From Bolinopsis microptera (Eukaryota; Ctenophora; Tentaculata; Lobata; Bolinopsidae), in assembly GCF_026151205.1 (NCBI RefSeq), contig NC_087077.1:9105983-9169982 (forward strand): 64,000 nt of DNA, given 5' to 3'. The notes beneath the pieces were generated by a model. That model made no database searches. It was not told the origin of the DNA and was given only the letters and a program-made list of their open reading frames with translations. This document shows, one piece after another, positions 1-64,000 of the stretch (its first letter is position 1; the number at the start of each line of letters is the position of its first letter). A program made the translations under genes and the position numbers.

Positions 1-2615
1 GGGCTCTTATAATAGGCTGTATAATTTTCGTTCACAGAGAGAATTGAATGGATTGCTCTTGCTGTGGCAGTGAGTGTGGTAGGATCTAGAGTTTTGTTGG
101 AGAGCAAACCGACTAGGTCAGTAATGTTTAGGGGATGGAAATTGAATTTTTCCCTAACTGAGGAGTAGAGCGAACAATCAATCAATACGTGACTTTCGTC
201 CTCAATAGGCTTTAGCCCTTTGCTGAAAAAGCAGTAGGTGCACCAACGTTCTTCTCTTGGTACAAGGGGGGTTTCATATCTGCCCCTTTCGATGTAGAGG
301 TTGTGGCAGCTGATACGAAACCTTGTCAGACTTTTTCGAACATCCGGTATTTTGATAATTCGTAGGTATGCCTCTGGTTCGAAATCATGTTTAATTAAGT
401 TATAGAATTCTAGTTTTGGCGAGGAGGCCTTGGCAGCTTTCCAGGTATTCACGAATTCTTCCCTCATGTTATGACTGATTTGGGTGGAGAGCTTAGATTT
501 TGAGGAAGATGAGGGGGTGAAGTTGTATTTGGTGAGAAGCTTTGAGATGTTGGTATACCAAGGAAGTCCCAACATGATTTGTTCGTGAAATGCAGCACAG
601 AGTAGTTCGTTTTCAGTGTTTTCAAGGCGACTATAGTAATCTATTGCAAGTTTGCAGGCTTCAAAGAATAGAGGGTGGCGCCCGCTTTCGCCCCAGCAAC
701 CTATATTTGATGCTTTTGAATGTACAGACAAAGACCACTTGATAAACTTTAGGTGGAATTTTTCATAGTGGTCTTGTGCAATGTACTTCAAGGTATGCTG
801 GGGGTTGGCTTTGTCATCTATTTTTGAAAGGTATCTCATGGTTTTTGAGTGGGGGCATAAGACTTGACAGCCATAAAGCAGAATTGGTTTTATTAAGGAG
901 TCAAATAGAATATTAAGGGCACGGTGTGAGAGGGCATCCTTAACTATTTTGCCTTTGAGGCCATAGAGAGCACGGAGAGCCTTGGCCCTCAGCTCAGTAT
1001 TTGCTGCTGTAAACGATCCATTTCTGTGGAATATTATGCCAAGATAGCAGTATTTATCGGTGTGCTGGATGGGCTGACCTCCCAATGTGAATGTTTCATA
1101 GGACTGCTTTCGTTTGGGAGGGCTGAATATTACAATCTTAGTTTTCTTAATATTTACTTCAAGGCCCATGGAGTTACAGAAATCAAATAGAATGTTGATA
1201 TTGACTTGCAAGGCCTCGGGACTTAGAGCAAGAAGGACAAGATCGTCAGCCCACAGCAGATGTGATATCAGAACGTCAGCAAGAACTGGATAGTCACCAA
1301 CAGATTTCAGGAGAGAGGAAAAGTCATTAATGTAGATTTTAAAGAGGTCTGGTGATAGGGGGTGTCCTTGCTCCGTTCCTTTGCCAATATCAATTTTAGG
1401 CGACAAGAGTTTGGAAATTTTTATATGGGCAATAGAGTTTTTGTACATGTCACTTAGGCAGTTGAAGAAGTTACCGGTTATTCCAAGGCATGTTATTTTG
1501 TGCAGAAGGAGGTCCCTACATACAGTGTCAAAGGCCTTTCTTAGATCAACAAAGCATGCATAAAGACGAGCCTTTTTAGCTTTTGTGTATTTGTCAATTA
1601 CTGTCTTGAGGGTGAAAACGTGATCGTTAGTTTGGGCACCTTTCGAAAATCCAAGCTGTTCTTTTGGGTCAGGACAGTAGAGCTTTTTGAAGTGTAACAG
1701 ACGTTCAAGTAAGATGCTAGAGAACAGCTTACCCATACAACTGCCAACTGCTATTGCTCTGTAATTGTCTGGGCTGAAGGGGTTGCCTGATTTATAGATA
1801 GGAGTGATAATACTGGTATGCCATGGATAGTAGCCTGAGACCAGAGAGTGGTTGAATGTTTTGAGGATGACTTGGAAACAAAGCGGAGTTAGGCTCTGAA
1901 GCATCTCGTTTGAGATCAAGTCATTTGAGCAACTTTTACCCTTTTTGAGCTTTTTGATTGCGGAAGTAAGTTCAGAATCAGATATGGGCTTGTTTAGGAT
2001 GTCCAGATCTGGTGGTTCAGGGTAATGTCTGTGATTGTGGTGAGTGAGATCTGGTTCCTGGTCTGGTTTATTATAGAGGGAAGCAAAGAAATCATGAAAG
2101 CTAGCCAGATCGAATTTGTCTAGTAGGGGACTAGTGTCATGTTCTTGTTTTAGCCTTTTAAATTTTTTCCAGTCAAGAATATGACCCTCTTCAATAGCTT
2201 CATTTAGCTTCCTAAGAAAGGATAATTTCTTACTGTTAACAAGATTGCTGTGCTTATTGCGTTGCTTATAATATTCTCGTCTGAGAATGTTGTTGCAGTG
2301 TTTACTACCTAGCCGGTTTGCTAGCCTATTTAGGTTGCGTCTCGAGGAGTTGACTTGTGGATCAAACCATTTCTTTTGGGCGGAATTTTTAGGAGGTTTT
2401 TTTACTTTTAATGCTATATCAGCAGCACTGTGGAGACAGTTAGTAATTGCATCGTTCAGTTCATTATTGCCCTCCAAGGTGCCGCTAAATTCGTTTGCTA
2501 CAATGTTTTCCAGGTTATGGACAATTTCGGGCGAGTTGAGGGCTGCTTTAAATAGTAAGTGGGAGTTGTTGTTGTCCCACTTATAGCCACACGGTAAATT
2601 AGAAAAGTCTGGAGT
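1..2615 (-). pseudogene. LINE copy A reverse transcriptase part (open to the window edge)
   Basis: From about 2615 down to base 1 the minus strand is open in one frame at every segment I translated. Reverse transcriptase motifs in order are: TPIYKSGNPFSPDNYRAI, QLGFSKGAQT, CFVDLRKAFDTV at about 1554-1520, GTEQGHPLSPDLFKIYINDF, WADDLVLLAL (Asp-Asp active site) and KYCYLGIIF. A long C-terminal region with a late Cys/His-rich stretch (WCTYCFF, DESHVLIDCS) follows. No start codon joins it to the endonuclease because of the upstream frameshift. It counts as part of a pseudogene, although the RT domain itself looks undamaged. Confidence 0.85.
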
Positions 2616-3405
2616 TTACATGATCTCTTGCCCACGAGGTGATTACAAAATAATCGACCACACTGCTTCCATTATATTTGTGACAGGTCATTTTTCCAGT
2701 GGTGTCCCCGAGGGTACGCCCATTAAGAATTTTCAGTTGGTTATTAATAACCATGTCAAGAAAATGTTGGCAGTGGGGTTCAGATATAGTCAGGTCAGAG
2801 TTGTTTCTGGGTTCTTCAATGTCATGTTCAAGTCCAATATCATTATAGATGTCATGCATGGCAGGTGCATTACAAGAGAGGATATAGTCTGGGAGTTTTC
2901 CAGTTCTTGCATTTGCATCGCCACACATGATAACTTCTCCTTTTTGACGTAGTCTAATACAGAGGGTGTCAAGAGCAGAGAAGGTCTTAGCAGTATAGTC
3001 TGGATATTTCTTGACATAGGACGAATATGCAGGGCTAATATAATAACATACTAAAAATAGATCAAAATCAAGCTTAAAAAAGTTTTTGTCAAGTTTAACA
3101 ACAATAATATCGTCAGATTCACTACAAGGAACACAGGAAACACCTTTTCTTAAATCATTTTCAGCAAGAATGCAGACCCCTCCTGAGCGAGAATTTTTGC
3201 GGTTGCTATTAAAGGAAAGATATCCTTCGATTTTAACCTGCTTCTTAGTTTCTTGGAGACATAGAATGTTTGCTTGTTTGAGGATTGTCAGAAATTCGTT
3301 ATTTTCAAATTTGTTAGATCCGTCTCCTGTACTGTCCTGAATGTTCCAGGACATTACAGCGACTTGATCTCGTGAGGAGTGTAGATTGTCAGGTATTTCA
3401 TTCAT
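2599..3405 (-). pseudogene. LINE copy A endonuclease part (frameshifted)
   Basis: Reads as 268 residues from an ATG at 3405. It has the exonuclease-endonuclease-phosphatase fold motifs expected of LINE endonucleases: MSWNIQD near the start, CLQETK (catalytic Glu), YISPAYSS, GDANARTG (Asp/Asn) and VVDYFVIT. The frame hits TAA at 2599-2601, just after SWARDHV, where the family normally continues into the linker and the reverse transcriptase. The continuation is found at once in another frame, so this is a frameshift rather than a natural end. The final Ser-Asp-His motif is not recognisable at the break. Confidence 0.85.
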
Positions 3406-4190
3406 TCATACTTAGTCGGTTTAAAGCTGTTATATTTATGTTTAGAACTCACTATTGTTTAAACTATGAAAGCAGAACGTAGGTAATGGACAATATACCG
3501 ACGACAATACCAAGGACCCGAGTGCCATAATGACTTTTCCGGATCCGTTTTTACCGAGGGCTTATCCACCAGTTACTCATGCTGCATGTATAGTCTGATA
3601 ATATTTATTTGTTTTATTCTATAACAAGCATTCTGTAAATTGGAGTGTCGTATTTATTATAAAAGAGCCAGCCAACCTCCGCATTCAATTAAACAAATAA
3701 TCGATTAAACAAATAATCAAAGTTTTAGCACATTTTACAGCATAAAATTTAAACAAATGAAAACATATAATGCTCTTAGTGGTAAATGGCCGTTTGTTCT
3801 GAGCTGTATGATTTTTTGACAATCAACTAGCGGGGCAAGGAATGTACTGGCTGGTAGCTTTTGTACACACCAGAACGCTAGTCTGGTTGATTAGTGACCA
3901 AATTAGAGGCGTTGATGGGAAGGCATTATAATTTGTGGGTGTAAGAGGGAATATTTGGCATGCATTATTCTAGCAGCTATTTTGTAACAAATGGTCTTTA
4001 CGATAATTAAGGACGGTAAGTAGTTTTGGGTGTTCAATACTAAATCATAGCTAAATGTCTAAGTGGGGGTTTAAATTTAAGGGAGAAAAAGAAATGAATA
4101 TTGGGTTATAATATTAATCATAGAAGTCAACCCTGATATAACTATTGTACTAAAAATTTGATCATAATGCTTAGGGTCTTTATTAGAATT
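3406..4190. other. Non-coding stretch between two LINE copies
   Basis: AT-rich sequence with no convincing gene, tandem repeat or inverted repeat. It may include undetected 5' sequence of LINE copy A. Confidence 0.5.
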
Positions 4191-4329
4191 CAAATTGGAT
4201 ACAAAAATAGGATCTCTTTACACTACACTTACTCACTCACACATAACATTTAACTTGACAGAGGAATACGCTGGCAGAGTAAGTCGATTTGGTCATGAAA
4301 TTTTGGAGGTCAGGTGGAATCCCTGCAGG

Positions 4330-5085
4330 AGCCTACGAAAATTTAAGGTTACAAATATCAAAGTCTTTATTTGTCCAGTCATACACGGCATGACAATGCT
4401 GGTTGGAAAGTAGTGAAGATTTCAGTTTGGATTTCAGGCAAGAAATACTAACAGAACAATCAAAGATTTTAAGGTTAGGGGTTATTATATTCCATATTTT
4501 CGTTGACCTCGTGTTATGGTTGTCTGGGGGATCCGGTTTATTGATAATAAGCATTGGTTTCCTGGAAGAATGAGAATACTCTTCGTACATAGACATAGGA
4601 GTAGAAAACTTCATGATCTTGAATAATTCTATGTAGCTATGGTAAGTATAAAGATTTTGTACAGTGAGTATCTCGCTGTTTTTAAACAGAGGTTTAGTGT
4701 GCTCCTTTTTATAAAATTTACTATCAAGTTTCTGGTCAGTAAATGGTCTGGTTTGAACACACGTTTTGAATTTATCCAGGTAGGCTGCTCTATCACCAAA
4801 CAGGACCCTCAGACAGTACTTCTGTGCAGTGAATATTGAGCTTATACGATTTTTAGCTGCCCCACCCCATGCTGATATGCAGTACGACAGATGGGATTCA
4901 AAAAGAGTGTAGTATAACTGTCTGTGGAGAAATTCTGGGAGGGAGCAGCGTAGACGACACAGAGTTGAGGTGGCATGGTTAAGCTTTCGTTTTAGGGCTA
5001 TTATATGTTCTTCCCATGTTAGATTTTCGTCAATGACGACTCCTAAAAATCTAGCTGACGTTACTCTTTTGATGGGGTATTATAA
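4330..5085 (-). mobile_element. LINE fragment B, C-terminal end only
   Basis: Minus-strand translation gives the region after the RT palm of a CR1/jockey-type LINE: QLYYTLFESHLSYCISAWGG at about 4920-4861, then EHTKPLF, YTYHSYIELFKIMKF and, after 4614, NHNTRSTKIWNIITPNL. It aligns by eye with the C-terminal quarter of the intact ORF2 at 29.1-32.6 kb, which has SHLSYCISCWGG, EHTKPLF and MYHTFMELFKILKF. The two are therefore related families. The copy is 5' truncated near 5085 and ends in a short 3' UTR towards 4190. Confidence 0.8.
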
Positions 5086-5927
5086 TCTTTTGTGTGCCAA
5101 GTTCGTTTATAAAATCTTATCATATAATAAAATTGATCCAATAATCTTAGATGAACGGTATATATATCATAGCTCATCGTTATTAAAATCCGAATGGATG
5201 AATTAATCAAATAATGTTCCCTTTCAACACAACTAAACAACAAACAAATGCTTGCTCACCAGTGGTGACGCAATCGTAGGGGCATGCAGCTATTTCAGAT
5301 AACTCTCACCCCGACGACAGCGTCGAAAAATAATCAAATTATGCATTTGCGCCATACTGGACACATTTTATATTTAATATTCTACAGTTTGTAGAAATTA
5401 GTGTTATCTACTGCAGCAAGCATTAACTGGCGAGCAAGCATCGTCCCACTCGGCCGGGACGAAAATACCGAGTCCAATCACAGAAAGTTAACCATAAACT
5501 AATGATAAATATAATAATATGAAAAGGAAAATTGATAGGTGTGCTACGACAGGATTCCTAAACTTGACACCAAGATTTTTTAATCCTTTTTCTTCCTAAT
5601 TACTGGACGAACCTATCCAAAGATGCAAAACGTCATGTCATATCTTAATTTTCGAATCATGCTGGTATATTTAAAATGCATACAGAAGAGTCAATGGGAT
5701 CCAATTGTGATGTTATTCTAGAACCTACACCCCCTTTGTGAACAAACCATTATACTTGTGGTTAACTGACTGTCCAAGCCTATTTCTGATTTTCTCTTTA
5801 CGAAATGGTTTTAGATGGAGTAAGTTGACAACAAAAATCCTCATCTACACTCTTGACTTGATTAAGTGTTCAAGTTTTCAATGTTTTTATTATCAATTTA
5901 TGTTTTTTAAAGCCTTATATTCTCAGG
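5086..5927. other. Upstream region of the first BTB-RRM gene
   Basis: AT-rich with no supported ORF. It ends in a pyrimidine-rich stretch and TTCTCAG only one base before the ATG at 5928. This looks like a 3' splice site, so a 5' UTR intron is possible here. The promoter cannot be placed. Confidence 0.4.
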
Positions 5928-7643
5928 ATGGCGAAATTAACATTACTGAGAGACTTCACCAGATTTCTAGACGAGGATGAGTTTCCTCATCGAGTAGAGG
6001 TTTACCTCGGGGACAAGAAGCTTGTCTGTTCTGGTATGATTATTGCTCAACAAAGTTCTGTTTTAGAACAAAAGATAAGGGACGAGCATGGTATTCTGAT
6101 GCTTGATGAGATGGTAGAAATTGGTTCAGATGGCCATAAATATGAATGCATGAGGCTCTTGTATGGTGCAGCCATTGAATTTAACTTGGACAACATTGAG
6201 ACTGTTCTTAAATTTTCAAGCATCTATATGGTGGAGGATATGTTTGTCAAAGCCATAAAATGGATCAAGCAGACTATGACCTGTCGTAATTTTCAGCTTT
6301 ATTATATGTTGCATAAACAAATGTGTTCTCCCTTTTTCGAAAGGTTTCAAAAGATCATAACAGAGTTTATAGGGAACAATGCTAACCAATGTGGTAATGA
6401 GATGAGTGAACTTCTCGACTCTAACCAAGACATTGACCAAGACTGTTTTATTGAAGTTTTGAAAAACCAACCAATGAATGGTGGTGTGTTACTTACCAGA
6501 TGGGTACGCAAGACAGAGAATATTCCAATCTTACTGAAGACAGCTGATGATCTAGATTTCTTTAAACTCTTTCCTGACCAGTCTGGATTCACTGTCTTCT
6601 TGAATATTCTGACTCAACAAAATGAATCCATGGAAACGATGAAAGCAGCACTCACCTTGCAACAAAATTACTTCACCAACTATACTAAACATAAGCATGA
6701 GTCTCCAGAAAAGGCTTCCAACTCAAAAGATGTGCCTGACGACAAAAGTGATACTAAGTCTACAGCTAGCAAAGCAAAATCCAAGGGTAAGAAGCAAAGT
6801 TCAAAAGAGACTGGAAATCAAAACTCCAAGCAGCAAAACACAAACAGTTCAAAAAATGAGCCTGATAATAGAAGTGAAAAGTCTTCCTCAAGCAAAGCTA
6901 AACCAGGTGCTAAGAAAACAAGTCCAAAGGAGTCTGCTGATAAAAATTCCAAGCAGCAAAACACAAAAAGTTCTAAAAATGAGCCTGATAATAGAGGTGA
7001 AAAGTCTTCCTCAAGCAAAGCTAAACCAGGTGCTAAGAAAGCAAGTCCAAAGGAGTCTGCTGATAAAAATCCCAAGCAACAAAATAAGAATGAAAAGAAA
7101 GATACCAAACCTACAACTGAAGGCACTACTGATGAAAAAGTTCTAACGGAAAGAAAGATCTTTGTAGGAAACATACCTGACAATGTAACAAATGAGGAAA
7201 TGGAGAAAGTATTCTCTGATTATGGTTTTGTTGTTGGAATAGATCTAGTACCTCTCAGAAAATGTGCATTTGTAGAATTCAGAAGTGTCAAAGCTTCAAG
7301 AAAAATTCTTAATCTTGTGAACGTTGATAAAGATGCCATAAAAATTATGGATACTACTGTGTACATAAAGCCTTTTAACCCCGACATAAATGCCAATCCT
7401 GAGAAAAAGGTATTTGTAGGAAATTTACCTGAAAATGCTGCAGTCAAAGACTTAAAATTGGCGTTCGCAACCTACGGACCTCTAAAAACAGTAACATTAG
7501 TCAGTCAAAGGAAGTGTGCTTTTTTAGAATTTGAAGATGTTAAAACTGTAAGGAAAATTCTGAATATGTTTGCTAATGGCCAAACATTTTCTGTGTTGGA
7601 TACAAAAGTGTATGTGAAACCTTTTGAAGTTCAGCAGGATTGA
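5928..7643 (+). CDS. BTB/POZ-like protein with two C-terminal RRMs (paralogue 1)
   Basis: 571 residues in one exon. Residues about 10-125 look like a BTB/POZ fold: a charged start (LLRDFTRFLDEDEFPHRVEV), LVCSGMIIAQQSSVLEQKI where BTB proteins have their H-x-A/S-P-V-F strand-helix, YECMRLLYGA, and a helical end (VEDMFVKAIKWIKQT). A helical middle runs to about 245. Residues 245-405 are Lys/Ser/Asn-rich and contain a 41-residue repeat. RRM1 starts at K410 (RNP2 IFVGNI, RNP1 RKCAFVEF). RRM2 starts at K494 (VFVGNL, RKCAFLEF). BTB domains usually dimerise or recruit CUL3 and RRMs bind RNA, so an oligomeric RNA-binding factor is the simplest inference. BTB plus RRM is not an architecture I recognise. 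The same order is found in the next two genes. Confidence 0.85.
   Translation: MAKLTLLRDFTRFLDEDEFPHRVEVYLGDKKLVCSGMIIAQQSSVLEQKIRDEHGILMLDEMVEIGSDGHKYECMRLLYGAAIEFNLDNIETVLKFSSIYMVEDMFVKAIKWIKQTMTCRNFQLYYMLHKQMCSPFFERFQKIITEFIGNNANQCGNEMSELLDSNQDIDQDCFIEVLKNQPMNGGVLLTRWVRKTENIPILLKTADDLDFFKLFPDQSGFTVFLNILTQQNESMETMKAALTLQQNYFTNYTKHKHESPEKASNSKDVPDDKSDTKSTASKAKSKGKKQSSKETGNQNSKQQNTNSSKNEPDNRSEKSSSSKAKPGAKKTSPKESADKNSKQQNTKSSKNEPDNRGEKSSSSKAKPGAKKASPKESADKNPKQQNKNEKKDTKPTTEGTTDEKVLTERKIFVGNIPDNVTNEEMEKVFSDYGFVVGIDLVPLRKCAFVEFRSVKASRKILNLVNVDKDAIKIMDTTVYIKPFNPDINANPEKKVFVGNLPENAAVKDLKLAFATYGPLKTVTLVSQRKCAFLEFEDVKTVRKILNMFANGQTFSVLDTKVYVKPFEVQQD
6834..7078 (+). repeat. 123-bp coding tandem repeat in BTB-RRM paralogue 1
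   Basis: Two near-identical 123-bp units (41 codons: KNEPDNR..., KSSSSKAKPGAKK..., SPKESADKN...) and a partial related unit upstream. The unit is a multiple of three, so copy number can change without breaking the frame. A long open stretch in a second plus frame (6697-7146) follows from the repetition and is not a gene. Confidence 0.85.
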
Positions 7644-8320
7644 ATGCTTTTGGAATCAGACATCAGAATACATTGTAGAATTTTACTTCTTCAATTGAAA
7701 TTGTACGATCTAAAATTTCATTTAACTTTCTAGTCTTCATTTTTAATTCATTCCAATTGGAATCCAACTTATAATTTGTATAGCTGTTTTAGGTTTAATG
7801 AAGACTTATGATATTCGTTTTTGGGGTTTATTCATATTTTCTGTTTTTTGTCTTTTTGACAAACTAATTTATATGTTATGATTTTACATGACAGTTGATT
7901 CTTATGTAGCTGTTCCAACAGCTGAATGCATGAAACATTTTTTTAACACAAACATGATCCTGTTAATCTGTTGTAGATTATTTTATATCTGATTTTACCT
8001 TGTAATTTCTTACGTAGAAATTTATCTAATAAATCTGTAACTATTTGTTTTTACACATTGTCTGTTACACCTATGACTCCAATAAAGTGTTATGTATCCT
8101 ACATACATAACAAATTGGTCTTCCAAGTGCTTTTTTAAGGACCAGTCAGATTGGAAATTACATCTTGTTCGGAAGTTTGTTATTAGATAATCGGCTTACT
8201 GTGATAATCATTAACACGGTTTCATTAAACCTCCCTAATCTTGTAAATTGTATTAGTTCAGGTAGCAAGTATAAGCTGATATGCTGAGAGGTGGTATATT
8301 TGGCTCTGTCATTCTTAAAG
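7644..8320 (+). other. 3' UTR of paralogue 1 and spacer to paralogue 2
   Basis: AT-rich. Two AATAAA poly(A) signals lie at 8028-8033 and 8081-8086, so the 3' UTR is about 450 bases. The short remainder holds the promoter or 5' UTR of the next paralogue; no element can be named. Confidence 0.6.
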
Positions 8321-9706
8321 ATGGAGAAACTGGATCTTGAAAGAGACTTCTCAAGATTTTTCGACAAGGAAGATTTTCCTCACACAGTTTCTGTATGTTT
8401 GGGTGGACAACAATTTGCTACCTGTTCTGGTATGATTTTGGCTCAGCAAAGTGTTATCATCGAGGATATAATATGTTCTAATGAAGGAGTTCTAACTTTG
8501 AATAATCTGGAAAACTACACTATTCCTGAAATTCTAGAATGCTTCCGGTATTTGTATGGAGCAGACATTACACTGTCCTTGGAAAATATTGGGACCATTC
8601 TGACCTTTTCCAGTCTCTATGAAATTAGAGATTTGTTTTCTTTAGCTTTTGATTGGATACTGAAAAACATAACTGTGAAATATCTAATCACCCTATTTGA
8701 AATTTCTTCTAATTTGTCCTGCAAACATAAACCTCTGCTTCTTCGTGTCTTGGATAACTTTCTCGCAGACAACATATCTGATGTTATGATGGAAGTGAGA
8801 AACCGTCTCAAAGATGGTAAAAGACTTGGTTCTGAGATCCTTTCTACAATACTGCAACAATCGTTTTCTAGCTGTGGTGATATTGTACTTGCTTGGATGG
8901 CTCAAGACCCATCTAATGTCTCATTTGTTTTGAATAATATGGATTCAATAGACATGTTTAAAAACTTCCCTCAGGCTGATGAATTTTCTAAACTCATCTC
9001 GTGTCTTTCTGCAAATGCAGACTCGTTGCAAACGATGGAGAAGCTCATTGAGTTGCAACAGCATTACTTTACAAAAGTATCTAAGACTCTTCAAAATGAA
9101 CCACCTGTCGCTGCTGTGGATGGTATCAATTATTGTGAATCAATATGTAATGCTTCTCATTTTTATAATCTCGATGAAGGACTCTTACATATTTTACAAT
9201 GTCGTTCTGATTATTCTTCCACTGTCTCTGTTTCGAATGTACCTGTATATGCTTCCAATGATGATGTTGTACTGGCCCTGTCAAAAGTTGGACCTGTCAA
9301 AAGTGTTATTCTGATTAACATCGATTGCTTCAACCAATTTGGTTTTGTCTCTTTTGAAGACAAATTTTCTGCCAAGGAATCTTTATCTTGTGATATCTTT
9401 ATTCATAGAAACAAACTAGCTGTTAAATCCTTTATCAAGCCTTCTAGTTCAAAATGTTCTGATAGAAAGTTATTCATTAAGAAAGTCCCCGTTCGTGCTT
9501 CCAAGAGGGACATAGAAAGATGCTTTTCTCCTTACGGACCAATAAAAGATATTGAAATTATCAGGCATAAAAAGTGTGCTTTTATAGAGCTTTTTGATGT
9601 CAAGATTGTTGCCATGTTGATTCATCTTTCAATGAATGGTGTCACATTGAGGATTTTAGGAAAAATTGTCTCAATCGAAAATTTTAAATTTAAGGTTGAG
9701 AAATGA
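8321..9706 (+). CDS. BTB/POZ-like protein with two RRMs (paralogue 2)
   Basis: 461 residues in one exon. I chose ATG 8321 (MEKLDLERDFSRFF) over the upstream in-frame ATG at 8291 because it aligns with the starts of the two sister genes. The BTB-like part (residues 1-120) has ATCSGMILAQQSVIIEDII and ILECFRYLYGADITL. There is no Lys/Ser-rich or acidic linker here: the helical region leads almost directly into RRM1 (from about residue 301, RNP2-like VSVSNV, RNP1-like NQFGFVSF). RRM2 starts at K383 (LFIKKV, KKCAFIEL). RNP2 of RRM2 has KK where an Asn-Leu/Ile pair is usual, so RNA contacts may be weakened. It is the most divergent of the trio and has the shortest linker. Confidence 0.85.
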   Translation: MEKLDLERDFSRFFDKEDFPHTVSVCLGGQQFATCSGMILAQQSVIIEDIICSNEGVLTLNNLENYTIPEILECFRYLYGADITLSLENIGTILTFSSLYEIRDLFSLAFDWILKNITVKYLITLFEISSNLSCKHKPLLLRVLDNFLADNISDVMMEVRNRLKDGKRLGSEILSTILQQSFSSCGDIVLAWMAQDPSNVSFVLNNMDSIDMFKNFPQADEFSKLISCLSANADSLQTMEKLIELQQHYFTKVSKTLQNEPPVAAVDGINYCESICNASHFYNLDEGLLHILQCRSDYSSTVSVSNVPVYASNDDVVLALSKVGPVKSVILINIDCFNQFGFVSFEDKFSAKESLSCDIFIHRNKLAVKSFIKPSSSKCSDRKLFIKKVPVRASKRDIERCFSPYGPIKDIEIIRHKKCAFIELFDVKIVAMLIHLSMNGVTLRILGKIVSIENFKFKVEK

Positions 9707-10227
9707 CAGTTTTAACGGAGCTAACTTACACAATATAGCATGACATTACTTATTATTTGTCTTAAAAAGTTTGAAGTTAGCACGAATAATTTCTTAAAGA
9801 ATTTCAATTTGGTGATGTATTAACATTTTCAAATTCTTTTTTAATCCTTGACTTCTGCTGTTTAAAATAAATGTGATGTGTTTAATTTTGGTTCAGTTAT
9901 CAACATGTATTTAAGTATTAGAAAATGTTTTATAAAATTTTCATTCAATTTGTGTGATTAAAACCTATTATACCTTTTTTATACTTGTAAGATGTAGTCC
10001 CATATTACTGTGTACTGTGTAGTGTGTAGTCTTTAAACTTTTGGTCACTCTAATGACGCCTTTAATTCTTCCAATATAATGTAAACTTGATTCATAAATT
10101 TCCTCATCACATGATGTGCTTTATTAATTTTAGCTTCAAATCTGATCACAGTTTTTTTTTTCAAATTTATATAACTGGATTATAATCTGATAAAATGCAG
10201 AGCACAGTTGTCAGGTGGTTTAAAGTG
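9707..10227 (+). other. 3' UTR of paralogue 2 and spacer to paralogue 3
   Basis: AT-rich non-coding spacer with an AATAAA signal at 9866-9871. No other feature is visible. Confidence 0.6.
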
Positions 10228-11661
10228 ATGGCACGGCTGAATCTTAATCGTGACTTCTCTAGATTTCTTGAAGATGAGACATTCCCCCATCGAGCTGAGG
10301 TTCATTTTGGTGATAAAGCATTGATATGTTCAGGAATGGTCCTTGCTCAGCAAAGTTCTATCATTGAGGGACTTATTCGTGAAGATTGTGGAGTTTTAAT
10401 GTTTGAGAAGATTGAAAATATTGGAGATATTGACCAGAAACTTGAGTGTATCAAATTTATGTATGGAGCTCCCTTGGCATTAACCCTCCAGAACATTGAT
10501 ACCGTCATTAAATTTGCCAGCTTGTATGAAGTTATGGATTTATTTCATAAATCAGTGCAATGGATAGAGAAGACAATATCTGCAAGAAGTTTGTTTGCAA
10601 TTAATGACATATCCAAATCATTCGAAAACGAAGATCACCAAACCAAGCTCAACAAAGTCATAAGTACATTTATCTCCAAGAACATAAACAAAGTTGGAGT
10701 AGAATTAGCTGAGAGAATTGCTCATGGTGATGAAGTTGAAATTGAGTTGTTTGTCTCTATTGTTAAACAAAACCCTTTCAATGGAGCAAACTTACTAGTA
10801 GAATGGACCAATAAATGCAACGAAAACAAACTTAGTATTCTGGAGAAAGTGGAGGAGTTTGACTTTGTTACTCTGTTTCCCGCCCAGGGAGATTTTACTG
10901 GTTTCGTTGCTCTGCTCTCGGAGGGATCAAGTTCGGTTGATGTTATGAAACAGGTTCTTGCTCTTCAACAAGACTACTTCGTAAAGAGTGCAGCCAAAGT
11001 GTTACAGCCCCCACAAGTAGCAGAAGAAAGTGCTGAAGAGGAGGTGGAAGAAGTGGAGGAAGAAGAAAACGAAGATGAAGATGAAGATGATAGTGAGGAA
11101 GAAAATGATGATGTTGCATCTATTGCATCGAGTGCTCGTACAGCCAACTCTACTGGCAAGCCTAAATCAAATCGGAGTGGAAGAAACAGACCAAAAAAAC
11201 AAAACCGTGAAGAAGGTTGGAAGTCAGTTAAAAATCCTGTGGAGAGTAGGCAGCAAAAACAGAAACACCATAATGTAAAGGATATGCAACCAAACAACAG
11301 AAATAAACCTGCGACAAACCAGCCGCAGTCAAAGGGTGCTAGCCAATTTAGGAGTTTCAATCAACAAACAAATGCAAATCCTAAGTCTGGCCTGGTGGGA
11401 AAGTGCAAAATATTTGTTGCAAATGTACCATCAAACGCTAAAGCTGTTGACATCAAGCCACCGTTCAAGTTTTGTGGTGCCATAGTGAACATAGATGTCC
11501 ATATGAACAAAAACATTGCATTTATCGAGTTTAGTAACGAAAAGGGTGCAACCACTGCACTGAGCGCTGCTAAGCGTGGGGTGAAGTTTACAGTGTTGGG
11601 TCAAACTGTAGTAGTCCGTGAGTACACTCCCGGAAAAGGAAGTAAATCATCTGTTGTTTGA
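10228..11661 (+). CDS. BTB/POZ-like protein with acidic linker and one RRM (paralogue 3)
   Basis: 477 residues in one exon. ATG 10228 (MARLNLNRDFSRFLEDETFPHR) is preferred to ATG 10195 by alignment with paralogues 1 and 2. Residues 1-120 are the BTB-like domain (LICSGMVLAQQSSIIEGLI, LECIKFMYGAPLAL). A helical middle follows and ends LQQDYFVK, a motif shared with paralogues 1 and 2. Residues about 266-300 are a Glu/Asp run, followed by a Lys/Arg/Asn/Gln-rich stretch. A single RRM starts at K394 (RNP2 IFVANV, RNP1 KNIAFIEF). Paralogue 1 has a basic linker here and paralogue 2 has none, so the linker evolves fast while the two ends are kept. No canonical AATAAA is evident in the following 650 bases. 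Confidence 0.85.
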   Translation: MARLNLNRDFSRFLEDETFPHRAEVHFGDKALICSGMVLAQQSSIIEGLIREDCGVLMFEKIENIGDIDQKLECIKFMYGAPLALTLQNIDTVIKFASLYEVMDLFHKSVQWIEKTISARSLFAINDISKSFENEDHQTKLNKVISTFISKNINKVGVELAERIAHGDEVEIELFVSIVKQNPFNGANLLVEWTNKCNENKLSILEKVEEFDFVTLFPAQGDFTGFVALLSEGSSSVDVMKQVLALQQDYFVKSAAKVLQPPQVAEESAEEEVEEVEEEENEDEDEDDSEEENDDVASIASSARTANSTGKPKSNRSGRNRPKKQNREEGWKSVKNPVESRQQKQKHHNVKDMQPNNRNKPATNQPQSKGASQFRSFNQQTNANPKSGLVGKCKIFVANVPSNAKAVDIKPPFKFCGAIVNIDVHMNKNIAFIEFSNEKGATTALSAAKRGVKFTVLGQTVVVREYTPGKGSKSSVV

Positions 11662-12331
11662 AATTCGAACATGCAATACAATTCCAGTGATTCTCATTTA
11701 TGATTTATTTAATTTTTGGATATAACTAACGAACTAAGTGACATCACTTGAATGATTGATGATGTTATTTCATGATTAATCAAACGCAAGTTTTATCTTA
11801 ATGTCTTGACTAGCTCGAGCCTTTTGCTTAATTAACAAATTTGAACCAAATTTTGAGAGAGTTTCTTTGTATTATTATATGTTTGAGTGTGCTTTTTATA
11901 TTGATATAGCGTTAGTGTGTTGTGTGTGATGTTATAGCGTTAGTGTGTTGTTATGATGTTATAGCGTTAGTGTGTGTGTTGTTAGTGTTGTTAGTGATGT
12001 AAGTCAGTAAGTTATCGTTCACATGTAAGATGTAAAACTTTTACACAATAGCTAAGTGTAAAGACTAAAGTGGCTTGCGAAGGAGGGAGTGGTTCTAAAT
12101 GAATGCTTATATTAGTGGTATTACATCTAAAAAAATTACGTGCTTTTCATTTTTTGTTTCGGATCTGTCAACGTCATGGACATTTGATAATATTTCATTC
12201 ATCCTAGCAACCTTTTTGGGACATAGACATAAAATGATCGGCTACCAAACAATTTGACTGTTAGGCCGATGACATGCAAAATGTCCCTAAATTCCATCCT
12301 AATCACCATCTCCTAATCAGTGTTAAAAGTA
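11662..12331 (+). other. Downstream region of paralogue 3 with a small minisatellite
   Basis: AT-rich. At about 11905-11985 the motif GTTATAGCGTTAGTGTGTTG is repeated three times with TG-rich variation. The rest is non-coding and leads to the 5' end of the 13-exon gene. Confidence 0.6.
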
Positions 12332-15300
12332 ATGTCCGATAATGTATGTGAGAACGGATATGAAGATTTGGAGGAGGACTTCACAATTGGAGAGGAGTAC
12401 CAGGTAGGGGTTACAGATTTAGACATATTTTATATTCACTACAAGTGTGTATTTTTCAGCTATCGACTATTGGTGAAAGATGGGTTAAACTAACTCGAGT
12501 GGACTTAATGCCTCAAGTCTTCTCACTAGTACTGAATAATTTTCCTACCCACAAAGTTTATGTGTACAAATTTCAGAACAAGTTATATGTTATAAGTTAA
12601 AAAATTATAACTTACGCATTATATTTTAGTTAACTTACACATTATACTTCTTTGGCACTATTTAAGTATTAAGGAAGCCTTTCCTGTAAAGCCCAAGGCC
12701 GTTTAATTGAACTGTATTATCAGAAAGTGAAACGAAAGCTCTATATTATATAATATGTTGTCTTGCTCCTTTTTCTTACAAATTGGACTATTTTCAGGAA
12801 GCAGAGGGTGATTGTGTAGAAGATGAGTACTATGTAGAACAGGACGAGGAGGTGTACGAGAAAGAGGAGGAGGAGAAGGAGGAAGAAGTGAAGGAAGAGG
12901 AGGTTGCGATAAAAGAGGAGAAGGAAGATGAGACGGAGAGAGAGGGGGAGGGTGCGGTCACATTTGAGGAGAACGATGAGTTTAAACGGTTCGTTAGAGG
13001 CATTTTGATAACATTCCTGACATTAAATTAAATTAATATGTCAGATAAATATGCCTGGTTGTTTAGCTTTTACTCGATTGCTCACAACGGACGATATGCT
13101 TTCAGTGAGGAGGAAGAATTAGAAGAATCGGTAGAGTTACATGGTGAGGACGATATAGTGTTCTCGCAGGACTCAGAACACAACCTTAACGGTAAGCTAT
13201 AGTGTTCTCAGGTTCTCGCAAGACTCAGAACACAACCTTAACGGTAAGCTATAGTGTTCTCGCATGACTTAGAACACAACCTTAACGGTAAGATATAGTG
13301 TTCTCAGGTTCTCGCAAGACTCAGAACACAACCTTAACGGCCCGGTAAGCTATAGTGTTCTCGCAGGACTCAGAGCACAACCTTAACGGTAAGCTATAGT
13401 GTTCTCGCAGGACTTAGAACACAACTTTAACGGTAAGCTATAGTATTCTCGCAAGACTCAGAACACAACCTTAACGGTAAGCTATAGTGTTCTCGCAGGA
13501 CTCAGAACACAACCTTAACGGTAAGCTATAGTGTTCTCGCAGGACTCAGAGCACAACCTTAACGGTAAGCAAATTTGATATTTGCTTTTCAGAGCTCAGA
13601 GCTGCTGGGCGGTCTTACTGCTTCGATAATACCTATTAGAATACATCGTAATATTTGCATAGAGTAAACATATACTTAATGCTTCAGCTTTACTTGGGGT
13701 GTTAAAAAGGTGTTACAGAATACAGGGGTGTTAAAAAGGTAGTTTTTAACAGATTGAGTAATTGCTATAAGGAGTGGCAGCTTTGAGACAGACTGTTAGA
13801 AAACCTGGAATGTACATAGTGTTATTGAAAATCCAGTGCAAGTGTAAATCCTGAACAGTTTTCAGCGCACTGTTTTATGCTAGTTTTCTTTACTACTGTT
13901 GATGAAATAAAGTTTACGTGGTGGCAGTTTATTCGCTATGAACATATCTAATATTTGTGTACAAACAACATTACAATAATTTATTGTTTACATTTATTAA
14001 CCAATGTTACGTGTTACAGATACTGCTGAAGAAGAAAACGAAGAAGTGTCTCAAGATGGGGATCGTACTGAGGAGAAGGGGGAACAAGAAGAGACTAAGA
14101 GCGAGAAGGCAGAAGAAGAGACAGTGATTGAATGTACGCTTACTGAAGAGGAAAAGCTTGCAGAGGTTCGGTCTCAACAGTTTGACGCTTTAAATGTCTG
14201 GTGTTTTCAATAGATAAATTTGATCGCAGTATGATCACATTTTGTGAATATCGAAACTGCAAAAAGTTAAGTTTGAATTATATTGGTCATATTAAATAGC
14301 CTTGAACGATTCCCATTTTCTTTCCACAGCCACCAAATTCCTAAATGAGCACGGGTCGGCACTATCAAGTGTCAAAATGTCGATTTGGAAAAAGCTAACC
14401 TTAGAAAATAACATTTGATCGGGGCCAGGTTTAGTATCATAATATTCAAAGTGTGTCTCCTCAGTACAAGATATTGGACGGCTACCAGCGCCAGATTGAC
14501 GAGGAGCAGTACACACTCCGCAAACTACGCAGCATCGTAGGTTAGGACACATCTTTTTACAAGTCTAAATTTACATGATATCACTGAATTAATTGTTAGG
14601 TCTTAAGAAAGTCATGAGACTAGTAGTTTCTGGGAAATTTGTAACTGCTTTGCTTTAAAGCCGCAGTTAATTAAGAGCTGGTATAATTGTCAAACGATAT
14701 TTCAAGCTCATTTACTTGTATGGACCAGTTAGCAAAGGTTTTATTCTAAATTTGGCAATCATAGGACACCAAAGTGAAGATATAGAGAGGTGCAGGAAAA
14801 AGATTGCTAGTTATACTAAAGAAGCAGAGGATAGAAAAGCTATGGAAGGGATGGAGAAACTAAAACTTCTCAAGGCGTGAGTCACTCGAAAATTAGAGCT
14901 GTTTTTCTCGCTGCTTGAATCAAAAACAATTTTAGGGCAATCTTTTATAATCTTACTTTTGATTTCAAAACTGACATGAATATCATTATCATAATGACTC
15001 GACAAGTTTTTAAGGCTTAGTCCAGATCAAAAGTCTAAACCCGACCATGATCACCCAGATTCTTGTTTGACCATCTTGACTTGGGTTCTACAACACAGAC
15101 CAGAAATGAAACAGGATCAGATGACACAGAAGAGACCCCATATGAATTCCCGATATCTGAGCTTAAGACTAGCTCAGATAGGTCGGTAGAGGATTAGTAT
15201 TACCCTGATCACCTTACCTTACCCCATTGTAGGGACCGTGAGCGGGCAGTGGAAGAGCGCCGTGTATCAACCGATGCTTTGACCGAGGTGCGGGCTAAAC

Positions 15301-18300
15301 GGAACGATAAGGTACAGGAGCTCAAGGAAAAGGGGCTCAGGATAGACCACAAGGCGATCTACCTTATTGAAGATAAGGCCCTGAAAACCCTCCTGAGAAG
15401 CATCAGGACAACCCTAAAATACAACAGTTTTGCTACCCTGAAATACAGCGTTGAGGAGCTCGATGATGTCATATTCAATGTGGCTAATGTATCGGATGAG
15501 ATTGATGAATTTCTGACATCTCGTGACATCAAGCCACGTGACATCAATAAGCTGAACACAAAGGAAAGGAGGGTCAGTGTGCTGTATGACAAGCTTATCA
15601 AGTGGAGGCAGTATAAAGGTATTGTCACGTGACATCCCAGTCGGCAGGAACAAGCCGGCAACTTTCTTTTCATTATTATCTCTTTTGAAAATCAATCTAG
15701 ATTGTTCCATCAAGTATAAACCTACATAACTGGATATTAGATGGAAATGGACCTTTGCACCGGAAATTGTGTCCATATTGGATGTCAACGTTCGGAGATT
15801 TGAATCATGAACATCAACCGACCTCCTCCATAAATCTTAGCATTTCCGACATTCGTTATCTTTCGAATGGCTACTCACATTTCTTTGCAAATTTGCACAA
15901 TCATTAGATTTAATCCGGCAAATATCGTGTATATACAATATTTTTCTAAGCTTGACCGTGGTGTTACCATCTAGTGTTAAAACGTATGACTAGCTATGCG
16001 GTTTAAGTTTTCTTTGAACTGTGCCTGTATGGCGCCTGAAAATGATGCACACTTCCCACACAATAAACGTTTTAACAACAGCTCATAACACCACGGTTAG
16101 TCTGTAACGTTAACTGTGCAAACTAACAGACTTCTCCCCAATCAGTGGAGGATCCGGATATCCGGGCTACAGATTACGAGAGCTTCATGTATGATCCTGA
16201 AGACATGTTCTCCGACAGTGAAGATGACAAGTCAGAGTCTAAGGAGGACAAGGTAAATAAAGGGCATGTGTTATAGGAGTATGCGTAACCTGGTAACCTT
16301 GTTGCCTGCACAAAGCAATTATACCTGCAGCTAAGGTATTTGCAGTGCAGTTAAACTATCTGCGGTAAGGGGCCAATAAAGTTGGCCTGTCGTGTAGATT
16401 GACGTTTTAAGACCACTTAAGACTTACAATGATTTATAAATATGATCCTGTTGACTCCTGTTGCAGGATATTTATAGTTGAGAGCAGATAAAATCTGTTA
16501 TTTTGAAATTCGGGCAGTCAAAGTGGCTAATTACTATCCAGCATTTGTTTTTGTTAATAAAGGAATCTGAACGGAGAGTGACTTTTTCGGATTATCTTTT
16601 GCACCATTAGTAGGACTAGCCATGTATTGAAAAAATTCTCCGCATCTGTTCGCCTTTTTTGTGTACGTGATGCAAGGCGTGACTTTAAGGTTCTAACTCC
16701 TTCTTATTTTAGAAACGTCAAGACCGGCCACGCCGTGAAATGAGAGCAGTTCGTGGCGGATCAACTGACAAATCTCCCGAAAAATCTAGCAAATCTGAAT
16801 CTCGCGCCCGATCTCCGATCCGCCCTCCCACACCTCCTCCCGAGAAGAGGAAGAGTCCAGCTGCAGCTGCAGCGAGACCAGAGCGACGTGCTGTGCGAGG
16901 TGGTTCACCTGATGAGGATGAGCCTGTGGAGAAGAGACCTCTCGCAGAGAAGAGACCTCTCCGAGCTGAAAGGGGCGGAGAGTCCTCAAGTGTTGGGTGG
17001 GTTTTTTAGAACATTCTTTAGTCGCGAGGAACCCCTTTTTAAGTTAGCTTCTTCAAGAACAGCCTATCCTCTATTTTTAGAATTTACCGCGGACAGCGGC
17101 TTACTGGACGGTTTTATTGCCCCCCTTTTATTTCCCTTGATACTGTACATAATATACTCTTTAGACTTGTCTTCTTTATTTCAAACCCTTACTTTCGGCC
17201 CTGTTTGACTGTATTCCCAAATCAAGGTATGTACAGTGTTTAAAGCTTAGTTCCCAGGCGTGCACCCCCTCGTGATCAGCCAATAAGAAAGAGAAGAGCT
17301 GAGCCCCTCGACTCTTCAAACTTAAAAAGACGACAGATGTCCGAAACTCAAGGACGACCATTCAAAAGGTCTCCAGCTATGAGGTATTGTGAACTCTAAA
17401 TCGGCGATTGATTTTTAGAATAACTTTTGGTGTGTGGGAAACGGCTCAATTGAGTGATTTGACGCAATTGCTGAACCTTTGTCATAAAATGTCGATATAA
17501 TAGATATGCTCGCGCGCGAAAAAAACACCGCCCTCCGTTAAAGTGCACCCGGCCGGATAGAATACGTGCCACACGACATGGCCGTCCTTGGAATATTTGG
17601 AGCGCGCGGAAGCTGCATTAGTATACAAATTGTGCTTTTTCGCGCGCGAGCATGTTCTTAGCTTAGCTTTATTATTATATATTGACATTTTAGGTCTTTA
17701 TTCAGACCAGTCGACTTGTTTCTGGGGTGCATGCCAAAATAGCAAACCAATCGGTATTTTTAACTAACGTACTATCACAGAGACACACAGTCCACAAGAG
17801 ATGATAGAAGACCGTCACCTAGAGAAGTGAGTTTCTGTAGAAGATACAATTAAATCGTTTCATTATTGGTACACTAGTTTGATAAACAATAGTAATCAGA
17901 TCTAGTTTAATACTTAGAGATAAATGACTTGTTCACACTAAATGTTGAGAGTGAAATGAAAATGTTCAATGTACGTAACTCTGAAATTCATCCTATTCCA
18001 GGACCGACGCAGTTCGGGTCCCCAGAAGTTTGAAACTGGTGGATCTAGGCACGACGACAGACCTGGAAACAGGTCAAGAAACACCGCACTTTTGAGGACA
18101 CCCGCCGTGAAGTCTAGCTCAGACAGTCGCCGCTCCCCCTCTCTTCCTTTCAGAGGAAGAAAAGAAAACTTTCAGATCAGTGTCAGGAACGAGTCATTTA
18201 AACCAAGAAGTAAGTGTAAGAAAATTCCCCCAAAAAATTTGATTATGCTTGTTAGCTTTGACCACAGGAACAAAACATGAGACACGAACAGATCCTGATC

Positions 18301-18552
18301 TTGTTTTCAAAATTAATTTGATCTGTAAGAGCTATAATTTCACTATAATATCCCTCAGGCCCAGTACAAGAAAGGAACTACAGGCACGATAGATCACCGC
18401 CGCCCAGGCAGGAAAGATCACCACCACGTGCCAAGACTAGGGGCTACCGCGGCGGTTCCAACTACAGGGGCAGAGGAGGCGGCAGCAGAGGGTCGGGTCG
18501 TAGATCGGACGAGTTCGACAAAAGGCAGGGTGGGAGCGGTTACAGGCGATAG
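12332..18552 (+). CDS. Acidic, coiled-coil, RS/RGG-tailed nuclear-type protein, 13 exons
   Basis: Phase-compatible exons: 12332-12403, 12798-12988, 13106-13191, 14020-14165, 14465-14540, 14765-14876, 15233-15618, 16146-16252, 16713-16996, 17258-17383, 17781-17826, 18002-18209 and 18359-18552. All join with GT-AG and add up to 2034 bases (677 residues plus stop). The protein begins MSDNVCENGYEDLEEDF. It continues with about 160 very acidic residues, then a charged coiled-coil (IDEEQYTLRKLRSI, ERCRKKIASYTKEAEDRK, EERRVSTDALTEVRAKRNDK). A helical block in exon 7 (HKAIYLIEDKALKTLLRSI to LYDKLIKWRQYK) is the most domain-like part. The tail has Arg/Ser/Pro repeats (RRAVRGGSPDE, RSPPPRQERSPPR) and RGG-type boxes (GYRGGSNYRGRGGGSRG). 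This suggests an RNA-associated nuclear protein, but I do not recognise the family. The exon 2 donor (AAACG/GTTCGT) is weak and is chosen because it alone keeps the frame. Confidence 0.8.
13149..13570 (+). repeat. 44-bp tandem array that multiplies a splice donor
   Basis: Nine units of a 44-bp repeat (two expanded to about 54 bp) start inside exon 3 and run into intron 3. Each unit carries the end of the exon followed by GGTAAG, so nine consecutive 5' splice sites are present. Each unit also has TTCTCGCAG or TTCTCGCAAG, which resembles a weak acceptor. The unit length is not a multiple of three, so reading through the array would shift the frame. The predicted protein uses the first donor (13191/13192). 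Confidence 0.9.
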
Positions 18553-18723
18553 AAAATGTCACATACAGCCATAATTAGTGCTTAATGGACTAAATTCTAA
18601 CTGTCGGGTCTTAACAATGACGTATTTAGCGACTCAATGAGATGTGGTTGCTTAAAGTGTAGACTGAGTATTTTCTATTTTAAATGTTCATTGTAATGCT
18701 ATCCACTTTTAATATTTTTTTAA

Positions 18724-18778
18724 TTTATTACAGTAAAGATTGTCTTCACTTCTAAATGAAACAGATTAGTAAAATAAA
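18724..18778. promoter_or_regulatory. Opposed poly(A) signals of two convergent genes
   Basis: AATAAA on the plus strand at 18773-18778 (for the 13-exon gene) and AATAAA on the minus strand at 18729-18724 (for PA2G4). Each signal lies beyond the other, so the two mature 3' UTRs should overlap by about 50 bases or more. Confidence 0.6.
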
Positions 18779-18822
18779 TACCATTCCAATAAAAATTCAT
18801 CATTAAAAAGAATTTGTCAACA

Positions 18823-21800
18823 CTAATTTTCGGCGGCGGCTTCAACTTTAGCTTCCTCAGCTGCAGATTTAGCCTTCTTCTTTTTCTTCTTGCCACCAGC
18901 CTTACGATTAGCAGATTGTGCTAAGAGTGCCAACACATCTTTGTCTTCAATTTTATGTTCTGATTTAAACAAACTAGAGTCGAAAAGTCCGCCATTGATT
19001 CTGATATTACCGTTTGGAACTACTAATACTGTGTATTTGAATTGAGCGACAGGCTTTCCATCTGTATCCTGCTGAACAGGATAAGGATGAACCAGCTCGT
19101 GTGTGACGCACTCCTTCAGCCCCATCTTAGCCTTCTTCTCGTCTTCAAATGCTCTCAGTGTGAAGGGCATCAGGGTGAAACGCTGGCAAACGTCGCTGAA
19201 GAACGCTCGAGAAGCTTTCATTTTGAGGAGATAGGTTTCATCAGATCGTTTGTGAACGGTGGTGCTCACGTTGGACTCCTTCATCTTGCCACTTCCTGGT
19301 GTCACGAATACGTCCATTGCGTATACCTCGTGAACTGCAAACTCCATCTGAAATGGTAGTTGTCAGCAGTTTTTATTAGATAAGTGGTAATCTATTACTC
19401 CATTTTCTAACCTACATTCAATGATTACTGATCATAGGTTAGAGTAAGACTTTCATCAGAAGGACTCTTAAACGACACGGTAAACTAATGTAATATCGGC
19501 GAAAATCTTAACAGAAATATTAACTCGACTCACACTTTTGATTTCCTTCTTCTGAGCTTCATTTGGGTTAAGAACTATCTGCTTATCAGTCGCGCCCTCT
19601 GTCTGATATCTCTTTATTTCGTATGACAACATTCCCTCCAATGGTGAGCAGTTGTACGCGGCGGTTATCTTCTGGATCACCTCTGTTATCTGAAAGTGAA
19701 CATACCATGAAGGGTGGCATTTCTAGGTCACCAAGAGTTGAGACGTAACTTAATCTAATCGGTAAGAAACGGCGTTTCGAAAATCGAGATTAGTCGTAAC
19801 TTGTGACGTAAGAACATCTATGATACGTTTCAGAGAAAGCTGGCTTTTCGAATGTTTCGGAGACTACGTTTCTTTGACTCTTTTCATATCAGGCTTTCAG
19901 TCACATTTCATTTTAACATACATGCGATGACCACATGCTTGTAAAAACAACCGCTCAAATTCACCTCCGATCACGTTCAATACAATTCCTTGCGAAATGT
20001 TTGAAGCCGCGCACTCGCGCGAAATTTATAGCAATAATAGTACTGAGGAAACTCGTTTTACCGCATAAAACGGTGGAAAACTAGCAATAGGTGGCAAAAA
20101 GCGGGGTTTCCGGAATCCTGCGTTTGGTCACGTCTAGAAAGTTCTTCAACAGTACCTGCTCGTTGGTATTTCCAGCCTTTATGAGTCTAAGTGCGGCTTC
20201 AGCACAATAGTGAGCTGCCATAACAGCATCTGCCATCTCTCCAGTGGCTGGGGATTCAGCAGTTGATCCGACTATAACTGAGTGAGCCCCCACTCCTGCA
20301 TAACTGGGAGATTAATTGAATTAATTTACATAGCATTAATTTACATGACTGTCATTTACATGACAATTAAATCTTTTAAGCGGTTAGCGTTTCAGCGATA
20401 TGAGGGGGCAACGATCATATCAAGAAATGTGAATGACGCATTACAAAAATATGGAACAGAAGATTTGAATCGACCGATATCGGAGTGATTATGTCATAAG
20501 AATTTTTTTCTCTGGAGAAAAGTAATTTATGATGAGCAGGGATTTTCAAATTAGGACTGACGTCTTGCAAAATTTAAATCAAACTTTTACTGAAAAAACA
20601 AAGTGATATAACAAGTAGAATTGAGAAAGGGATCGGCAATATAACAGATAACACAGCAGCCTCACTCACCCATCTATGTGAACTCCAAGTTCGATCTTAA
20701 CGAGATCTCCTTCCTTGATGGTAACTACTGGGTCACTTCGTAATGGCGAGAAATGGCACACAATCTGAGAAAGTGTGTAATTACTTAATTGATTAATTAT
20801 AAGCGACTCTAATAAAGTAAAAGGGATGATTCGTGTTTAGTGGCAATCTTATTCCCAGGGGATTATGGAGATAGAGGTTCACGGACAATTAATCAAGATT
20901 AATATTTAACTGCCACACTAACTACTACTGCAAATGCTGCTAAACTATTAACCCGAATTAATCTAAGTAATATTAAACTCTTATCTTTCCAACGAATAAA
21001 ATTAGAGTCTTTACCTCGTTGACGCAGATGCAAGTAGGAAAAGCGATTCCTTTCTTCAGTGACTTATCTTTCTTGTAATGTTTAGCTGTCTCATCTAAAA
21101 TCATCTTATCACCAAAAGAGCAAATATCGATAACATTCGCTCCGGGGATAACTTCATTTATAACTGCCTTCAAAACCTGAGGGAAAACAATGCGATTAAT
21201 TGACTGCAACAAGAAAATTGGTAATTTTAGATATTACCATAGTACAGTGTCTTGAATGATAAGATCATAACTTACTTTGACAGCTTGGTACATACAGAAG
21301 TTAACTACCATTAACAAGAAATGCGGCCGCTTTTTTTGTGGATGGCCGCTCAATTTCCCGATCCGTGATGGCGTATTTTATCATATTCCATACAACCTGG
21401 AGATCCCAGTTTTAACTGTTTATAAGCATGCAGATATAGCGGAGTGACAGGCCAAGCGCCACCAAGTTAATATAATTCCATATTGAATTTGAAAATCGTG
21501 TATATTTCTATGTAACCATATGCTTATTGTTTATGCAACCTGACACCCGACACGGATCTGTGCAAAATAGTAATAGTAACTCAAAATAATAATAGTATGC
21601 TATCAATTAGATTTAGTGCCTAGTGGGATATGTACATTGTGAAATTAATAATATACTTGGTCAGTTCAGCGCCGCGCGCCAACAATTATTTAATTCAGAT
21701 TTGTGCGCAAAATAACTTTGCGCAGGTAGTCACGTGGGCGATAACAGTGCGCGAGGGCACGTACGCTAACTCGCAGGCACGCAGGCACGTACGGTCGCAC

Positions 21801-22392
21801 GGTCGCAAAGCTACCTTATCAAAAAAAACCTCGATCGCTAACCCTTGTCCTTGACTCTTTTGTGCCTTCGGCACTTTGAGTCATGGATCGGGAAAAAATT
21901 CCTCTGTGATAAGGGGCCATCTACTTAGGACGTCCGGCAAATAGGGAGGGGGTGGTTTTGGAATTTTGGACAACTCCGGACAGGGGGAGGGGGGGTGGTT
22001 TCTGAAAATCCGGACGTCCGGAAATTTTGGCAGAATTAACGAAAAAGTCTCATTTATTTCAACTCTTTGAATTTTATTAACAATGAATTTGAGTTGGTTT
22101 TATTTGTACTCATAAAAGTAGCTGGAAATCCGAACGTCCGGGGGAGGGTGGTTTTGAAAATTCGGACACACTCGGATAGGGGGAGGGGGTGGTCTGAAAA
22201 TCTGCGATTTTGGCGGACGTCCTATGTATATGGCCCCTAATATAAAATGATAGTTTTGTAAATCAGGTGATAATTTAAAAAATTGTCAAAACAAACCAAG
22301 TTGCTGATTTCTCCAGCAGTTTTGTATTTGGTGAGAACGGCGTCATTCTCTATCGTCAATTCCTCTTCATCTGAGTCGTACAGGTCTGCCAT
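18823..22392 (-). CDS. PA2G4: Proliferation-associated protein 2G4 (EBP1), six exons
   Basis: Minus-strand exons 22392-22297, 21176-21015, 20764-20670, 20303-20156, 19689-19534 and 19347-18823 join in frame to 1182 bases, or 393 residues, about the length of the animal family. The start MADLYDSDEEELTIENDAV and the following TKYKTAGEISN match the family N-terminus. KKGIAFPTCICVN and CHFSPLRSDP are in the pita-bread fold shared with methionine aminopeptidases, followed by KEGDLVKIELGVHIDG and AHYCAEAALRLIKAGN. The last exon carries EVHEVY-like AVHEVYAMDV, SRAFFSDV, MPFTLRAFEDEKKAKMG and a Lys-rich tail. PA2G4 lacks peptidase activity. It is a ribosome- and RNA-binding growth regulator in the nucleolus and cytoplasm. 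Intron 1 hosts a MITE. Confidence 0.95.
21913..22237. mobile_element. PIF/Harbinger-type MITE in PA2G4 intron 1
   Basis: A 325-bp element with imperfect terminal inverted repeats (GGGGCCAT...TAGGACGTCCG on the left, CGGACGTCCTA...ATGGCCCC on the right). It is flanked by TAA on both sides (21910-21912, 22238-22240). A 3-bp TWA duplication and G-rich ends fit PIF/Harbinger. The inside is G-rich repeats of GGGAGGGGGTGGTTT and contains no ORF. Confidence 0.8.
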
Positions 22393-22579
22393 AGCTTAAC
22401 AGATTCGGTATGGTTAGAGCGGTCATTTATTAACATGATAATGATGATAGCGATGTATGTTAGAGACAGAGCTGGAGCGTTTATTGACATAATTAATATA
22501 ATTAACATATTAGGGATATACTTGTACTTCGATGGAAGTAATTCCTCTGAAATGTTTAGATCTAAATATTGATATTTAA

Positions 22580-22680
22580 TGAAATGAAATGAGGTATTTA
22601 TATCCTGCTCATATGATTAACCAGCAACACAAGGAAGGTGGTTCACCATGTCAGAGCGGCTAGCTGTGAGTGATATGAGC
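22580..22680 (-). repeat. LINE 3' end remnant with short GAAAT tail
   Basis: GAAATGAAATGA is followed by sequence close to 44091-44165 (GATTAACCAGCAACACAAGG, CATGTCAGAGCGGCT). There the same sequence separates a minus-strand LINE remnant from the long GAAAT array. Here only two GAAAT units are present. Confidence 0.65.
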
Positions 22681-23482
22681 AAATGAGAAATGTGAACATT
22701 TACAGTGTAACTAAAAAATTGGCAGAGACAAAAAAAAACAAAGTAAAAAATAAATAAATCAAATCAAATTGTACATGTGACTCATGAACTTAGAAAGACA
22801 AAAATAAATTAGTATGTAGATGATAGTATTTACTCCAGTAGCAGGGAGGAGTTGAGTGTGCACTTCGATGTATAGAGTTTTTTGTTACTGGATAAGGTTA
22901 AATAAGTCATTGGTAACTCAGATCACCGAGGGCTGCATATTGTGTCGCTAGTCCCAACCCTGTGGAGCCACGCCCATATTTCATATCAGGCGCGTATATG
23001 GGAAATTTGTATCTCAGCTTCTGAAGGTCTTAGAGTCTCAAATTTGAGTCTAAAATGACCGCAATGCACATGTTTATATTGGCACAGTGAAGGTCATGAA
23101 AGCCCAAAATTTTTGGAAAAAATTCAGAAAAGCTGATTTTCACTTGGGCGCGAGTAAAAAAATCTACTCTAGAAATTAAGTGAAATTGGGTAAGAAGTTC
23201 AGTGTCTACAACGTTTATAAACACATCCTTTGTAGGGTCATTCTGCATCAGAATTCAGAGCGTGACGTCATGGTCGATATTGCAAAATCTTCATTAGAGG
23301 CCATTCTATTTCTACTGCGTGGGCCGGGGTTGACTATTAAGTTTCTTTAAAGAAGGTGGTTGGCAGAACCACCTGTATTTAATTGCTATTGTAAGAATAG
23401 TATTCTACCAGCTACCTATTCACAAACTTTATAATGCCATTTTATTTAAATATCACTATGATTTTAGCTGATCTACAAGCAC

Positions 23483-23541
23483 TTACCTGGGGACCCCAGG
23501 CTAAGATTCGGCGGAATGGCAGGCTTAGCACGGCCCAGTGA
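23483..23541 (+). mobile_element. Ultra-short 8-bp-TSD element, copy 1 (59 bp)
   Basis: Begins TTACCTGGGGACCCCAGG and ends CGGCCCAGTGA. It is flanked by ACAAGCAC/ACAAGCAT, an 8-bp duplication with one mismatch. It is the shortest member of a four-copy family (see 42009, 51604 and 51993) and sits inside the 1.7-kb element. Confidence 0.7.
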
Positions 23542-23865
23542 ACAAGCATCTGCTCAAATTGCCTTTTAAATTCTATCATTAAATCGATTCAATGATTTCT
23601 CTCCTTACAGCAGAATAGGCATTAGTGCCATAATATAAATTTTGATTTTGTTGCCTATGCAATGGTCTATGTAGCAAATTATTTGCAGCTGACAAGCCTG
23701 GTAATGAACACACCTGACTCAGATTTGTAATCTTTGACAATAAAAAGTGTAATTTTTCTTTGCCATTATACTTAGTGTACGTGACTACATGCGGTAAGCC
23801 AGTTTCTGTACAATTCGAAATTGCATCAATTAATATTTTATTTTTGTTATTTTTTATTTATATTA

Positions 23866-24177
23866 GGGGTCGTTCACATATTATTGCGTAATCAGCGGAA
23901 GGGGGAGCAGGTTAAGTTCCCAAGTTTAGTTCTTTTGGCGGCCAAATTCTGAAAAATGCCCGGAAAATTTCAGAATTCGGCCGCCAAATTTAAAGGCCTA
24001 ACTCAAAATTCCACTCCAAAACTTAAGGTCATCAGGAAATTCTACGATGATTCTGAAAATTTCATGAAAAAAATATTGAGGGGGGGGGGGGTAGGTCTTG
24101 ATTACGTTTGATTACAGAGGGGGTGAGGGGTAAAAATTGCTAAAATATTGATTACGTAATATTATGTGAACGACCCC
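23866..24177. mobile_element. PIF/Harbinger-type MITE nested in the 1.7-kb element
   Basis: A 312-bp element with inverted ends GGGGTCGTTCACAT...GATTACG and rc, flanked by TTA on both sides (23863-23865, 24178-24180). It contains a G run near 24082 and no ORF. The ends resemble those of the MITE in PA2G4 intron 1 (GGGGYCRT), so the two may share a transposase. Confidence 0.85.
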
Positions 24178-24537
24178 TTAGCTCCTTAGTTAGTTTGAGC
24201 TCAAAGAGAGGCCCCTACGACGTTCAGAAGCCGAGATAGAAAAGTCATATATTTGCGCCTGGGGGTAATTTAGACGTTTTGCACCCTAGGGTTGAAACTA
24301 CTAATAGAATTTGCATACCTTATCAACTTTGAGTCTCTAAGACCTTCAGAAGCGGAGATACAAATTTCCCATATACGCACCTGATATGAAATATGGGCGT
24401 GGCTCCACAGGGTTGGGACTAGCGACACAACATGCGGCCCTCGGTGATTTGAGTTACCAATGACCTATTTAACCATATCCAGTAGCAAAAAACTCTATAC
24501 ATAGAAGTGCACACTCAACTCCTCCCTGCTACTGGAG

Positions 24538-25738
24538 TAGCAGGGAGGGCTCTATAACTTGAACAGCTTATTATAAGGGAGTATGTGCGAATATGGTTTA
24601 TAAACGAGTATATAAAGCCAATTCATAGAAGCTCTCCACTTTTTCGGTGCTTCATAATTCAAGATATATAGAACATTTTCATCAAAATAATTCAAACTAG
24701 GATCAATTTATTTTGATCAACGGCTGTGCTGAACAAACAAAATATTACATATATTTTAGAAGTTTACTCTCAATATTCAATAAATGAGAGCAGCTAAATG
24801 TAACAATAACCTATACTGTCTACAAAACCGTCAACAGTATGGTTATTTACTATTTAGGCTCAGTCGAACACTTTAAATATGTTTTAAATTGCTTTCTTTA
24901 CCATACAATTTTGTTTCTACTCTATTTTTAATCAGTATCCAAAATTCAAGTTTCACTGATAGATTTTTATTTTAACATGCAGATGTTAAATAAATAAATA
25001 AAGTCACATTTTATACAGCCCTATATCGGTAAATATTTGAGTTAGTTAAATAAATTTAAAGATAAAGCTCACGAATAAACGAAACGTGAGTTAGTGACCA
25101 TCACATTTATATTCTATTGTCACTAAGACACACACAATTTACACGACTGCTATAATTCTAGTTACACTGGAGCTACAGCTGTTGCCCGTTCCTATACATT
25201 GTTATGTAAAGTTCAAATTTTTTAAATACCAAACGTCTTGTTCTTTATATAGCTATTATAGGTAGTACCGTGCGTGTTTGTGTACATTTGTTAAATAATA
25301 TAATGCATGTTAAAAGGACATAATTACTAGACTACATTACTATAACATGGGCCACACAGTTACATTAGGTCACATCCTACGAAACATAACACCCCACATG
25401 ATTCGATGTTGTTTGTATTCATTATTCAGTGTGGGTCCCCATAGCTACATGACTGTGTCTTTCTTTGCGCGGTTTAATGCCTCTCCTATTATACAGTGCA
25501 TAAGTTTGTAGTTTGTTTGTAGTTTAGTTACTTTGTTAAATGGTTGGTTAGTTGTGACGTTTTGGTCACTATATTTGTGTAGCGCTTTGAAGCGCTTCAA
25601 TGTGGTTTTGATGAACTTTATGTTAAACTTATCTAGTTCTGACTTGCCGTCTTGGAACTGTTTATATAAAACGTAACCAAAAATAATCGGAAATTTGTTA
25701 TTGATCTTGATAGTAATATTTGCAATCTACAGCACAAA
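24538..25738. other. AT-rich spacer upstream of the membrane-protein gene
   Basis: Non-coding, AT-rich, with no repeats of note. It holds the promoter of the gene at 25739; no element can be named. Confidence 0.5.
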
Positions 25739-26431
25739 ATGGAAGAACGTGTAGGTTATTACCAGACATCACCAGACTATGTCAAATTGAAACTAGCTAA
25801 AGAAGAACCTAAAAAACCAGTTGGATTGGCCAGGTCAGAGTTGATAAAAATGATTATTTTCCTATTCCTTGGTCTTGGATGTCTTGCAGTAACTGCATTT
25901 GTGTATACTCAGGCCAAAATAACGGCACGGGAGGAACATCAACTTCTCCTCTCAAACAGAACAGAGTCTAACCAACCCATGGAGGATTCTCAGACAGAAC
26001 CTCTCTTCTTCAAACCGTACCATGTGGTGGTTATAAGGATCCACTCACCTCTCAATTTCTACTTAAACGATATCCTCAAACAACTGAATGAGCAAAGCTA
26101 TGGGATCAGTGATACAGTTCCCACAGGTGCGCCAAATGATGCTGAATGGTCTTCAATTTGGACAGAAACTACAATAACTAGCTCATCAGAAAGCACTAGC
26201 TCACCAGAAAGCACTAGCTCACCAGAAAGCACTAGCTCACCAGAAAGCACTAGTAGCTCTTCTTACACATCCACATTTACATCATGGCTGTCCTACGCTC
26301 CCACCACTGCCTATCTGGGCGCTGGTGCATGGATGCAGACACAACTGGACTGGATTCAGGAACAGATAGGCTGGTTTGATCAAAACTTGGGTTTTGGAAT
26401 GTTCCCAACTAAAGATCTGCAAATATATTAA
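25739..26431 (+). CDS. Small single-pass membrane protein with Ser/Thr-rich repeat
   Basis: 230 residues in one exon. There is no signal peptide. A charged N-terminal stretch of about 36 residues precedes one hydrophobic helix (residues 37-57, MIIFLFLGLGCLAVTAFVY), so a type II orientation is likely. An N-glycosylation sequon (N73-R-T) follows the helix. Residues about 148-172 contain four copies of a six-residue repeat (STSSPE, 18 bp each), expected to be heavily O-glycosylated if extracellular. The C-terminus is aromatic-rich (WMQTQLDWIQEQIGWFDQ). I do not recognise the family. Codon use and the clean single ORF favour a real gene, but there is no homology support. Confidence 0.6.
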   Translation: MEERVGYYQTSPDYVKLKLAKEEPKKPVGLARSELIKMIIFLFLGLGCLAVTAFVYTQAKITAREEHQLLLSNRTESNQPMEDSQTEPLFFKPYHVVVIRIHSPLNFYLNDILKQLNEQSYGISDTVPTGAPNDAEWSSIWTETTITSSSESTSSPESTSSPESTSSPESTSSSSYTSTFTSWLSYAPTTAYLGAGAWMQTQLDWIQEQIGWFDQNLGFGMFPTKDLQIY

Positions 26432-26895
26432 GGTTCCAAAAATTAAAACAGTATTATTTGAGACTGAAAATTGTAATGTAGTTAAAACTGTGATAGCGTA
26501 CGAACTTTTTGCCCAATTAGTCAGCTAATTGAGGATGGTATGTGACCAAGTTGAGGTACTGGAAGTCAAAATCGGATGATTTAAAAGTTATGTACTGTAG
26601 TTAAAACTGTGATAGCATGAAAAAATTTAGCTAGGGGGAAACATCGCATTATTTAACTTGGTTGCCCAACATGGCAATAACTGCAACTGAGTCGCATGAC
26701 TTTCACCCAAATAAGCAGAAGCCAGAAACATTATGTGATGCATTCAGTAGCTTGTGAGTACAAGTACGACAAGACATTAATGATATATGTAGATGAACAA
26801 TTTGGTGTGTAATTGTGAACTTGAATAAGACTGTGAGATGCATATGATACACGGACATACTATTCTTATCCAAAAAGCATGAGCAATTCATTTGA
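26432..26895 (+). other. 3' UTR of the membrane protein and 5' UTR of the LINE
   Basis: Contains TGTAGTTAAAACTGTGATAGC twice (near 26475 and 26595). The junction between host sequence and LINE 5' end cannot be placed exactly. Confidence 0.4.
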
Positions 26896-29130
26896 ATGTT
26901 AGCAATACTGTGGCACCAGATCTTAATATTAATCGCATGCTGTTTGTATTCAATTATCATCATGAAAAAGACCGACAAGAAACTCGACAGGAGATCGGAC
27001 CTCTTTAATTCCACGTATCGAGGGTGCAAGTCAGCTGGATCCACCCCTATTTCAAGCCCTGTTTTAAGCCGAAAAGTCACTAGCAGAATACATAATAGGA
27101 ACACAGAGCCAGATGCAGATCTAACATCTGATGGAGACTTTGTAGATGTAGAGAGCAACGAACCAGCATCGATCCCAGGAACGCTACTCTCTAAGTGTCC
27201 CTGCTTTGTAGAGTCAAAGAACCCTGCAATCTTATGTGTTACTTGTAAGCAGACCTTCCATTCTAACTGTGTTAACCTTGCTGGCCTCACAGCAACTTCT
27301 CTAAAGAAGCTCAGCACTTCCTGGAAGTGCCCGGACTGCTTTATCTTTCCTTACACAAGAAGATTGAAGGAGGAGGAAAAATCCAAAGCGTTAACAGAAT
27401 TCTTTAGCAATATTTCTAAGATATCAAAGTGTAATGAGGAACTCAAAGAAAGTACAACAACCATAGAGTTCTTCAACGAGCATATCAAACACCTCATACT
27501 CAAGGAGGACAGTTGTTTCAAAGAACACTCCAAAAGAACAGAACGATTAGTGACTGGAATTGAAGATATCACTGAAGACATAGCTTCTATCAAGGGTGTA
27601 CTTACGAAAGTAAAGGAGAGTGGCTCAGCTCTTGAGACAACCAGCAACTCTCTCAAACAGGAGATTGATGGCCTGAAGGACTCTCTCAAAAATATACCTA
27701 TGACAGAGCAACCTCCGACTAACAGCAGTACTTTCGATCATGTTGACAACCTGATGACCCAGATCAAAGTGCAATTGGAAAAGATCAATGATCATGTATG
27801 TCCCTCAACGTCCACACAGAACTTTGATGAAGGTGAACTACGTTACAATGAATCTATCCTTATGACCCCTAACACTACTTCTCCTCACTTTGCTGCATCT
27901 CAAATTCCTGAAGGCCCTGCATGTGACCCTTATCTAACTTATCAGGAAGATATAGTGCCTGTTGAGCTTCACAGCAAACTTATAAAGCTGCTGGAGGACA
28001 ATAGTGCGGATTTTTCTTCGGTTGGTGGCAGCAGGGATGTTGTCTACTTTGGTGAACATGGATACTGGTACACAGGAGCCTATCATCAGGCAAAGGAAAC
28101 TCCACCGGAGATACAAGATCTTTTGGACTGTGTGCGTCCCTCTCTCCCCAATAGGAAGAGCTGGCTGAACTCTTGCCTTGTTACAAGATATACAGGCAAT
28201 AGTAGCCATATCCCCCAACACTGCGACAATGAGGTTCTTATTGACCCAGAATCGATAATAGTCACTGTGTCCCTTGGTGAAGAACGCACAATAAAGTTCA
28301 CACATAAGTCGACTGAAAAGTCCTTAAAGCTCAAAGATGGAAGTGTATACGTGATGTCCAGAATGTCCCAAGAAATCTGGAATCATGGTATTGAACCCCT
28401 CGCTAATGAAGAAGATGGCGAGGAATCTGAAGAGAAAACTTCTGTGAGGTACAGCTTTACCTTTAGGCATATTGCGCCTTTCTACAAAAATAGCACAGTG
28501 TTAATTGGAGACTCAAACACTAAGTACATTAAATTTGGTAAAGATGTTGGAACTCTAGGAAAATGGGTTCCCGGTAAGCGAATGTGGGCTGCTAAAATCG
28601 ACGATATTCCTGCTCCCAAAGACATAGGCCCCTTTCGGAACATTGTTATACATACGGGAATCAATGATATTCGAGATGATTCCAACAGACCATCCACTAG
28701 AACACTTATTGCTAAGCTTAAGAAGAAATGTTGTGAAATTCAGCAATTTTATCCTAATAGTAAAGTTCATATTAGTTTACTCTTGCCCACCAAATCACAG
28801 TTTGTTAACTCACGTATAGGGGAGTTAAACAGTTTAATTGTCGACATGGTTTATAATAGGAAAAACATGTTTATTATAGATAACTCTGTACTAGGTTCTG
28901 TTAACGGATGTATGCCCTCTAAGTATGGTAGATTCTCACGTGATGGCACACCATTGGTCAATGATGTTGTTCATCTCGGGAGAGAAGGCCTGAAAATATT
29001 TTGTATGAACATAAAACGGTGTATTGTACAACGTGGTGGAAGTCAGTCCACGGAAAGATTTAAAGGTGGAAATGGTGACTATAGGAGTGCCCTAAGTAGG
29101 GGTAGTACGGGTGATATCTTACCGATATGA
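26896..29130 (+). CDS. LINE ORF1: PHD finger, coiled coil, AlkB-like dioxygenase, SGNH hydrolase
   Basis: 744 residues; translation may start at M1 or at M23 (MKKTDKKLD). A PHD finger has ligands C101, C103, C114, C117, H122, C125, C145 and C148. A helical, coiled-coil-like stretch follows to about 320. Residues about 350-530 fit the AlkB family of Fe(II)/2-oxoglutarate dioxygenases: H442-x-D444 with distal H497 as iron ligands, VTVSLGEERTIKF, GSVYVMSRMSQEIWNHGI, and R518/R524 in the AlkB-type RxxxxxR. Residues 534-705 are an SGNH/GDSL-type hydrolase: GDSN (S540), GIND (N590, D591) and D690-x-x-H693. SGNH esterases are known in CR1-type ORF1 proteins and PHD fingers in some LINEs. An added AlkB domain suggests repair or demethylation of the element's RNA or cDNA, which is inference. 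Confidence 0.85.
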   Translation: MLAILWHQILILIACCLYSIIIMKKTDKKLDRRSDLFNSTYRGCKSAGSTPISSPVLSRKVTSRIHNRNTEPDADLTSDGDFVDVESNEPASIPGTLLSKCPCFVESKNPAILCVTCKQTFHSNCVNLAGLTATSLKKLSTSWKCPDCFIFPYTRRLKEEEKSKALTEFFSNISKISKCNEELKESTTTIEFFNEHIKHLILKEDSCFKEHSKRTERLVTGIEDITEDIASIKGVLTKVKESGSALETTSNSLKQEIDGLKDSLKNIPMTEQPPTNSSTFDHVDNLMTQIKVQLEKINDHVCPSTSTQNFDEGELRYNESILMTPNTTSPHFAASQIPEGPACDPYLTYQEDIVPVELHSKLIKLLEDNSADFSSVGGSRDVVYFGEHGYWYTGAYHQAKETPPEIQDLLDCVRPSLPNRKSWLNSCLVTRYTGNSSHIPQHCDNEVLIDPESIIVTVSLGEERTIKFTHKSTEKSLKLKDGSVYVMSRMSQEIWNHGIEPLANEEDGEESEEKTSVRYSFTFRHIAPFYKNSTVLIGDSNTKYIKFGKDVGTLGKWVPGKRMWAAKIDDIPAPKDIGPFRNIVIHTGINDIRDDSNRPSTRTLIAKLKKKCCEIQQFYPNSKVHISLLLPTKSQFVNSRIGELNSLIVDMVYNRKNMFIIDNSVLGSVNGCMPSKYGRFSRDGTPLVNDVVHLGREGLKIFCMNIKRCIVQRGGSQSTERFKGGNGDYRSALSRGSTGDILPI

Positions 29131-32100
29131 CCTCAATAAACTTCAATATTACAAGAGAGAGATGTCCAGGTTGTGATAGCAATGTACTAAGCCATCATAA
29201 AATCATAATATGTGAGAGTTGCGATACATTATATCATGCCAAATGTTCTGAACAGAGTTTTAAATTTGATCATGTTAAACAAATGTGGCACTGCAGTCAG
29301 TGTTACGCCTTCAAATCCCAAAGGTACAATCCTTTTAACTCAATTATTTATGACAAATATGATCCCAACACTGTAGAAAGAGACGAGGATATGGAGACTA
29401 TTTCAAACATTCTAAAAGACTGTAGGTATTATAACATGACAAATTTCAACCGGCTGTCAAAAAACATACTTAACCATAACAAGCCGTTTATATCTATTGT
29501 GTTTAACAACATTGATGGGAACGCATCTAACTTTGACAGCTTTATTACTGATATGAGTCAATATGATGAGAAATTTGCAGTTATTGCGCTAGCTGAAACA
29601 AACATTAATGAGGAAAATAAAGATCTATACAAAATTGATGGTTACAGCAGTGAGTACAACTCTAAAACTGATGGGAAAAAGAAAGGTAGTGGCCTTGGTA
29701 TATATATTGACAATCAGTACCAATACAGCCGAATCGAAAAGTTATGTAAATGCTCTGACAATCTTGAAACACTTTTCGTTGAGATCACTAACACAGAGGT
29801 TCCACAGATTGCTGGTGTTGTTTACAGGCCCCCTAGTGGTGATATTCAAGATGCACTTGCTGAGCTTGATGTGTTGATGAAATTTCTACCGTCTAATAAT
29901 GTAGCCTTGACAGGTGACTTCAATGTTGATCTTTTGGCCCAGGGACGAAACATAGCTGAATTTGAACAAACTATCTACAGTAACAATTTAATCCCTTTGA
30001 TATCGATTGCCACCCATGCCAAGCCGGGTTGCAATGAAAGCTTAATTGATAATATTTTAGTGAACTCTACTGAGCGTGTGTTAGGATCTGGAATTCTTGA
30101 ATCCAAGATTTCCCATCATAACCCCATCTTCTGTTTCATATCGTGTAATATTAAAGAGAGTTCAAATACTGCCAAACTTAAACCTAAGTATGATTACTGT
30201 GAGTCTAATATAGAAAGTTTCCTTAATGATATTGGAAAGGATATCTACCAATCGAACTTTTCGTATGATGAGGAAGGTTTTGAAAAATTTGTCGAAACTG
30301 TCCACGAAAAAATCGAACTGAATTTCAAAGTGGACTGTACTGCTGGTTTTCAATCAAAACGCAATAGATTGATGAATCCATGGATCACTTCTGCGTTAAT
30401 TAAATCTGTGTTTACTAAAGGCTTTCACTACAAGCGATGGAAGGCTTCGTGTACCAAAATCAACCCATTAGGTGAGGAAACTTTATATCTTAAGTATAAG
30501 GAGTATCGTTCTATCTTAAACAAAGCTATAAAATCTGCGAAAAAAGCCCACTATGGGAAAAAATTTGAACTTGCTAAAGGAAATATTAAAAAAACCTGGG
30601 AATTGATCAACGAACTCAGGGGTAAATCTAAAAAAGATATAAAAGCATCATTCTTAATTGATGGTAGAATTGTAACTGAACGCCGTGAGATTGCCAACGG
30701 ATTTAACATCTACTTCTCGTCTATTGCTCGTAATCTTAATTCAAAAGTTCAATCTTCTGTACCATCTCGTACGGTAACTGATGGCAATTTCAATAAAACG
30801 AAGTTTAAACAATACCTCAAGGGCAGAGAAAGAATAGTGAACTCTTTTTTTCTCAGCCCCTGTGACGAGGAAGAGATAAGTAAAATTATTGGTAGCCTTG
30901 AAAATGGGAAGGCAAGTGATATCTCTGTTAAAGTCTTGAAAAAGAGTGTAAATTATCTGTCTGGTCATATCTCTAGATTCTTTAATTGGTTCTTGGACAA
31001 TGGGGTCTTTCCAAACAAGCTTAAAACGGGCTCTATTACACCAATTTATAAAAAAGGAGACTCACGATGCCTTGATAACTATCGACCTGTTTCTACATTA
31101 CCGATATTTGGCAAAATACTTGAAAAAATAATTTATAATAGGTTATATAATTACCTCAGTGCTATGAACGTGATTTATGATCGACAATTTGGTTTTAGAA
31201 AACAACACTCAACATCTCATGCCGTAAACTATTCTGTCAATAAAATACTTAATGAGATTGAACAGAAAAATCATGTAATTGGAATATTTATTGATCTAAG
31301 TAAAGCATTTGACACAATTGAGCACGATAAACTCCTGCATAAACTTGAACACTATGGAGTAAGAGGTATTGCACTAAAAACTCTTGCTAGCTATCTAACA
31401 AACCGTAGCCAAGTAACTTCTTTTCAAACTGAAAAATCGGACAAGTGTTCAGTTGAGTATGGTGTACCCCAGGGGTCAGTGTTAGGACCTCTACTATTTC
31501 TGATTTATATAAATGATATTGTGAGCTCCTCAAGTTTGGCTGAATTCGTCCTGTTTGCTGATGATACAAATATTTTTGTGATAGGTCGTTCAGCACAGGA
31601 AGCTTTTGAAAAAGCTAATCATGTAATGAAACAGGTCAGTAACTATATGGAGTCTAACAAGTTACATATAAATGCAGGGAAAAGTTGTTTTATGCATTTT
31701 CAGCCAGGTTTGTCAAGAGCAACACAGACCTGTGCTAGAACACGGCCCTTTAACAGGAATCTAACGATTTCAATAGATGGCAAAAAGCTAGAAAAAGTTC
31801 AATGTACAAAATTTCTTGGGGTGATAATAGACGAACAGCTATGTTGGGAACCACATCTTAATCATTTATCTTTAAAGCTGAACTCCAGTATTGTATCGAT
31901 TAAGAGAATTTGCAAATTCATTCCCAAATCTGAATATTTGAAACTATACAATGCTCTTTTTATGTCACATCTTAGCTATTGTATAAGTTGCTGGGGTGGG
32001 ATCCCTAAACATAAGCTGAATAAAATCTTTGCTATTCAAAAACGATGTATACGACTGCTATTTGGTAACATTCCCAATTTTGATCATAAAGAATACTACT

Positions 32101-32558
32101 TAACCTGTGCACGTTCAAGAACTTATAACGAACATATGGCTAAAAAGAACTACTGTCTTGAACACACTAAACCGCTATTCACTGAGCAGAAAATTATGAA
32201 CCTGGAGAATCTGCACATGTACCATACATTTATGGAGCTATTCAAAATTCTTAAATTTGATGTCCCCCAGTCGATTAAAGATCTTTTCAAGTTCTGTCCT
32301 AGAAATGAAAAACTTCGTCTGATTGTCCCATTACTGAGGTTAGATATCTCCCAACAGAACTTTTTGTACACCTCTACGAAAATATGGAATGATCTCATCC
32401 CCTATGTATTCGAAATATGTGATGCTAATGTAGATGGGATAATAATCCCGGGGTCTTCCAAAAATTCAGACTTATCAGCCTCGTCAGGTATTATTAAATC
32501 TAACCTTAAAAAGCACTTGCTATCCCTCCAAAATCGAGGTGACCCTAATATATGGTAA
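29127..32558 (+). CDS. LINE ORF2: PHD finger, endonuclease, reverse transcriptase
   Basis: 1143 residues. A second PHD finger stands at the N-terminus (C13, C16, C29, C32, H37, C40, C56, C59). The apurinic-type endonuclease spans about 119-345: FNNIDGN, LAETN (Glu), YRPPSGD, TGDFNVDLL, LIDNILVN and SHHNPI near the end, where SDH is usual. The reverse transcriptase spans about 580-870: SITPIYKKGDSRCLDNYRPV, RQFGFRKQHST, GIFIDLSKAFDTIEHDKL, GVPQGSVLGPLLF, FADD (D812, D813) and KFLGVIIDEQ. The C-terminal region has SHLSYCISCWGG and TSTKIWNDLIP. Length and order are as in CR1/jockey-type LINEs. The start overlaps the end of ORF1 by four bases. Confidence 0.95.
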   Translation: MTSINFNITRERCPGCDSNVLSHHKIIICESCDTLYHAKCSEQSFKFDHVKQMWHCSQCYAFKSQRYNPFNSIIYDKYDPNTVERDEDMETISNILKDCRYYNMTNFNRLSKNILNHNKPFISIVFNNIDGNASNFDSFITDMSQYDEKFAVIALAETNINEENKDLYKIDGYSSEYNSKTDGKKKGSGLGIYIDNQYQYSRIEKLCKCSDNLETLFVEITNTEVPQIAGVVYRPPSGDIQDALAELDVLMKFLPSNNVALTGDFNVDLLAQGRNIAEFEQTIYSNNLIPLISIATHAKPGCNESLIDNILVNSTERVLGSGILESKISHHNPIFCFISCNIKESSNTAKLKPKYDYCESNIESFLNDIGKDIYQSNFSYDEEGFEKFVETVHEKIELNFKVDCTAGFQSKRNRLMNPWITSALIKSVFTKGFHYKRWKASCTKINPLGEETLYLKYKEYRSILNKAIKSAKKAHYGKKFELAKGNIKKTWELINELRGKSKKDIKASFLIDGRIVTERREIANGFNIYFSSIARNLNSKVQSSVPSRTVTDGNFNKTKFKQYLKGRERIVNSFFLSPCDEEEISKIIGSLENGKASDISVKVLKKSVNYLSGHISRFFNWFLDNGVFPNKLKTGSITPIYKKGDSRCLDNYRPVSTLPIFGKILEKIIYNRLYNYLSAMNVIYDRQFGFRKQHSTSHAVNYSVNKILNEIEQKNHVIGIFIDLSKAFDTIEHDKLLHKLEHYGVRGIALKTLASYLTNRSQVTSFQTEKSDKCSVEYGVPQGSVLGPLLFLIYINDIVSSSSLAEFVLFADDTNIFVIGRSAQEAFEKANHVMKQVSNYMESNKLHINAGKSCFMHFQPGLSRATQTCARTRPFNRNLTISIDGKKLEKVQCTKFLGVIIDEQLCWEPHLNHLSLKLNSSIVSIKRICKFIPKSEYLKLYNALFMSHLSYCISCWGGIPKHKLNKIFAIQKRCIRLLFGNIPNFDHKEYYLTCARSRTYNEHMAKKNYCLEHTKPLFTEQKIMNLENLHMYHTFMELFKILKFDVPQSIKDLFKFCPRNEKLRLIVPLLRLDISQQNFLYTSTKIWNDLIPYVFEICDANVDGIIIPGSSKNSDLSASSGIIKSNLKKHLLSLQNRGDPNIW

Positions 32559-32974
32559 CTAATCTATATTATATCTCAAATTCTACATCTGGTACGGCTC
32601 TGCACACATGATATCTCTCTCTGCCATGAAACATGGCTAACCTTTCAAACTATGATTTAAAACATAAACCTAAACTAAAACTCAACTGGGCTCTCCTATG
32701 TCACCAAACTAGACCAATAAGCAATTTTAGCTTAGATAATTATATTTTTCTATATTTGTATAATAAGTTTTATATTGACGTAGTGGATGGTTGAGGGGGT
32801 TTCAAGCACAGGTCACTCTCAAATCCTAAAGATAAGCAGTGGCCTTCGGCACTTGAAACCTCTTCAAACCTCCCCTGATTTATTTATTATTGATATTGTT
32901 TGATTGTGCCGTAAAAATAAATATTTGTTTTATTAAATAAATATTTGTTTTATTAAATAATATTCAAATAAAAC

Positions 32975-34640
32975 ATGTTAACTGATTTTAACTAAGTTGA
33001 TAGTTCTGGAGTGTGTTTTACCAAAGAGTTAAAGATCTATCAACTAAAAGAGTTAAAGGTAATCTTTAAGTTTAACTCTTAATCATAGTTTTATTTAAAT
33101 TTCTAGTATTACACTCAACATCCATCATCAGAGTATTTAGTAGCACAGCACTCAATAATTTGTGGAATTAAATCGATGAACCCATATAAAACTAATTAAA
33201 TGATGTATATGAATAATTCGTCACATATAGTTCAAGGGTTTATCTCAAAATAAAAATTTCGAGTCATTGACATTTTGATAGTTTTTTGGGTTCCAATATG
33301 GTCGATCATGAAAATACTACTAGCAGATTTTCTGAAAAAGGAAAGTGAGATCTACCAAATACTTTTGACCTCATCAAAAATGATTGATTCTGGCCATAGT
33401 TATGGGTCCTTGAAGGTCAGCATTATATGTATAATTTTATTGAAAGCAGGCATAAACTAGAATGTGTTTAGAAACATGAAGCTGTTTAGAAATAGGAGTT
33501 AGGCCTTTAAAAATAAAATGCTGGAAGTTGTGTACTTCAACACATAAAAACATATAATTTGCTAGTTAAAAAGGACTTATTTGAAGTTAAGCCATTTCCA
33601 CAGATTTTCTGAATTGTATTATCTGTATGAAAATATTCCATTAAATCCTGGATTAAACACAAATGACCTCTTACTTACTCTCAACCAACTATTAGGTCAC
33701 CTCTGAGCAAACCTAAAATATTACTAGTCCAGAAAAATAATGAAGTCTTAACTTGTGAGTTGTGGGAGATTTCAGAAACGTATTAACAATTTGTTATGGG
33801 CTCTACTACAAAGGAAACAAAAAAACAAAGAAATGAATCCACACTCCATTTTCTGAAAGATGTCACAAATACTTAAACTTGTCAATTTTATTATTTAGAT
33901 TTAAGGTACAAAAATTAAAGATAGGTTTCAATTATCAAATCGAAAAGCTTAACCAAAAAACTTAGAATGAAACTGATTATGTACTTATAATGTAAATCAC
34001 TACAGGACTAGCTGTTAGAAGCCTCGACAAACGTGACCCTCAGACTGACTGCTTTGTACTTTAACTTGAAAAGGTCTGTTACTAGTCGATGGAATGGTCA
34101 AATTACAAGGAGTTGTTCAGGCATTAACAACAATTCTCAGCTCATTAGATTTAGTTCAAGAAAGGCTGGTCAGCAGGTTGTTATAATTATTGGTTTATAG
34201 GAAATACTAAGCGATATTTTAGTTTACCCAAGCTTTCTAAAACTGCCATTACTTAATTTCTGAGGATCAATTTCTGATGTATTTCAAATCATTCATAAGA
34301 AGACTGTATCAAGAAACACAAACATTGTTCAACATTTAAGGGTGGTAAAAATTATCTCTCGAATAGAGGTAATCTTTTATAATTCAGTTCAGTCTAAAAA
34401 CGAAGTTTGAAAGAAGGTTAGTTTTTTAAATAATCAGGACAAAAGAGGAAAATTTAGATTATTCAACTTGAAACCTACAGCTGCAGAAGGGGGTAAGACA
34501 GCTTAAGAAAGCTAAAGGTTGCTTAGTACAGTTGCAAAGGTTTATGAGCGACATTTTGATCGGTTTTGTGGTAATTACGTTAGGTTCAGTGCGAGATAGT
34601 TTATGATAAAGCTAGATAAAATAAAGATCAAGCGGGTAGA
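32975..34640. other. AT-rich stretch without a recognisable gene
   Basis: I see no supported ORF, inverted repeat or tandem array here. Confidence 0.5.
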
Positions 34641-34826
34641 ATGTCTCAAGCTAGCCAAAGAGTTGTACACTTGAAAATGAAGAAGGAGCTCTCCAAGATA
34701 ATGAGTGAAGTTGATAAGACTACCAGAGAGACACTGCAGCTGGTACAAGAACATGGGTCAGGAGCTTGGCTAACAATTGACATGTTTCCCCACTCAAAAG
34801 TTACAGTATGCTTGGGTATTGATTGA
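34641..34826 (+). pseudogene. Possible remnant of a retroelement-associated ORF
   Basis: 61 codons. The later part (ETLQLVQEHGSGAWLT) resembles the ASAWLSALP-type segment found beside reverse transcriptases in some animal mobile elements. It is short and has no neighbouring RT, so this is a weak call; a chance ORF is possible. Confidence 0.25.
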
Positions 34827-34853
34827 AATAAATTTTCGTGCACATACACTTTT

Positions 34854-35134
34854 CTTCCACACTTGCATTCTACCGTCCTACTGCACTCAGTCCTAGTTAG
34901 GTGTCAGCACTACACTACATATGCCGGCCTACCATCCCACATCCTCACTTCCACACTTGCATTCTACCGTCCTACTGCACTCAGTCCTAGTTAGGTGTCA
35001 GCACTACACTACATATACCGGCCTACCATCCCACATCCTCACTTCCACACTTGCATTCTACCGTCCTACTGCACTCAGTCCTAGTTAGGTGTCAGCACTA
35101 CACTACATATACCGGCCTATCATCCCACATCCTC
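34854..35134 (+). repeat. 94-bp minisatellite, three copies
   Basis: Three units of 94 bp starting at 34854, 34948 and 35042 (CTTCCACACTTGCATTCTAC...). They are nearly identical, differing at a few bases such as ATATGCC/ATATACC. C/T-rich on the plus strand and non-coding. Confidence 0.95.
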
Positions 35135-35719
35135 GGCTTTGATCAAATAATTTGAGGCACAGTGTATAACACTATAACTATAGTTGGCATTTCTGTTGGA
35201 CAAAAACGTTTTGGCAATATATTGGCAGTTGGGATAGTGCTAAGCACTCTAAACTATAAAGGTGCATGGGAATGTTGGATTATGGTATGGTTGTCATATT
35301 GCTGGTGTGGCGTCCGCAATATTATCAGTCGCCTTTGAAAATCTACTACAGATTTTATTTCTGTATATCACTATACAGTTCCTCTTTAGAAAAAGTGCAT
35401 GTGACAAGTAACGAGATAAGGATGCTCTAGGATCAGGAGCGACAAATGATCAATTGTTTTAGACGTGAGGCGTTCTGCAGTAACGGCCCTAGCGAACAGG
35501 GGGATGGTTGTTCGCTTGAGTACTATGATGCGGTTATACAAGTCTGGCAAAACAATTTGTGACCTGCCTATTGGCCGGGCGCCGCCGTAGACTCAACACA
35601 TGGTGTGTGGGGTATTTACCTCGGGCACACACCTTAATCTCTCGACCGGCGGGTCACACCCAAATCTCCTGCTCCAACTCTTTCAAAGGCTGGTACCCTA
35701 CTACTATGTGGCCAGAAGG

Positions 35720-36529
35720 AAATTCTTGTAGGAACTCTTAATGTACGAACAATAAGAGAACAATACAAGAGGGATGAGCTGGGTGTATGCATGAGGGATA
35801 GTGGCGTACATATTTTGGGCATTCAGGAGCATCGGGTAGTACATAGCACTGAAATCGAGTATCAAGATCTTGGAAGCTCTCACCTCATAACAACTTTGGC
35901 ATGGAGAACCAGCAATGGGGCGGCTGCTGGTGGGGTTGGTATTGTCTTGGACAAAAAGACAGTATTCAACACATTGATTAGTGTATACTCACATGACAGG
36001 AGGACGATGGTAGCCAACTTTGCAGGGAACCCGGTCACAACTGTTATTGTGACTTATAGCCCGACAGAGGGGGCGACTGTCGACGAAGCAGAAAACTACT
36101 ACGACAGCCTTGGTAGTTGGTGGTGCCATTGACCAGATACCAGCCCACAACTTACTATTCGTTGTAGGAGACCTCAATGCGCATGTCTCATCATCAGGAA
36201 ACTGGACATCCTTCCACAAGGGTCCAGCAAACCGAAATGGTAGACTGCTAGAGGATATGCTGTTGGAGCGACAGCTAGAAATCACAAACACCAGATTTCA
36301 GAAGCGAAGAGGTAAACTCTGGACATATCTCTCAAATATGAGTCAAAGTAAATCTCAAATCGACTTCATCATTTGCCGGAAGAAATGGCGGAACTCCGTC
36401 AAGAACTCCGAAGCATATGGTAGTTTCCACAGTATTGGCTCGGATCACAGAGTAGTCGTAGCAAGGGTAAAGCTTAGTCTACGGATAAGCAAGACGGAGA
36501 AGAGGGCTCCGGTTCTGGACTGGTCTTAA
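35720..36529 (+). pseudogene. RTE-type endonuclease, frameshifted
   Basis: First frame: ILVGTLNVRT, ILGIQEHRVV (Glu), GGVGIVLDK and VIVTYSPTEG, to about 36108. The remainder continues in another frame: FVVGDLNAHV, SQIDFIIC and SIGSDHRVVVARV (the Ser-Asp-His motif is present). It ends at TAA 36527-36529. All catalytic motifs survive but are split by the shift. Confidence 0.85.
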
Positions 36530-36565
36530 CTTAAAACTGATATCGCTCTACAAGAGAGGTACACA

Positions 36566-38611
36566 GTGGAAGTTAAAAACCGCTTTTCCATACTTGAAAA
36601 GGATGATCAGACGGCAACAGAAAGGTACCAATGCTTTATTGATGCGAATAGGACAACTTCTCGACTTTTACTACCTGAAAAGGAGAAAAAGAAAAGATGT
36701 AAAATCTCAGCGACTCCAAGTGTTGAGATTGCCAGGCTGAAGCTGAGGGAATGTAGCATAAAATACCACTCAGATGCTACAGAAGACAACCGAATAGCTG
36801 TTCAAGAGGGCAAACAGAAGCTAGGCGATGCTTATCAAGCAGCCAAAGAGCACCTGCTGGAGGGGCAGGTCCGGGAACTGGAGGAAGCAAGTTGGCAGGG
36901 CAGACATGCTAAAAGCTGGACCATGATCAACAAGATCACAGGTAAAGCTCCATCATATACTGGCAAAATCAAGGGAAACTCACCAACGGAAAGGGTTCAG
37001 AAATGGAAGGACTATTTTGCTACTCTTCTCGGCTCACCACCGACGGTAGAGAACGCGGAAGAGGATATTGATCCAGTCCACCCACCTCTGAATATCGGAA
37101 CAGAACCGTTTACGTTGGATGAGTACAGGAAAGCAAAGTCCAGCATAAAGGAAGGGAAAGCATGGGGTGACGACAACATAGCCCCAGAAGTCTTAAAACG
37201 ATGCGACCTTGATCAAATTGTCTTAGACTTCTGTAACAATGCTCTATTGAAAGGTGAGAAACCAGACCAATGGTCAACTGCCAACATCATACCAATTCCA
37301 AAGAAGGGCGACCTTAGCGAACCAATGAACTATCGGGGAATAAGCTTGTCATCCCTAGTTGCCAAGTCTCTAAACAAAATGGTTCTAAACCGGTTGAAGC
37401 CAGAAATCGAGACAATTCTGCGTAGAAACCAGAATGGATTCAGACCAGGAAGGTCAACAACTCAACAGATATTGGTACTGAGACGTCTTATAGAGGGTGT
37501 CAAGAGTCAGAAACTGCCAGCTGTTCTGACATTTATAGACTTTAAGAAGGCTTTCGACAGTGTACATTGTGGGAAAATGCTAAAGATTCTAGAAGCTTAC
37601 GGCATTCCAGTCAAAATCGTGAAGCTTAGACGGCTCATGTACGAGAAGACAATGGCCAAAGTCCTAACTCCAGACGGAGAAACTGAATTGTTCGAGATAC
37701 TTGCAGGTGTGTTACAGGGTGATACCTTAGCACCTTACCTCTTTGCAATAGTCATCGACTACTGTATGAGGCAAGCCATAGGCGATGATGCGGAGCGACT
37801 TGGACTCACCCTCGAACGTAGAAAAAGCAGAAGAGTGGGGCCCAAGATCATCACCGATGTGGACTTTGCAGATGATTTAGCACTTATATCTGAGGACATG
37901 GACAAGGCTAACGAGTTCCTGCTCAGAGTAGAATCGGCGGCAGCAAGCGTGGGACTACACATAAACGAAGGCAAGACCAAGGTCATGACACTGAATATGG
38001 AGGATCGATCTAGCGACCTACAAAGTCGATCCGGGGAAGCCATAGAAAATGTAGATGATTTCATCTACTTAGGCTCCTGGATTGAGAGCACAGATAGGGA
38101 GATAAGGGTAAGAAAGGGAAAAGCGTGGGGTGCCCTACATAGACTGAAGGATATCTGGAAATCCAAACTCTCAAAGAGCCTAAAGATTAGATTGTTCATA
38201 GCGGCTTGTGAATCAGTACTGCTCTACGGATCAGAAACCTGGACACTGACAAAGGCTCAAGAGAAAAGTTTGGACGGGACATACACAAAGATGTTGCGTA
38301 TGGTGCTGGGTATCTCATGGAAGGACAAGGTCAGCAATATAACTTTGTATGGTAGCCTCCCAAGGCTGTCAAACAAGTTACGAAGCGGGAGATTAAAAAT
38401 GGCGGGACACTGCATCCGACATCCTGAGCTACTTGCCAGTGATTTAGTCTTATGGGAACCTACGCACGGTAGAGCACAGCAAGGCCGACCAAGACAAAGC
38501 TACTTGTCTATGTTACTGAAGGAAGTTGGGACAAACTCTAAAGAGGAACTGCGAACCCTGATGCGGGACAGGGATATATGGAGGGGGTTTTCTGGCGTAG
38601 ATCGGACTTAG
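36566..38611 (+). pseudogene. RTE-type reverse transcriptase
   Basis: 681 residues from an internal ATG, in the same frame as the second half of the endonuclease, so only the TAA at 36527 separates them. RT motifs: NIIPIPKKGDLSEPMNYRGI, NGFRPGRSTTQQI, FIDFKKAFDSV, GVLQGDTLAPYLF and DFADDLAL (D436, D437). The C-terminus has LYGSETWTLTKAQEK and KMAGHCIRHPE, typical of RTE proteins. The domain looks undamaged, but the polyprotein is broken. Confidence 0.85.
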
Positions 38612-38617
38612 CTCCGA

Positions 38618-38641
38618 CATAGTAGTAGTAGTAGTAGTAGT
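38618..38641 (+). repeat. (TAG)n microsatellite tail of the RTE element
   Basis: Seven to eight TAG units directly after the RT stop codon. Confidence 0.9.
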
Positions 38642-38873
38642 GCACATACAGAATGAATGGTTAATAATTTAATATATATGTAGACCAAGGTCTGTGCACG
38701 GGATGCTTCCTGGAAGCTTAAGAATCCAGTTCTTTTTGCGGGGCACCCTACCTAAAGCCAAATTGAGATATAATAATCATATTCCTAAGAAATAATCAGA
38801 AATCGAATACCAATCAAATAATATGATATATATGAGTAGTAACCATATTTACTATGCAAAACGCCCCAACCAC

Positions 38874-39305
38874 CAGGGGTGTAGGAATGATTTTCTTCAT
38901 TGGGGGGCCAAATTCTAAATATTTTTTGACGCTTCGCGCCACAGTCTAAATTTTTTGGCGCTTCGCGCCAAAGCCTGAAGTTCGCAGCATGTGCGGTATC
39001 GCGATTTTTCACGTTTGCCGCGACAAATCGCTATTTTTCAGATCCTGGCCTCAAGACAAATCGCGATTTTTTCAGTTGTCTGCGTCAAATTGCGCATTTT
39101 CCTTTAAATCTGAGGACCAAATTCGAGTATTTTCCTTCAAATCTGCTCATAATGATTAGGGTAGCATGAAACATGAAAAAAAAGTAGTTTCCAAGAAAAC
39201 TTTGAAAATTTTGGACTTAAAAAATTTCGGGAAAATTTTTTTTAGAAACCCAAATTAAAAAGTTGGCCCTTTTTGGCCCCTTGCCCAGATTTCATGGGGG
39301 GCAAT

Positions 39306-39346
<41 letters not shown>

Positions 39347-39361
39347 CTTCCTACACCCCTG
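38874..39361. mobile_element. hAT-type MITE with a long C tract
   Basis: A 488-bp element with ends CAGGGGTGTAGGAA and its inverse, flanked by the perfect 8-bp duplication CCAACCAC (38866-38873, 39362-39369). CAG-starting ends with 8-bp duplications are typical of hAT. It has no ORF. Near the right end is a run of about 38 C (39308-39345). Confidence 0.95.
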
Positions 39362-39369
39362 CCAACCAC

Positions 39370-40084
39370 ATAGTGTAAATTTATATAGAATTCAAATTCC
39401 ATATCATCACATTAATATAATATAAATAAATTCCATATCATCATTAATATAATATAAATTAATATAATATAAACCTCAATAGTCAATATAATAGCCCAAG
39501 CAAAATTAAATAACTTCTTATAGACCTTACTGTCATACTACAAATTAATTAAACATTTGAAATCTGTTAACCAGAGAATAAATTTCTAAACCTAATGCAA
39601 GTGAAATAATTTAGATGCAATAATGAATGCCTAATGTGAGTATCATCTGTCAATGTCCTTGTAAAACAGTCTGTACAAGAGATATGAGTGACTAATATAG
39701 AAGAAAAAACAGGAAGTTGTCGTCTGTTGAAAAATAAATAAAATATCTAGAATATAAATTAGAATATAAAATAACATTCAGTCGATGTGTCGTCAATAAA
39801 CTGTACGATTATCAAATGTTAAAACTGGGTGATACAGTCACCAAAAATAAATACTAAGTATGATAAGTTAATAAATTAAATGTGGTCTATAAAACTACCA
39901 CTAGGTATAATAGGTCAATAAATTAAAAGTGGTTTATAAAACTACCACTGTGCGAACCCCTTCTCCAGTTAAAACATGTCAGTCATGTGCAAAATCAATC
40001 AGAATGGTAAGGTGGTAAAAAAGGGAATATCCTTTCGATACATCAATTATATATGCCTCAGATTTAAAAGAATTAGAAGATACT
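39370..40084. other. AT-rich stretch without a gene
   Basis: Contains short direct repeats (AATTCCATATCATCA..., ATAAATTAAAWGTGGT...TATAAAACTACCACT) but no ORF. Confidence 0.5.
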
Positions 40085-40480
40085 TAGTTATCGTTGACTA
40101 TGATTGCAGTGTAAAATTTGTCATATGAATTGTCGACGGTATAATTAGGGTCTGTTGTTATAGATGAGAGTAGCTGTTTCTTATACGAATCACTAAAGCT
40201 TTTAACATCAGGCAGATTTTGTAGATCTGTTGGAACATTATTCCAACATTTTGCCCCCAAGTATTGAAAGTTTTTATGTGATGTTGATCTATTAACATGT
40301 TGCAGCTTTCGCCGCTCCTACTACCTCCTGATATGTAACTAAATTTGTTCATAAAGTTTGTAGGACAATTGTCATGAATGATTCTAAACGTGATTCTGTT
40401 CATCTCTGAAGTATGGTTGGAACAACCATAACACCCTAAGATTCTGTGACTGCGTAGCCAAATGATCACTATCATAACCT
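40085..40480 (-). mobile_element. LINE remnant C, last segment of an RT ORF
   Basis: Minus strand: an upstream part reads RITFRIIHDNCP in one frame. The end reads KNFQYLGAKCWNNVPTDLQ and SFSDSYKKQLLSSI in another. This is the usual C-terminus of CR1/Rex-type LINEs (WN-x-x-P, then a basic helix). It is frameshifted and 5' truncated. Confidence 0.7.
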
Positions 40481-40535
40481 GAACTGTAAGGGAGGGGTAT
40501 GTGAGCTACCATCATTAAAATGTGAGACTCAGAGA

Positions 40536-40776
40536 CAGTGGCATAACGGAGGGCTTTGCTGACCCTGCTGTGGGGGGGGGGGGGGGGGGCACCATCTTAG
40601 GGACCTACCGAATCGTTCTTTGTATTTTGAAAAATTGACTACAGTACTAGCAAATATGCACGTTTTGCTCTAGAAACACAATTTTTTAGAGATTTTACCA
40701 GCATATCCTACTTCAAGAGGGAGCACTTTTTCAGCAGGTGGTGGGCGCCAATGCAACGTGCAACGATACGTCACTG
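40536..40776. mobile_element. hAT-type MITE, 241 bp, with G tract
   Basis: Starts CAGTGGCATAACGGAGGG and ends with the inverse TACGTCACTG. The flanks CTCAGAGA/CTCAGTGG agree at six of eight positions, so the duplication has decayed. It carries a G run at about 40573-40589. It is related to 41069-41348 in the opposite orientation. Confidence 0.75.
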
Positions 40777-41068
40777 CTCAGTGGCTGAATAACATGGGCT
40801 GGTGGTATGAGGATTGAACCACTGTTAACACCTATAGATTACAACCACTTCGGACAAAATTTTTGGGCTGATAAGGCAAGGCTTGATTTCTCAGCAAGGG
40901 GAGTGTGGAGCACGTTTGAGAGGACTTCCTTTAACGTGCGTACCTTCAACCCTAAATTGCCTTCATATCAGTCAAAGACCATGCTACAGCTTTACACCCA
41001 GTGCACGAGAACAAGAAAAAACTGGTGTATGAACCGAGTGCTATAACTGGAGAAAGGGTCATTCGTCC

Positions 41069-41348
41069 CAGTGGCGTAACGTTGCCTCCCCCCCGCCGAA
41101 AAGGCGCCCCCCTGTTGGCGCCCCCTCCCCTTTTGGTGCCCCTCCCTAAATTTGAACAAATTAGGTGATTTTAGAGGATACGCCGGTTAAATCTCTAAAA
41201 AAGTGTGTATCTAGAGCAAAACGCGCAGTTTTGCTAGTACTTTAGTTAAGTTTTCGAAATTGTCCCACATTCAAACGACGATTTGGCGCCCTCCTAAGAC
41301 AGCGCCCCCTGCACAGCAGGGTCAGCGGGGCCCTTCATTACGCCACTG
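41069..41348. mobile_element. hAT-type MITE, 280 bp
   Basis: Ends CAGTGGCGTAACG and its inverse CATTACGCCACTG, flanked by the perfect 8-bp duplication ATTCGTCC (41061-41068, 41349-41356). The inside is rich in GGCGCCCCC-type motifs and has no ORF. Same family as 40536-40776, inverted. Confidence 0.95.
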
Positions 41349-41356
41349 ATTCGTCC

Positions 41357-42008
41357 CCTAAGTATTTGCCACTACAACGCCAAGCGTTTCATAAGGAGAT
41401 CATAGCCACCAAGACGAAGGGAGACTACAATTAGGTGATGTGAAACATAGGGACACGCATGAGCATGGACATCACGAGGAGTGTGGTAGTTGCAGTAAGA
41501 GGTGTACGTAGGAAGGCGAAAAACGCATTGATCGCTCTTATATCTAGTGTGTCTTTCAACCTGATCACGGAGGAAGATAGTTACGAAGGATAAATGAGAT
41601 GAAGAATTTTTTTCAACAGATTTATTTTTGTAAAAATTATTCAAACAATATACACATAATTGTCACAATCATTCTATATAAAAACAACCCTTCAAAAACT
41701 CAGATTTATTCCTCATGATTTATGATTGCATCGCTTCATTTATATTTATTGAATGTATATATTGTTTGACTGACCTGCTCTCTTGTACATGTATATACAT
41801 ATATTATGTACTTCTACATAGAAAAAACTTGCGTATCATTTCACATTTATATGTTTTACTTCAGGTAAAACGAGTAATAGACTAAAACATAGAACTAGCA
41901 AGGCAAACTAAAACATTAACCAGTACAGCATTGCAAGCAATCGAGAAATTTCATATATCACTATATTGGCAACTTATTTGCTGGACCAGCCAAACTTCAC
42001 AATTTAAT
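41357..42008. other. AT-rich spacer
   Basis: No supported gene or repeat apart from the 8-bp target copy at its right end. Confidence 0.5.
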
Positions 42009-42089
42009 TTACTGGGCCGCGCTCAGCCTGTCATTTCGCCAAATCTTTATTAATGTTTATGAACATAATAGCCTGGGGTCCCCAGGTAA
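42009..42089 (-). mobile_element. Ultra-short 8-bp-TSD element, copy 2 (81 bp)
   Basis: Reads TTACTGGGCCGCGCTCAGCC...GGGGTCCCCAGGTAA and is flanked by the perfect duplication AATTTAAT (42001-42008, 42090-42097). It is inverted relative to copies 1 and 3. Confidence 0.85.
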
Positions 42090-42270
42090 AATTTAATAAA
42101 TTCACTATTTTTGCGTGATATGCACTACTAGGCCGCATCTCGCTAGATCGGCGAAATGCGCTACTGAGCCTCGCCGAGCTGCGATGAATTGACATCGTCA
42201 ATTTAATTTAATTAATGACGTGCATATCATATATATTATATATATATATATATATACAATATATTTACAT

Positions 42271-42336
42271 AGCCATGTGTATACGCGTAACCAGAGCCCT
42301 CTCTGCAAGCGAGAGGGCACTGGTTAGAGCTATACA
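42271..42336 (+). repeat. Short dispersed repeat (ACATAGCCATGTGTATACGC family), copy 1
   Basis: About 66 bp ending GAGAGGGCACTGGTTAGAGC. Further copies lie at 51199-51266 (same orientation) and 52541-52616 (inverted). Both ends hold small palindromes. Confidence 0.75.
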
Positions 42337-42392
42337 ATATACGCTACAACATAATAGCTTGCGTATTGTGTATGGTCCCAAGTTATAAACAT

Positions 42393-42577
42393 AAGTGATA
42401 AGGTTTTTGCTCATAACTCTCGAGGGAAGCATTTTTACCGTACGTCATGGGTGGAGATTTGGAATCAGCGTCCTAAAATACACCAATATAGATTACTTTT
42501 ATACCCTCGATCATATCATGTCAGGGCCTTTTCACAAGAATTTTCTTAAAATTTGGGCGAGCGATTTAGTGGGAGCG
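42393..42577 (-). mobile_element. Half copy of the TTAGGG-carrying TIR element
   Basis: Matches the outer half of the elements at 50738 and 51441 (GGGCCTTTTCACAAGAATTT, TTGGGCGAGCGATTTAGT). The TTAGGG-like core and the other end are missing. Confidence 0.75.
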
Positions 42578-42817
42578 GCATTATGCATTAGTTATTGTCT
42601 ATTGTTAATGGACTAACCCTGCGCGCGCTACTTCGCGTAGCACTTACCTAGTCTCGGGCTAGTAACATTTCGAGAAGAAAGCGGCGCGCGATACTTCGAA
42701 GAAATAATTAGACGAGTAATAAGTAATAAGTAAATATTATTTGTCAAATTAGTTATAGCAAACGGTCATTTCATTAATTGTAACGCAATGCACTATTGAG
42801 CCGCACTTTCACCGAAC

Positions 42818-43012
42818 CATGTGCTTTCGCACCGCTGCGGGCTTACCTGGGGAGGTTAATTGATTTGTTCAACGAGGTGTCGTACGTCACCTCAAGATCG
42901 GGTGACAGGGGGCTAACCAGGCCAGAACCCAATTAATTGGGTCTGAGGTCACGTGATTTCTTGACTTGTGAAACAAGCGCGCCCGCAGCGGCGCGAAAGC
43001 ACATGGTTAGAT
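42818..43012. mobile_element. Foldback element with CATGTGCTTTCGC arms
   Basis: AACCATGTGCTTTCGCACCG on the left is the inverse of CGGCGCGAAAGCACATGGTT on the right. About 195 bp in all, with no ORF. A related half copy lies at about 47835-47900 upstream of the transporter gene. Confidence 0.65.
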
Positions 43013-43052
43013 GAAGTCGTTTCACTATGGGGAGTTTCTACGATACAGGAGG

Positions 43053-43096
43053 AGCCGCGCACTCGTGTGCCGCGCGGCGGGTCATACAACGTATAC
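43053..43096. repeat. GC-rich palindromic repeat, copy 1
   Basis: CCGCGCAC...GTGCCGCGCGGCGGGTCATACAACGT. It is a variant of the palindrome at 51953-52099. Confidence 0.55.
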
Positions 43097-43302
43097 CAAA
43101 TTACATTTACAGTAGACAATAATTTGACAATAATTTGATTCCGGTCGGAAGAACTTTATATATTTCTATTACAGAAATGAGAAAGCTTTACAAAACTATA
43201 AACGAAAATTTTGATTTTCCAAATTCTGTCCCATTTTTTATTTTTAAACTTGAAAATTTCTAAACAAGATTTGGACAGATTTGAAGAGCTTTTCGCCCAG
43301 TA

Positions 43303-44090
43303 AATGAAATGAAATGAAATGAAATGAAATGAAATGAAATGAAATGAAATGAAATGAAATGAAATGAAATGAAATGAAATGAAATGAAATGAAATGAAAT
43401 GAAATGAAATGAAATGAAATGAAATGAAATGAAATGAAATGAAATGAAATGAAATGAAATGAAATGAAATGAAATGAAATGAAATGAAATGAAATGAAAT
43501 GAAATGAAATGAAATGAAATGAAATGAAATGAAATGAAATGAAATGAAATGAAATGAAATGAAATGAAATGAAATGAAATGAAATGAAATGAAATGAAAT
43601 GAAATGAAATGAAATGAAATGAAATGAAATGAAATGAAATGAAATGAAATGAAATGAAATGAAATGAAATGAAATGAAATGAAATGAAATGAAATGAAAT
43701 GAAATGAAATGAAATGAAATGAAATGAAATGAAATGAAATGAAATGAAATGAAATGAAATGAAATGAAATGAAATGAAATGAAATGAAATGAAATGAAAT
43801 GAAATGAAATGAAATGAAATGAAATGAAATGAAATGAAATGAAATGAAATGAAATGAAATGAAATGAAATGAAATGAAATGAAATGAAATGAAATGAAAT
43901 GAAATGAAATGAAATGAAATGAAATGAAATGAAATGAAATGAAATGAAATGAAATGAAATGAAATGAAATGAAATGAAATGAAATGAAATGAAATGAAAT
44001 GAAATGAAATGAAATGAAATGAAATGAAATGAAATGAAATGAAATGAAATGAAATGAAATGAAATGAAATGAAATGAAATGAAATGAAAT
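43303..44090. repeat. (GAAAT)n microsatellite, about 158 perfect copies
   Basis: About 790 bases of uninterrupted GAAAT (ATTTC on the minus strand). It directly follows the 3' end of a minus-strand LINE remnant, so it probably grew from that element's pentamer tail. Long ORFs through it (FHFIS repeats) are an artefact of the five-base period. Confidence 0.98.
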
Positions 44091-44650
44091 GATTAACCAA
44101 CAGCACAAGGAAGCTGGTTACTAGTTAACCATGTCAGAGCGGCTGACTGTGCGGGTGATGTAAGCAAATGTGTAAAATTGAACAAAATTATAACTCATTA
44201 TCAACTATAAGGCAAAGACTAAATTAAAACATCTTTTATTGTGAACCAATATTGTACATCAATTGAAGCAAAAACAATACAATACATGCAGGTATAATAA
44301 AGGTTAGTACAGTGACATAATCATTCAAGAAAGAAACAGATCCTAGAAAGGTAGAGATCAAGACATAAAATGGAGTGCGGCAAAAAAGAAAAGCCAAGGT
44401 GTCTTGCAAATGCAAAGTGAAGACAATAGAAAGAAACGACATCAAAACTGATTATATAAATGGTTCTTTAACATTCGTTTGAAACAGTTAGTATCAGTAA
44501 TACATCTCAACATCAGCGGAAGAGAGTTCCATGCAACCGCGGTGCATGGCTTGAGAAACGTCATCAACTTTGGACTTTTTAGTCTTTGGTATCTTGAGCA
44601 TGAGATGGTCATCCGGTCTCTTCGACCTGTTCACGGTGTTTGAAAGTTCA
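44091..44650 (-). mobile_element. LINE remnant D, C-terminal end and 3' UTR
   Basis: Minus strand: TFLKPCTAVAWNSLPLML, then CFKRMLKNHLYNQF and a stop at about 44449. This is the usual C-terminus of a LINE RT protein. The 3' UTR follows to 44091 and then the ATTTC array. The sequence next to the array also occurs at 22591-22680. Confidence 0.75.
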
Positions 44651-45468
44651 TAACACACAACCAGGGAAATGTTAGATCTGAGGGAAAAGTAAAATTACAT
44701 TGCCATACAGTTAGGATTCGAACTAGCTAAACCAAATTAAAATATTTGCATCATTTACTTACTTTTAAAATTCGATTTTTACGGGCGACGCCCAATCAAA
44801 AATTTAATTGCTTATACTCGTGTTTGCGAACATGCTAGAAAATTCATTGTAACATATTGAAATAAGTAATTAAATCCGGAATTTGATATGAAAAGATGGC
44901 ACCAAACGGATTTAAAATGACGAAGTTATCAAGCAATTTGTTTATCTCGTTAGCAAAATTTATTGAGCAATCATGTGATTGCGTACTACGACACCGTAAT
45001 TGGGCTCCCTGTCGATTTCCATAGTGCCAACCTAATCATCTGATCACACGTGATGAATAACCTCGTTATGCTTCATATCTCGGTCATCCGACTCCGAGAA
45101 GCTAGAATTTGAATCGCCAAACACAATTCTATACAATTTGGCTCAATCCGATTATTCAAACTATCAAATCAATGCATATTCTTTGATTTGAAATATTCCT
45201 CGAATAAGTGGTGATAGTAAGTCATACCAGAAAGAATTATTTCAATCGTGGACTCAGTGACTGAGTTATAAAAGCTAACGTTTGTGTACCCCCCCCCCCC
45301 CCCTGTATATACATTAGTTAGCCATGACAAATGTCAGTAAAACACATACGGGATCTCAACAGTCAACTGTCGGTCATATTAACCTTTACAATCATGATAT
45401 CCTAAGAATGACATTAAATAAGTAAATTTCAAAAACTCTATTGAATCTGAAATAAGAAACGTAAAAAA
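44651..45468. other. Non-coding spacer
   Basis: No gene seen. A C run of about 13 lies at 45290-45302. Confidence 0.5.
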
Positions 45469-45527
45469 TGTCCCGATGAAGATGCCAACAGGGAAGGCAG
45501 CACAGTACAGGGAAACCAAAAAGTTAG
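45469..45527 (-). pseudogene. 59-bp fragment of the SLC18B1-like gene
   Basis: Identical as read to 46376-46434 inside the transporter gene (codes FLVSLYCAAFPVGIFIG). It ends abruptly in a G run of about 18, after which the direct repeat at 45548 begins. It is the remnant of a partial duplication of the neighbouring gene. Confidence 0.9.
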
Positions 45528-45547
45528 GGGGGGGGGGGGGGGGCGGT

Positions 45548-46005
45548 CCTGGAAGTCGGCCTCCCATTTAACTTGTATGTGTTCTTAGATCACTGATCTT
45601 GGACTGTATAATCCCGTATAAGAACACGAACAGGAAATTATACCGTATTGAAAGTTATCCCGTATGTGGGCAGGAATAAATCACATACTGGATATCAGGA
45701 TTTTAACTTCTTGTACGTGTTCTTACTCTTAGATTACTGATCTATTGGGTCCGAAAATTCGAAGCAAATGTAGGATAGGAAGTCAATTATGCTCACAACT
45801 TTCCTGTACAGAAAACCATACCCACGTACTCGTAGTGAAAATCGGGTCTAAAAATAATTTTCCTCCGAACGTTCAGGATACGTTCTAGAGATCATTTAAA
45901 ATAGATTGTCCGAACAGAAAAATAGGCCTTTAAAATATTTGTATACGATTTTGAAAATCTTGGACCTCGGCCATAAATAATGTCGATAGCAGTCTACAAC
46001 AATTA
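45548..46005 (+). repeat. Direct repeat flanking the transporter gene, copy 1
   Basis: About 458 bases nearly identical to 47938-48394, same orientation. Starts GGAARTCGGCCTCCCATTTA after a G run and ends GATAGCAGTCTACAACAATT. Non-coding; only scattered single-base differences are visible. Confidence 0.95.
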
Positions 46006-46180
46006 ATGACATGTGCTTAAGGGGACAATCATACACCAAAAGCTAAGAAAGTATACAATAAAAACAATAAGATTTGATACATTAAAAATTATTTTTGAGA
46101 GCACTCACTTTCGAAAAAATATTAAAGTTATAAAATAATATTTTGATATTAAAACTTAATGTTCATTCTTACCGATTTTC

Positions 46181-47539
46181 TTACACATCACCGTTTTCTC
46201 TGGAAAAAACAGTTGCTCCTTTTTCAGTTTTCTCTGTTATCTTGTCCATCATGTGCATATGCATAACCTTGAAGCAGTAGATGGTACAAATAAGGGACTC
46301 CACAATAAATATCAAGCCTAGTATCCCAGTCGACCAGCCAAATGAAGCGTATGGAACAACGAATCCTGACACAGTTGTCCCGATGAAGATGCCAACAGGG
46401 AAGGCAGCACAGTACAGGGAAACCAAAAAGTTAGCAACCCAAGTGGGGAGATTACCATGGTTTTTAGCGCGGTACACGTCAAACATGACCGGGAGTGCAG
46501 AGATACAGGCCATGGGAACAGCAAGTCCGAGGAAAGCGAGGGAGGTGATGAGTTGTGTTCTGGAAGGAGAGATGAAGGAGAGGAGTGGGAGGGGACCCAC
46601 ACAGACATACACAACTGGCAGGCTCACACATGAGGCTAGCATCATTTTACAGGGCCCGAACTTGTCAATGAGCATGCCTAACAGTGGGGATGAAATGCAG
46701 ACAACAGCTGTGCTGACAAGTTGTACTGTTCCCGACCAGACCACGTCAGCCCCGAACATGTGCTCTGCGTACACTGAGAGCAGGGGCATGTGGTAGGTCA
46801 TGAGAATCTGGCCAAATGTCAAATGCCAAAGAGGGAACAATAGCCAAGGATCTAGAAATGAGGACCAGTTTTTAGTAGCAAGGTTCGCTTCTTCATTTTC
46901 TTGTTCATTTTCGTGATCCTTGTTGCTGATATTAGGGAAAAATAATGCAGGAACTGCGCTTACCAACACTAGAGCTCCAGGAACAATAAAGGCTAATTTC
47001 AATCCGCTAGATGAATAGAGCACAGCCCCGATGAAAGGAGCAAAAGCCACCGCGCCATTCAGCACTGCCTCCCCAATAGCTGTAACAAGACCAACTTTAT
47101 TAGGGTAGATGGCCAGTAGAGCTGCAAATATGATGGTGTTGATACAGCCGCCTAACATTCCAATCAGGAAGCGATCCAGCACCGCTAGAAACTTGAAAAC
47201 ATTCAAGTCATGAACAAAATCCAGAAGGGAGAAAAGCATGGTGAGGACACCAAGACAGGCGGCAGAGACAGACATCACCACAGGTGTAGTAAACTTGGTC
47301 AAGAGGAAGGTGGCGAGGAATATGGGGCCAAATATCAAGCCAATGGGGGAACCACCCAGAATAACGCCAGTCCATGCAGTGGTTATGTTCCGCTCTTCGT
47401 TGTATAGCGGCAGGAAGCTGTAAGGAAGGTTGAAGTTGAGGAATGTCACCGTTTGAAAAGCGCAAATGCAGACGAATGTTATTAGCTTTCTTCGAGTTGT
47501 ATCCAAGGTAGATGTAGGCTCAGAAGATGGGTCTGCCAT
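46181..47539 (-). CDS. SLC18B1: MFS transporter, SLC18B1-like
   Basis: 452 residues in one exon, close to the length of animal SLC18B1 (vesicular polyamine transporter). A cytosolic N-terminus is followed by about 12 hydrophobic helices. The first helix region (LITFVCICAFQTVTFLNFNL) and YSFLPLYNEE match the SLC18 layout. GGSPIGLIFGPIF is in helix 2, VLDRFLIGMLGG near helix 4, and LGMLIDKFGPCKMM is the MFS motif A-like loop at the start of the second half. A charged loop (NKDHENEQENEEANLATK) separates the two six-helix halves. By homology it would exchange protons for polyamines or monoamines across vesicle membranes; substrate is not proved here. The gene is intronless and lies between two direct repeats, with a 59-bp copy of its own coding sequence downstream. 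Confidence 0.8.
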   Translation of the reverse strand: MADPSSEPTSTLDTTRRKLITFVCICAFQTVTFLNFNLPYSFLPLYNEERNITTAWTGVILGGSPIGLIFGPIFLATFLLTKFTTPVVMSVSAACLGVLTMLFSLLDFVHDLNVFKFLAVLDRFLIGMLGGCINTIIFAALLAIYPNKVGLVTAIGEAVLNGAVAFAPFIGAVLYSSSGLKLAFIVPGALVLVSAVPALFFPNISNKDHENEQENEEANLATKNWSSFLDPWLLFPLWHLTFGQILMTYHMPLLSVYAEHMFGADVVWSGTVQLVSTAVVCISSPLLGMLIDKFGPCKMMLASCVSLPVVYVCVGPLPLLSFISPSRTQLITSLAFLGLAVPMACISALPVMFDVYRAKNHGNLPTWVANFLVSLYCAAFPVGIFIGTTVSGFVVPYASFGWSTGILGLIFIVESLICTIYCFKVMHMHMMDKITEKTEKGATVFSRENGDV

Positions 47540-47937
47540 ATTTTAGGTCGTCCCTAATTGTGAAAAGTCCATAATTTTAAGTTACAAACAAAGTAGGTTA
47601 TTATAACCCGTGCAAATCATAAAAAGTAAGAACAGTGAGGCCGAGGATCACAGTGGCGAAACGACCGCCCCGCTACCCTCGCACGTACGTTTAGCCACCG
47701 AAAAGTTTGGGAAAAATAAGGTTCTTAGAAAATAAGGAGGGATTGTAATTATGTTACAGGTCTATGCTATAGTGCAAAAATAAAGTTAAGAGACTCGCTG
47801 TTCAGAGCCCTTGCGCTTGCAGTGGCGCGCGCCCGCCTCACAGCGGTAAAACTTGTGAAACAAGCGCGCCCGCAGAGGCGCGAAAGCACATGGTTAGGTC
47901 ATAGGTGAATGTTGTAGGTGGGGGGGGTTGGGGGGGG

Positions 47938-48394
47938 CCTGGAAATCGGCCTCCCATTTAACTTGTATGTGTTCTTAGATCACTGATCTGGGACTGTATA
48001 ATCCCGTATAAGAACACGAACAGGAAATTATACCGTACTGAAAGTTATCCCGTATGTGGGAAGGAATAAATCACATACTGGATATCAGGATATTGACTTC
48101 GTTTACGTGTTCTTACTCTTAGATTACTGATCTATTGGGTCCTAAAATTCGAAGAAAATAGAGGATAGGAAGTCAATTATGCTCACAACTTTCCTGCACA
48201 GAAAACCATACCCACGTACTCGTAGTGAAAATCGGGTCTAAAAATAATTTTCCTCCGAACGTTCAGGATACGTTCTAGAAATCATTTAAAATAGATTGTC
48301 CGAACAGAAAAATAGGCTTTTAAAACATTTGTATACGATTTTGAAAATCTTGGACCTCGGCCATAAATAATGTCGATAGCAGTCTACAACAATT
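47938..48394 (+). repeat. Direct repeat flanking the transporter gene, copy 2
   Basis: Second copy of the 458-base repeat, 5' of the transporter start and preceded by a G-rich run (47920-47937). Confidence 0.95.
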
Positions 48395-48930
48395 TATAAC
48401 CTACCAGGACGTGCGCCGAGTTTGACTCGTCGACGGTCCTGTTTAATATTTGGAACAAATATTTTACGAGTATCACCTGTTAAGTATGAAAGTCAGCCGA
48501 ATCGGTTTATTTTTGGACGCTAATTCCGAATCACCCGCCATGACGTAGGGTAAAAATGCTTCTCTGTACTGGAGAGTTATGGGTAAAAAACCGTTTTGGT
48601 CACGTGACATGCTAGTAAAACACGAATTCTATTGTTTAGGGCTCAGGTTAGGGTTGTGGTTAGGCCTATACTTATAGAGCTAGGGTTATGAATAGCTTTG
48701 GGGTTATGGTTAGGGTTATAAGGGTTGGGATTAGGGTTTACGTTAACGGGTGATACTCGTAAAATATTTGTTCCATATATTACCGTTCCATATATATATA
48801 CCGTCGACGAGTTCAACTCAGCGCGCGTCCTGGTAGGTTGTAAACCTACCAAATTTACGTAAAACCATTTTGTTCGGCTGCAAAATCATAAAAACCAAAT
48901 TTTTCGCTTACATTTTTTTCGCCAAAAGTG
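48395..48930. mobile_element. TTAGGG-carrying TIR element (copy 4) broken by hairpin-ended elements
   Basis: 48500-48742 and 48854-48930 together correspond to one copy of the element at 50738-51112. They are split by a TAACGGG element at 48743-48853 flanked by TTTACG. An inverted TAACGGG element lies at about 48398-48485 on the left. The TTAGGG-like core (GGTTAGGGTTGTGGTTAGG) is at 48645-48740. Confidence 0.75.
48743..48853 (+). mobile_element. Hairpin-ended TAACGGG element, copy with clear target duplication
   Basis: Starts TTAACGGGTGATACTCG and ends with the hairpin GTAGGTTGTAAACCTACC and AAA. It is flanked by TTTACG (48737-48742, 48854-48859). About 111 bp with no ORF. Other copies are at 48398-48485 (inverted), 49155-49232, 50440-50527, 52434-52515 and 60255-60335. 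Confidence 0.75.
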
Positions 48931-49154
48931 ATCATGCGAAATACCTCAAATCACCATTCACCCCTGTAAGTCAGGGTCGGCTAAAAGTAAAATCAAAAAG
49001 GGTAAGCATAGTACGGGCAAGGGCAAAGTGTAAGACTAAGATTTAGACTTTTTTTATAAAGGGGTAGTACTAGTAAAGAAACAGTAATAATTAATTCAGT
49101 TAAATGAGTTCCAGCTAGGAGAGTCAGGATTTCTTGGAAATTGCTTTGTGCTTT

Positions 49155-49232
49155 AACGGGTGATACTCGTAAAATATCTGTCCAACTCGGCGCGCGTCCT
49201 GGTAGGTTAATTGTTGTAAACCTACAATTTGT
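49155..49232 (+). mobile_element. Hairpin-ended TAACGGG element
   Basis: TAACGGGTGATACTCG...GTCCTGGTAGGTT...GTAAACCTACAA, flanked by TTTGTGCTT-type direct repeats. The middle is shortened. Confidence 0.7.
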
Positions 49233-49235
49233 GCT

Positions 49236-49550
49236 TATAAAAAGCAAATAAGAGATCAGTATATTAACAGATCAGTATTGCGACAGAAAATCAAAATGTA
49301 ATTACTAATTCAGTTCATAACTAGGATCGAGAGTCAGGATTTCCTGATTCAATTGAAAATCGCGACGGGACTAGACGACGGGACAGATCAGGAAGAATGT
49401 TGATTTGGAATGTTTTGAAGCAAAAAGACAGATTTAGATAGGTTCTTGCCACACGCTATTTTGTGGGTATAGGAAACTTAATGGGATCAAATTGGCGCAA
49501 CTCGTTACTGTTAGTCCATATAATAGTCGATCTGCCTTATAGTTATAGTT
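49236..49550. other. Non-coding spacer
   Basis: No gene or repeat recognised. Confidence 0.4.
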
Positions 49551-49552
49551 AT

Positions 49553-49775
49553 ACTCGTGAAATGCTGCTCAATCACGAGGTTGCGGGTTCGATTCCCGCC
49601 TGTGCCACTAGCCATGGGGTGGGCGGCGTTGCCGTTCTGCTAAGGCATAAGGGTTCCGATGGACCTATGCAGCCCCCCGGTCTACTCAGCCGAATGCTCG
49701 AAAAATCGTGTGTGAGGGTTAAATGAGGAGCTGTACATGATCTATACAGCGGAATCACGGGCGAAGAAAGTGTGG
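49553..49775 (+). mobile_element. tRNA-derived SINE, 5' part lost
   Basis: 49575-49608 is the 3' half of a tRNA: variable region, B box GGTTCGATTCC inside a T-arm (GCGGGTTCGATTCCCGC) and the acceptor strand TGTGCCA. The matching 5' acceptor and D arm are absent. A GC-rich body (GGTGGGCGGCGTTGCC, GCAGCCCCCCGGTCTACTCAG) follows to about 49775. This is SINE-like rather than a functional tRNA gene. The short ORFs over it are not genes. Confidence 0.7.
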
Positions 49776-50439
49776 TATAATACCTTAACCGTCGCTGGCC
49801 TTAGTTATCAAGGACAAAAGAAACTAGCGACAAGTCGAACTAGGAAAAATCGCGGTGAATTTGCGGCGAAAGATAATGTATTTGCAGAGCTAAGTTAGAT
49901 GTTTTTCGTTAACTAGCTTGTTAGTATAGTTAGATTAGGGAGCGACAGGCTCGTCAGGCAAAATAATATTAATAGCATCTATATTAATAATCGTTAGTGT
50001 GTACTGAGTAGTATTAAAATCTAAACTAAAACAGACTCTTTTTCATGATGCCTACGATTGAAACATTGTCAAGTTAGAAAACGGTAAAAGGTACGTGGCT
50101 GCTTTTTTCGGTATAGTACCCACAAAACTCTGACGAAGCCCAAGAGCCTAAGTTTTTTAATCGGGATCAGTTTAATCCCAGCAGGGACCGGGATTTTCAC
50201 GATATTTCTATGTTGAAATTGGAACATTTTAAGTAAACTTCGTATAAATAGGGGGTGCACGATATAAATGATAAATAAACTTGCTCGGATTTTCAAAATT
50301 TTTGTTTCATTGTTTTTTAGAGACTGTGAGAATTTTTACAGTACCAAATTTGTTACACCTTTTTGGAATGATCAGTGAGTTTCGCCTAGGTGCCATATTT
50401 GATGGTGCGCGGCTTTTGGAACAAAATTAGGTGTAAAAG

Positions 50440-50527
50440 TTAACGGGGGATATATCTGTTCCATATATTAGACCGTCGACGAGTCCAACTCGGCTCGCGT
50501 CCTGGTAGGTTGTATTGTGAACCTACA
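50440..50527 (+). mobile_element. Hairpin-ended TAACGGG element
   Basis: TAACGGGGGATATATCTG...GTCGACGAGTCCAACTCGGC...GTAGGTTGTATTGTGAACCTACAA. It is flanked by the 10-bp direct repeat GTGTAAAAGT on both sides. Confidence 0.8.
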
Positions 50528-50737
50528 AGTGTAAAAGTCGCGTAATCAGTAATTTGACGAAATTCGTTGATTTTTGTCGTATTGTTTTATAATATCTTCG
50601 GTTCCTGAACATTGAACATGAATCATGCTGGAAACTTGTCAGAACCTTCCAATCATACTTAACTACCGAACCTAATTTAGTTGGGAGAGATTGGCCTTGA
50701 TTAAGAGGTCTAAAAATGACAGAATAGGTATAAATCC

Positions 50738-51112
50738 GCGCTCCTACTAAATCGCTCGCCCAAACTTTAAGAAAATTTGTGTGAAAAGGCCCTTTAGGCA
50801 TGAAAGTGATCCAGATCGATGTATTTTTAGACGCTGATTCCGAATCACCCCCATGACGTAGGGTTAAAATGCTGCTCTGGAGAGTTATGGGCAAAAAACC
50901 GTTTTGGTCACGTGACAGGCTAGTAAAACGTGAATTCGATTATTTAGGGCTCGGGTTAGGGTTAGGGTTGTGGTTAAGATTATGGATAGCTTCGGGGTTA
51001 TGGTTAGGGTTAGGGTTGGGATTAGGGTTTATGTAAAACCGTTTTGTACGGCTGCAAAACCAAAAAAACCAAAGTCACGTGAAATTTTTGGGCGAGCGAT
51101 TTAGTAAGAGCC
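50738..51112. mobile_element. TTAGGG-carrying TIR element, copy 1 (375 bp)
   Basis: Inverted ends CTCCTACTAAATCGCTCGCC and its inverse GGCGAGCGATTTAGTAAGAG. It is flanked by the perfect 8-bp duplication ATAAATCC (50730-50737, 51113-51120). The core (50945-51030) is degenerate TTAGGG repeats. No ORF. Confidence 0.85.
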
Positions 51113-51198
51113 ATAAATCCGTTGATAACTCAAATTCTGACCATCGAAATTAAATTGCTCAAAACTATTACTAATTTAGGTTCAGTAAAACATTTCAC

Positions 51199-51266
51199 AT
51201 AGCCATGTGTATACGCGTACTGCGTGACGCGCTACTGCAAGTGAGAGGGCTCTGGTTAGAGCTTAA
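51199..51266 (+). repeat. Short dispersed repeat (ACATAGCCATGTGTATACGC family), copy 2
   Basis: CACATAGCCATGTGTATACG...GAGAGGGCTCTGGTTAGAGC. Confidence 0.75.
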
Positions 51267-51440
51267 GTAAAACATAATATAAGTGTTTAACTTTACGTAC
51301 GCTGATCAAATTTCAACAAAATTGTTACATGGGAAGTATTATAACTTTTTGATTGTTTCCGAAATAATGTGCTGGCCGAAATAAAAGCTAAAAACCATTC
51401 AATGGTCAGCGCGCGATGGCGCACTGCCTAGTATAAAGTT

Positions 51441-51925
51441 GGGCTCTTACTAAATCGCTCGCCCAAAAATTTCACGTGACTTTGGTTTTTTTGGTTTTGC
51501 AGCCGTACAAAACGGTTTAACATAAACCCTAATCCCAACCCTAACCCTAACCATAACCCCGAAGCTATCCATATTCTTAACCACAACCCTAACTAATTAA
51601 ACCTTACCTGAGGACCCCAGGCTTTAATGTTGGTAAACGAATAGAGATTAGGCGGAATGACAGGCTGAGCGCGGCCCAGTAAATTAAACCCTAACCCGAA
51701 CCCTAAATAATCGAATTCACGTTTTACTAGCCTGTCACGTGACCAAAACGGTTTTTTGCCCATAACTCTCCAGAGAGGCATTTTAACCCTACGTCATGGG
51801 GGGTGATTCGGAATCAGCGTCCAAAAATCAAAAATACACCGATCTAGATCACTTTCATGCCTAAAGGGCCTTTTCACAAGAATTTTCTTAAAATTTGGGC
51901 GAGCGATTTAGTAGGACTAGGAGCG
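51441..51925. mobile_element. TTAGGG-carrying TIR element, copy 2, with an insertion
   Basis: Inverse of copy 1 (GGGCTCTTACTAAATCGC at the left, CCCTAA-type core, GGGCGAGCGATTTAGTAGG at the right). It is flanked by ATAAAGTT (51433-51440, 51926-51933). An ultra-short element is inserted in the core at 51604-51682. Confidence 0.85.
51604..51682 (+). mobile_element. Ultra-short 8-bp-TSD element, copy 3 (79 bp)
   Basis: TTACCTGAGGACCCCAGGCT...GCGCGGCCCAGTAA, flanked by the perfect duplication ATTAAACC (51596-51603, 51683-51690). Nested inside the TTAGGG-carrying element. Confidence 0.9.
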
Positions 51926-51952
51926 ATAAAGTTGTCATACTATATACGTTTG

Positions 51953-52099
51953 ACGTTGTATGACCCGCCGCGCACTTAGTGCGCGGCGGGTCTTACTGGG
52001 CCGCGCTCAGCCTGTCATTCCGCCTAATCTCTATTGTTCTCTATGTTGTTTACCAACATTAAAGCCTGGGGTCCTCAGGTAAGGCGGGTCATACAACGT
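51953..52099. mobile_element. GC-rich palindrome interrupted by an ultra-short element
   Basis: ACGTTGTATGACCCGCCGCG at 51953 pairs with CGCGGCGGGTC at 51982-51992 plus ATACAACGT at 52091-52099. The right arm is split by the element at 51993-52082, with GGCGGGTC duplicated. Confidence 0.8.
51993..52082 (-). mobile_element. Ultra-short 8-bp-TSD element, copy 4 (90 bp)
   Basis: TTACTGGGCCGCGCTCAGCC...GGGGTCCTCAGGTAA, flanked by the perfect duplication GGCGGGTC (51985-51992, 52083-52090). Confidence 0.9.
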
Positions 52100-52382
52100 A
52101 TGTGGTATGACAATGGATTATGATGTATCGTTCTCTGCGTCTCTGTAAGTGCAACGAGAGAAGATTCAGGTTTTGCAGGCGTTCCCAGTAATCAAGGTTC
52201 TGGCAGCCACTGATTCGACGAGTGTAGTGTCGTTGGATGCTTTCAATAGCTTCTATATCGCTGATTTTGTCGGGGTTCCACACCGGGCAGCAGTATTCGA
52301 TTTTGCTTCTCACCATGGTTTTGTAAAGGGTGAGCATGAGGAAGCGTGACCTATCTCTGAATTCTGTATATAATGTATACAT
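52089..52382 (-). mobile_element. LINE remnant E, post-RT segment
   Basis: 97 codons on the minus strand: FLMLTLYKTMVRSKIEYCCP, VWNPDKISDIEAIESIQR, then LDYWERLQNLNLLSLHLQRR. This is the conserved segment after the RT domain in many CR1/RTE-like LINEs. It is truncated at both ends. Confidence 0.85.
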
Positions 52383-52433
52383 TATACATCTTCAGTTTTA
52401 ATGACTGAAAATATATTTAATGTAGTACTACTA

Positions 52434-52515
52434 TTAACGGGTGATACTCGTAAAATATCTGTTCCATATATTGAGTCCAACTCGACGCGCGTCCTGGTAG
52501 GTTGTAAACCTACAA
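52434..52515 (+). mobile_element. Hairpin-ended TAACGGG element
   Basis: TAACGGGTGATACTCG...GTCCTGGTAGGTTGTAAACC. Flanked by ACTACTA direct repeats, although the site itself is ACT-repetitive. Confidence 0.7.
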
Positions 52516-52540
52516 CTACTACTAGTACTACTAGTATTGC

Positions 52541-52616
52541 TCTAACCAGAGCCCTCTCGCTTGCAGTGAAACAAGCGCGTCACGCAGTACGCGTATACAC
52601 ATAGCTATGTGAACTA
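52541..52616 (-). repeat. Short dispersed repeat (ACATAGCCATGTGTATACGC family), copy 3, inverted
   Basis: CTCTAACCAGAGCCCTCTCG...GCGTATACACATAGCTATGTG. Confidence 0.75.
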
Positions 52617-53644
52617 CTAACTAGTAGAATCACCTCATATCGATTAATATGCAGGATGTATTTGTAATTGATTGGAAGGCGCGCTCGTGACGCAGTAATT
52701 CCTATACCGCTGATAAGTAGAAAACTCACGGACCATTGAAATTCACTCTGATAATTTATGATATGAAATGGATGTGAACAGTTGACTTTTGATATAATAG
52801 ATGGCTCTCAAATATTTTGTACAAGAGAAAACGTCGGCAAATAATTATAATTTGGTTGCTTAAGCTTATAATGATTTAAAATGGTTTACATTCAACCAAA
52901 ATTAAAGATTTAAAACGGCCAACGGGTTTATATCTGAAATAATTTGAACACTTTAAGAGATGATATAATTCGGTTCGATAATCATTAAATTTTAAGGATA
53001 AACTCATTCATCATTCAAACTCAATAATCAAACCGTATTATCGTAAAGAGTAATCATTAATCAATCACTCATCTTTAATACATGCGAGCAAAAAATACTG
53101 AAGAATCTAATGAATGTAAAAACATCATATAAAATTACGAAAATTGAATGGAAGGCACAATCATAACCTTCAGATCAATCCAATTCACTTCTTTTTAAAA
53201 TTGTAATTCGATAATATGATTATCAATATCTGTTAATCAAAATGCAATCGCAAACTAAAACAAACCGTCAGTCATATCCTACTTCTCAAACTTCATATGT
53301 GAAAATCATAGAGGGAAATCAATGTCAGAACTTTCGAATACTTATACGGTTTATCATCGATCACGCCCAGTATTTACAAATTTCTGTGATATTTACTGCG
53401 TGTCAATAACTTTAAGTTTAAGAGTTTGCAAATATGTTCTACCCTCTGAAAATCACTTGGATTAGAGGATGTCTCTCGATTATAAGCATCACGGAAAGAT
53501 TTTAGATTGTTAGAAATTGGCGAAAAAAACATTTTCTGGACTAGCAGTTCAGGTAGTTATTGTAAAAATTCACAAATCGTTATTTCGCAAATTTGTCTAC
53601 ATTTTCCATCATGCTTTGCTAGCCAAAGGCTAGCCAAAAGCTAA
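52617..53644. other. AT-rich region downstream of the phosphatase gene
   Basis: No ORF or repeat of note. Presumably includes the phosphatase 3' UTR (minus strand). Confidence 0.5.
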
Positions 53645-53773
53645 TTAAATGAGTCTGGATTGGTCTAGATGGGCGATTAGGGCGGTGTAGATAAAGAGAT
53701 ATTGTTCCTCAGTCTGGACTATGTGCGACCTTTTGGTTCGAAGTTTTCTCAGTGTTCCCGGAATGTCCACGTG
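53645..53773 (-). other. Phosphatase alternative last exon, distal
   Basis: Acceptor TTCTTTCAG, then [20 protein letters not shown] and [15 protein letters not shown] with its own stop. Phase 0. Homologous to the proximal exon along its length and better matched at the acceptor. Confidence 0.85.
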
Positions 53774-56700
53774 CTGAAAGAAGAATTTTGTTACCAGGGC
53801 ATACAGGAATGTTGTTATCAAGAGCTATAAGAAGCGTACGAATTTATAGTCGCGGTTGAGCGAAAACTTTCTAGTCTGGTAAAATGTAAGGATATTCACG
53901 GTTATCACTAGTAAGTAAACTGTTATGTGTAAGATCGGAGGCTTATGCAGGTCTGTCACATTAATTATTATTAACCGTCATTTAGTCAGTCAGTTGGTCG
54001 GTAAATTTGTCGGTCGGTCAGTCACACGACAAGGCTATCAGTGTTGATAAAGTGGAGAAGGGCCATGTAACAGAACATGTATTGTTGGTCAGTTTGGACT
54101 GTGTAAGCTCTGCAGGCCCTGATTTCCTTCAGTAATCCCGGTATATCCACGACCTATGGTTGTGAAGTCAGTTTGAAGTCAGTAAATCGCAAGAAAATCG
54201 GTTTAAGTTAGTCGATAAAAACAAGGTACGCCTAGAATTTTATTGGCATCTGAGTTTGGTCATTGTCAATTTTATTGTGATGAACATAGTCAGATTGTCA
54301 AGAAAGTATGTGAAGAATGCTGAACTAATTCCCCACCTCATTATTATCAACAGCACGTGTGAGTATGTCCATCATGAGTAAAACCCCGCTCCGTCCCACT
54401 CCCGCGCTACAGTGTATCAAGATCGGACAATCCTCCCCCATGTTCGGCTTTTTCATTTCTTTCGTCAACGATTGCACTTCCGATAAATAGTCTGTGGAAA
54501 GTTAAATTGTTATAAACTTTTGGTCCGAAAGTTTTATTACAATTGGACGTTTCTTAGAAACTTGCTCATTGGAAACAGGAAAAGCCAACATTTTACATGA
54601 CTGAACTAGTCATAAAAGTAAGTTTACCAAGCTGATTTAACAAACTTTTAACTCGTTTACTTATCCTCTAAGGAGTATTTTATATCCCGTACCAGTGAAA
54701 AAGAAACCAAGATTAGAACGAAAAGTGCTTAAATCATCAGAGGCACCAACCTAACAAGTCTTTTGGGGTCTTGGGCACGCCGTGATCAGGCCAACTAGTG
54801 AACTGTAAGTGTATCACGTCCAGCTGAAATAAAGATACATTTTAGAAACAGAGCGAAAAACTTTGTTTGTCGGGCATGGAGCGGTAATTGGTTTTTTTGC
54901 ATGGGCTGCAGCTAAATTTAGCTTTACGATAGTTGACGTAAACTGTTGTCATCCCGATTTACTAGTTACTATAAAAAGAACTACCAGTATTGTTACCACA
55001 AAAGAAGCGCAATCAACATAATGCTCTTATAACAATAGATCCCATCATCACTTCGAATCGCAACACTGCCATTTTCTGAGTAAAGTGGAGGTCACTCAAA
55101 AATCAGAGGTTTTCAAGCTGAAGCACTTTTAACACATTAATGACAAATTGTGGCATTTCAAGCGGTTTCAAATGGTGGTGTCTGTGGGCCAGCGATTGGT
55201 TCTAATGGTTTTCGGGGAGAGTCCTTGACTCAAAAAAGAAATTTGGGTCAAAGAATTCAAAATTTCAAAAATGGTCTTTAAGCACATTTGTCAGAAAATG
55301 GCAGAACAGTATACAACAAAAACAACAACAGAATCCTCCATTCAATGATACAGATATTGAAAGATAAATCTCTTTAATGGGAAAGACTGGAGCTAGCATA
55401 TACATATAATATAGCATGTATATATATATGCTAGCTCCGGTTTTTCCCATTAAAGCATTAAGGAGATCTGTATATATACAGATTTTTTAAACACAGATTT
55501 ATAGATACCACAGTGCTAAACTCACAGATTGTTCCGTTTCCTTGTCCATTACAAGGAAACTGCGAGTAACATACAGAACATCGTCCCGCACAAACTTCAT
55601 TGTCACTTTCAGTTCTTCCGTTTCGAGCTCCTCACCCACTTCGTCGGGCCAGTACTGACTACACTTCGCTTTGTAACCCTCTCTGAAAAACATCAGTTAT
55701 TAGCATAGTAATACTAATTAGTTAAATTGTTAATCAACTAATTAATTACTTTGCTTATCTCCCGGTGCGGTGTAACGGAGGTGCTTTTTTTCAATCGCTT
55801 GTTTGTTGAGACACAAAACATTGATTGTAGAGATAAAACTACCTTAATTGCGTCACCATAGCGATAACTGAGATTCCCTGGTCCCACACCATTTTCCAAA
55901 AGTCACTAACAGTGTTATCTTTTGGTCCTTGTGATAAGATGTACTTGTGTTTTGAATTATCGATCTGAAGATAAGGATAGAATTAGTCTTGCGAAACAGA
56001 AAAGAATAATAACTTAATCGTGTAACGTGTTAGAGATGATACACAATTTTGTATTGAGTGATAAAGTAAGCTAGAAACTTCCCCGATAAATGATAGAAGT
56101 CTTAGTAATAAACATAGTAGGACTCACAAGTGACGAGCTGTTATTTATGTGACTTATTGGTTTAATCAGGCGCAAACTGAGCAAGTTTACTATATATAAG
56201 ACTTACATTAACATGGCTGGCGTTGATATAGTCTCCTCTTTTGCTGTGTAGATGGACCCTAGTGTCATCATACGGGATAATATCTCTAAACCTGGAAATA
56301 TTGGACATTTAGTAGGCTTTCAACTTCAAGTAGCTATATCATAACATTCAATGATGGTAAAGTATACATCGCATGTCTGCTTCATATATAATAAAATTGT
56401 GTCCACATTTTTTATAAAAACTGGCCCAAAATCATGAAATTGAAAACAACCGTTTACACACCTATTAGTAGGTTTATTTTCTGGTAAGTTAGCTACAATG
56501 TGGGTACCATCTGGTTTAGTCTTGTCAATACCAAGATATTCCATTCTGATCTCTTCTGGTTGTGTCAACATCTTAAGCAGGTGGTTCCTCTGAAATATAA
56601 GTTATTATTAACAGTCTGTATTGACACTTCATAATGTTAGTCATGGAAGTTGGGACGTTTAGTTTTGACGTTGAATTTGTAATAGAGCAACAGCAATTTA

Positions 56701-58308
56701 TTGATAGATCCAATGTTGACTTCTCCTATAACGGTTTTAACCTTAAGAATTCAGGCCCTTGTAGTTTTCAAGTCAATGGAAATTCATTTTTCCAGAAATT
56801 AAGAACCTGACAGGCTTATGTGATCATGGGACTAGCATAACCATCAATTGTTTGAGTCTCACAACCCTGACCCCTTGGCCCTTAATCATTGGTGCTCTTG
56901 TGAGATCCCTATTTATGAGCAGTGTTTATCGTGACCTCTCTACAGGGGGCTCTTTACATAATTTCCTTTAATTTTATTGACCTATTGTGGTGGGACTGAT
57001 ATCTAGCTGCTTTACGAGAAGTGACACGAAGACTCTAACCACATATACATATGGTAGAACATCAAAATTAGAATAATATAATGATAATGGTGATTTAAGT
57101 TATGATAATTACTGTTGCGATGATTGTGTTTTGTTAGTCAAAACGCGCGCGAGCCTGGTGCCAATAACCAACAAATGTAATGTGAGAACTTACAAGGTCT
57201 GTTTTAGATGGAGATCCATTAGCTGTTAGGAGGGTTCGTTTACTGGGAGGGGTTGCTGAGATACTGCTCGCACCTGGGGTTTAGAGTGAGTAAGTTGTTG
57301 GGTTCAATAAGTAGATATTATCACGAACTAGATACAAATAGTATGATGTAAAACTAAATAAAATGTATATTACTACACTAGAAATATATGAGAAATGCAA
57401 GTTCTGCATCTGAGACGAAATTTATTTTTAAAATTTACCTATGGCACATCCGGCTCAATTTTTGTTAAAATTAAGTCTATAGGCTATACCATTAACATCC
57501 CTTCCGAAAATGATAAACACGATTCTCCAGTGGATATTGGTAAAAAGGAGAGAGGCACCTTGACCTAGCTCCCAAAAATGGTTTCAAAAATTATTCAGTC
57601 TACAGAAAAGTTTCTGGTTATTCTCTCCACTAGGCTCAGAAGTCAGAAAGTTGCAGTAATGAGACTTTGCAGAAACGCATATTTTATTTCCAAGAAAATC
57701 CGTTACATGCCAGAAATTAGAATGTGATCGCGCACAATTACGCTATGAATGTGAATTATGAAATACTATACTCTAGAAACTAGAAAGAGTTAGAACGTAT
57801 CAGCGAATAGGAGGAGGCATACTTAAGTAGTCTAAGTAGTCCAAATAAGTAGATTAGTATTTACTGTGATATCAAGGGCGTGGGGGATTAACTTTGAGGA
57901 TTAACTGCTGGTTAGTTGTTGTAAAAAGAACGAAGTGCAAATATTTCTAACTTACATAGCTTTTCACTAAAGATTGGAATTATAATATAGTGACTGAAAA
58001 ATTGTCTCTAAAAGTAGTCGTATAAAATTTTGACTGAAACTGAAAGTCGAACAAAGTTTTTGTTATTTTGCGACTAAGTACTAAATCTTTAGTACAATAA
58101 TTTGGCCTGCTATGATTGAAGGAGTAATAGCACATGAATTATATATATTATGCCTGCAGATATTATATTATGCTCCATAGCAAATAAAGCGTAATCTCCA
58201 CTTACGTGACTTATTCTGAGGGTCGTATGGCTGAGTGTAAAAATATTTGAGATGTTTGTGATGGTTGTGGAATCTGGAGTGCGTTACTTCCCAGCATCTG
58301 TAGTCCAT
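53645..58308 (-). CDS. Classical protein tyrosine phosphatase, nine coding exons plus an alternative last exon
   Basis: Minus-strand exons 58308-58206, 57273-57194, 56589-56462, 56291-56207, 55964-55843, 55682-55526, 54823-54751, 54491-54337 and then either 54153-54022 or 53773-53645. All junctions are GT-AG and in phase, giving 344 or 342-343 residues. An in-frame TGA stands just before the ATG. After a short basic N-terminus (about 60 residues) the PTP domain shows [55 protein letters not shown] (general acid loop), [10 protein letters not shown] (catalytic Cys and P-loop) and, in the last exon, VQTxxQYxF. All catalytic elements are present. It removes phosphate from phosphotyrosine. There is no membrane segment, SH2 or FERM domain, so it is probably a cytosolic non-receptor type. 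Domain details look nearest to the PTPN3/PTPN14 side of the family, but the subtype is uncertain. Confidence 0.9.
54022..54153 (-). other. Phosphatase alternative last exon, proximal
   Basis: Acceptor CAACCATAG, then [20 protein letters not shown] and [15 protein letters not shown] with its own stop. Phase 0, matching exon 8. Codes for PTP motif 10 and the final helix. Confidence 0.85.
55372..55455. repeat. 84-bp hairpin in a phosphatase intron
   Basis: CTTTAATGGGAAAGACTGGA plus GCTAGCATATACATA pairs with the inverse TATATGCTAGC plus TCCGGTTTTTCCCATTAAAG, around a short AT loop. A near-perfect foldback: either a tiny MITE or a structured intronic RNA. Confidence 0.8.
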
Positions 58309-60254
58309 TCAAACCCTTCTCTCAAGAAAACAACAAATAAGTAAAATAAAGTATAAAGTTAAGAAATTATTATAAAGAAAGTAAAGATGATCCTGTTAAA
58401 ATCTTTATAAATGATAGATATTACAGAAAATAAACGACTTGATAATGATAAAACGTTGAATTACGACTGCTTACGAAAATGCGCGCATCGACAAAGGCAA
58501 AGACCGTCGTTATGAAAAATAGCACTATTTCTGACCAAGAAAGAAGCAAACGGTCTTTGATTCCTAGGTGTGCTTCCCAAAGAATGCTTTATGATCTATT
58601 CTAAACAGTGAACAGGACAAAACTACTAAAGAGTTTAATTTAAAAAGCTCAAAATCGTTTTATTCTACTTCTAGAATATATATGATATAGCGGTACGTAA
58701 TTGTGGTAACATATTAAATAAACATCATCACTCTGTAGTCTGGAAACGTTAAAGGATTAAAGCAACAAAAAGGCGATAAATTAACTCTCACAAATTGATT
58801 TGTTTAGGCGGTGAAATCCCTGTAATGGACCGATTAAGGAATTCATTAGCGGTGTGTAGCCGCCCTGGCAAATGTAGATAAATAAACGGGGTTAACATTA
58901 ATCATAAGTAAATAATTCAATCAACAACAAAAAAAAGAATATACATAATTGGCTCTCAGAGAATCAGGGCGCCAAACATAGAGATTGGTAATAAACGTGA
59001 ATTTACTCCGCTTGCAAAGGGCACTAAAGAAAAGCAAAGTTATTGACATGATGTAAGATTGTAACAAATTATCGGCGGCAATATAAACGAAAATTGTTTA
59101 ATATAAGCGATTACAACACGTACCGTAGTGGCTTTATTGCGGAAATTTGTATATATGACGATTATGTGTTGAGTATCTACCACCGGATTCGAAACTAGCA
59201 AAGAATGTTAGATTTACATTTTCTCGTGTTTTGTGCAATTTCAATTAAAGAAGGACACGGTTACGCCCGGGTAACCAGACATAATTAAAGCAAGCACTAA
59301 ACTGTACAATATACATTTAACAGCTGCAATATGTTTCATTAAAACTCATAAACGCATACAACAAATAAGGAAATAGACTATAGAGGCCATGTTCATACGG
59401 AAACAACAGTTCACTGTCTCCAGAATCCGACCTTGGAGCTCATTAATTAAACTGAAACAACGACTTGTTTGATGTACAGAGCAGCGCTCAGAATACTGGC
59501 TGCAGTTAACAGTAGCTCCAGATCGGATCTAATGGGTGGAAGAGCGAACTGGACAGAATTACGGGCAATTTTGTCTGAAACATTTAGGTGTATCTATTTC
59601 CTAGTTCATTAGAAAGCGATTTAATATGTAATAAGTATGAGTAATACATGATACCGAGTAGTGGGTAGATAGTACTGCCATGCAGTGCAGCCCGTGCAGC
59701 ATATGACTGGGTAGTGGGTATGGAGACCGAATGTAAAACGATTTGGAAGCAATCACGACCCTTGCTTTTATGCAAAGTTCTGAGCGCACGATGCACTAGC
59801 CATATATTATTGCAATATATTATATATTATTCAAAACGTTCATGAATTGTGCAAGTTAAATGACTGAAAAGACAGTTTTAGAGATGAGTCAACTCTTCCA
59901 TAACCACAGAGTAGCGCACGCTTTGGGAGACAGAGTGACAGCTATCAAGTTTAACCCTCGTGTCTGTTGTCCAGAATTGGCACCAGGCCAGCAGTAACCC
60001 TCGTGTCTGTTATCTAGAATTGACACCGGGCCAGATGTCATATTTTCTCTTCTGCCTTCATTTCCATTTTGATTCAGAATATGTCTAGTTCAAAACGACC
60101 AGAACTAACAACCACGACCACGACTGTACAAGTACAACCACAAAGAACTACATATCGTGCACGATACGCACAGTTCAAACGACATTTTGAACACCTAAAA
60201 GAATCGCAATTGATAGTTCATCAGTGACAAGCTAACTAACATGATAATGAACTA
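58309..60254. other. Upstream region of the phosphatase gene, no gene seen
   Basis: AT-rich. An imperfect 45-bp direct duplication (AACCCTCGTGTCTGTTRTC...) lies at about 59952-60037. The phosphatase promoter and any 5' UTR exon must be in this stretch. Confidence 0.45.
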
Positions 60255-60335
60255 AACCTTTACGGATGATATCCGTAAATATTGGGTTCACGGGAACGAG
60301 ACGCAGCTCGGCAGTTTGTAAACCTACAAACTATA
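60255..60335 (+). mobile_element. Diverged hairpin-ended TAACGGG-type element
   Basis: TTACGGATGATATCCGTAAA...CGAGACGCAGCTCGGC...GTTTGTAAACCTACAA. Flanked by ACTAAACCT/ACTATACCT. The most diverged copy, but the stem (CGAG...CTCG) is kept with changed sequence. Confidence 0.55.
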
Positions 60336-60490
60336 CCTGAACAACCTTCATTAAGCTCGCTTTCATAAGTTAGAGCACTCTGCAAAACAGAATAAACTAC
60401 CTGCATATCTTAATAATATAGAATATATAATATATAGATATAATGGTATTTCTGACGAATGAAGTCCTACCTATCGTGCAAATGTGGTAT

Positions 60491-60686
60491 TCCTTACATA
60501 TTCAGTCCTTATAACTGTAGAAGTAGATGAGATGCTGGTTCCTTACATATTCAGTCCTTATAACTGTAGAAGTAGATGAGATGCTGGTTCCTTACATATT
60601 CAGTCCTTATAACTGTAGAAGTAGATGAGATGCTGGTTCCTTACATATTCAGTCCTTATAACTGAAGAAGTAGATGAGATGCTGGT
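60491..60686 (+). repeat. 49-bp minisatellite, four copies
   Basis: Units start at 60491, 60540, 60589 and 60638 (TCCTTACATATTCAGTCCTT...). Almost identical, with one base change in the last copy. Confidence 0.97.
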
Positions 60687-60689
60687 TCG

Positions 60690-63522
60690 CAATCTGTTGT
60701 CATGGAAATGACTCGCAAGAGCGCATTGGTCATTAACTCATTACGGTCGATTTTTAGAAAATTTGAACGCCTAGCGTTTATTGTCGCTTTGAGAAGCACA
60801 ATTTAATGATATGTACGAATTCTTTGCGATGATTAATTTTCTGAAATTGACCACCTCAAAGATTTCTTTACTTTTAGCCGAATGGAGCAGCAAACAGCAC
60901 AAAACTTCACATAAATCAGTAGATATTTCTTTAGTCTCAATCATGCACGGACCTAAGTCCTCGAAGATGTGATCTATTTCGTCAGAAAGGTTTGTCTAAT
61001 ATATCAGGTCAAATTAGCCAGGAGGTAATCTACAACACAAGATAGACAATGTAATTAGCATTATAATATACGACTACGAGGACCACAAGATTGCACTGTG
61101 ATGCTTTGCTGTTAGACAAATTGTCAACACCGACGAATATTTTGTGCGAATACCAACAAATTTTTGTGCGAATTCCAACCTAAACTTTCGGCTAAATATA
61201 ATACAGGTTACTAATAAGAGTCGAAATATTGCATTATCTGAACGAAAAATAACTAACGATATTCTATCACGTATCATATGTAATATGTATCAATACTGCG
61301 ACAATCGCAAAACGTTGCACCAATACCAGTGAATAATAAACATCATCAGCCAGGACAAGCTGTAAACTTATGAGCAGTCAGCAGAATAGTCAGAGCTGCA
61401 TGAAAAGAATTTGTGATCGTGTAAATCTGCTCGTCATATCGGATCCACGAGACCATCCTTTTCTTCGGACAATTAGCTAATTATTTAATGGGTTAAAATA
61501 CCCGATGTTGGTGGTAATTTGTGTAATTATTGCCGTGAGGAGAGATTCGTCGCACATCATCCCGTACAATAATTATGTGTTAAATAAAATGATTTATCAG
61601 CATAATAAGTCTAAAGCGGGGCTAGTTTGAGTGTTTGTAACTAATGATATGACTACTACTGATATGACTACTACTGATATGAGCCCTAACCTATAAAGAG
61701 CACCGCCAGGACCCTGGACAGCAGCCGAGAGAGCTGAGCAAGGGATACAGCGCCTACATCTCATGGGTATTCTGATTTAGTGGCAACAATTGTGCGAGTT
61801 GAACTATTGTGCGAGACGGAGTGGCACTCATAAAACAGATTATGTCTGGCTAGTTATTATGGATTATGTATAACTAATTTTGGTAATTATGCGATTAAAT
61901 GATTAAACAGAACGAAGCTTCCTGATTTGTTACGCAGATTATACGGATCAAGATGGTCGCAGATACGCAGCGAGCAGCAGCATGAAATTATGGTGACGGT
62001 CGATCTGCTCCAGTAACTTCTGTTAGATATGGGCTTAGTCATAGTGCAAGTGCAAGTGGTTGATTAATGATTTAGGTTACGGTCGAAGAGGGGTTATACA
62101 ATATTACCGGGTAAGGATTAAGGTCAGTGCTCTAGCTCTAGTACAGTATACAAGTTCACAAATATGGGGCACAACTTAACCTATTGGTACAGGACAACCG
62201 GGGACAACGTGACCCAAAACTACAAACCATCAGATAAAAATGAGAATAATTGCCCCGGGAAGAGGGACAACATTTTCGCAATAATAAGGACGCTCCACGA
62301 TTCTTCTAGACTGCGTTGACGCAATAAAATGATGGCGACAAGGGGACGTCATCAACATTTTCGACTAGTAAAAAAACCTGGTCCATTTTCTAGCACAATA
62401 ACGTCTAAAATACTAAACAACAGTAAATTTATGTATATTAGAAAATTTATTGTGCATCCGGGACGTAATGTGTCAACGCACGGATAGCCCAGCTCCAAAG
62501 TAAAAAATAACGGGGAAAATAGCGATGTTGAGGAAGCAGTACATATCCGTATTCAAATTGATGCGAGCAGAGGAAATGTCCACTGCATTTCACCCCCTCT
62601 TTAGCGGAACATTATATCCCACTTTGGGTGCGAAACTTATGTGCGAATATGGGTGTGAAAGACGATAGTGTATGTCAACCGTAAACAAGATGCGCTTGCC
62701 AGTTGTTTCTGTTTCTGTATATCTGTACATTGGGAAAAGTAGGTTTCTATAATTTGATTTTCCCTCCTAGTTCGCTTCGCACCCTCAGGAAAGTCGAGTA
62801 TACACCAGCTTTTCCAGACTTTATACAGAAACAGGTAATGGTACATAATGTTTACGGCTATCTGGTCGTGGTTTGTTGATTTCAGTTTACTTAAAACCTC
62901 ATTCTCAACAGATTGACCTTGTCATATTTCTCAAGTACCATCCAAAATCCGTCAAAATCTAGGACGCCATCAACATAAATAAATGATAAAAATAAAAGTC
63001 AAACTACGACTAGTACACTACATTATAAAATGATAGGTCAGTTGGATGCCTGGTCTATTAAGATTCCAAAAATAATGCTCGATATGAGTGCAGGGAAATT
63101 TCTAGTTTGATAGGTCCGATCATACATAGCTGGACAAGCCTGTGCTCCACGTGCAGTCAGGATCCTCATTAAAACCTACCAATCACGAGACGATGTCGAC
63201 AGAGCCAGCCAATCAAAACGTTTGAAAATCACGTGGGCTAACATAACTCCAGCCTGATTAATTAGCAAGTGACTTCTCAGAATACGCTTAGAGGCTTACG
63301 ACATAAAGAATTGAGGGAGCACCCAGTCCTGTTAGTCAGTGAAATGATTTCAAAGACAAAAGCTTCACATTATCAACTACAAGACTCATTGTTCAGTGAT
63401 CAATCCTTTGAGCTTTGAGCTTATTAGTATTAAAAGTTGTTATGGTTCAATAACCAATCATACTGAGTCTAACAGAGAGAGCTGGAAGAGCAGGCGTCGG
63501 AAGGGCGTCGGAAGGGAACGAA
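60690..63522. other. Long stretch without a supported gene
   Basis: AT-rich, with only short ORFs in all frames. A small repeat of ATATGACTACTACTG lies at about 61647-61683. No inverted repeats or RNA genes recognised. Confidence 0.45.
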
Positions 63523-63523
63523 G

Positions 63524-63741
63524 ATGGGAAATATCAGCCCTTTCATGATAATTGCAACAATAATGCTAGTACTAAAAACGGACGAAAGCCGTGAAGCAAT
63601 TAAAATGTGGATGGATGTCAAGGAGATGATTTGAATAATGATCAGTTAGCGGAGTTTTACTCCCAAGCTGAACAGTGGGATGGTTTTCTAGTTAAAACAC
63701 ACATCCCATTCATACTGGAGAACTTGGACCACAAGGATTAA
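63524..63741 (+). pseudogene. Possible small secreted protein, split by a frame change
   Basis: Frame 1: 36 residues with a signal-peptide-like start (MGNISPFMIIATIMLVLK) and a charged end, stopping at 63632-63634. Overlapping frame 2 continues as DLNNDQLAEFYSQAEQWDGF, then LVKTHIPFILENLDHKD and stop at 63739-63741. The second half looks like genuine protein sequence. A one-base shift near 63630 would join them as a protein of about 70 residues. It may be a pseudogene, a sequencing error or two chance ORFs. Confidence 0.3.
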
Positions 63742-64000
63742 ACACTTTTAAGTAAATTTTATAAACATCCGATTCATGCAGATCAAAACAAAACGTGAAT
63801 AATTGACAAGCATGATTTTATATGTAACCAATGTTTCATCAAACAACGTGGCACTTTGGAGCTTTCAGCGATCGATGCTCGCACTTTCTGAATCATTACT
63901 GAGTGCAAATAATATGTTGAAAGCATTCCACGTTCTACATTTATTCCCGATCATTTGTAATTCGTAAAACAGCTCACGAGACCTGCATTGACGTGCTAAA

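What the first reader, a model, noticed from the sequence alone, without database searches (positions are those of the whole stretch)
26896..32558. LINE with PHD finger, AlkB-type dioxygenase and SGNH hydrolase in ORF1 and a second PHD finger in ORF2
Seen: PHD ligands C101-C148, the AlkB triad H442/D444/H497 with R518/R524, and the SGNH set S540/N590/D690/H693 in one ORF. A second PHD finger stands at ORF2 residues 13-59, and endonuclease and RT are intact. Established: AlkB enzymes reverse alkyl damage or demethylate RNA and DNA; SGNH esterases occur in CR1-type ORF1; PHD fingers read histone tails. Inference: the element targets chromatin with PHD fingers and cleans or demethylates its RNA or cDNA with its own AlkB domain. 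This parallels AlkB domains carried by some RNA viruses.
Basis: partly seen in the sequence, partly recalled or inferred. Interest (0 to 1): 0.88.

Follow-up and report, generated by a model that had tools for sequence, protein, structure and literature searches.

The report
Comb-jelly jumping gene carrying AlkB demethylase
A LINE jumping gene, in what is very probably a comb-jelly genome, carries its own AlkB-type enzyme of the kind that strips methyl damage from DNA and RNA, next to an esterase; related enzyme pairs sit in other jumping genes of that genome, including a Helitron, which suggests a shared repair or counter-defence tool.

Summary
Window ~26954-32960 holds a two-ORF LINE. ORF1: PHD-like finger, linker, AlkB dioxygenase, SGNH hydrolase; ORF2: PHD-like finger, endonuclease, RT. 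AlkB is certain: PF13532 9e-19; family profile against ALKBH3 4e-30; model matches ALKBH2/ALKBH3/AlkB (TM up to 0.72-0.75). H442/D444/H497/R518/R524 are kept in 34 of 35 other loci, down to ~27% identity; dN/dS 0.12 (one pair). SGNH rests on profile, fold and residues. New: 151 AlkB matches in the genome; nine related ORF1 families (six tied to an RT) all run AlkB-SGNH, with or without PHD; six giant frames hold AlkB with a Helitron Rep domain, and the one read has SGNH too. LINE-type AlkBs separate from host ALKBH2/ALKBH3. The host fits the ctenophore Bolinopsis microptera by size and karyotype. Best mechanism (inferred): an ALKBH3-like enzyme removes Watson-Crick-face methyl lesions from single-stranded intermediates so they can be copied. 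Activity is untested.

The parts
26954..32960 (+). LINE copy, 5'-truncated; ends approximate to a few bases
   Evidence: other copies match from ~26950 to ~32956; seven near-identical copies share ~1.23 kb more upstream
26947..26953 (+). candidate target-site duplication TATTCAA, left
   Evidence: read by eye; only 7 bp, so a candidate
32961..32967 (+). candidate target-site duplication TATTCAA, right
   Evidence: read by eye; only 7 bp
26962..29130 (+).
27196..27339 (+). ORF1 PHD-like finger (residues 101-148 in the 744 numbering)
   Evidence: Pfam 1.2e-4, below cut-off; all eight ligands in the representatives of 5 of 5 PHD-type families, though families C and D give no PHD hit at E 0.1
27361..27909 (+). 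linker, probably coiled coil
   Evidence: weak coiled-coil-type Pfam hits only; dN/dS 0.39 for residues 156-350
27946..28485 (+). AlkB-type 2OG-Fe(II) dioxygenase; H442, D444, H497, R518, R524
28486..29037 (+). SGNH hydrolase; S540, G588, N590, D690, H693
   Evidence: dN/dS 0.04
29127..32558 (+). ORF2, 1143 aa; its ATG overlaps the ORF1 stop (ATGA)
29163..29303 (+). ORF2 PHD-like finger (residues 13-59)
   Evidence: Pfam 0.0011, below cut-off; C13 C16 C29 C32 H37 C40 C56 C59 invariant in four families
29484..30134 (+). APE-type endonuclease; N128, E157, Y233, D264, N266, D308, H331 kept, SDH Asp replaced by His330 (motif assignment recalled)
31050..31829 (+). reverse transcriptase with FADD
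   Evidence: RVT_1 3.6e-39
32782..32876 (+). 3'UTR inverted repeat, 25-nt arms, 80% complementary
   Evidence: role not tested
32915..32960 (+). 3' tail: two exact 20-bp units plus AAATAA

Best explanation
It is one copy of a young LINE family whose ORF1 protein has four parts: PHD-like finger, linker, AlkB dioxygenase and SGNH hydrolase. Shown: AlkB and SGNH are real, folded as expected in prediction, and under purifying selection; the AlkB-SGNH pair occurs in nine related ORF1 families of the genome (six tied to an RT) and in the one Helitron frame that was read. Inferred: the AlkB domain acts like ALKBH3 on single-stranded nucleic acid, taking off Watson-Crick-face methyl groups (m1A, m3C and like lesions) that stop polymerases. 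In the LINE it would clean the RNA template and first cDNA strand within the RNP; in Helitrons the single-stranded DNA intermediate. The esterase would, as proposed for ZfL2-1 ORF1p, bind or act on membrane lipids during RNP assembly or transport. The PHD-like fingers in ORF1 and ORF2 would help dock on histone tails at insertion.
For: AlkB identity. Closest solved relatives of the 11-domain profile are ALKBH3 (3.8e-30) and ALKBH2 (4.2e-27), far ahead of ALKBH5 (0.002). Catalytic residues kept in 34 of 35 other loci and in 11 of 11 aligned non-host domains. dN/dS window vs L011: AlkB 0.12, SGNH 0.04, linker 0.39, N-terminus with PHD 0.69. In 6 of 6 AlkB hits with frames over 2000 aa, a Helitron Rep match has the same frame length and strand and lies 3.2-3.9 kb downstream; Helitrons move without an RNA template but with single-stranded DNA (recalled). 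AlkB removal of RT-stopping methyl bases restores reverse transcription in vitro (PMC7968990, passages). SGNH; ZfL2-1 precedent PMC3905857 (passages).
Against: No enzyme activity, expression or substrate data. The N of R-x-N-x-T-F-R, present in the five ALKBH2/ALKBH3-type rows (human, host, L039), is S in 11 of 11 element domains, so substrate or cofactor handling may differ. The host has its own ALKBH2 and ALKBH3, so the element may not need one for repair. PHD scores are below Pfam's cut-off. Nothing here shows that base lesions limit these elements. SGNH was read in one of the six Helitron frames only.
Confidence: 0.5

Rival explanations
1. Epitranscriptomic evasion: the AlkB domain erases m6A from the element's RNA so that host m6A readers do not silence or degrade it.
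For: The orchid Ty3/Gypsy AlkB demethylates m6A in vitro (PMC9289625, abstract and passages). The host has MT-A70 family matches, 7 over the cut-off.
Against: The profile is far closer to ALKBH3/ALKBH2 than to ALKBH5. m6A helps, and ALKBH5 suppresses, human L1 (PMC7873242, abstract). Helitron frames carry the domain too though Helitrons have no RNA template (recalled).
Confidence: 0.2
2. DNA-level counter-defence: the enzyme removes a repressive or damaging methyl mark (6mA, or 3mC left by cytosine methyltransferases) from element DNA.
For: AlkB domain in both a retro-element and Helitron frames; ALKBH2 and ALKBH3 act on DNA (recalled; the solved complexes listed are with DNA).
Against: Only one long DNA_methylase frame and one short fragment were found, so 5mC machinery is not clear here (exon-split genes can be missed). 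6mA was not examined.
Confidence: 0.15
3. Host-directed effector: AlkB and SGNH modify host RNA or lipids rather than element nucleic acid.
For: The esterase of ZfL2-1 ORF1p binds negatively charged phospholipids (PMC3905857, passages).
Against: Nothing found in the sequence points to a host target; no test was made.
Confidence: 0.1
4. The AlkB fold is used only to bind single-stranded nucleic acid in the RNP, and catalysis is dispensable.
For: Esterase-type ORF1ps lack defined RNA-binding domains (PMC3905857), and Pfam shows none in this ORF1.
Against: Iron and 2OG ligands are invariant in 11 of 11 divergent domains, which binding alone would not demand.
Confidence: 0.05

Closest known systems
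Esterase-type ORF1 of LINEs (ZfL2-1, PDB 4c1b)
   Same: SGNH esterase in ORF1, EN-RT in ORF2; the family profile finds 4c1b at 2.3e-6
   Different: no AlkB and no PHD in ZfL2-1 as described (PMC3905857, passages); 4c1b is not among the 50 fold matches shown. The main text of the 448-element survey PMC4120745 holds no word beginning with oxygenase or dioxygenase
PHD-bearing CR1/L2 LINEs (PMC4120745)
   Same: PHD in ORF1, and PHD at the start of ORF2, are described (passages)
   Different: in the table read, PHD stands alone or with RRM, CCHC or Tnp22, not with AlkB or esterase
Orchid Ty3/Gypsy element with AlkB-type 2-ODD domain (PMC9289625)
   Same: a retrotransposon carrying an AlkB-family domain; active on m6A in vitro
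   Different: LTR element, plant, domain in its own second ORF, close to m6A-type AlkB proteins; no SGNH or PHD in the passages read
Human ALKBH3 / ALKBH2
   Same: fold (best TM 0.75 and 0.72 by target length), HxD...H and R...R
   Different: R-x-S-x-T-x-R instead of R-x-N-x-T-F-R; separate branch at 96/97
AlkB domains of RNA viruses
   Same: fold match among the top of the BFVD list; a mobile genome carrying its own AlkB
   Different: the named RNA-virus matches are mostly replicases or polyproteins; sequence relation not tested

Membership tests
AlkB 2OG-Fe(II) dioxygenases | Pfam 2OG-FeII_Oxy_2 over its cut-off | tested here: met
   68.8 bits, cut-off 31.2
AlkB 2OG-Fe(II) dioxygenases | AlkB double-stranded beta-helix fold | tested here: met
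   model pLDDT 78.7, pTM 0.60; ALKBH2 3rzl E 1.5e-13, TMt 0.72; ALKBH3 8jnr TMt 0.75
AlkB 2OG-Fe(II) dioxygenases | HxD...H iron triad and two 2OG arginines | tested here: met
   34 of 35 other loci; 11 of 11 aligned domains
AlkB 2OG-Fe(II) dioxygenases | demethylase activity | not testable with these tools
   needs assay
SGNH hydrolases | single-sequence Pfam score over the cut-off (a detection threshold, not a defining trait) | tested here: not met
   window protein E 0.28; of 10 other proteins 6 at 4.8e-6 to 1e-3, one at 0.045, three without a hit; all under the cut-off
SGNH hydrolases | family profile and fold | tested here: met
   profile 3.6e-10 to 2hsj; model pLDDT 81.0, PAF-AH 1bwp E 1.1e-7, TM 0.64-0.65; the top-ranked hit is a scaffold titled as designed
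SGNH hydrolases | S, G, N, H (and D) catalytic residues | tested here: met
   34 of 35 other loci; in the 10-row set G, N, H in 10 of 10, D in 9 of 10, Ser block not cleanly aligned outside the PHD-type families
SGNH hydrolases | esterase activity | not testable with these tools
   needs assay
PHD finger | C4HC3 ligands | tested here: met
PHD finger | Pfam score over cut-off (a detection threshold) | tested here: not met
   22.5 and 19.4 bits, cut-off 24; no hit at E 0.1 in families C and D; hence 'PHD-like'
PHD finger | binding of histone tails | not testable with these tools
   needs assay
APE-type non-LTR retrotransposon (LINE) | EN-RT ORF2 behind ORF1; dispersed copies with variable 5' truncation and common 3' end | tested here: met
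CR1/L2 lineage | RT phylogeny within the lineage | not tested
   no reference RTs at hand; any placement is by architecture only

The most novel reading that the evidence does not exclude
A transposon-specific AlkB lineage, coupled to an SGNH hydrolase, is a portable module that has passed between unrelated mobile elements (PHD-type LINEs, PHD-less LINEs, Helitrons) of a ctenophore and frees their single-stranded intermediates of blocking or repressive methyl groups, so that methylation-type damage or defence has been a long-standing limit on transposition in that lineage. That the elements share AlkB is shown; that Helitrons share the pair is shown in the one frame read; the direction of transfer and the role are inferred.
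Probability: 0.35. Interest if true: 0.88.

Novelty: new variant of a known kind. Interest (0 to 1): 0.74.

Why it matters
In the searches made (open-licence papers only, judged by the titles and abstract starts listed and the passages opened) no LINE or Helitron with an AlkB domain turned up. If the enzyme is active, these elements carry their own eraser of nucleic-acid methylation, and its presence in retrotransposons as well as rolling-circle DNA transposons points to a common bottleneck (single-stranded intermediates) rather than to RNA control alone. It makes testable whether base methylation limits transposition. It also warns that many AlkB matches in such a genome can be transposon domains rather than host repair genes.

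Tried and rejected
Rejected: chance motif match (conserved in divergent families); recent capture of the host ALKBH2 or ALKBH3 by this LINE (host genes lie on the other side of a 96/97 split; the Helitron row and L049 are long branches, so their places are unsure); decayed domain (dN/dS 0.12). The L049-type frames (AlkB at the N-terminus, coiled coil behind) were read only in part, so their element type is open. The AlkB list was 150 scored of 587 candidates (the window's own copy is not among the rows shown) and the RT list 150 of 6502, so linkage counts are lower bounds. Clade (CR1, L2 or other) was not tested by RT tree. Results against or weak for my reading: no PHD hit in families C and D; no SGNH Pfam hit in B and C; 4c1b not among the 50 fold matches shown; window vs L008 has only 1 synonymous and 2 non-synonymous changes in AlkB, too few to read.
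Full report
Observation. The two ORFs are open as described. Pfam finds 2OG-FeII_Oxy_2 in ORF1 at 9.4e-19, a PHD at 1.2e-4, and in ORF2 RVT_1 at 3.6e-39, an endonuclease at 2.3e-4 and a PHD at 0.0011. The two PHD scores and the endonuclease score are just under Pfam's cut-offs, and the SGNH model alone gives 0.28, so these needed more evidence.

Bounds of the element. The genome that holds the window (G000) was searched. Other copies match the window only from about 26950 to about 32956, while seven near-identical copies (L002, L004-L009) share about 1.23 kb more upstream with each other (L011 and L015 share it at about 89%; L010 shares 91 bp and L003 gave no match there). The 3' end has two exact 20-bp units, and TATTCAA on both sides is a candidate target-site duplication. 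ORF1 and ORF2 overlap as ATGA. Ten of the 44 ORF2 matches listed (40 candidates scored of 7455) are full-length, at 100% identity (rounded) and without stops, the window included, so the family is young.

AlkB. A profile of 11 AlkB domains from this genome finds ALKBH3 at 3.8e-30, ALKBH2 at 4.2e-27, ALKBH8 at 9e-15, AlkB at 8e-12 and ALKBH5 only at 0.002. The model of residues 340-744 (pLDDT 78.7, pTM 0.60) matches ALKBH2 (E 1.5e-13, TM 0.72 by target length), AlkB (best 0.72) and ALKBH3 (best 0.75, rmsd 2.8), and in the viral library AlkB domains of RNA viruses and giant viruses among many unnamed entries. H442, D444, H497, R518 and R524 are kept in 34 of 35 other loci (L002-L036) of four PHD-type families; the exception, L036, belongs to a stretch with six stops. 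Between the window and L011 the domain has 21.5 synonymous and 10.5 non-synonymous changes, dN/dS 0.12; SGNH 0.04; linker 0.39; N-terminus with PHD 0.69 (Nei-Gojobori). The other two copies compared domain by domain, L002 and L008, have too few changes to read (AlkB: 0 and 0; 1 and 2).

SGNH. A 10-sequence profile hits SGNH hydrolases at 3.6e-10 and the crystallised LINE ORF1 esterase 4c1b at 2.3e-6. The model (pLDDT 81.0, pTM 0.79) matches PAF acetylhydrolase and other GDSL-type hydrolases, E 1e-7 to 1e-5, TM about 0.6. Entries titled as designed scaffolds appear in both lists, at rank 1 in the fold list; they were not counted on. 4c1b is not among the 50 fold matches shown.

Spread in the genome. 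PF13532 gives 151 matches from 150 scored candidates of 587; 150 are listed. Frame lengths recur exactly (551, 593, 611, 646, 676 aa and others), which speaks for repeats. Among the rows are the host's ALKBH2 (L037, 4e-60) and ALKBH3 (L038, 3e-40). Nine ORF1 representatives were read to their end: five with PHD-like ligands (A window, B L025, C L030, D L033, F L048) and four without a PHD hit (L043, L045, L046, L047); in all nine an SGNH-type stretch follows AlkB, though Pfam sees SGNH at 1e-3 or better in only five of these nine (L048, L043, L045, L046, L047), and in L046 the SGNH Asp is not at its place. An RT is tied to six of the nine: in A to D it was read, in L043 and in rows that score like L047 it lies 2.5-2.8 kb behind AlkB by coordinates. 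For F (L048) only the start of a following frame was seen, and for L045 and L046 no RT was tied, so 'LINE' there rests on likeness of ORF1. Over the whole list, 27 of 150 AlkB hits have an RT hit within 6.5 kb downstream on the same strand, against a mean of 0.375 and a maximum of 3 in 200 random placements, although the RT list was only the top 150 of 6502 candidates.

Helitrons. In six of six AlkB hits with frames over 2000 aa a Helitron_like_N match has the same frame length and strand and lies 3.2-3.9 kb downstream, so they share one frame; a seventh AlkB lies 3.9 kb from a Rep frame, and an eighth near a 59-aa fragment. In L041, the one such frame that was read in part, an SGNH domain (4.8e-6) precedes AlkB (2.1e-22). 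SGNH in the other five frames was not read.

Origin of the AlkB. In a 16-row tree the nine ORF1 domains and the Helitron one separate from human and host ALKBH2/ALKBH3, L039 and L049 at 96/97. The Helitron row and L049 are long branches, so whether the Helitron AlkB came from a LINE is open. All 11 element domains, L049 included, have S in place of the N of R-x-N-x-T-F-R.

ORF2. In four families (five rows) the eight PHD ligands, the endonuclease residues N128, E157, Y233, D264, N266, D308, H331 and FADD are invariant, but the residue before the last His, Asp in the usual SDH motif (recalled), is His in all.

Host. G000 has 264.65 Mb in 232 contigs, of which C1-C13 hold 258.07 Mb or 97.5% (lengths; sum mine). 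Bolinopsis microptera is given as 265 Mb, 346 scaffolds, 13 chromosomes (PMC11797021, table passage), with 13 scaffolds holding 97.23% (PMC10232365, passage). This is a match of numbers, not a sequence test.

Mechanism. Shown: domains, folds in prediction, conservation, occurrence in several element types. Inferred: an ALKBH3-like eraser of Watson-Crick-face methyl lesions acting on single-stranded intermediates. AlkB restores reverse transcription past such lesions in vitro (PMC7968990, passages). The m6A rival has the orchid precedent (PMC9289625) but must face that m6A helps human L1 (PMC7873242, abstract). The host has MT-A70 matches; cytosine methyltransferase evidence is thin.

Known work. 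Seen as passages found by search terms, some with the abstract: PMC4120745, PMC3905857, PMC9289625, PMC11797021, PMC10232365, PMC7968990, PMC9921365, PMC8857917, PMC11294593, PMC10161547. Seen as abstract and outline: PMC7873242. The listings (15 of 202 listed in the last) showed no AlkB in a LINE or Helitron as far as titles, abstract starts and opened passages tell; Repbase notes and subscription journals were out of reach, so a prior mention is possible. [quoted passage not shown]

Noticed in passing
G000 frames at C9:11088986, C9:15872038, C3:14437531, C10:16880070, C12:2473156, C12:8333845 (L041 reads part of the frame at C12:2469580-2473755): Giant Helitron frames carry an AlkB domain; the one read also has an SGNH domain before it.
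   Followed up: partly
L049; rows of similar kind C1:21681291, C2:22919128, C9:7330260: Another class of large frames (777-843 aa) with AlkB; in L049 it is N-terminal with a coiled coil behind, and it falls on the ALKBH2/3 side of the tree, so perhaps a separate capture. Element type unknown.
   Followed up: partly
L039 1063-1950 and 2662-3438: An ALKBH3-like ORF is followed about 0.7 kb on by an ORF that looks SGNH-like by eye, on the same strand.
   Followed up: no
window 6-3405 (-): A further retroelement: RT frame and separate endonuclease frame.
   Followed up: no
window 36566-38608 (+): RT frame with a DUF6451 match below its cut-off, from another retroelement.
   Followed up: no
window 5928-11658 (+): Three successive ORFs with RRM domains, possibly tandem duplicates.
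   Followed up: no
window 34854-35135: Three 94-bp tandem units, 97-99% identical.
   Followed up: no
window 26177-26266, inside ORF 25739-26431: 18-bp repeats coding a Ser/Thr/Pro/Glu-rich stretch in an ORF with no Pfam match.
   Followed up: no
ORF2 H330 (window 30114-30116): Endonuclease SDH motif reads S/T-H-H in four of four families.
   Followed up: partly
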